This document shows positions 1-22,155 of a DNA stretch of 22,155 bases, in pieces. This stretch comes from a virus. The DNA lies in IMG/VR virus record IMGVR_UViG_3300033273_000652, positions 1-22,155 of that record; one strand, written 5' to 3'. The notes under the pieces are model-generated. The model worked only from the letters and a program-made list of their open reading frames with translations, was not told where the DNA came from and did no database searches. The number at the start of each line of letters is the position of its first letter. Position 1 is the stretch's first letter. Position numbers and translations under genes: made by a program.

Positions 1-390
1 AGTTCCTGCGACACCGCCTGCGGTGGTTGTCGTATCGCCAAGCATTGGCAACGAGCCAACCACACCTGCTGTGACGCTGGTTGCTGATGGCACGCTGTCT
101 CCCTCAGTAAATGACTCGCTGAAGGAGAAAGCATCGCCAGCAGTGGTGATGGCGTAATCAGCAGCGGTGTAGCCAACGGCGCTTCCGCTGGTCAGGCTGC
201 CAAGACCCCCAGCGGTGTTGAGGGTGACGTTGTTGCCGCTAACCGAGTAGCTCGAACCGATCCGGCTTGCGGCACTTGCTGCAGCGTCCACAGTCAGCGA
301 CACCGAGGACTGGATGCGGTGCGTCAGATCTGCGTGTGCAGGACTCGCGTTGCCAATCACAATGGCGGCTGCCAGAAGGAGCTTTTTCAC
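1..390 (-). CDS. secreted phage protein with signal peptide, 3' end cut by window edge
   Basis: The reading frame starts with GTG at 390 and runs off the left edge with about 130 residues visible. It has a clear AGGAGA ribosome binding site about 8 bases before the GTG. Residues 1-20 form a typical signal peptide (KK, then LLLAAAIVIG, then an AHA cleavage site before Asp21). The mature part is rich in Ser, Thr, Ala and Gly (SSVSLTVDAAASAASRIGSS), like extracellular or virion-surface beta proteins. The start overlaps the stop of the preceding membrane-protein gene in a GTGA, so the two are probably translated together. From memory similar signal-peptide proteins occur in marine cyanophages without known function. 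Function is not assigned. The ORF is certain by its start signals; the role is open. Confidence 0.75.
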   Translation of the reverse strand, partial: MKKLLLAAAIVIGNASPAHADLTHRIQSSVSLTVDAAASAASRIGSSYSVSGNNVTLNTAGGLGSLTSGSAVGYTAADYAITTAGDAFSFSESFTEGDSVPSATSVTAGVVGSLPMLGDTTTTAGGVAGT

Positions 391-653
391 TGTTGTTTCT
401 CCTGAGATTTAGCGGTGACTGTGCCGTTATTTTCGTCCTTCTTTTTCTGGCCGTTGCCTTTACCAACAGAAACGCCGAATGAGGCCATCGTGCCAGTCAA
501 CAGGGAGGCCGGGAAAGTCGGATCCATGGCCTTCACATGCCCCAAGTAATTAAGGCTGAGCATGAAGATGGACCAGGACAACACCGCCAAGCGAACGAAG
601 TCGGCTAATGGCGTGTGGTCCTTGTCGTGATCGTGTTCAGATGAGGCTGCCAT
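387..653 (-). CDS. small membrane protein, holin-like
   Basis: 88 residues. A charged, His/Asp-rich N-terminus (residues 5-13) is followed by a strong membrane helix at about 17-38 and a weaker hydrophobic stretch at about 48-64, then a Lys-rich polar tail (66-88). Small size, one or two membrane segments and a charged tail fit a holin, and a peptidase that could be an endolysin lies about 500 bases away. This is inference; no holin family signature can be read by eye. The stop overlaps the GTG of the secreted protein gene (GTGA). Its start lies only 18 bases from the divergent plus-strand gene at 672, leaving little room for two promoters. Confidence 0.65.
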   Translation of the reverse strand: MAASSEHDHDKDHTPLADFVRLAVLSWSIFMLSLNYLGHVKAMDPTFPASLLTGTMASFGVSVGKGNGQKKKDENNGTVTAKSQEKQQ

Positions 654-671
654 GATGAAACGAGTGCTTGG

Positions 672-932
672 GTGGCTCCTGTGATTGAGATTCTGGCTGC
701 CATTGCGGGGGCCTCTGTAACGGTAGCCGCAATGGGCGCTTCGGCTAACAGTAAGAGGTCTACAGAGAGTCGCGACGCTGTAATCCGCCTAACCGCATCC
801 GTGGATAGCGTTGCAACTCGCCTCGACGTACTCCACACCGACATGCGCAGTAGAGATGCGGAAGTATTCAGCCGCTTACGCGAACTTGAAGCAGCAGTGG
901 CCCGTATAGAAGGTTCCAGAAAGCAGCACTAA
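672..932 (+). CDS. membrane-anchored coiled-coil protein, spanin-like
   Basis: 86 residues from a GTG start. Residues 4-26 form an uncleaved N-terminal membrane helix (small residues Ala, Gly, Val). Residues about 33-80 form a heptad-like alpha helix (RLTASVDSVATRLDVLHTDM, then SRLRELEAAVARIEG) that would sit in the periplasm as a coiled coil. This N-in membrane anchor plus coiled coil is the layout of phage i-spanins (Rz-like) and of some holin partners. It lies next to a candidate holin (387-653) and a candidate endolysin (1131-1847). The lysis role is inference from topology and position only. Confidence 0.6.
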   Translation: MAPVIEILAAIAGASVTVAAMGASANSKRSTESRDAVIRLTASVDSVATRLDVLHTDMRSRDAEVFSRLRELEAAVARIEGSRKQH

Positions 933-956
933 GCTTTTTGCAGTTACTGCCTATCC

Positions 957-1103
957 ATGGACGACATCCTCACCAGCCCGATCACCTGGGCCGTAGTTGC
1001 ACTGATCAGCGAGCTGATCGGCGCATCGAATCTCAAGCAAAACGGAGTAGTCGCCCTACTTCTCGACACAGTTAAGTCGCTTAAGCCAAAAAACATGAAA
1101 TAG
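957..1103 (+). CDS. 48-residue hydrophobic protein of unknown function
   Basis: A short ORF starting at ATG 957 (MDDILTSPITWAVVALISE) and ending at TAG 1103. Residues 8-24 are hydrophobic and could be a short membrane or amphipathic helix. A basic C-terminus (KSLKPKNMK) follows. It fills the gap between the coiled-coil protein and the peptidase gene. The protein-like composition and tight packing support it; there is no clear Shine-Dalgarno. From memory, similar short proteins starting MDDILTSPI occur in cyanophages, which I could not check. Function unknown. Confidence 0.55.
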   Translation: MDDILTSPITWAVVALISELIGASNLKQNGVVALLLDTVKSLKPKNMK

Positions 1104-1130
1104 TTACTAGTGTTGAGTATCTTTCTGGTT

Positions 1131-1847
1131 ATGACGCTGCGATTAACCGATTTCTTCAATCGCTACACCGCAGCACCACACCAGATCGCAGCGATCAACA
1201 AGCTTCAGGAGGACATGCCTCAGGAGCTACTGGCCCGCAACTCAGCATGGTTTGAGATCTGGAAAGCAGGTGGGCGAGTGGAGTGGCTGCCCACCCCGTA
1301 CTTCCATCAGCTCGATCTGCCAAATGGCTACCGCAAGTGCTTCACTGCGGCAGCAGCAATGATTGCAGCAGATCAGGCCCGCATACTCAACCCACATGAC
1401 TACGACAAAATACGGTCCAAGTACGGCGATACAACTGAGATTCACGCGCATATTTCTGCTCTCTGGGAATTGGGACTGACTGCGGAATACGTCGACAACG
1501 GAACCCCAGGTCTACTCGAAGCTGAGATTGACGCAGGACGTCCAGTCGCAGTCGGCTGGCTACATCACGGAGACCTGGCTAAGGGTGAACGTCCTAGAGG
1601 ATATGGCCACTGGAGCGTGATTGTCGGCTACACGGACCAATTCTTCATTGCCCACGACCCAATGGGCACACCCGACTTCATTCACGGCGGCCACAAGGAT
1701 CAGGTCGAAGCGAAATACGTGCTCTACCCGCGGCGTCAATGGCTTAAGCGCTGGGAAGTTGAAGGCCCCGGCACCGGCTGGGCAATTCGTGTTAAAGGCG
1801 GCTGGTCCGACTCACTCAAGGATGATGACCAGCGATATATCGAGTAA
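1131..1847 (+). CDS. C39-type cysteine peptidase, candidate endolysin
   Basis: 238 residues from ATG 1131; a GTG at 1110 would add seven hydrophobic residues. The papain-like C39 (Peptidase_C39_2) pattern is visible: Gln60 in YFHQLD, catalytic Cys70 in GYRKCFTAAAAM, then His160 in YGHWSVIVGY and Asp176 in AHDPMG, in the family's order. Members cleave peptide bonds, including in peptidoglycan cross-links. An N-terminal part of about 50 residues and a C-terminal Trp-rich stretch (WLKRW, GTGWAIRV) flank the core. With membrane genes next to it, an endolysin-like role in lysis is plausible but inferred. Processing of a phage protein is the alternative. Confidence 0.7.
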   Translation: MTLRLTDFFNRYTAAPHQIAAINKLQEDMPQELLARNSAWFEIWKAGGRVEWLPTPYFHQLDLPNGYRKCFTAAAAMIAADQARILNPHDYDKIRSKYGDTTEIHAHISALWELGLTAEYVDNGTPGLLEAEIDAGRPVAVGWLHHGDLAKGERPRGYGHWSVIVGYTDQFFIAHDPMGTPDFIHGGHKDQVEAKYVLYPRRQWLKRWEVEGPGTGWAIRVKGGWSDSLKDDDQRYIE

Positions 1848-1871
1848 TGTGCTCCCAGACATAAAAAGCAT

Positions 1872-2396
1872 GTGATTATTCCCGACCATGAGATCCAGCG
1901 CCTTTGCCAGCAGGAGCGCATGGTCGTCCCATACGAGCTTGAACTACTGAATCCGGCCTCGCTGGACCTGCGGATCGGCGAGAACATCATGGTCGAGGTC
2001 GAGCACACCTCGGAACTGCAGATTCAGTCAATTGCGCACTGCACCAAAAACGCCCCATACCTGATGGCGCCCGGCGAGTTCCTACTCACCGAGACGCTGG
2101 AAGTGTTCAACATGCCAGCCGATATCTGCGGCATGTTCTGCCTGAAGTCATCCCGCGCCAGGGAGGGCTACGAGCACAGTCACGCCGGCTACGCGGACTG
2201 CGGTTGGAACGGAAGCAAGCTGACCCTTGAGCTCAAAAACAACAAGCGGTTTCACAACCTGCCGCTATACCCCGGCATGAAGATCGGGCAGATGGTGTTC
2301 CTGTTAATGGTCACCAATCCCGACCTGGATTATGGAGAAATTGGGCATTACAACGGCCAACCGCGAGTGATGCCAAGCTGGGAAGAGTGTCTTTAG
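1872..2396 (+). CDS. dcd: dCTP deaminase
   Basis: 174 residues from GTG 1872; the ATG at 1870 is followed at once by TGA, so GTG is the start. The enzyme converts dCTP to dUTP, feeding dTTP synthesis. The dUTPase/dCTP deaminase fold is shown by PASLDLRIG (residues 28-36), LKSSRAREGY (91-100, matching the SS-x-A-R substrate loop), AGYADCGWNGSKLTLEL (105-121, with the GW and the catalytic Glu120) and PGMKIGQMVF (134-143). The Glu in LTLEL is typical of the deaminase; the dUTPase Tyr motif is absent. Length is close to the family's usual 170-190. ThyX and dNMP kinase in the opposing operon act downstream in the same pathway. Confidence 0.85.
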   Translation: MIIPDHEIQRLCQQERMVVPYELELLNPASLDLRIGENIMVEVEHTSELQIQSIAHCTKNAPYLMAPGEFLLTETLEVFNMPADICGMFCLKSSRAREGYEHSHAGYADCGWNGSKLTLELKNNKRFHNLPLYPGMKIGQMVFLLMVTNPDLDYGEIGHYNGQPRVMPSWEECL

Positions 2397-2427
2397 CTAC
2401 CCTGAGCCGAAGCGGAGAGCTTCTCCC

Positions 2428-2604
2428 ATGCAGCGGTACTTAATCGAAGTAACGGGGAAGTTTTACTTCGAGACCGCGCAGGACCCTGAGAACATCCCAG
2501 GCGACATCTACGCCTGCATCTCAGAGTGCTTTAAAACCGATGACGACATCATCGACATCGAAATAGCCACCTACGAGCTTCCTAAAGATGGAGCATCAGA
2601 TTGA
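2428..2604 (+). CDS. 58-residue acidic protein of unknown function
   Basis: ATG at 2428 is preceded by a purine-rich GGAGAG about 8 bases upstream. The product (MQRYLIEVTGKFYFETA...) has a beta-rich start and an acidic middle (TDDDIIDIEIATYEL). The 3' end overlaps the HNH gene start (2588) by 17 bases in another frame, in line with the tight packing here. The fold resembles the small beta-alpha-beta proteins common in cyanophages, but no family is recognised. Support comes from the ribosome binding site, packing and composition. Confidence 0.6.
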   Translation: MQRYLIEVTGKFYFETAQDPENIPGDIYACISECFKTDDDIIDIEIATYELPKDGASD

Positions 2605-2953
2605 TGGCATCTATCTCGTCACCAAAAAAGCGAGTAAGCAACGTTTCCGTGCCTCAATCTTCTCCGCTTGGGATCACACCTGCGCCTACTGCGGCGATCA
2701 CGCCACAACAATCGATCACGTAAAGGCCAAGGCCAAGGGTGGTGCGACAACCGTGCGCAACTGCGTGCCAGCCTGCCTGCGCTGCAACGCAGCCAAATCC
2801 CACTCGTCCGTGTGGCTGTGGTGGATAAAGCAGCCCTTCTGGGACTTTTTCCGTGCTCACAAGCTGCTGTGCTGGATCAGCCGAAGCGAGCAGCCTTCAT
2901 ATGCTCTATGTAGATCTGAGCCTGCCACAGATCATTGGCGTACCGGCCGATAG
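2588..2953 (+). CDS. HNH endonuclease
   Basis: 121 residues. A compact HNH/zinc core is visible: C32-x2-C35 (CAYCG), Asp43-His44 (TIDHVKAKAKGG), Asn58 (RNCVPAC) and C63-x2-C66 followed by Asn67 and Lys70 (CLRCNAAKS). Such nucleases cut DNA with one metal ion; phage versions act in packaging, homing or general nicking. It is free-standing here, with no intron or terminase gene near, so the role is unclear. The last 25 residues (after about 97) look unlike the rest and overlap the 3' end of the opposing gene by 77 bases, so they may be read-through sequence. Confidence 0.75.
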   Translation: MEHQIDGIYLVTKKASKQRFRASIFSAWDHTCAYCGDHATTIDHVKAKAKGGATTVRNCVPACLRCNAAKSHSSVWLWWIKQPFWDFFRAHKLLCWISRSEQPSYALCRSEPATDHWRTGR

Positions 2954-3110
2954 AGCAGTTGGGCATACAGGCCCGATACCGAACTTCGCCGATGGGCTCG
3001 GTGCTCATCTCGATGTAGTAGCCATCCCCGCAATCAAATGCGTCCTCAGGAATGACGTACTCAGTGGTTGGCCCAGAAGGCTGAGCAGCTTTTTGCGAAG
3101 ACTCCTCCAC
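2877..3110 (-). CDS. 77-residue protein of unknown function, last gene of the ThyX operon
   Basis: GTG start at 3110, inside the 3' end of the preceding gene (50-base overlap). The product starts with a Gln/Ser/Pro-rich linker and continues with an alternating core (DCGDGYYIEMS, GEVRYRACMPNCSIGRY, WQAQIYIEHMKAA), containing three cysteines. It looks like a real small globular protein, ending in an amphipathic helix. The family is not recognised. Its 3' end runs tail-to-tail into the HNH gene with a 77-base antisense overlap and no visible terminator between them. Confidence 0.55.
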   Translation of the reverse strand: MEESSQKAAQPSGPTTEYVIPEDAFDCGDGYYIEMSTEPIGEVRYRACMPNCSIGRYANDLWQAQIYIEHMKAARFG

Positions 3111-3369
3111 TGGAACGCCCCTCCGGGAAACCTAAACCGCATTGTGCCGCAACAAATTCCCAGTGGATGCAGTGCTGGCATCTGGGCTTGTTGTTTGTGA
3201 TGGCCCGAGCGTCGGCGTAAAGCTGTTCAGCCTCAATCACCGCTTGCTCAAGCTCGGTACAGCTGAGGGGTAAATCCAGCTTTCCCGTATGACTCTTAAT
3301 GCGGACACGCCAGCCCTTAGGTCCCTCGTACAGAACCATCCTGCCGGCGTGATACCGCAGCGAAGCCAC
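3061..3369 (-). CDS. small protein with C-terminal four-cysteine PEG box
   Basis: 102 residues from GTG 3369, which shares one base with the TAG stop of the dNMP kinase gene. The N-terminal half is a beta/alpha domain (GWRVRIKSHTGKLDL, then helix EQAVIEAEQLYADAR). The C-terminal part holds a probable zinc box: C64-x2-C67-x2-W70, C77-x-LGFPEG, then FAKSC95. The same box appears in two other proteins of this operon (4480-4758 and 4646-5089). A structural zinc site is likely; function, perhaps protein or nucleic acid binding, is unknown. Confidence 0.65.
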   Translation of the reverse strand: MASLRYHAGRMVLYEGPKGWRVRIKSHTGKLDLPLSCTELEQAVIEAEQLYADARAITNNKPRCQHCIHWEFVAAQCGLGFPEGRSSGGVFAKSCSAFWANH

Positions 3370-3911
3370 TAAGCCTTAGCCATTAGCCGCAGCTTAGTTG
3401 TCAAGTCTTCAACTGCACCGTCATTAAATACAGCGCAATCAAATCTATCGAAATCGTTCAATCCGCCCTCACTGGAGTGCTCAAACGACCTGGGAATACC
3501 CGGTCTTTCGACATACCAGAGCGCACCACCCAGATTCTTAATGAGTCGAGCCTCATTTTTGAAGCGGCAGTCGTCAACAACTACTTTGTCGTAGTGCTTG
3601 ATCCGCTCGGACCAGCAACGCAACCAAATATCGGGGTGGATGCATGACCGGCCCCATTCCGTTCCAAGTGTCCGAAGCATGTGCCGAACACTGACCTCAG
3701 TCGATGGAACGACAACCTGCTTGTGCTTGTAGACGAGATCCTCAGCTCCGGCCTGGTCGTATCCCAGGGCTTTGAGCATCGGAATCAGCATCTCCTTGAG
3801 GGTCTGGGCGAACGGCACGATCGTGTAACCGCGCTCGTCCTGGAGCCACTTAGCAACAGTGGATTTGCCCGAACCCGCAGCCGGGCTGTAGAGGCCGATC
3901 AGTTTCTTCAC
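3369..3911 (-). CDS. deoxynucleoside monophosphate kinase
   Basis: 180 residues from GTG 3911, whose GTGA overlaps the stop of the upstream gene; a longer ATG frame from 3986 is less likely. The enzyme phosphorylates dNMPs to dNDPs. The P-loop is at residues 6-18 (GLYSPAAGSGKST), followed by a helix (VAKWLQDE), a WGR motif (EWGRSCIHPDIWLRCW) and a Walker B-like strand (VVVDDCRFKNEARLI). This layout matches the T4 gp1-type phage dNMP kinases, and the nearby ThyX and dCTP deaminase make a nucleotide role consistent. Another P-loop NMP kinase specificity cannot be excluded by eye. Confidence 0.65.
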   Translation of the reverse strand: MKKLIGLYSPAAGSGKSTVAKWLQDERGYTIVPFAQTLKEMLIPMLKALGYDQAGAEDLVYKHKQVVVPSTEVSVRHMLRTLGTEWGRSCIHPDIWLRCWSERIKHYDKVVVDDCRFKNEARLIKNLGGALWYVERPGIPRSFEHSSEGGLNDFDRFDCAVFNDGAVEDLTTKLRLMAKA

Positions 3912-4192
3912 GATTGGCCCGCCATCTGAGCTGAGATGAAGGAAGCCCGCATAATCTGCGCGGTGTCCTCCTTGAATCGATCCCAAAGGTCGGTGTACGT
4001 GCCACGTTCACCAGGTTCGGCGCTGTCGCGCTCGTACAGCTCGTACAGGTAGTCAAGAAAGGCGGCTTTGCCGTTCTCGACTTGCCATGGCTTCAGCTCG
4101 CTCAAGAGCTGTTGCGCGTCCAGTGACTGGGTCACCCCAATAAACGATTCGCCCATCAAAGAACCAAGGCCGGTAGAAGGTTTCGATGCCAT
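3908..4192 (-). CDS. small helical protein overlapping its upstream neighbour
   Basis: 94 residues from ATG 4192, or 82 from ATG 4156. The conserved-looking part is helical (LDAQQLLSELKPWQVENGKA, AFLDYLYELY, TDLWDRFKEDTAQIMRASFI). It overlaps the 4053-4250 frame by 104-140 bases, depending on the start, and ends in a GTGA overlap with the dNMP kinase gene. Both overlapping frames read like real proteins. The coupling to the kinase start supports this one. No ribosome binding site is evident at either ATG, so the start is unsure. Function unknown. Confidence 0.55.
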   Translation of the reverse strand: MASKPSTGLGSLMGESFIGVTQSLDAQQLLSELKPWQVENGKAAFLDYLYELYERDSAEPGERGTYTDLWDRFKEDTAQIMRASFISAQMAGQS

Positions 4193-4250
4193 AAAACAAG
4201 GGATGAGCGCCGTAGGAGCCTACCCCTGTGTTTGGGTGATAGAGACTCAC
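4053..4250 (-). CDS. 65-residue aromatic-rich protein of unknown function
   Basis: GTG start at 4250 forms a GTGA with the stop of the upstream gene (4247-4480), good evidence for translational coupling. The product is rich in Tyr, Phe, Trp and Gly (SYGAHPLFYGIETFYRPWFF, then DGRIVYWGDPVTGRATALER), a composition not expected from a chance frame. It ends with a basic/acidic helix (ALERAEAMASRERQ). Its second half shares up to 140 bases with the next gene in another frame. No known family. Confidence 0.55.
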   Translation of the reverse strand: MSLYHPNTGVGSYGAHPLFYGIETFYRPWFFDGRIVYWGDPVTGRATALERAEAMASRERQSRLS

Positions 4251-4480
4251 TTCTCAGCATCGGGCGCATGGTAGATACGCTCCAACTTCATGGAGTCGGG
4301 CTCAACATCGTCTGAAACATGTATCTGCTTGCCATAGCCAGCAGGATCCGATTCGTCACTAAGCACCCAGGTCACAGTGGATCCATGCTCCTTGATGCAG
4401 ACCAGGCCAATCCGGGGTGACTTCATAAGCCAGCGCACGATTGCGGCTTCAACCGGATTCAGGAAGGGGTGAGCTCGCAT
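4247..4480 (-). CDS. 77-residue protein of unknown function
   Basis: ATG at 4480 has a strong GGAGG site seven bases upstream and shares one base with the TGA of the preceding gene (TGATG). The product begins MRAHPFLNPVEAAIVRWLMK and continues with a beta-strand pair (IGLVCIKEHGSTVTWVLSDE) and an acidic tail. The first 20 residues form an amphipathic helix. The stop overlaps the GTG of the next gene. Coupling on both sides makes it a confident gene, but no function can be assigned. Confidence 0.65.
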   Translation of the reverse strand: MRAHPFLNPVEAAIVRWLMKSPRIGLVCIKEHGSTVTWVLSDESDPAGYGKQIHVSDDVEPDSMKLERIYHAPDAEK

Positions 4481-4758
4481 CAAACTGCCTCCGTGACCAT
4501 CGCCGGGCAGTCGACCGCAAATCTCGTACCACCCTCAGGCAACCCTAGGCAGCACCGGTGACTCCAATGACCGCAGCCTGCGCATGGTCCGCCGCCTTCA
4601 AGTGGCTCGTACTTACGCATACGAACCTCGGCGCGCATCTCCTCCCTACCGGCGGGAGTTTTGCGATAACACTCCGCGCAAATCACGGGATTGCGAGTGT
4701 CCCTTCCGCAGGACGGGCAAACTCTGGTGTTGATTCGGCTCGTAGAGCGAGCACTCAC
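4480..4758 (-). CDS. double zinc-ribbon protein with PEG cysteine box
   Basis: 92 residues from GTG 4758; ATG 4806 in the same frame is the alternative. An N-terminal zinc-ribbon pattern is visible (C14-x2-C17, then C27-x2-C30: CPSCGRDTRNPVICAEC), followed by a basic helix (REEMRAEVRMRKYE). A C-terminal box follows: C59-x2-C62-x-HW, C69/C70-LGLPEGG, then FAVDC84. This box is shared with two neighbours, suggesting duplication within the operon. The gene begins inside the 3' end of the preceding one in another frame. A nucleic acid or protein-binding role is likely for a ribbon of this kind, but unproven. Confidence 0.6.
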   Translation of the reverse strand: MSARSTSRINTRVCPSCGRDTRNPVICAECYRKTPAGREEMRAEVRMRKYEPLEGGGPCAGCGHWSHRCCLGLPEGGTRFAVDCPAMVTEAV

Positions 4759-5089
4759 TGGCGAACGATCCACCAGATTCAGGGAACTGCATCGAACAGG
4801 AGCCATCGATCCAATAAGAACAAGAGGTGCAGGACTTGCGGGACTCGCTAATAGGCGGATTAAGGACCTGCGAGATCGCGGTATTAAGGCGGAGTAGAAG
4901 GTCGTACTCCTTCATCTGTGTAGCTGTTATCTCGTACTTTGTCTCGGCGTAGTTGCAGTTGGAGCAACGGCGCCTGAATCTGAGTGTCGGATCTTGGCTA
5001 CGCCGACGCGATTCCGTCACGTAGAACTTTTTCTGATTGCACTTAGGGCAATGGCGCAGACTTTCGTCAGGTCTACCGCGTCCGTTCAT
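4646..5089 (-). CDS. NrdR-like zinc ribbon protein with PE cysteine box
   Basis: 147 residues. ATG 5089 overlaps the ThyX stop (ATGA). Residues 14-45 form a zinc ribbon (C14-x2-C17 ... C42-x2-C45) with a basic stretch between them (ESRRR, RFRRRC), resembling the NrdR N-terminal ribbon in layout; the NrdR ATP-cone is absent. After a helical linker comes the operon's shared box: C87-x2-C90-x2-W, C98, FPESGG, FASEC113. The last 28 residues after SLYEPN look unlike coding sequence and overlap the next gene, so the ancestral protein may have ended earlier. A regulator or DNA-binding role is inference. Confidence 0.6.
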   Translation of the reverse strand: MNGRGRPDESLRHCPKCNQKKFYVTESRRRSQDPTLRFRRRCSNCNYAETKYEITATQMKEYDLLLRLNTAISQVLNPPISESRKSCTSCSYWIDGSCSMQFPESGGSFASECSLYEPNQHQSLPVLRKGHSQSRDLRGVLSQNSRR

Positions 5090-5808
5090 GGCGCCAACCT
5101 CGCCTTACCCAGCCGCTTATCGACGTAATAACCAAGGATCTGCGGTGCCCAGTCCTCAAGGTGAGGAAGCATCAAATCGCAGAGCGTCTGAATCTCAGGC
5201 TGTGCATCAGCCTTGGCACGAAGATCGAGGAAGTGGAGCGCGCTTCGCAGGTTGAAGCTGACCACAAAGTTTTGCCGGAAGTCAAAGGGCAGCATTCCGC
5301 GAATGTGCTCCTCGGCGAATCCAGCCTTAAGACGAATGGCGTACTGACGAATCGACTCAGTGGCCGCGACCTTGTCCCGGTTGAGGTCGTCCACTGAGTA
5401 CCGGTACTTTTTGCCTTCGCGATCCCTGTAATAACCAGGTTCGCGGAAGTAGATCACCGATTCCACCGGAGCAAGGCGGTCCAGGACCTTAAGCATCCGC
5501 TGGCCCGTGTACCGCATCGACTGCACGTCGAAGCTGACGCCGACGCGGTGCGTCCGAGCCTGCTGCATCACGGAATGCGGGAACCCAGCGACACCAAAGG
5601 TGATGGCGGGATGCTCAAGCGGGCCATAGTGACCACGCTCCCCAACCAGAAGGCGCTTGACGCAGATCTGGCCAGCCCGAGTTTCTGCCGGTGGCTCGTC
5701 GTCCCCGACATAACCCTCGTAGTAGTCCTGGTGCATCGCAGCCCAAACCAGGGTCTGCGGGTTCGGGGTCCTAGATAGAACCTCAACCCTCAAATAAGAG
5801 TCCGACAT
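5086..5808 (-). CDS. thyX: FAD-dependent thymidylate synthase ThyX
   Basis: 240 residues from ATG 5808, which shares a base with the upstream TGA (TGATG) and has GAGG upstream. ThyX makes dTMP from dUMP using methylenetetrahydrofolate, NADPH and FAD, and works as a homotetramer. The diagnostic region is clear: GHYGPLEHPAITF (59-71), then RTHRVGVSFDVQSMRY (85-100), a variant of the RHR-x7-S signature with Arg85-Thr-His87-Arg88 and Ser97. The C-terminal FDFRQNFVVSFNLRSALHFL and DLR-KADAQPEIQ complete the fold. Length fits the family. It leads the operon that carries dNMP kinase. Confidence 0.93.
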   Translation of the reverse strand: MSDSYLRVEVLSRTPNPQTLVWAAMHQDYYEGYVGDDEPPAETRAGQICVKRLLVGERGHYGPLEHPAITFGVAGFPHSVMQQARTHRVGVSFDVQSMRYTGQRMLKVLDRLAPVESVIYFREPGYYRDREGKKYRYSVDDLNRDKVAATESIRQYAIRLKAGFAEEHIRGMLPFDFRQNFVVSFNLRSALHFLDLRAKADAQPEIQTLCDLMLPHLEDWAPQILGYYVDKRLGKARLAP

Positions 5809-6038
5809 CAAACAACCTCGACGTTGGACATGGGCCAGCGCGCCTTCGCGTACTTCAACGCACGAGTCTTGGACTCAGCCTGCAGCTCAACAAACATGGG
5901 ACTCGCACCAACTTGGGAAACGCGAACCCTGAACTTCCTGGTTTTTGCCCCTGGAACGGCTCTGCTTATGCCGTCACCATGCTGGGATTTAGCTTCCGCA
6001 TCATCATCCCAAGTAGTGTTCAATGCAAAATTCGACAC
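5808..6038 (-). CDS. small basic beta protein of unknown function
   Basis: 76 residues from GTG 6038; TTG 6059 would add seven hydrophobic residues. The conserved-looking part is the C-terminal half (KTRKFRVRVSQVG, SPMFVELQAESKTRALKYAK), a beta-beta-alpha unit ending in a ...NVEVV strand, the pattern of small modification-or-binding domains often seen in cyanophages. The N-terminal 30 residues are acidic and probably flexible. It is coupled to ThyX by TGATG and is the first gene of the operon. Function unknown. Confidence 0.55.
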   Translation of the reverse strand: MSNFALNTTWDDDAEAKSQHGDGISRAVPGAKTRKFRVRVSQVGASPMFVELQAESKTRALKYAKARWPMSNVEVV

Positions 6039-6096
6039 AAATAAAAGATAATTGAGCAATGGGCGTTCCTATAGTAACTCAAATGCGAGGAGTGCT

Positions 6097-6336
6097 ATGG
6101 CCTGGTTTAACCGGGATCTAACACCCGAGAGGGAACTCTCAATCGAGCTAGCTGCTCGCGGAATGGGGGAGCGCGAAGCGTATCTCTTCAAGACTCTGAT
6201 GTCTTACCAAGAGATGCTCCAGCAAGCAGTCCACGAGATCATGAGGCTGGAGTTTCTTGTTGAAGATCTTCAAGAGCAAGTTCAATCGCTTCTTCCTGAA
6301 GCTCCCGAAACAGACGCTCCCCAATCTCGTCAATGA
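6097..6336 (+). CDS. 79-residue helical coiled-coil protein
   Basis: ATG 6097 is preceded by GAGGAG at a good distance, deciding the start over an in-frame codon at 6052. The product is all-helical: MAWFNRDLTPERELSIELAA, then a long heptad region (MLQQAVHEIMRLEFLVEDLQ, EQVQSLL) and an acidic tail. It is the only plus-strand gene between two minus-strand ones and overlaps the 3' end of the gene at 6239-6709 by 98 bases, tail to tail. Function unknown. Confidence 0.6.
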   Translation: MAWFNRDLTPERELSIELAARGMGEREAYLFKTLMSYQEMLQQAVHEIMRLEFLVEDLQEQVQSLLPEAPETDAPQSRQ

Positions 6337-6709
6337 GTAGCTGCTGGAATTTTTCCTCGGCTAACGCGGTTACGAGCTTGTTGTCAGGCTCGGGTGCAGC
6401 CTTGCGGATCTCAACGATTTCCCTTTTCTGGGGAATCTTGAGCAGCTGCATCGCATTGGTACGAAAAGCGTTGCAGATCCCCATCTTTTTGCGGATCTTG
6501 TGAACCCAGTCAGGGTCAACAGGCTGGCCCGTGTGGATCTCTTTCTGCAGAGCATCCGACAGAGCGTTCTCCATCGAGCGAGCTGCCATGACCAGCTCAC
6601 CGTTGAACCGGTAAAGGTCAGAACTGGTCAGCTTGTTCAACTCGTCCATCGCAACGACGCGGTTAAGCGACTTGCTGTGGAACGTCAGTGCTGCGGGCTT
6701 TGTATCCAT
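6239..6709 (-). CDS. 156-residue helical protein of unknown function
   Basis: Starts at ATG 6709, just downstream of a terminator hairpin. The product is almost wholly alpha-helical and charged (SDLYRFNGELVMAARSMENA, WVHKIRKKMGICNAFRTNAM, then LIDEIGERLFRELQEEA). A basic central part and an acidic C-terminus are visible. No motif is recognised. The last third lies antisense to the coiled-coil gene 6097-6336, and both frames look protein-like. There is no obvious ribosome binding site. Confidence 0.6.
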   Translation of the reverse strand: MDTKPAALTFHSKSLNRVVAMDELNKLTSSDLYRFNGELVMAARSMENALSDALQKEIHTGQPVDPDWVHKIRKKMGICNAFRTNAMQLLKIPQKREIVEIRKAAPEPDNKLVTALAEEKFQQLLIDEIGERLFRELQEEAIELALEDLQQETPAS

Positions 6710-6724
6710 AAGTACATAAAACGA

Positions 6725-6750
6725 TAAGCCCCAGTTTGTACTGGGGCTTA
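6725..6750 (-). terminator. intrinsic terminator hairpin
   Basis: A perfect 10-bp stem (TAAGCCCCAG / CTGGGGCTTA) with a six-base loop. Read on the minus strand it is followed by a short T-rich stretch (ATCGTTTTA). It lies just after the stop of the 6774-7055 gene and before the next minus-strand start at 6709, the expected place for a terminator. On the plus strand no T run follows. Confidence 0.65.
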
Positions 6751-6773
6751 CATTCTACATCATCAAATGAGAC

Positions 6774-7055
6774 TCACTTTGAGGGCTTTTCAAGGCAGAC
6801 CACAAAGCATCCAGGCCGAGTTGCATCACGACGCACCGAGTACTTGACTTTGTCACTGGCGCGACTCATCACTCCAACAACCTGCGAAATAGTAGTGGGC
6901 CGGTAGCCCTTGCCAGTCTCCTCGTCCCAGTAGGGCACATAAATCGCGTCGCCAGGCTTCATTGCCAACACTTCCTCGCGAAGAGGAGTGGTCTTGCACA
7001 CACGACCAGTGCGGACCTTGACCTCTGACATGGAGACTCGCTCAAACGAAGACAT
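6774..7055 (-). CDS. 93-residue protein of unknown function, divergent from HTH gene
   Basis: ATG 7055 is chosen over longer in-frame starts; ATG 7031 (MSEVKV) is an alternative. The product has a central PGDAIYVPYWDEETGKGYRP segment followed by a helix-strand part (TTISQVVGVMSRASDKVKYS, VRRDATRPGCFVV), reminiscent of a small DNA-binding or beta-barrel domain, but no family is certain. It ends before a good terminator (6725-6750). It is divergent from the HTH gene, and a palindrome lies between the two, so both are probably controlled by the same site. Confidence 0.65.
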   Translation of the reverse strand: MSSFERVSMSEVKVRTGRVCKTTPLREEVLAMKPGDAIYVPYWDEETGKGYRPTTISQVVGVMSRASDKVKYSVRRDATRPGCFVVCLEKPSK

Positions 7056-7095
7056 AACTACCAGAACAGGAACGAACCTTACAAATAGCGTACAC

Positions 7096-7116
7096 TGCAC
7101 AAGCATTAATTGTGCA
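7096..7116. promoter_or_regulatory. palindromic operator candidate
   Basis: A perfect inverted repeat TGCACAA - 7 bases - TTGTGCA, 21 bp in all, in the gap between two divergent genes (starts at 7055 and 7122). The size and the arm spacing, about one and a half turns from arm centre to arm centre, suit a dimeric helix-turn-helix repressor. The HTH gene starts six bases downstream, so the product may bind here and repress itself and its neighbour. Confidence 0.5.
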
Positions 7117-7121
7117 ATCCG

Positions 7122-7292
7122 GTGAGTAAGGAAGAAGCTAAAAAAGACCCTGCTCCACCTGATCAAAGACTTGTGCAGTTCATGCATAAGGGGGGAATGA
7201 GCGGAAAATCGATCTCCCGCGCACTCCGCATCCCTTACACGCGAGTGCTGCGCTGGATTAAGGAAGAGTCACCTTCACAATCCGCTTCGTAA
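7122..7292 (+). CDS. small helix-turn-helix DNA-binding protein
   Basis: 56 residues from GTG 7122; a TTG at 7110 lies within the palindrome and is less likely. The core (residues 19-48: FMHKGGMSGKSISRALRIP, YTRVLRWIKEE) matches a resolvase/Hin-like HTH: a turn at GGMSGKSISRALRI, then a recognition helix ending RWIKEE. There is no dimerisation domain, so it would be a minimal regulator. Its start lies next to a 21-bp palindrome, a likely target. Its 3' end overlaps the opposing gene at 7258-7476 by 35 bases. Regulatory role is inferred. Confidence 0.6.
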   Translation: MSKEEAKKDPAPPDQRLVQFMHKGGMSGKSISRALRIPYTRVLRWIKEESPSQSAS

Positions 7293-7476
7293 AGTCAACA
7301 GCTGCAAGCGGGTTGGCACGCTTCAACAGCCAAACGCCAACCCCCGTCAATCTGTTGTGCTCCCCACTTACCGGTTGTGGCTCCAGGTGCTCAACAATCC
7401 ACTTAGGCGGGCGCACCACCCAAAGAGGACGCTTAGATCCCAAACGGATGAGGTTTAGTCCGAGGCTCTGTAACAC
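7258..7476 (-). CDS. 72-residue basic protein of unknown function
   Basis: GTG 7476 has GGAG eight bases upstream. The product (VLQSLGLNLIRLGSKRPLWV, then VRPPKWIVEHLE) is basic and beta-rich with a Pro/Trp motif, ending FTKRIVKVTLP. It begins 22 bases inside the preceding 55-residue gene. It is the last gene of the minus-strand replication block and meets the HTH gene tail to tail. No family recognised. Confidence 0.5.
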   Translation of the reverse strand: MLQSLGLNLIRLGSKRPLWVVRPPKWIVEHLEPQPVSGEHNRLTGVGVWLLKRANPLAAVDFTKRIVKVTLP

Positions 7477-7622
7477 GGTTCAGACTCCGAGATAAGGAAA
7501 GCTTGGTTGGAAAAACGGTAAAAAGGGCCAGCGCTAAGGATTGCTCTGGCCTCCTGTTCGCTGTTGGCACGGATGACTTCGTACAACCCGATAGACGGGA
7601 TCGAGAAGACAAACCTGCGCAT
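7455..7622 (-). CDS. 55-residue protein of unknown function
   Basis: ATG 7622 overlaps the upstream TGA by one base (TGATG). The product starts MRRFVFSIPSIGLYEVIRAN and contains an SEQEARAILSAGPFYRF segment, a beta-alpha unit like those of other small phage proteins that handle the 'A.s.qeA' helix. It was found by reading the minus strand between two other small genes; length and coupling support it. Function unknown. Confidence 0.55.
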   Translation of the reverse strand: MRRFVFSIPSIGLYEVIRANSEQEARAILSAGPFYRFSNQAFLISESEPCYRASD

Positions 7623-7801
7623 CAGCTGACCTGGGTAATCTTGATAATCGTGGCATCCAAGAAGGAGTCACGTACCAGTATTGCGGCGTGATAGTCGTCC
7701 TCTGCCATGATCCGCAGCGACTTGATCAAAGTGCTGTGGTCACGGCGATAGGTGACCTCAAAAGTGCCATAGCCACGGCGATAGCCGCTGTAAGCGTTCA
7801 C
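7622..7801 (-). CDS. 59-residue protein of unknown function
   Basis: GTG 7801 overlaps the stop of the upstream membrane peptide (GTGA); TTG 7849 is a longer alternative. The product (NAYSGYRRGYGTFEVTYRRD, STLIKSLRIMAEDDYHAAIL) is a beta-alpha-beta mini-domain ending ATIIKITQVS. This layout resembles its downstream neighbour (7455-7622), so the two may be distant paralogues. Coupled on both sides. Function unknown. Confidence 0.55.
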   Translation of the reverse strand: MNAYSGYRRGYGTFEVTYRRDHSTLIKSLRIMAEDDYHAAILVRDSFLDATIIKITQVS

Positions 7802-7887
7802 GAGAACTGGGTAAGGAAGATGGTTACGACAAGTAACCCGAGTAACCAAGTAGCGCCGAGCAGAACAACAAGTTGGTTCTGAGTCAC
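7798..7887 (-). CDS. 29-residue single-pass membrane peptide
   Basis: GTG 7887 follows four bases after the stop of the RHH gene, and the stop overlaps the next GTG (GTGA). The product is MTQNQLVVLLGATWLLGLLV followed by VTIFLTQFS: a polar N-terminus of five residues and one strong membrane helix. The frame is open further upstream, but that would overlap the RHH gene. A tiny membrane peptide fills the space exactly, which supports it. The role is unknown. Confidence 0.45.
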   Translation of the reverse strand: MTQNQLVVLLGATWLLGLLVVTIFLTQFS

Positions 7888-7891
7888 AGCA

Positions 7892-8143
7892 CTACTTACG
7901 TTTTCGCCGAAGGTTGGCTTGGCGCTCGATCCAAGTGGAACGGAGCTCTGCGTCCTGCTTGGCAGCTTGGTTGTACGTGGCACTAGAGACTGAAAGCTCT
8001 AGAGCTTCATACAGCTGATCCCGTAAAAAAGCACTGGTTTTTAACCCTTCTTTTTCTGCCAGGGCATCAAAGAGAGCGGCTCTGTGGGGATCAAGCAGAA
8101 CTTGAAACCGGCGCTTATGGCCGTGCAAAGAATTGGCGGTCAT
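7892..8143 (-). CDS. ribbon-helix-helix-like DNA-binding protein
   Basis: 83 residues. Residues 11-48 (RRFQVLLDPHRAALFDALAE, KEGLKTSAFLRDQLYEALE) fit an Arc/CopG-type ribbon-helix-helix: a beta strand, a helix, a turn (EGLKTS) and a second helix. These proteins bind DNA as dimers and often regulate their own operon. The C-terminal tail is helical and very basic (ERQANLRRKRK). A promoter-like GTAGTACA element lies just upstream (8163-8175). The DNA-binding role is inferred from the pattern. Confidence 0.6.
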   Translation of the reverse strand: MTANSLHGHKRRFQVLLDPHRAALFDALAEKEGLKTSAFLRDQLYEALELSVSSATYNQAAKQDAELRSTWIERQANLRRKRK

Positions 8144-8162
8144 AAGGGCAAAGGTAACGTTT

Positions 8163-8175
8163 GGAATGTACTACC
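8163..8175 (-). promoter_or_regulatory. promoter-like GTAGTACATTCC element before RHH gene
   Basis: On the minus strand the sequence GGTAGTACATTCC lies 20 bases before the RHH start. It matches the core of the elements before DNA polymerase (10317-10332) and DNA ligase (16370-16385), with a -10-like TACATT. No good -35 is visible. It is a candidate promoter only. Confidence 0.3.
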
Positions 8176-8374
8176 AGCTAATACTGGGGTCAAGGTGTTT
8201 GCGCCACGCAGATCGCTGTGATTTGCGACTAATGCGTCTCTGCTTTGTACAGCCCTTGCGGACGTCTTTAGCAAAGGCGAGGAATTCAGCAGCGCGCTGA
8301 AGATCTGCTGTCGTTGCTGTGCGCATTTCATCTTGCAACCAAGCCACCATGATTTGGCGACCAGTTCGCGCCAT
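8171..8374 (-). CDS. 67-residue basic helical protein of unknown function
   Basis: ATG 8374. The product (MARTGRQIMVAWLQDEMRTA, DLQRAAEFLAFAKDVRKGC) has a well-formed helix followed by a very basic C-terminus (KQRRISRKSQRSAWRKH), suggesting nucleic acid binding. A competing frame (8140-8421) starts at the polymerase stop (TGATG) and ends at the RHH start (ATGA), so it has better coupling, but its product has poor composition after residue 30. I prefer this frame on composition; the choice is not secure. Confidence 0.45.
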   Translation of the reverse strand: MARTGRQIMVAWLQDEMRTATTADLQRAAEFLAFAKDVRKGCTKQRRISRKSQRSAWRKHLDPSISW

Positions 8375-8420
8375 AGATTGCGCCAGCCGTGCAACTTAAT
8401 AAAGATTAAGTAACGGTGCA

Positions 8421-10298
8421 TCACTTTGCCTCGGACCAGGTCTTGCCCCAGGCAGCCTCGGCCAGCGCAGGGATTTCGCCTAACCACTTGGACTCGGCGT
8501 ACTCCATTTCTTTGCTGAGCAGCGCAGCCCACTGCTCCTCAAGGCCCTCACGCACCAGCAGCACAACTTCGTCATGGACGACAGCAGCTAAGCGGACTTG
8601 CGACTCTCCGGTTTTACGGAGGTGCTGCCACAAACGATGGAGCGCGTACTTGAGGATCGCCGCACCAGCTCCCTGAATTGGGGTATTACAGCGTGTCGTT
8701 AGCCGGTTCATGTCCCCAAGCAAGAATCGGCGCATATCCGTTTTAGGTATGCGAATTTCAGCAAATCTTTCGTGCTCGGTCATGTTGGCGAGGTTTGCGT
8801 TTTTCCTCTGCCACTCATGAATCCCTTGGTACGTGCTGTGGAAGGTGTCGCGAATCTGCTCCGCTTCTTCCACCGTCATGGTGATCCCCATCGCACCTGC
8901 GTAATCGCGTAGTCCCTTGGCACCTGACCCATAGAGCAGACCAAAGTTTGCGGATTTAGCTACCTGGCGCCTGGCCTTCATCTCGGCTTCGTCGTCAGTC
9001 GGCTCTGGGTAAATGGCGTTCGCAGTAATGGTGTGGAGGTCTTCATTCCTTTGGAACGCGCTGATCATGAGAGCGTCCTGGGATTCAGCGGCGGCGAGAC
9101 GGAGCTCCATCTGGCCGAAGTCAGCCACCACAAAGCTCCAGCCCTCAGGCGCTTCGGCGGCCTGACGGAAACCCTTATCCCGCGGGACCTGCTGCAAATT
9201 CGGCTCCCGGCAAGACATCCTTCCGGTGTCAGCCCCGAGCTGCAGATAGCTGGCACGGATGAAGCCATCGTCGTCCTGGTGGTCAAGCAGCGCCACAACC
9301 ATCTGCCGACGCTTCTCAGCTTTCTTCCAGGCCAGGTAGAGCTGAATGACCTTGTGGTCCGCCGCATAGGAGCGAAGAGCTTGCCGGGATGCGCTGGGCT
9401 TACCCGTCTTGTCCTTGGGCTCCTCACCAAGCAAGACGCCCAGCTTGTAGACCAGCTGCTTTGGTGAGTTGAGATTGAAGCCGGCCAGCTTCTTGGTGCC
9501 GAGCCTGACGTGGCCCGTCGCCTTGGCACGCAGGTTGAACGTGCCATCCTCATCGCGCGGCAGCTTCTCTTCTTCGGGCATGGCAGCATCGAGCTCTTGG
9601 ACGAACTCGGCACCAAGGCGCTCGATCTCGCCCTCGTAGTGCTGTTGCAGCTGCTCTAACTTGGCCCGGTTGAAGGGCAAGCCAGTTCGCTGCATGTGGG
9701 CAATCGCCTCCAACGCCCGACATTCCAGACCCCAGGCCATGTACAGGCGCCGGGCCATCAGAAGATCGGTGACCTTCTGAGCCAGGTGCAGCAGGATGCG
9801 GACGTCGTTAGCGGCGTAGGTCTTCTGGGACTCGGTGAGATCCGGTTTTGACCAGTCAGAAGCCTGCTCCTCCTTGCTGACCTCAATGTTCAGGTAGCGC
9901 TTGCAGGCTGGAGCCAGACCATTGCGCACGTTGGGGATGCCGTTCTCTAGCAACCGTGACGCAAGCATTGTGCAAAACACGACTCCCTCGGGATAGATGT
10001 CGTGCTGCTGAAGCCAGCCCAGATCAAAGGTGGCGTTGTGGGCGTACCAGTGGCGCTTCTCCTTGGCCTGGAAGAACTCCTGGATCTGAGTCCAGTCCTC
10101 AGGCTCCAAATCCCACATGTCAATAACGACAACGGGCTTAGCTGGCGCGGCCAGCTGCAACAGGCGCAAGCCGCCGGTCTTGGGTTTGAGAGCCGTTGTC
10201 TCTGTGTCGAAGGCGATGACCTCGGAGTCCTCAAGCCAGTGAAGGAACTCGATGCCATGGAGCGTCTCAGGCGACGCGGACCAGTCAGGTGCAGACAT
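8421..10298 (-). CDS. polA: family A DNA polymerase with 3'-5' exonuclease
   Basis: 625 residues, the phage replicative polymerase. The 3'-5' exonuclease motifs are intact: Exo I FDTETT (Asp31, Glu33), Exo II NATFDLGWL (Asp92), Exo III YAANDVRIL (Tyr161, Asp165). The polymerase motifs follow: A at VADFGQMELRLAA (Asp393; Gly instead of the common Ser), B at RRQVAKSANFGLLYGSG (Lys448, Phe452, Tyr456), C at VVHDEVV (Asp576). Phe452 is at the position of E. coli Pol I Phe762. There is no 5' nuclease domain, as in T7-like and other phage polymerases. A TACAAT element at 10317-10332 probably starts its transcript. Two copies of the GGACTYG-N7-CCGGTTTT motif lie in the gene. Confidence 0.97.
   Translation of the reverse strand: MSAPDWSASPETLHGIEFLHWLEDSEVIAFDTETTALKPKTGGLRLLQLAAPAKPVVVIDMWDLEPEDWTQIQEFFQAKEKRHWYAHNATFDLGWLQQHDIYPEGVVFCTMLASRLLENGIPNVRNGLAPACKRYLNIEVSKEEQASDWSKPDLTESQKTYAANDVRILLHLAQKVTDLLMARRLYMAWGLECRALEAIAHMQRTGLPFNRAKLEQLQQHYEGEIERLGAEFVQELDAAMPEEEKLPRDEDGTFNLRAKATGHVRLGTKKLAGFNLNSPKQLVYKLGVLLGEEPKDKTGKPSASRQALRSYAADHKVIQLYLAWKKAEKRRQMVVALLDHQDDDGFIRASYLQLGADTGRMSCREPNLQQVPRDKGFRQAAEAPEGWSFVVADFGQMELRLAAAESQDALMISAFQRNEDLHTITANAIYPEPTDDEAEMKARRQVAKSANFGLLYGSGAKGLRDYAGAMGITMTVEEAEQIRDTFHSTYQGIHEWQRKNANLANMTEHERFAEIRIPKTDMRRFLLGDMNRLTTRCNTPIQGAGAAILKYALHRLWQHLRKTGESQVRLAAVVHDEVVLLVREGLEEQWAALLSKEMEYAESKWLGEIPALAEAAWGKTWSEAK
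8594..8616 (+). repeat. GGACTYG-N7-CCGGTTTTA motif copy in polA
   Basis: GGACTTG, seven bases, CCGGTTTTA. Same spacing and orientation as the copies at 9827, 15506, 22002, 22042 and 22099. In polA this copy sits in a different codon phase from the copy at 9827, so protein homology does not explain it. Confidence 0.5.
9827..9849 (+). repeat. GGGACTCG-N7-CCGGTTTT motif copy in polA
   Basis: GGGACTCG, seven bases, CCGGTTTT: identical halves to the two right-end copies at 22042 and 22099 with the same spacing. It lies antisense to polA codons for KPDLTES. Confidence 0.55.
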
Positions 10299-10316
10299 AA
10301 GCGATAAGGCTGTGGT

Positions 10317-10332
10317 GATTGTACTACAAATT
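10317..10332 (-). promoter_or_regulatory. promoter-like AATTTGTAGTACAATC element before polA
   Basis: The 16 bases AATTTGTAGTACAATC on the minus strand are identical to those before DNA ligase (16370-16385). TACAAT (10318-10323) would be the -10, placing transcription start about 12 bases before the polA ATG. It overlaps the stop of the 55-residue gene. The repeat in two places supports a real promoter; no clear -35 is seen. Confidence 0.5.
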
Positions 10333-10498
10333 AAGGCAACAGCTGGCCGCGGTGTCCACGAGTCTTGGTTGTGGAGCCGGGCGGCAGGGCATCCCTAAGC
10401 CAACCCGAGGGCGGTTCAGGGATGGCACGTTCCAGGTCGGCGAAGAAGCGCGCAAGGCGCTCCTCCTCCGTCGGTGGGGTGAACTTCTTGCGTTCCAT
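10331..10498 (-). CDS. 55-residue Pro/Arg-rich protein
   Basis: ATG 10498 overlaps the primase-helicase TGA (TGATG). The product (MERKKFTPPTEEERLARFFA, DLERAIPEPPSGWL) has an amphipathic helix and a basic Gly-rich tail (TTKTRGHRGQLLP). It sits between the primase-helicase and the polymerase, coupled to the former, and the polymerase promoter element covers its stop. The position suggests a replication accessory peptide, which is inference. Confidence 0.6.
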   Translation of the reverse strand: MERKKFTPPTEEERLARFFADLERAIPEPPSGWLRDALPPGSTTKTRGHRGQLLP

Positions 10499-12999
10499 CA
10501 GTCCCACTCCGCGAGCACCTGGTCAATGCAGTCCCGCTTCTGCTGGTCGCTGAAGGTCGGTTCGTCCTCGCGCGCGCCTGCGCGTATAGAGCGTTCCAAT
10601 GTCCCCTTTCCATCAGATCCCTGTTCCTGCAAGGGATTTAAAAAGGGACACTCTGAATCTGAAGACAAGTTGTCCCTTTTTGTCCCCTCCGTTTCAGCAG
10701 GGCTATCACCGGCTTGAACGTCACCAGGAGTAAAAGGGACAACTTGGCCTGTCCCCTTTTGTGTCCCTTTTTCAGATCCCGTACCACCACTGGGATCTGC
10801 CCCTAAAGGGACATTTTCTACACACTCTCCCCGCAGGCGCGAGGAAAGAACCGCCCTATACAAAAACTGAGGCTTCTTACCTTGAGTTTCTTGAGTCGCA
10901 CCCACGATCTCCACCAGGCCCTTCTTCTTCCAGCGTTGGAGCGCCTTTTTGACGGCTTCGTTGTTGCCGCCGCAGGTGGGGTCTGCTTGGAGCTGCTTCA
11001 GGGTTTTGGGCTCCCTAGCCAGGCGGAGGCGCTGAAGCACCCTGTCGCTGATTCCAGAGGGCGCTGCGTTGGTTGGATCGACCTCGGGGGTCCAGTCCTG
11101 AATCGAGTAGCTCAGGTCGGCCTGCTGCTTCATCAGCAGCTGCGTGCCGCCGCGACCACTACGGGACTTCTCGAAGGTCAGGATCCGCGCAGCTTGGCCC
11201 GTCTGCTCAACCTGCTTTTCGGTCGGTTTTTTCAGCGAGATCACCTCGTCGACGGCATCGCGAATCGCCGATGTGCCTCTGAAGTTGCCGTTTTTGTTGG
11301 CGTGGTGGATGACGATGATCGTCGTGGCCGGGAAGGCGTCCCCGTTGTTGCGGGTCAGCCAGTACAGCGGGGTGGCGAAGTCGCTCTTGTTCTCGTCGAA
11401 GGCCTTACCGCCGCTGCAGCCAATCAACGAGTCGATGATCACGAGCTTGGGCTGGTACTTCTCGATCTGGCGGATGAAGAATGCGTAACGCTGGATCTGG
11501 AAGTCGCTGCGGATCGTCACGTTGGTTCCCCGCGGGAAATCAACCTCCTCCAACTGCTCCTGGACCTGGATGAGCGGCTGGTCGCCATTAAGGATCAGAA
11601 CGCCACCCTTCTCGACCGGCACCTCTTGGCCACGGATCTTGAATGGTGCGCCCGTAGCGATGTGCTTAGCCAGGGTCCAGGCGGCCATCGACTTGCCGTC
11701 ACCGCCCGAGCCGTACATCAGCACCACCGATGGCGTGGCCAGCAGATCGGGGATCAGGTAGTCCCGCTTGAAGTCGGTGTCGAGGAGGCTGTCGATCGTG
11801 ATGGCATCGGTCTTCTTCTCGTAAGCGAGTTGGTCGACCAGGATCCGCTCGATCTTTTCGGCATCGCGATGGCCCGACTCAACGGCCAGCCGATGCATCT
11901 CGTAGTTCAGCTCGGCGGGGTTGTCGAGCTCGATGATTGCCTTGGCCCGTTCAAGGAGCTCCTCGAAGGGCATGGCAACCTGCTGGATGCGCTGAACCTG
12001 CGCCTTCTCGATCTGGTCAAGCGTCTTCCGGCTGGAGTCTTGAAATCGCTCCCTGTTGGGGTCGTAGCCGTCTGCAAGGCGGATCAAGCTGCCCAGACCG
12101 GCGTTACCCGGCCGTCCAGCCTTCTCAAGGATCAGAGGCCATTTATCGGCGCATGGGTTGCCGTGCTTCCAGTCCTCCTCGTAGTCGGAGTCCTCGGCAG
12201 ACCACGCAGACCACAGAGTCAGGCCAAGGTCGTTCGGCAGGTCCTCGGCGATCATTGCGCCGACAATCCACCAGTCGTCTTCGTTCCCCCGGCCGCATTG
12301 AGGCAGGACGGTCAGGCAGTCACGGACAATCTCAGCAATCTCATCCTGGGTTCTGCCGGAAAAGTCGAGGCCTTTTCGGTTCTTGACAAGGCCGCTAGTC
12401 TGGGACGGCGTGTCCTGTACGTAGCGAGCACGCATCTCAGCCAAGAGCCACTCAGGAGCCTGAGGGATCTGGTTGAGATCACCAGAAGCAAGCTTGTAAG
12501 TACCTGCAGGTGCTTTGCCGTCGGAGGAACCGGGGTAAGTACCAGCGATTACGCCTTGCTTTCCCCAAAGCACCTCATAGCCCTCACCCGTATGGGAGAG
12601 GCCAAAACCCTTGACCTGAGCTCTCTGATCCTCAGGAACACGGAAGACATATTTGGCAGCATTCTTCTTCGTACTAATAATCTTGGGTGCGTCTTGCAGT
12701 GAGTCGCCCCACTTTTTCGACAGAGTTGCGAGGTTTGCGTCTACATCAAGAATGACGAGACCTTGAGAGCGGATTCCGGTAAATAATCCAACCGCAACGA
12801 ACTCTTCTGGGACTCGCTCTAAGAAAAGTGCGACATCACCCGGCGACATGTGCCGCCTAAAGGAATCCTCGTGAGGGTTCTTGCCCTTACTGACGATCCG
12901 GTTCTTTCCGTAGACAACGCCCTTCGCATAAATAGGCGTATAGGCGGGACCAACAGGGAGCGAATTAACGAACCCAATGAGTTTTTTGTTGGGACTCAT
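10498..12999 (-). CDS. primase-polymerase / RepA-like helicase fusion
   Basis: 833 residues. Residues about 15-190 are a primase-polymerase domain: VGLFTGIRSQGLVILDVDAN with the catalytic Asp85-x-Asp87. Residues about 219-312 fit a primase C-terminal helical domain (DDWWIVGAMIAEDLPNDLGL, LWSAWSAED, LGSLIRLADGY). Residues about 400-640 are an AAA/RepA-type helicase: Walker A GSGGDGKS (430-437), Walker B LVIIDSL (519-525), then IIVIHHANKN and a RGTSAIRD arginine-finger region. Residues 650-718 look like a winged helix (DRVLQRLRL, then LKQLQADP). Residues 720-833 are a disordered Gly/Pro/Glu tail coded by a repeat-dense stretch. It would unwind the fork and make primers. Such fusions are known in phages and plasmids. 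Confidence 0.9.
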   Translation of the reverse strand: MSPNKKLIGFVNSLPVGPAYTPIYAKGVVYGKNRIVSKGKNPHEDSFRRHMSPGDVALFLERVPEEFVAVGLFTGIRSQGLVILDVDANLATLSKKWGDSLQDAPKIISTKKNAAKYVFRVPEDQRAQVKGFGLSHTGEGYEVLWGKQGVIAGTYPGSSDGKAPAGTYKLASGDLNQIPQAPEWLLAEMRARYVQDTPSQTSGLVKNRKGLDFSGRTQDEIAEIVRDCLTVLPQCGRGNEDDWWIVGAMIAEDLPNDLGLTLWSAWSAEDSDYEEDWKHGNPCADKWPLILEKAGRPGNAGLGSLIRLADGYDPNRERFQDSSRKTLDQIEKAQVQRIQQVAMPFEELLERAKAIIELDNPAELNYEMHRLAVESGHRDAEKIERILVDQLAYEKKTDAITIDSLLDTDFKRDYLIPDLLATPSVVLMYGSGGDGKSMAAWTLAKHIATGAPFKIRGQEVPVEKGGVLILNGDQPLIQVQEQLEEVDFPRGTNVTIRSDFQIQRYAFFIRQIEKYQPKLVIIDSLIGCSGGKAFDENKSDFATPLYWLTRNNGDAFPATTIIVIHHANKNGNFRGTSAIRDAVDEVISLKKPTEKQVEQTGQAARILTFEKSRSGRGGTQLLMKQQADLSYSIQDWTPEVDPTNAAPSGISDRVLQRLRLAREPKTLKQLQADPTCGGNNEAVKKALQRWKKKGLVEIVGATQETQGKKPQFLYRAVLSSRLRGECVENVPLGADPSGGTGSEKGTQKGTGQVVPFTPGDVQAGDSPAETEGTKRDNLSSDSECPFLNPLQEQGSDGKGTLERSIRAGAREDEPTFSDQQKRDCIDQVLAEWD
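10600..10813. repeat. iteron-like GGGACA repeat cluster, candidate origin
   Basis: About eight copies of TGTCCC(C)TTTT or its complement AAAAGGGACA: plus-reading at 10600, 10671, 10681 (partial), 10750 and 10762; minus-reading at 10640, 10732 and 10805. 10641-10650 and 10671-10680 form a perfect 10-bp inverted pair. A second repeat, CAGATCCC, occurs at 10614-10621 and in an inverted pair at 10773-10780 / 10792-10799. All lie in the tail of the primase-helicase gene and are read in varying codon phases (KGT, VPFT, KRDN, CPFL), so the DNA rather than the protein is conserved. Confidence 0.55.
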
Positions 13000-13037
13000 G
13001 CGATACTCAGTAAGTGAAACGGCATACGCCCTGTTTG

Positions 13038-13068
13038 GTGTAAAAACCAGGCGGGGCGTTTTTCACAC
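13038..13068. promoter_or_regulatory. inverted repeat in divergent intergenic region
   Basis: GTGTAAAAAC (13038-13047) and GTTTTTCACAC (13058-13068) form a stem with one bulged base. It lies in the 161-base gap between the divergent primase-helicase (12999) and SSB-like (13161) genes, with a TTGACA at 13084 nearby. An operator or attenuator is likely. I see no convincing -10 for either direction. Confidence 0.35.
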
Positions 13069-13160
13069 TACGCATCTCGTCAAGGGGTTGACACACCACA
13101 TAAAGTGTTTGGGCAACCAGGCAACGCCACCTACAGCGGCATCGCCACCACGCAACCCCC

Positions 13161-13736
13161 ATGGCACTCCTTTCCAAATCAGCCAAAGCTGCAGTCAGCG
13201 GCGGCACTGGCGGTTACCTCAACCCCAGCAAGATCGTCTCCGGCACGAGCGTTCGTTTCGCTTTGTTAAGCGAAGAGCCGGTCGAGGGCTACGAGCTGTG
13301 GGCTGACGGTCCTGAGAAGGCCAAGTCCTTCCGCTGGGATCACGAGCCCACCCCCGCAGAGATTGACGCAACTCTCGGCGAATACACCCGCCGGATGAAT
13401 CGCGAGGGCACCGGCTTTGAGCCGATGAAGTTCTTCATCGCTCTGCCCGTGTACAACTACGAGACCGAGCGCGTCGAAGTGATGCAGCTCAACCAGAAGG
13501 GCCTGATCCGCGAGCTTGACTCCATCTCCCAGTCCGACGACTGGAACGTGCTGGAGTGCGACTTCACCCTCGGCAAAACCGGCGCCGGCCTTACCACCGA
13601 GTACAAGCTCCTCCCCGCTAACCGCAAGAAGGGCATGGACGAAGTGCTGGCCGACGCATGGGCCGAAACCCAAGCAGCGGGCTTCGACCTGACCCAAGTG
13701 ATCGCCGGCGGCAGCCCCTTCCGCCCCGAAGCTTGA
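13161..13736 (+). CDS. putative single-stranded DNA-binding protein
   Basis: 191 residues, acidic overall. The N-terminus MALLSKSAKAAVSGGTGGYL, the central FFIALPVYNYETERVEVMQL / NQKGLIREL and the C-terminal AGFDLTQVIAGGSPF resemble the phage SSB-like proteins I know from cyanophages: a beta-rich OB-like core flanked by a flexible start. It would coat single-stranded DNA at forks. The gene is divergent from the primase-helicase and ends in a strong terminator pair (13761-13836), which fits high expression. The family is recognised by pattern only. Confidence 0.5.
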   Translation: MALLSKSAKAAVSGGTGGYLNPSKIVSGTSVRFALLSEEPVEGYELWADGPEKAKSFRWDHEPTPAEIDATLGEYTRRMNREGTGFEPMKFFIALPVYNYETERVEVMQLNQKGLIRELDSISQSDDWNVLECDFTLGKTGAGLTTEYKLLPANRKKGMDEVLADAWAETQAAGFDLTQVIAGGSPFRPEA

Positions 13737-13760
13737 CCCCAAGCCCTGGTCCGTATAGGT

Positions 13761-13799
13761 TCCTCCAGCTCCCCTAATTAGGGGTAAGCTCCTGGAGGA
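13761..13799 (+). other. nested hairpin after SSB-like gene
   Basis: TCCTCCAG (13761-13768) pairs with CTGGAGGA (13792-13799), enclosing the palindrome CCCCTAATTAGGGG (13771-13784). It lies between the SSB-like stop and the terminator. It has no T tract of its own, so it may protect the mRNA 3' end rather than stop transcription. Confidence 0.45.
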
Positions 13800-13803
13800 G
13801 AAG

Positions 13804-13836
13804 ACCCCCGACCGCGCCAACCGGTTGGGGGTTTTC
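13804..13836 (+). terminator. intrinsic terminator after SSB-like gene
   Basis: ACCCCCGACC (13804-13813) pairs with GGTTGGGGGT (13823-13832), with one G-T pair, followed by TTTCCC. This is a strong rho-independent terminator, about 70 bases after the SSB-like stop. Confidence 0.75.
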
Positions 13837-13850
13837 CCATAAATGGGCCT

Positions 13851-13890
13851 TGACGGACTCTGACCGGTTCTGACGGGATCTGACCGCTTC
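13851..13890 (+). repeat. four tandem 10-bp repeats before KilA-N gene
   Basis: TGACGGACTC, TGACCGGTTC, TGACGGGATC and TGACCGCTTC follow one another with no gap (consensus TGACSGNNTC), ending 11 bases before the KilA-N ATG. A 10-bp period puts each copy on the same face of the helix, the layout of a multimeric operator or iterons. Confidence 0.65.
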
Positions 13891-13901
13891 ACCTACCTCT
13901 T

Positions 13902-14663
13902 ATGACCAACCTGATCAGCCGCTCTTGGAACGGCACCCCCATCCAACGGCGCACGACCGACGGCTACGTCAGCGCCACGGCCATGTGCAAGGCCAACGGT
14001 AAGCAGTTCAACGACTACTTCCGCACAGACCGTGCAAGCGAGTATTTGGAGGCGCTTTCGGCGGAAACGGGAATCTCCGTTTCCAACTTGTGTCTCACCA
14101 CGAAAGGCGGTGCTCACCAGGGAACCTGGGTCCACCCCCAAGTCTCCGTCGACCTGGCCCGCTGGATCAGCGCACCCTTCGCCGTCTGGATGGACGGCTG
14201 GTTCCTAGAGGAGCTCAGCGGCCGAGTGTCCCAAGTGCGGGAAGTTCAGCCCCAGCTGCCTGACGTCCTCACCACCGTCCAGCGCAGCCTCGATCTACTG
14301 GAACGTCTCGGCGGCGTTGACGATCGCGCCCAGCTTCTGCTGAAGGACATCGTCCTCAATCACGCTGCCCGCACCGCAGGCGGCGACCTTTTGCTCCCCG
14401 GCACCCGAATGCTCGCCTTACAGGAAGCGTTCAGCGAAATCGGTGGCGCGACCCCCCATGAAGCATCCAATCTCGCCACGAAATGGGGCAAGGACGTCAA
14501 GAAGCTGTACAAGGAAGAAAACGGCCGCCCACCAAAAACCCACAAACAGCTCGTCAACGGCCGCAGTTGCGATGTTTGCGACTACGAATTCGACTGGATT
14601 TCTAAACTTAAAAATGATCTAGTCGGGCTTGTACAGCAATTTCGAGCCGAACTCACACGCTAG
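13902..14663 (+). CDS. KilA-N domain protein
   Basis: 253 residues. Residues about 5-105 are a KilA-N DNA-binding domain: DGYVSATAMCKANGKQFNDY, YFRTDRASEYLEAL, then TTKGGAHQGTWVHPQVSVDL, ARWISAPFAVWMDGWFLEEL. Phage KilA-N proteins act as antirepressors or DNA-binding regulators; their molecular role is often unknown. The C-terminal part is a second helical domain with two cysteines (CDVCDYEFDW). Four 10-bp repeats directly upstream are a candidate binding site for it or for a partner. It is followed by the exonuclease with 27 bases between. Confidence 0.85.
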   Translation: MTNLISRSWNGTPIQRRTTDGYVSATAMCKANGKQFNDYFRTDRASEYLEALSAETGISVSNLCLTTKGGAHQGTWVHPQVSVDLARWISAPFAVWMDGWFLEELSGRVSQVREVQPQLPDVLTTVQRSLDLLERLGGVDDRAQLLLKDIVLNHAARTAGGDLLLPGTRMLALQEAFSEIGGATPHEASNLATKWGKDVKKLYKEENGRPPKTHKQLVNGRSCDVCDYEFDWISKLKNDLVGLVQQFRAELTR

Positions 14664-14690
14664 GCTGTCTAAATAATTACAGCGAGACTT

Positions 14691-15527
14691 ATGGCGGCGT
14701 TTGAATTCAATCCAAAACTCAACACCGCTTTCCAAAACAAGCTGACGCGCGACGACGAAACAGATCCCAACGGCCGCATCTACCGCAACGCCGACGGCGA
14801 AATTTTCCACAGCGTGACCCGTATCCTCGGGGCTACATCCAAGTCGAAGGACGCCCTTGAGGCCTGGAAAAAGCGCCTCGGCGAAGAGCTTGCAGCAGTG
14901 GAACGTGACACTGCAGCCGAGCGCGGCACCCGCACCCACAACTCCGCGGAATACGTCCTCCGCACCGCTAAGCGGATGGCAGAACAAACAAGCGAAAAGA
15001 AGCGCACGACCTACATCAACCGCGAAGGATTGCACAGCGTCCCCGCCCAACTCACCAAGTGGGCCATCAAGCAAGCACTACCGTCCGCACCCAAGGTCGG
15101 CATCAGCGCTAGCGGTTACCGCCGCTCCCTCCTGCAGTGGATCGAAGAGAACGTCACAGCCATCCACGGCATCGAGTTTTCTATCCACCACCCCGCAGGT
15201 TTTGCTGGCACGGCTGACTTTCTGGGCTACGTCAAGGGCAATGGCCCCTTCATCTGCGACTGGAAGACCTCAGCCAATAAGCGCTCGGAGGAGATGCTCA
15301 CCGACTACACGGACCAGCTCGGCGCTTATTCCTTAGGCCTAAAACATGTTGCCAACGTCCAAGCCAAAGGCGCCGTAATCGTCGTGGCGCGTCGAGCAGG
15401 CCCCGCCCAAGTAAGGGAACTGAGCGAACTGGAATTACGCGGCGCCGAAGTCCGTTACCTGGAACGCTGCCACGAGTACTTCGACCAACTCCACCAGGCC
15501 CTCAAGGACTCGCAGACATCCGGTTAA
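14691..15527 (+). CDS. PD-(D/E)XK exonuclease, Cas4/RecB-like
   Basis: 278 residues. The nuclease core is visible: RGTRTHNSAEYVL (79-90, conserved His83), Glu162 in IEFSIHHPAGFAGTADFLGY with Asp176, then CDWKTS (Asp190-x-Lys192) and the QLGAYS Q-x3-Y motif (209-213). This set is typical of phage RecB-type exonucleases, which chew double-stranded DNA in recombination or host DNA degradation and need two metal ions. The start lies after a TAATTA-rich spacer. The last codons hold a GGACTCG-N7-CCGGTTA motif copy. Confidence 0.85.
   Translation: MAAFEFNPKLNTAFQNKLTRDDETDPNGRIYRNADGEIFHSVTRILGATSKSKDALEAWKKRLGEELAAVERDTAAERGTRTHNSAEYVLRTAKRMAEQTSEKKRTTYINREGLHSVPAQLTKWAIKQALPSAPKVGISASGYRRSLLQWIEENVTAIHGIEFSIHHPAGFAGTADFLGYVKGNGPFICDWKTSANKRSEEMLTDYTDQLGAYSLGLKHVANVQAKGAVIVVARRAGPAQVRELSELELRGAEVRYLERCHEYFDQLHQALKDSQTSG
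15506..15526 (+). repeat. GGACTCG-N7-CCGGTTA motif copy at exonuclease end
   Basis: GGACTCG, CAGACAT, CCGGTTA: same spacing and orientation as the right-end copies. It covers the last codons (DSQTSG) and part of the stop. Confidence 0.45.
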
Positions 15528-15545
15528 TCCGACCTACTTAGGCTA

Positions 15546-15575
15546 GGGACTCGGACAGACACGGTTTAGGGGGAT
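15546..15575 (+). repeat. degenerate GGGACTCG motif copy before tail-like gene
   Basis: GGGACTCG, seven bases, ACGGTTTAGGGG: one change in the second half and the same spacing, 40 bases after the copy at 15506. It ends just before the GGGGGA ribosome binding site of the 15582 gene. Confidence 0.4.
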
Positions 15576-15581
15576 GCCTGG

Positions 15582-16298
15582 ATGCAGAGCATCAAATGGG
15601 ACGTTGAGGATCTAATCGGCAAGCTCAACATCGTCCAGAAGACCCAGATCCCTTATGCGGGTGCGCAGGCGATGAAGCGCTTCGCATATCTCTTCAGCAG
15701 GGAGCAAGTACCCAAGGAGATGCAGGATGTGTTCAGAGCACCTGTGCCTCTAACACTGAAGTCCGTTAAGTACAAGGCCGACGGGTTAACAGCGACCTTC
15801 ACTGTCAAACAAAAAGTCCCCAAGGGCAACGCCCCCGGTAAGTACCTCTACCCGGTTTCAAGCGAAGACGCATCTGGCCGCAAACCTATATATGACACCC
15901 GCTTCACCAACGGCCTACGCAAGAAAGGCATCGTCGGTGATGGCTACTGGCCCGTGCCGTTTCTTAGTGGTCGCGGTGTCAGCATTACAAACGGCAGGAT
16001 GCGCCCTGGCCAATACGGAGACGTTCTGCGTGGCCTCGATCGCAAAGAACCCGGCAAGGGAGGTTACCGATACATCTCCATCCCTGACAACCGCTCAAGG
16101 AGACCTGCCAGTGGCGGTCTGTCGGACGGCATCTATCGCATCAAGGGCCGCAACGACGTCCAGATGCTGTTTACCTATGCCCGCACACAGCCAACGGTTC
16201 CGACAATCTTTGACCTGCGCCAGTACGCACTCGATTACGGCAACGAGGTGCTGCCCAGCCTGCTGAGTAAAGCTTTGGAACGAGCCATGCGCAGTTAG
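15582..16298 (+). CDS. tail-protein-like phage structural family protein
   Basis: 238 residues from ATG 15582, with GGGGGA eight bases upstream. The order of features matches a phage morphogenesis family I know from lambda-like genomes (minor tail Z-like): a helical start (QIPYAGAQAMKRFAYLFSRE), then PLTLKSVKYKADGLTATFTV, a YLYPV / RKKGIVGDGYWPVPF block, GRMRPGQYGDVLRGL, and a C-terminal LFTYARTQPTVPT helix. Its place among replication genes is odd. It has its own terminator (16332-16358). The assignment is by pattern, so confidence is moderate. Confidence 0.45.
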   Translation: MQSIKWDVEDLIGKLNIVQKTQIPYAGAQAMKRFAYLFSREQVPKEMQDVFRAPVPLTLKSVKYKADGLTATFTVKQKVPKGNAPGKYLYPVSSEDASGRKPIYDTRFTNGLRKKGIVGDGYWPVPFLSGRGVSITNGRMRPGQYGDVLRGLDRKEPGKGGYRYISIPDNRSRRPASGGLSDGIYRIKGRNDVQMLFTYARTQPTVPTIFDLRQYALDYGNEVLPSLLSKALERAMRS

Positions 16299-16331
16299 TG
16301 CAACCTGCCTAGCGTGTACCCGAGGGACAGG

Positions 16332-16358
16332 AGGGTGGCCGGCGCAACCACCCTTTTT
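16332..16358 (+). terminator. intrinsic terminator after tail-like gene
   Basis: AGGGTGG (16332-16338), loop of nine, CCACCCT (16348-16354) and a run of T to 16358. A standard rho-independent terminator 34 bases after the stop. Confidence 0.75.
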
Positions 16359-16369
16359 CTTCACCTCAA

Positions 16370-16385
16370 AATTTGTAGTACAATC
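16370..16385 (+). promoter_or_regulatory. promoter-like AATTTGTAGTACAATC element before ligase
   Basis: Identical over 16 bases to the element before polA (minus strand, 10317-10332). TACAAT (16379-16384) would be the -10, so the transcript would start near 16390, favouring ATG 16424 as ligase start over GTG 16391. Confidence 0.5.
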
Positions 16386-16423
16386 CTGCCGTGCCTGACC
16401 GCACCCCCTTACCTCTTATCTCA

Positions 16424-17173
16424 ATGGCCTCAATCGAAGCCCTGCGCACCCAGATCCGCCGAGCCGACGCTGCTTACCGCAACGGCGAGCCGATCCTGAC
16501 CGACAGCGAGTACGACGGCCTCGAAGCCGAGCTTCGCGCCCTGGCCCCTTACGCCCCTGAGCTCCGCCATCCCGGTGGCGGCACTGCCCTACTCAGCCTC
16601 GACAACTGCGCTCTTGAGGACTGGTACGAGGCCATCACGATCCAACCGGCGGTCGTTGTACAGCCCAAGATCGACGGCATCGCCGTAGCCATCCGCTACA
16701 AGTCCGGCCTGATCACCGACGCCTGGACCCGCAGCGGTAAGTGCATCCTCGACCTAATTAAGCAGGTCAGCGCCATCCCCAACGTGATCAACGAGGGCGG
16801 CGACATCGAGATCCACGGCGAGCTCTATGGCACGGACCCCGGCAAGTCCCAGACCGACGCTGCCCAGGCTGCCCGCGCCAACGCCATCGGCAACCGCAAG
16901 CTGACCTTCGCCGCCTACAAGCTGCACGGCGCAGGTGGCACGGAATCGACCAGCCTCGACCGCATCAGCCGCCTCGGCATCAACGTCGTCGACTCGCTGC
17001 TCTGCACCAAGCCCAAGGAAGTGCTGCAGGTTTACAACGACTGGCTCGACGGCCGCCGCTTCGCCTCTTACCCCTGCGACGGTGTGGTTGCGAAGGTCCA
17101 CGACCACAAGCTGCAAGCCTCCCTCGGCTCCACCAGCCGCGCCCCTTTGTGGGCACTGGCCCTCAAGCGCTAA
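16424..17173 (+). CDS. ligA: minimal NAD-dependent DNA ligase
   Basis: 249 residues from ATG 16424 (GTG 16391 possible). It carries the NAD-binding domain Ia (RADAAYRNGEPILTDSEYDG, 13-32) and the adenylation domain: LLSLDN (57-61), adenylated Lys82 in QPKIDG, TRSG (102-105), IHGELYG (130-136, motif III), CDGVVAKV (218-225, motif IV) and APLWALALK (240-248, motif V). It ends right after motif V, so the OB fold, zinc finger, HhH and BRCT domains of normal LigA are absent. It may be a partial enzyme needing a partner, or a minimal ligase or adenylyltransferase. Its promoter resembles that of polA. Confidence 0.8.
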   Translation: MASIEALRTQIRRADAAYRNGEPILTDSEYDGLEAELRALAPYAPELRHPGGGTALLSLDNCALEDWYEAITIQPAVVVQPKIDGIAVAIRYKSGLITDAWTRSGKCILDLIKQVSAIPNVINEGGDIEIHGELYGTDPGKSQTDAAQAARANAIGNRKLTFAAYKLHGAGGTESTSLDRISRLGINVVDSLLCTKPKEVLQVYNDWLDGRRFASYPCDGVVAKVHDHKLQASLGSTSRAPLWALALKR

Positions 17174-17195
17174 GTCCCGCCACTCTTTTGGCCCG

Positions 17196-17675
17196 ATGCC
17201 TAAGCACCGCCTTTACACCGTCACGATGACGACGGAGTGCCTTTGCTACGCCGAGAGCCCCGAGGAAGCCGAGGAACTCGCGGTCGACCAATACCTCAAC
17301 GATGGCCCGGAGTGGACCACCCGCGCCCTCCTCAGCCGCACCGAATCCGCCACCCCCAACCATGACGCCCGCTACAACACCTTGGGCTGGTACGACCACA
17401 GCGCGGTCTACACCTCAGCCGACTGCTCCGACAGCCTGACCGTCGTCCAGGCCGTCGCACTGGACCGCGAGGCCTCAGAGCAGAGCCAATCCTTACCGCC
17501 CTGCGGCACGCGCTTCGTGGCTAAGTGCTACTCCCAAAGTGGCGCGCCCCTAGAGGTGACGATCGACGCGCTCAACGTCTTCGACGCCGTGCAAATCGCC
17601 GTGAAGTACCCCGGCGTCAGGAATGTTGCGTCGGTGCAGAGCGCTGCACTTCAAGCTGCATCTCCTCAGCCCTAA
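17196..17675 (+). CDS. 159-residue acidic protein with two similar halves
   Basis: ATG 17196 (MPKHRLYTVTMTTECLCYAE), which starts 23 bases after the ligase stop. Each half seems to hold a strand-helix-strand unit: YTVTMTTECLCYAES-PEEAEELAVDQY near the start and FVAKCYSQSGAPLEV-TIDALNVFDAVQIAV near the end, joined by a longer linker. The pattern resembles an internal duplication, but similarity is weak. It overlaps the opposing gene at 17617-17847 by 59 bases. Function unknown. Confidence 0.55.
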   Translation: MPKHRLYTVTMTTECLCYAESPEEAEELAVDQYLNDGPEWTTRALLSRTESATPNHDARYNTLGWYDHSAVYTSADCSDSLTVVQAVALDREASEQSQSLPPCGTRFVAKCYSQSGAPLEVTIDALNVFDAVQIAVKYPGVRNVASVQSAALQAASPQP

Positions 17676-17847
17676 GTATTTCCTGCTTGAGCTCGGTGAG
17701 CTTCTTGCGCAGCACATCAGCGTGTTGCTGGTCCGCGTAATCCCCAAAGCGAAAGTAACGATCTGTGTGCGCGTCAATTAGACGCTGCAGGTTCTGAATT
17801 TCTGGAGTCAAAGCCTTTCTGAGGCGAGATTGCCAGGAGTAATCCAC
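17617..17847 (-). CDS. 76-residue coiled-coil protein
   Basis: GTG 17847. The product (MDYSWQSRLRKALTPEIQNL, then DVLRKKLTELKQEILRAEEM) is almost all helix with heptad spacing. It is the only minus-strand gene in the right half and ends tail to tail inside the preceding plus-strand gene. A coding-like composition supports it; no ribosome binding site or promoter is obvious. Confidence 0.45.
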   Translation of the reverse strand: MDYSWQSRLRKALTPEIQNLQRLIDAHTDRYFRFGDYADQQHADVLRKKLTELKQEILRAEEMQLEVQRSAPTQHS

Positions 17848-17930
17848 TGCATCACGGGAACGCGACCAGCAGCAGGCTAGTCACCGCAACCAAAGACGCA
17901 TTAGTCTCACGCCTTAGCGCAACACACCCC

Positions 17931-17959
17931 TTGACCCCCTGCGATCAAGGATGTAGTAT
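17931..17959 (+). promoter_or_regulatory. sigma70-type promoter before AT-hook-like gene
   Basis: TTGACC (17931-17936), a 17-base spacer and TAGTAT (17954-17959): a good fit to a bacterial housekeeping promoter, the best in the window. It lies 55 bases before the ATG at 18014. The TGTAGTAT part resembles the TGTAGTAC elements before polA and the ligase gene. Confidence 0.6.
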
Positions 17960-18013
17960 TTCCTCAACGGCGAGGCACTGCCCGCCGCCGACCTTTTACT
18001 TATCGCTTTCGTC

Positions 18014-18550
18014 ATGCCTAAAGGCGTTTACCCCCGTCGTCGCGTCGGCCGTCCTGCAAAGGCCGCTAAGCCGGCAGCTCCCGCCAAACCCGTTATCCCC
18101 GATGGCATGTCCCGCTGGGACTACATCGATACAGACACCGAGGTCACCCGACTCAATGCCGAGCGCAAAGAGCTTCACACCAAGCGCGACGACCTCAGAA
18201 GCGAGGTCACCAAAGCTCTGCGCAAGCTGCAGACCTACGAGAACGCAATCAACGTCCTCGCCGACAAGGTCAGCTCCTTTCAGTGCTCTGATGAGTTTGA
18301 GGACAAAGCGGTCCACAACATCACTGGCCACTACGCCGAATGCTGGGCCAGCGGTTTCAGCGACGTCATGGACGAGCTCCGCACCCTGAGCCTTAAGTGC
18401 TCAAAAGATGCTTGCGCCAAGAGCGAAGAGGCCGACGAACTGGAACGCAAGGCTGACGCCAACTGGGAAGTCACCAAAACACTTCGCACTAAGCGCGGAG
18501 AAGAATGGGACAATGCCAAAGCCGAGCTCGAAAAGCAGGAGGCTAATTAG
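18014..18550 (+). CDS. AT-hook-like coiled-coil protein
   Basis: 178 residues. The N-terminus (MPKGVYPRRRVGRPAKAAKP) is very basic and contains an RVGRPAK stretch like an AT-hook minor-groove binder, followed by a Pro/Ala linker. Residues about 40-85 and 125-175 are long charged coiled coils (NAERKELHTKRDDLRSEV, KADANWEVTKTLRTK). It would be a DNA-binding, dimeric, perhaps nucleoid-type protein; this is inference. It has the strongest promoter in the window. Confidence 0.6.
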   Translation: MPKGVYPRRRVGRPAKAAKPAAPAKPVIPDGMSRWDYIDTDTEVTRLNAERKELHTKRDDLRSEVTKALRKLQTYENAINVLADKVSSFQCSDEFEDKAVHNITGHYAECWASGFSDVMDELRTLSLKCSKDACAKSEEADELERKADANWEVTKTLRTKRGEEWDNAKAELEKQEAN

Positions 18551-18617
18551 TGGATAGCTTCCCTGTTGAATGTCTGTGCGACAAAAATAAGGTCCAGGAC
18601 TGGAATCTGTTTAGACG

Positions 18618-18956
18618 ATGGCAAAGCGGCGTGACGCCCAGTTCCCCCGATCGTGGAAAGAGCTTCTCAAGTCCCCGTGGCTTGAGCGGCTCGTCTACGA
18701 AGAGGCCAGGCCGGAGGATCCCCCCGGCAAAGCCTGGTACGCCTACATCAAAGAGGAGTGGCTGAGCTCCAAGTTCGACCGCTTCTCCAACCCCTACCAG
18801 CACAAAGACGCCCACTACGTGTACGGCGTCAGCACCATCGCCCTACTCCAATGCTTGCGCGACGTTTACTGGGACTACATCGAGGACAAGGACGGCGACG
18901 CGGAGAGACGCCGCAAGCGCTCGTTTACCTCAACAACGGAATCTGCATGGCTGTAG
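18618..18956 (+). CDS. 112-residue protein of unknown function
   Basis: ATG 18618 (MAKRRDAQFPRSWKELLKSP). The product is rich in Trp, Tyr and Glu (WYAYIKEEWL, HYVYGVSTIALLQCLRDVYW) with an acidic/basic tail (KDGDAERRRKR). Helical in the second half. Its stop overlaps the start of the next gene by ten bases. A competing frame from GTG 18550 was rejected. Function unknown. Confidence 0.6.
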   Translation: MAKRRDAQFPRSWKELLKSPWLERLVYEEARPEDPPGKAWYAYIKEEWLSSKFDRFSNPYQHKDAHYVYGVSTIALLQCLRDVYWDYIEDKDGDAERRRKRSFTSTTESAWL

Positions 18957-19102
18957 GCGCTGCAGGCATCGCAATGCTTGCCTACCAGGCCATGGCCCAC
19001 CACGGCCATACGCACTCCGGCACCCAGGAGTACGTAAGGCACGATCACGCCGACATCATGCGGCATGAACATCACAATTACGACGGGGAGCAGGATGACT
19101 GA
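18947..19102 (+). CDS. histidine-rich small membrane or secreted protein
   Basis: ATG 18947; 51 residues. The first 17 residues (MAVGAAGIAMLAYQAMA) are hydrophobic, like a membrane anchor or signal peptide. The rest is His-rich: HHGHTH, RHDHADIMRHEHH, with nine His in about 30 residues, then an acidic end. Such a tail can bind Ni, Zn or Cu. The stop overlaps the AP2-like gene start. No family known; metal binding is inference. Confidence 0.5.
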   Translation: MAVGAAGIAMLAYQAMAHHGHTHSGTQEYVRHDHADIMRHEHHNYDGEQDD

Positions 19103-19310
19103 CTTCGAGGACGTTGTCTGGGACCCAATCAAGAAGCGCTACAGGGCTTACTTGTACATGCACGGCGACCGCCAGCTTCTGGGCTACTTCCAGACTCCGG
19201 AGGACGCCTACAAGGGTCGCACCCAATCGGCATGGTTTTACGTAAACGACTTCCTGCACTACGCCAACGGCGCACCTTCAGCATCCGAACGCTATCCCCG
19301 CTGTGCTTGA
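19095..19310 (+). CDS. small AP2-like domain protein
   Basis: 71 residues from ATG 19095 with GGAGCAGG just upstream. Residues about 5-47 follow the AP2 pattern: VVWDPIKKRYRAYLYMHGDR, then LLGYFQTPEDAYKGRTQSA (strands, LG-x-F turn and A-containing helix). AP2 domains bind DNA and are common in phage homing endonucleases and cyanobacterial regulators; here it stands alone. The start overlaps the previous gene and the stop overlaps the next GTG. Confidence 0.55.
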   Translation: MTDFEDVVWDPIKKRYRAYLYMHGDRQLLGYFQTPEDAYKGRTQSAWFYVNDFLHYANGAPSASERYPRCA

Positions 19311-19479
19311 CGTAATCGAAACCTGCGAGACCTGCGTCTACTGGGCCGCAGACACGAATTACCGCAGCGCCGTTTGCCGCCGCCACGCTCCCAAGCCATC
19401 CACGGGCCGCGACGCTTTAGCCGTCTGGCCAACAACGATGAACACGGACTGGTGCGGCGACTTCACTAGGCGCGGCTGA
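19303..19479 (+). CDS. 58-residue zinc-box protein (C-x2-C ... CRR ... WCGDF)
   Basis: GTG 19303, overlapping the AP2-like stop. The pattern C8-x2-C11-x2-W14, C25-RRHAP, WP, then TDW-C51-GDF is a small four-cysteine zinc site seen in many short phage proteins. It resembles, but is not the same as, the PEG boxes of the ThyX operon. A structural zinc site is likely; function unknown. Confidence 0.6.
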   Translation: MLDVIETCETCVYWAADTNYRSAVCRRHAPKPSTGRDALAVWPTTMNTDWCGDFTRRG

Positions 19480-19792
19480 TCCCACGCACACTTAGGGGCA
19501 TTGGGCACTGGTGAAGAAAGCAACCCGGCATCAACACCGCTGCCTGCGTAGGAGGTGCGCACTAATCGGGCCATTTGGTGCGGTCTGCACTCTCAAGCGC
19601 TGTCATCAAGGTTCCCGTCGTGGACATGGCCTGGTTCCAACCCCCGTCTTGGAGGCATGTGGGGCCATGCAAGCGGTGCCGCCCATGTAAGTCCCCTAAG
19701 TCGACCTGGTACGCCGCGCTTCTCACCTCTTCAGCTCACAACCCCTCTGCGCAACTCTTTTCAGCTCACTGCGTGTCGACTCACTTCACCGA

Positions 19793-19809
19793 GGGGGCTA
19801 AACGCCCCC
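19793..19809 (+). other. leader hairpin 1 (CACCGAGGGGGC family)
   Basis: GGGGGC, loop TAAAC, GCCCCC, preceded by TCACTTCACCGA. The same prefix recurs at 19926 and, partly, at 21209. Confidence 0.5.
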
Positions 19810-19925
19810 GCCCAACTCACCCCTAAGCCTCTCGGCTTACTGGTGGGTTGATCCCACCACGCATCGCCTCCTTTCCGAGCACATCCACTCATCTCGGATC
19901 GGCCCGACTCAGGTCACTTCACCGA

Positions 19926-19942
19926 GGGGGCTCCTAGCCCCC
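19926..19942 (+). other. leader hairpin 2 (CACCGAGGGGGC family)
   Basis: GGGGGCT, loop CCT, AGCCCCC, 25 bases before the ATG at 19968. A terminator-like stem without T tract, so more likely a leader or mRNA-stability element. Confidence 0.5.
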
Positions 19943-19967
19943 GCCCTTTACTTACCCACGAGGACTT

Positions 19968-20600
19968 ATGGCATTTCGCCGCTTTGCATTAACGCTTGAG
20001 GGCACCCGCCCTGTTGTTCTGGACAACTGCTGCACCGTGGACCCACTTGGTCCGCACGCCGCAGCAATTAAGCATTTCACCGACCAAAAGAAGAACCGAA
20101 ACGAGCACGCCCTGCGTCGCTTGCATTGGTTGTTCTCCGGCTACTGGAAGCAGGAGGGCACCTTCACTTACGGCGCCGATCTTGACGGCGACTCCAGCTT
20201 CGAGGGTTACGCGGTCCCTGTGCTGCCTGCCCAAAACCTGCAGCGCTGCATCCGCGATGGCGCGACCGCCTGGAAGCTGGGCAAGGACACCAAGCGAGCC
20301 ATTGTTGTCGAGAACGACGCCGAACTCGTCTACGACGGCCCTAAGGACGCCAGCGTCATGTATGACGAAAGCCGTTTCATGTCTGCGGGCAGAACATCTC
20401 GCGGCACCATGGCGATCCGGGTGCGCATCCCCAACTGGAGCGCCAGCTACAACATCCTGGTCAACGACGAGATCATCGACCCAGGGATGCTCGCCAAGAT
20501 CCTTGATCGCTCTGGGATTGCGGAGGGCATTGGCACGTGGCGTCCAATGCACGGCCGTTTCTCGGTTACTCAGTTTGAGGAAGTGGAGCTTGTTGGATGA
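19968..20600 (+). CDS. 210-residue conserved phage protein of unknown function
   Basis: ATG 19968 with GAGG upstream. The layout is one I recall from many phages: N-terminal strand LTLEGTRPVVLDN followed by a DP motif, an early helix (KKNRNEHALRRLHWLFSGY), a central ENDAELVYDGP strand, RGTMAIRVRIPNWSASYNI, and a C-terminal GIGTWRPMHGRFSV. The N-terminal G-x-x-P-x-x-x-x-N and the C-terminal GxGxW-RPxxGRF look conserved. The molecular function of this family is unknown to me. Its stop overlaps the next start (ATGA). Confidence 0.6.
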   Translation: MAFRRFALTLEGTRPVVLDNCCTVDPLGPHAAAIKHFTDQKKNRNEHALRRLHWLFSGYWKQEGTFTYGADLDGDSSFEGYAVPVLPAQNLQRCIRDGATAWKLGKDTKRAIVVENDAELVYDGPKDASVMYDESRFMSAGRTSRGTMAIRVRIPNWSASYNILVNDEIIDPGMLAKILDRSGIAEGIGTWRPMHGRFSVTQFEEVELVG

Positions 20601-21112
20601 TTGACCCCAACGCAGCTTCAATTGACCCCGCATCCCTTTACAAGGGGCAGTCAATTCCTGGGATCGTCGCTTGGAATCACTTTTCTTTGCGTCGTCCCGA
20701 CACCTACGCCAACTGGCTCAGTGTTTACGGCGACGAGGAGACCGCTCGTGCGCATCGCCTACCCCAGGTGCTCGTGCAAGTCCGCGACTGGCTGGACCGC
20801 GAACGTCAAGCGGCAAACCTCCCGCCCCTGGTGATGAACACCACCGGCGGCTGCATCAACGTCCTCACCGACGAGCGTGCGAGCACTTACCTCAATGACC
20901 AAGCGTTCCAAGGCCTGCGCCGTCACACCCGCGCAACCAACCGCCTAATCAACGCTGTCGATGAGACGCAGTTAAGTGGTCCGTCTAAGAGGGAGCACCA
21001 GAACCGGATAAACACTCACTCGTTTATCGCGGCCGGGATCAACGGAGCCCAGAAGCAGCTACGCCTACTCAAAAAGGCTGGCAAGCAAGCCCCACGGCTT
21101 GAGGGCGACTAA
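20597..21112 (+). CDS. 171-residue protein, coupled to the preceding gene
   Basis: ATG 20597 overlaps the upstream TGA (ATGA). The product has a Trp-rich start (VAWNHFSLRRPDTYANWLSV), a central strand-helix part (TGGCINVLTDERASTYLNDQ) and a long basic helix at the C-terminus (NGAQKQLRLLKKAGKQA). A two-gene cassette with 19968-20600 is likely, so the two products may interact. No family or function recognised. Confidence 0.6.
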   Translation: MIDPNAASIDPASLYKGQSIPGIVAWNHFSLRRPDTYANWLSVYGDEETARAHRLPQVLVQVRDWLDRERQAANLPPLVMNTTGGCINVLTDERASTYLNDQAFQGLRRHTRATNRLINAVDETQLSGPSKREHQNRINTHSFIAAGINGAQKQLRLLKKAGKQAPRLEGD

Positions 21113-21114
21113 GT

Positions 21115-21145
21115 GGCTGGGCATTCTTTGATGTAAGTCCCAGCC
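21115..21145 (+). other. hairpin after the two-gene cassette
   Basis: GGCTGGG (21115-21121) and CCCAGCC (21139-21145) with a 17-base loop, just after the stop at 21112. There is no T tract, so a terminator is doubtful. Confidence 0.35.
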
Positions 21146-21208
21146 AGCCCCGCGTCTCGGCTCTCGCCGTTTCAGCTCAACTCTCCTCTCCTCCGAACTT
21201 GTCACCGA

Positions 21209-21231
21209 GGCCCCTCTTTAGCTGGGGGGCC
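21209..21231 (+). other. leader hairpin 3 (CACCGAGG family)
   Basis: GGCCCC (21209-21214) and GGGGCC (21226-21231) after TCACCGA, about 65 bases before the gene at 21296. It shares the CACCGAGG prefix with the elements at 19793 and 19926. Confidence 0.4.
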
Positions 21232-21295
21232 GCTCACACAATTAGGCAGGTGGGGAGCTTGCCGGAGCAGTCCTGCCAACTAACGTCACCAGCTC

Positions 21296-21502
21296 ATGTC
21301 TGAACTTTCACCCACTGCCCAAGCAGTGCTGGACGCCTTTCGTTCCAGTCACACCGGACAGGGATGCCTTGCTGCCGCCCTGCGTGCTGCTGTTGGTCAG
21401 GACGAGACACTGTTGGATGGAGAAGACGAGTGCTTGAGCCCTGTTCGCGCTGTTCGCACTGATCTGCTGCTGGCCATTGCCGACGAACTCGAAGCCCAGT
21501 GA
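21296..21502 (+). CDS. 68-residue helical protein of unknown function
   Basis: ATG 21296. The product (LSPTAQAVLDAFRSSHTGQG, CLAAALRAAVGQDE) has a helix at each end with LLLAIADELEAQ closing it, a pattern I recall in other cyanophage small proteins starting with LSP-AQAVLDA. The gap before it holds leader hairpin 3. Function unknown. Confidence 0.6.
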   Translation: MSELSPTAQAVLDAFRSSHTGQGCLAAALRAAVGQDETLLDGEDECLSPVRAVRTDLLLAIADELEAQ

Positions 21503-21514
21503 TCCGATCACCGT

Positions 21515-21691
21515 ATGCCCGACCTACCGCACTTACACGGTGGACCGGCAGATGGCATGGTTTTACCCAGCCGCTATGCCGATGCACCAAAGATTCAGAT
21601 CCCTATACAGAACAAGAAGTGGAACTTTGCAACGTACCTAAGGGATCCGGCGCACCCGCAACGGTTCTTCTTTGGCGGCTTCACTACGTAA
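21515..21691 (+). CDS. 58-residue protein of unknown function
   Basis: ATG 21515, 12 bases after the previous stop. Product MPDLPHLHGGPADGMVLPSR, then YADAPKIQIPIQNKKWNF, ATYLRDPAHPQRFFFGGFTT. The C-terminal YLRDP-x-x-PQRFFFGG stretch looks conserved and structured. No ribosome binding site is obvious; no function known. Confidence 0.55.
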   Translation: MPDLPHLHGGPADGMVLPSRYADAPKIQIPIQNKKWNFATYLRDPAHPQRFFFGGFTT

Positions 21692-21720
21692 GCCTGGCGG
21701 CTTACCAGCTGTAAAGGGGT

Positions 21721-21767
21721 GGCAGGTGGCCGGTCCTCACGCGGTGCCGGCCTCACCGTCGCCTGCC
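21721..21767 (+). other. GC-rich hairpin before the last gene
   Basis: Outer stem GGCAGG (21721-21726) / CCTGCC (21762-21767) enclosing GGCCGG/CCGGCC. No T tract follows, so a terminator is uncertain. Confidence 0.35.
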
Positions 21768-21844
21768 GTCGGCGGACGCTTCGAGATTCCTCAATAGAAT
21801 TTCGAGCGCTAAGACTACCGTGTGGCACGAGGTCTGGCGATCTT

Positions 21845-21997
21845 ATGGAGCGACCTGAAATGCGTGACCCACGTAATGAAGACGACTTCGATACGTGGGA
21901 ATACGGCACAGAACCTCTACCCGAGGACCGCACCTGGACTAAGCAGGCGGCATTGGCCCGCTTACTGGAACGCAAGCACTGCCCCGCGAAAAAGTAG
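21845..21997 (+). CDS. 50-residue acidic/basic protein of unknown function
   Basis: ATG 21845; ATG 21860 has a GGAG nine bases before it and is an alternative. The product (MERPEMRDPRNEDDFDTWEY) is acidic at the start, then TWTKQAALARLLERKHCPAK is a basic helix. A longer in-frame start at 21719 is rejected as its extra part looks non-coding. Last gene before the repeat-rich right end. Confidence 0.5.
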   Translation: MERPEMRDPRNEDDFDTWEYGTEPLPEDRTWTKQAALARLLERKHCPAKK

Positions 21998-22155
21998 TCG
22001 AGGACTCGCGGGCATCCGGTTTATCGCGCACACAGGGGCGCGGGACTCGCAAGGGTCCGGTTTTAGGGCCTCACACACACGCATATGAAAAATGCCGGGG
22101 GACTCGCAAGGGTCCGGTTTTAGGCCCTTTTTCACACACACCCACACATACATAC
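21998..22155. other. non-coding, repeat-rich right end
   Basis: Holds the three motif copies, CACACACAC tracts and CACACATACATAC at the edge. No gene is supported on either strand. Confidence 0.6.
22002..22124 (+). repeat. tandem GGACTCG-N7-CCGGTTTTA repeats at right end
   Basis: Three copies: 22002-22023 (GGACTCG, CGGGCAT, CCGGTTTA), 22042-22066 and 22099-22124 (both GGGACTCG, CAAGGGT, CCGGTTTTAGG). The latter two are 57 bases apart. Each copy is followed by a CACACA tract. All have the same orientation; more copies may lie beyond the window. Confidence 0.65.

Follow-up and report, generated by a model that had tools for sequence, protein, structure and literature searches.

The bipartite motif that recurs through this viral DNA is confirmed as a real, conserved and strand-exclusive signal, stronger than when first noted. 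In the window (the whole stretch of DNA that was analysed, which is the entire virus record of 22,155 bases), the pattern GGACTYG-N7-CCGGTTTTA was found 9 times at up to 3 mismatches, each time on the plus strand, against 0.25 matches expected and a maximum of 2 in shuffled windows; an exact 16-base version without the tail gave 6 forward and 0 reverse matches. Comparison of relatives refined the consensus to GGACYYGC-N7-CGGTTTTA (23 bp, ~26 bits in total). We propose, at a probability of about 0.37, that a phage-borne protein which processes DNA strand-specifically recognises the motif, and most likely nicks one strand there. No function has been assigned to programmed nicks in phage genomes in the roughly fifty years since they became known (PMC11780129). 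A new family of sites that is defined by sequence, cleanly strand-exclusive, gained and lost between relatives and perhaps linked to the cos cleavage site would make nick function testable by comparison, by asking which gene tracks the sites and what changes without them.

Judged from sequence, the window virus is an uncultured lambda-like phage and one member of a cos phage family; no near relative was found for it among named phages. Its host is probably cyanobacterial, a reading drawn from weak links: a small protein similar to Synechococcus phage proteins, a tail protein similar to those of Prochlorococcus phages, among others, and a TerL similar to that of Synechococcus phage S-LBS1, among others. 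The left part of the window holds genes for a lysin, a dCTP deaminase and an HNH protein. Leftward genes include those for ThyX (5086-5811) and a primase/AAA protein (10498-12999), and a KilA-N regulator (13902-14663) is read rightward.

Copies, strand and relatives

The copies are distributed along most of the window. A tandem pair with a period of 23 (4841..4863 and 4864..4886, both +) lies inside a leftward Cys-rich ORF (4646-5089, minus strand), where the initial annotation had suspected one half-degenerate copy at 4840-4865. Two copies (8594..8616 and 9828..9850, both +) fall within polA (8421-10298, minus strand), and are thus antisense to it, a correction to the earlier description; that they stand in different codon phases, 1234 bp apart, was borne out. 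One copy crosses the end of a PD-(D/E)XK exonuclease gene (14691-15527, +) at 15506..15528 (+), with 3 mismatches that all fall within the final three bases, and another (15547..15569, +) is immediately 5' of a gpZ-like gene (15582-16298, +). The right-end cluster comprises three copies (22002..22024, 22043..22065 and 22100..22122, all +), the second and third matching the consensus exactly. A weak, possibly decayed copy (3486..3508, +; matrix score 15.7) in the leftward DNMK gene (3369-3986) is better preserved in the related genomes G001 and G002. Compared with the initial annotation, the positions 8594 and 15506 were right and 9827 and 15546 should each be one higher; the copy at 15547, credited with one mismatch, has 3 against the full pattern, and the range of 8594-15575 was too narrow, as the motif also occurs outside it.

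Strand and spacing are equally strict beyond the window. Across 8 contigs searched on both strands, GGACYYG-N8-CGGTT occurred 37 times forward and 0 times in reverse, and the same half-sites at every other gap from 0 to 24 gave 2 matches in all; the search over both strands and other spacings that had been suggested as a possible refutation therefore left the claims of a fixed gap beyond chance and a single direction standing. A weight matrix (score >12) returned 77 forward and 0 reverse sites over 14 related sequences, with G008, G010 and G021-G024 outside its training set; since the matrix was trained on forward-strand sites, the unbiased evidence is that of the fixed-pattern counts, and many of the counted copies are orthologous, so that neither 37:0 nor 77:0 is a tally of independent events. 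The left half alone was strand-biased in the window lineage (17:0 in G001, 14:3 in the window) and showed no comparable bias in 560 kb of terminase-side contigs (24:15), and altered control words were mostly balanced between strands. The shuffles, fixed-pattern strand counts and control words together rule out chance or composition as the source of the motif.

Codon constraint was likewise rejected as the cause of the polA copies: in the motif core, wobble positions were invariant at 6/7 places across five genomes (as read from the codon table), versus 22% of codons of invariant residues being identical elsewhere. GGACYYGC and CGGTTTTA, the two halves, are not inverted repeats of each other, nor clearly direct ones, which favours an asymmetric two-domain reader over a dimer, and the earlier suggestion that the halves bind a dimeric protein is unsupported as worded.

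In four relatives whose PolA is 78-88% identical (L007, L008, L009 and L034), the motif occurs at orthologous places in the same orientation, so that the proposed check on close relatives did not refute it; it was absent in PolA relatives at 57-60% identity. Pattern scans added G003, G006, G007, G021 and G022 as carriers. The tandem pair recurs at the orthologous place in G001, G002, G007, L007 and L009, and sites directly before the gpZ-like gene recur in G001, G002, G003, G006 and G007. In carriers the sites sit in the early/replication arm, and contigs from the terminase side, which carry structural genes, had essentially no copies. Every member for which the region is available has 1-4 copies at a single locus close to the right end; in the window lineage additional copies spread leftward. 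The motif does not belong to a polA/primase module, as G003, G006, G007 and G022 lack the module yet keep the motif. A check of host genomes, made on a bacterial collection, gave two low-scoring matches to the tandem pattern (Dietzia and an Acidobacteria MAG) that look like unrelated repeats. A single motif-like match, acggtgtagtGGACTCGCTGGGAGACGGTTTTA, is identical in seven contigs (L174, L175, L176, L178, L179, L180 and L185) that seem to belong to another group of viruses, and was treated as chance.

Genome ends

Several members of the family share a defined right end. G001, G002, G003, G006 and G007 all end at one homologous base, ...ACYTGCGAGGTRTTTCRARC, and L071 and L072 continue through that end into a small terminase-like gene and TerL, which carries GpA ATPase and GpA nuclease domains of the lambda type. 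About 30 contigs found via TerL begin exactly at AGGTnnTTC... and have a 13-nt end in common with the right ends, and a cosQ-like GGGTCC precedes the cut, whose position was inferred from contig ends; G008 (58,260 bases) spans from end to end. The shared ends, TerL and GGGTCC together indicate cos phages in lambda order, with the window in lambda orientation. The last large gene ahead of the right cos end is conserved and belongs to the GP88 family (PF17338; 16698-17885 of L156, which is G008, and orthologs).

Left of the cut, the cosN arm in many members reads GGACTCGCG^AGG or GGACCCGCG^AGG, which is the motif's left half, oriented alike, so that many members have the form GGACYYGCG^AGG beside the terminase cut; in G008, out of 76498 positions, this arm matches the left half best. 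The resemblance was spotted post hoc, and the cos sites, being homologous, amount to roughly one observation. The arm is decayed in the window lineage (AGACCTGCG, GCACTTGCG, AAACCTGCG), and the apparent cos end of G022 is without a left-half match. Position 9 of the motif would flank the cut and varies between A, G and T, and the right half occurs at cos with a spacing of +11 bp in the G003/L071 type only and not in the G008 type. The components of a lambda-like cos site (cosQ, two cosN half-sites and TerS sites) were found at the genome ends and not at the dispersed sites.

Contig ends also lie near motif sites, with the window's right end 33 bp past the last copy and the left end of L071 3 bp before one. 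This could reflect nicks; two cases are too few.

Proposed programmed nicking and its alternatives

The anatomy of the motif suggests an asymmetric reader acting directionally on DNA, and among known systems it works most like nick signals, to judge by analogy. A phage-borne protein would recognise GGACYYGC-N7-CGGTTTTA in this family of lambda-like cos phages and nick the DNA there in a single strand, which would be the same strand throughout the genome, comparable to the localized single-strand interruptions of T5, phiKMV-like and tf/LUZ24-like phages. The conserved right-end cluster may be the main loading or processing site, and in one lineage additional copies would have spread across the early/replication arm. 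We infer the protein that reads the motif, the nicking, the strand cut and the timing. It is possible, though short of even odds, that a strand-exclusive 23-bp site partly shared with the cos cleavage arm serves a directional early-arm process undescribed for cos phages, which would be either programmed nicking or polar replication control.

Nicking is favoured because the known cases with the same one-strand signature are phage nick sites. In phage tf, the 14 copies of the nick motif are confined to the top strand; they occur in both transcription units, with two inside leftward genes (PMC3517423), and our recount gave 14:0; Rembedalsseter has 13 nick sites (WACTRTGAC) on one strand, with coverage drops (PMC11780129). 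As in tf and LUZ24-like phages (TACT/RTGMC, ~10-14 dispersed copies), the copies here are confined to one strand, occur in and between genes independently of gene direction, concentrate in the early/replication half and keep both position and sequence among relatives. They differ in that the motif is longer, bipartite, different in sequence, arranged in tandem clusters and known here from sequence alone, and that its phage is cos-ended and lambda-like whereas the tf/LUZ24-like phages are podoviruses with terminal repeats. The phiKMV nick consensus is itself bipartite, CGAC-N5-CCTACTCCGG (quoted in PMC3517423), and phiKMV-like sites (CGAC-N5-CCTA/CTCCGG) share with the motif a fixed gap, a single strand and GAC...CGG ~14-15 bp apart, though the sequences are otherwise unrelated; the motif matches none of the known consensuses TACTRTGMC, CGACN5CCTACTCCGG and RGCGCRGG. 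phiKMV-like phages carry a DNA ligase, and nearly all members here have an NAD-dependent ligase-like gene near the sites (16391-17173, rightward, in the window). In phiKMV (L191), three exact copies of the nick consensus (6314, 13986 and 24128) lie inside annotated phage-specific promoters and overlap them, whereas here no RNA polymerase gene was found.

The identity of the cosN arm with the left half in many members was also counted for nicking, and the resemblance to the lambda cosQ-cosN-cosB arrangement extends to GGGTCC, the 13-nt shared end and the lambda-type TerL, but the dispersed copies lack cosQ and a second half-site and have the extra right half. It counts against nicking that the arm match is not universal (G022) and that position 9 varies. 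Known nick sites are moreover not described in tandem clusters, while 2-4 copies here stand 23-57 bp apart; the cluster beside an AT-rich stretch also suits a replication origin.

That alternative, the first of the rivals, which are followed in turn by transcription control and packaging, is doubtful and takes the right-end cluster as an origin of initiator-binding direct repeats and the dispersed copies as extra initiator sites or polar, Ter-like sites of fork arrest that would give forks their direction. As in an iteron-type origin, the right-end cluster, and that locus only, has direct copies (2-4) in noncoding DNA beside an AT-rich segment: a stretch of 54-82% AT comes after it in all genomes tested, with about 2.5-4.7 kb from there to the cos end in relatives. 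In G008, a near-perfect 26-bp x10 tandem array, TTGGTGAAGCTCACTACCCCGTGGGG (L156 13955-14215), lies ~370 bp right of the cluster; a similar array was also seen in G010. The location of the sites in the replication arm agrees with a replication role, and polar action could explain the fixed orientation. Plain iterons, however, would not lead one to expect copies as far as 18 kb away to keep a strict orientation, and GC skew showed no clear switch at the cluster. Ter sites in known systems mostly point in both directions around a terminus, unlike the motif. Replication genes vary between members, with the polA/primase module present in part of them only, and no common initiator and no Tus-like or O-like protein was recognised. 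If the sites mark an origin or fork polarity, they would offer a readable replication signal for a widespread uncultured phage group.

It is unlikely that a phage transcription regulator uses the copies as operators or activator sites, whether in the manner of stoperators or to drive late transcription rightward across cos. Cluster A mycobacteriophages have a comparable number of asymmetric stoperators through the genome, about 10 in the early arm here, late genes run rightward as the motif does, and a site precedes the gpZ-like gene in several genomes. Stoperators of that cluster are 13 bp long and their orientation follows transcription (PMC9283540), yet the motif behaves otherwise: among 52 strong sites in six contigs, leftward genes contain 19 and rightward genes 7, and the other 26 are at gene edges or intergenic (a few of the ORFs behind this split are uncertain), so that 19/26 sites wholly inside genes are antisense, and all 52 are on the plus strand. 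Orientation thus follows the genome rather than transcription, and its being fixed to the genome and cos independently of gene direction broadly fits the earlier proposal of a strand-specific signal in packaging, recombination or replication. The dispersed sites also lack promoter-like context, with no AT-rich region downstream and a TATAAT-like box within 60 bp in 2/44. A promoter for a phage single-subunit RNA polymerase was rejected on this ground and on the lack of a PF00940 match, the latter being weak because the positive control found nothing either. No immunity repressor was recognised in the fragment records, the window having the KilA-N regulator, and an integrase was found in G010 and G023 only, though most records are fragments. 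An RNA hairpin or terminator was rejected, as fold energies were near those of shuffles and no Rfam match was found in the window. Stoperators, promoters, terminators and RNA elements thus fit poorly as explanations.

Least probable, and quite improbable, is that the copies are terminase-related packaging signals, with the left arm of cosN in common, read the way DNA is translocated. The orientation common to motif and cos, the left half shared with the arm in most members and the GpA-type ATPase and nuclease domains of TerL speak for it; against it, cos does not have the right half CGGTTTTA at the motif's spacing, the arm is missing in G022, the structural arm has essentially no sites, and the arm match itself is post hoc and counts roughly once.

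Candidate proteins and neighbouring genes

No motif-binding protein was identified among the candidates considered. The small HNH endonuclease gene that adjoins the dCTP deaminase (2588-2953) is present in part of the family only, and was rejected as a general nickase because it is missing in the motif carriers G003 and G022. The gpZ-like protein was set aside as a binder since it looks like a tail protein (phrog_1924 and alignment). In all relatives seen, this tail gene sits inside the replication arm beside the ligase-like gene, apart from other tail genes. A long Arg/Gly/Ala-rich repetitive ORF in G003 (26697-27635 in reverse-complement coordinates) is probably a low-complexity repeat and not a gene. 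The ligase-like product of the window is ~260 aa long and matches the adenylation domain of NAD-dependent ligases alone; most relatives, and Microcystis phages too, have the same short form.

Follow-up and report, generated by a model that had tools for sequence, protein, structure and literature searches.

A right-end array and its scattered copies

The window analysed here, 22,155 nt in length, is an IMG/VR virus record for which no completeness value is given. On its + strand the word GGACTCG is found close to the right end at 22002, 22043 and 22100, as the sequence-only reading had noticed, and every one of these copies lies within a longer element of 24 nt with the consensus RRGACYYGC-N7-YCGGTTTTA, of which RGACTYGC forms the core. 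The same reading had placed the copies in a gene-free region and had seen a CACACA tract after each of them. Both observations were confirmed; the last gene ends at 21997 and the array is overlapped by mechanical ORFs only. The right end comprises the following features:

21719 to 21997, + strand: last right-arm gene (92 aa, product unknown), kept in the relatives G002, G008 and G009
22001 to 22024, + strand: array copy 1, AGGACTCG..TCCGGTTTAT, with three mismatches to the consensus, at fixed positions
22042 to 22065, + strand: array copy 2, exact consensus; an RNA fold GGACUC-GCAA-GGGUCC is possible
22099 to 22122, + strand: array copy 3, exact consensus, with GGCCCTTTTT directly after it
22029 to 22148, + strand: CACACA tracts at 22029, 22072, 22133 and 22143, after every copy, the last two both after copy 3

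Copy 1 starts 3 nt past the stop codon of the last right-arm gene, and copies 2 and 3 are identical at 24/24 nt. The fold GGGTCC...GGCCC followed by T5, which had also been pointed out for the last copy, is present. In 13 of 25 records CACACA or ACACAC lies no more than 70 nt away from the final copy of the array (chance approximately 0–4%). A search with the 4227 models of Rfam (E ≤ 1) gave no match in the window, a scan for sigma-70 promoters and simple terminators reported none at the array, and, with respect to the earlier idea of an integration site, a tRNA/tmRNA scan of the window found none.

The GGACTCG copies scattered over the window turned out to belong to the same element as the array. 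They are listed here together with two genes relevant to their interpretation:

341 to 12817, + strand: core-only RGACTYGC sites at 341, 5899, 7034 and 12810, with no right half-site
4832 to 4886, + strand: two abutting copies (4840 and 4863, period 23 nt) and a half copy (4832)
8593 to 8616, + strand: dispersed copy, antisense in the DNA polymerase gene; G002 and G008 differ in the spacer only
9827 to 9850, + strand: dispersed copy, antisense in the DNA polymerase gene; conserved in G002 and G008
15505 to 15569, + strand: pair of copies (15505 and 15546) between the exonuclease gene and the gene starting at 15582, its position kept in relatives
15582 to 16298, + strand: phrog_1924 gene ("minor tail protein"), its start region overlapped by the element
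16391 to 17173, + strand: NAD+ DNA ligase gene, encoding domain Ia and the adenylation domain only (the two N-terminal domains), with KIDG and DGVVAK present

The copies at 4832–4886 lie antisense within a gene for an NrdR-like zinc-ribbon protein and are kept in G008, G009 and G014, and partly in G002. Around the copy at 8593 the right flank has diverged from the relatives, the element itself differing only in its spacer. The pair at 15505 and 15546 shows a spacing of 41 nt, equal to that of array copies 1 and 2, and homologues of the gene at 15582 are immediately preceded by the element or immediately followed by the array. This gene, filed as a minor tail protein, occupies the early-arm end, at a distance from the tail genes; a minor-tail-annotated gene is likewise found there in S-CBS1 and S-CBS3, according to their annotation. 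A peptide motif common to the genes was excluded as an explanation because the reading frames across the element differ between them (three genes). An analogy with BstA/aba, considered for the KilA-N gene of the window, was also rejected, as the aba repeat (CCCGCC) differs and the KilA-N gene is absent from most other motif carriers.

Other stretches of the window were recorded in passing. Short GTCAGA-type repeats lie on the minus strand at approximately 13845–13895, just upstream of the KilA-N gene (13902–14663), and an intergenic hairpin-like stretch, which contains CACCGAGG and has G-rich and C-rich arms, is repeated before gene starts at 19754–19813 and 19887–19946, a third copy being seen by eye at approximately 21206–21232. 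The regions 3061–3369 and 17208–17675 show weak similarity to phage RNA polymerase inhibitors (PHROGs E 0.0016; Pfam E 0.09, below the cut-off).

Within the window GGACTCG occurs 11 times on the + strand and 0 times on the − strand, compared with a mean of 4.07 over both strands in dinucleotide shuffles, of which 1 in 100 reached 11. An unsupervised listing of one-sided words placed GGACTCG and GACTCGC on top (both 11:0), while against the expectation of a second-order model GGACTCG ranked second, after TGGCCCG (16:3). Three GGACTCG within 105 nt were found in 0/100 simulated windows. The complete element was scored with a matrix built from 21 array copies, so that the scores of array copies are not independent; dispersed copies were outside the training set. 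At a cut-off of at least 10 bits, the window has nine matches on the + strand and none on the − strand. Simulated windows had on average 0.04 matches per strand, and their best score was 14.1 compared with 37.4 for copies 2 and 3.

Strand polarity, distribution and conservation in related viruses

The suggestion that the array might continue past the window was borne out by G002 (24,739 bases), a close relative in which four non-identical copies occupy the place of the array and are followed by 4.2 kb up to a lambda-like cos end. Non-identical copies in independent assemblies, with G002 running on for these 4.2 kb, rule out an artefact of assembly or of the contig end. Arrays or single strong copies (1–4) were also found in G008, G009, G005, G001, G007, G006, G011, G010 and G003, and more in other loci; the match in L024 was a chance coding-repeat match and was left out of later counts. 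Among 84,980 genomes of bacteria and archaea, a scan returned 16 scattered matches in unrelated taxa, approximately what chance gives for 17 fixed bases. In isolate phages, blastn with the arrays of the window and of L060 found no array, and a 57-base match to the cyanophage S-RIM50 falls in a gene, outside the array. That the single copies derive from the array, as had been proposed, is a conjecture; many of them are conserved in their own right when relatives are compared. At the right end of G002 (L053, corresponding to G002 20001–24739), a stretch of approximately 3.5 kb to the right of the array (approximately 1650–5100; L007 11650–15500) appeared by eye to be of very unusual composition, with several ORFs starting after GAAACCATG.

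The proteins of these viruses are those of a lambda-like siphophage, including tail tip protein J and tail fibres, and the replication-type proteins of the group comprise a family A polymerase, a primase-helicase, an exonuclease and the ligase. The 52.4-kb record G023 looks complete, because its first and last 13 bases are identical, as would result from reading a cohesive end twice; its small and large terminase genes are located at the left (based on gene order, and on similarity for the large subunit). In 11 records the cos end was located 1.6–4.3 kb further right than the array. Seven records end 2.4–4.3 kb past the array, six of them at 38–41 bases after GGGTCCT, a word that lambda also has, 30 bases away from its right end. 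In G007, G011, G026, L092, L093 and L096 a box of the form RGTACNNNDGTWCB is present 64–74 nt past the last array copy; such palindromes, e.g., AGTACAAATGTACT, were also seen in the corresponding position in G012 and near the right end in G001 and G005. This form is that of the published cyanobacterial LexA box (PMC3091678). The primase of G023 shares 57% identity, over half its length, with that of Synechococcus phage S-LBS1. Because of the S-LBS1-like primase and the LexA-type boxes, the host is probably a cyanobacterium, and the palindromes suggest that the right-end genes may be under SOS control.

Twelve related lambda-like records were oriented with the array reading forward and scanned at the same cut-off of at least 10 bits. 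The plus strand carried 27 array and 49 dispersed copies, 76 in total, and the minus strand none; shuffled sequence gave seven matches in three repeats, on both strands. As the records are related, not all of these sites are independent. Together with the shuffles and the simulated windows, the 76:0 count rules out chance. Dispersed copies lie antisense in left-arm genes, between genes in the right arm, across start or stop codons and, occasionally, in sense orientation within genes: the strand of the element is independent of gene direction. A search seeded with the ligase yielded 46 loci, including seven that belong to records of the earlier count, with 86 plus and four minus matches. L128 had minus matches only (0:3), L111 had one, and 13 of the 46 loci, L128 aside, were without a match on either strand.

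The core alone is most one-sided in AT-rich relatives, where its density is approximately one per kb. GACTCGC reaches 17:0 in AT-rich loci, against 0.1–0.3 expected, and the strand counts of RGACTYGC are 30:1 in G023, 29:0 in G028, 27:1 in G027, 26:0 in G025 and 23:0 in G026, with a weaker bias in G024 (14:5). The core is less exclusive in GC-rich records (window 11:2, G001 12:2, G007 9:4, G005 7:3). S-CBS1, S-CBS3, S-LBS1, G015, G016, G017, G020 and G021 have 0–3 cores per strand. The recognition word appears to drift between lineages; in L110, an instance of this, the left half has changed to GTTCTTGC (10:0), the spacing is unchanged, the right half is YGGTTTA-like and a tandem array is present too. 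Separately, another one-sided word, GTAGTCG, was seen in G015 and G017 (L071–L073, L077–L079) at 13:0 and 14:0, with approximately two expected, and in G016 at 7:1; this may be a second strand-polar word, belonging to another group of phages.

The sites are concentrated in the early half of the genome. The core count of G023 is 27:0 in the early region, where sense, antisense and intergenic positions are all occupied, and 3:1 in the late region (1–27,000). Dispersed copies extend 20–25 kb inward, and core density shows no steady fall with distance from the right end, stopping at the early/late boundary. Aligned core sites were kept in 18/19 cases between G026 and G027 (background, taken over windows in general, 0.29), in 9/10 between the window and G008 (0.34), in 6/8 between the window and G009 (0.30), in 6/6 between G005 and G001 (0.31) and in 9/10 between G002 and G009 (0.61); weaker pairs were G023/G028 (15/23; 0.44) and G025/G028 (13/21; 0.50). 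Antisense core sites were kept in 6/6 cases between G026 and G027, against 0.33, and sense core sites in 6/12 between G023 and G028, near the background of 0.42. Retention above background in most pairs of relatives means that the sites are under selection. In this group of uncultured, lambda-like and cos-ended siphophages a strand-exclusive and selected element runs through the early-gene half of the genome, and the array is where its copies are packed most densely.

Candidate functions of the element

The element may act as the termination site offered by the sequence-only reading. In its favour, 15 of 27 array copies, most last copies included, fold at z < −1.5, and in the AT-rich loci L104, L105 and L107 single array copies are perfect hairpins followed by U tracts. 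Against it, only 2 of 49 dispersed copies fold, so that the stable hairpin and U tract of an intrinsic terminator are not found at all copies, and stem covariation is lacking (among 19 distinct rows, 0 pairs changed on both sides, a score reached by 500/500 shuffles). In L093 the right half is kept and the pairing lost. A broader form of this idea, that the element halts rightward RNA polymerase as a polar stop, stoperator-like or as a sequence-specific terminator, is less likely than not, yet almost as likely as the nick site preferred below. The array would then act as an insulator between the right early operon, at its end, and the promoter that follows, and the dispersed copies would slow antisense transcription that runs rightward through the left arm. 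The position of the array close after the last right-arm stop codon in several lineages and the LexA-type box 64–74 nt past the last copy in six records fit this proposal, as do the folding array copies, and stoperators are also asymmetric and orientation-dependent (PMC9283540). However, the left-arm copies are antisense, against the stoperator rule that orientation follows local transcription, sense copies sit within right-arm genes, and the hairpin neither covaries nor survives in L093. Pairing of array transcripts with left-arm mRNAs was excluded because the 7-nt spacer does not match. Use in both sense and antisense, the lack of stem covariation and the case of L093 therefore favour a direction-dependent site at the DNA level, and we infer that the element would be recognised in duplex DNA, rather than in mRNA, by a protein acting in one direction or on one strand.

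Several kinds of DNA site could be polar in this way. A Chi-like site, at which a host or phage end-processing nuclease entering at the free right cos end and moving left would be switched from degradation to recombination, is unlikely, even though the element is short, frequent, polar and indifferent to the coding strand. By the rule that relates the orientation of Chi to the direction of enzyme travel, the + orientation fits an enzyme coming from the right end, for which the array would be the first cluster encountered. Loading of RecBCD on lambda DNA is confined to the right end (PMC2082072). What argues against this proposal is that site density ends at the early/late boundary instead of falling steadily from the right end, that the cyanosiphophages S-CBS1, S-CBS3 and S-LBS1 are motif-negative, and that the extended form, at 24 nt, is longer than is usual for Chi. 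A replication element, be it a polar fork barrier, a priming site or an iteron-like initiator site around an origin, would account for a polar, repeated signal limited to the half with the replication genes; with a spacing that is not iteron-regular, a spread of approximately 25 kb and no dedicated initiator identified, we regard it as improbable. Packaging, also raised in the sequence-only reading, is disfavoured because the array lies 1.6–4.3 kb from cos in 11 records, not at the cut, with dispersed copies 20–25 kb inward. The left half-site does resemble the cos end (0/1000 random segments were as good in G012, 3/1000 in G010), but not significantly so in 9 of 11 records tested; the cosN similarity is a weak lead only, and a cosB- or pac-like role is very unlikely. 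T7 evades a type III restriction enzyme through site orientation bias, and orientation bias alone would look similar here. Such evasion, chance or an assembly artefact is nevertheless scarcely credible, since the sites are enriched and not merely one-sided, are conserved, and occur as non-identical copies in independent assemblies.

The reading that we tentatively prefer, with less than even confidence, is a direction-dependent DNA site at which nicking is the probable event. One strand would be nicked at the element sites by an enzyme that the phage encodes, in the manner of T5, phiKMV-like phages and tf; after entry, the nicks would be closed again by the LigA-type ligase that the phage itself carries. 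In lambda, the right-end half of the genome enters the cell first; by analogy, no other stretch of the first-entering half would be marked as heavily as the array beside the right end. The ligase gene is present in 4/4 well-covered lineages and absent from six motif-negative relatives; it was undetected in the array carriers G006, G003 and G013, of which G003 and G013 are short. Isolate relatives of the ligase of L119, among the matches listed, are mostly LigA (NAD-dependent) proteins of large Klebsiella phages at approximately 29% identity, phages whose size and gene name suggest that they may be T5-like. A search for a nickase gene identified none, and no candidate is common to all lineages; an HNH gene at 2588–2953 of the window is present only in some of them. 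More speculatively, the sites might form a polarity code of cyanobacterial siphophages, with up to approximately 30 copies of a lineage-drifting word on one strand of the early half only, by which a directional enzyme (nickase, translocase or end-processing nuclease) would tell early from late DNA and the ends apart.

Comparison with known polar sites

Synechococcus phages S-CBS1, S-CBS3 and S-LBS1 share the lambda-like gene order, and S-CBS1 and S-CBS3 end with a minor-tail-annotated gene, that of S-CBS3 being a homologue of the gene at 15582. Unlike the motif carriers, all three are without the element; a ligase was not found in S-CBS3, and none is annotated in S-CBS1 and S-LBS1. No published description of such a signal for the motif-carrying phages was found in the parts of the literature covered by our search. 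Chi and the entry of RecBCD into lambda likewise involve polar sites with an orientation fixed relative to cos, but lack the sharp early/late limit observed here, and reading of the present element by a host enzyme is putative. The stoperators of cluster A mycobacteriophages are also numerous, asymmetric, genome-wide sites whose orientation matters; they follow the direction of transcription at promoters and short intergenic gaps (PMC9283540), whereas the element keeps to one strand and is often intragenic. If the element were Chi-like or a transcription stop, it would still be a strand-polar signal of which our search found no description for the motif carriers.

Strand-specific nick sites have been reported in several phages, and their role has been open since the 1960s (PMC3517423). 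In tf, 14 nicks, all in the top strand and mostly in one genome half, share the word TACTRTGMC, the phiKMV-like word is bipartite (CGACxxxxxCCTACTCCGG), and among relatives nick positions are similar while the word drifts (PMC3517423). The blind word count used for the present phages, when applied to tf, returned the nick motif on top among 8- and 9-mers, with 14:0 for the consensus. Among the nicks annotated in tf, too, there are ones that touch a start codon and ones that are antisense within late genes. The present element resembles the sites of tf, phiKMV-like phages and T5 in being a short degenerate word on one strand, in either coding direction and unevenly spread along the genome; confinement to one strand (76:0 in 12 records; weaker in G024, G007 and G005) and independence of gene direction were both found here. 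Tandem arrays with spacings of 10–57 nt are unreported for tf, phiKMV-like phages and T5 in the parts of PMC3517423 available to us. If these are nick sites, the sharp early/late boundary and the nearby ligase make their function testable, and the phenomenon would extend to lambda-like cyanobacterial phages, which differ from tf, phiKMV-like phages and T5 in their cos ends, in their tandem arrays and in having up to approximately 30 sites, known here from sequence alone, in 25 kb.
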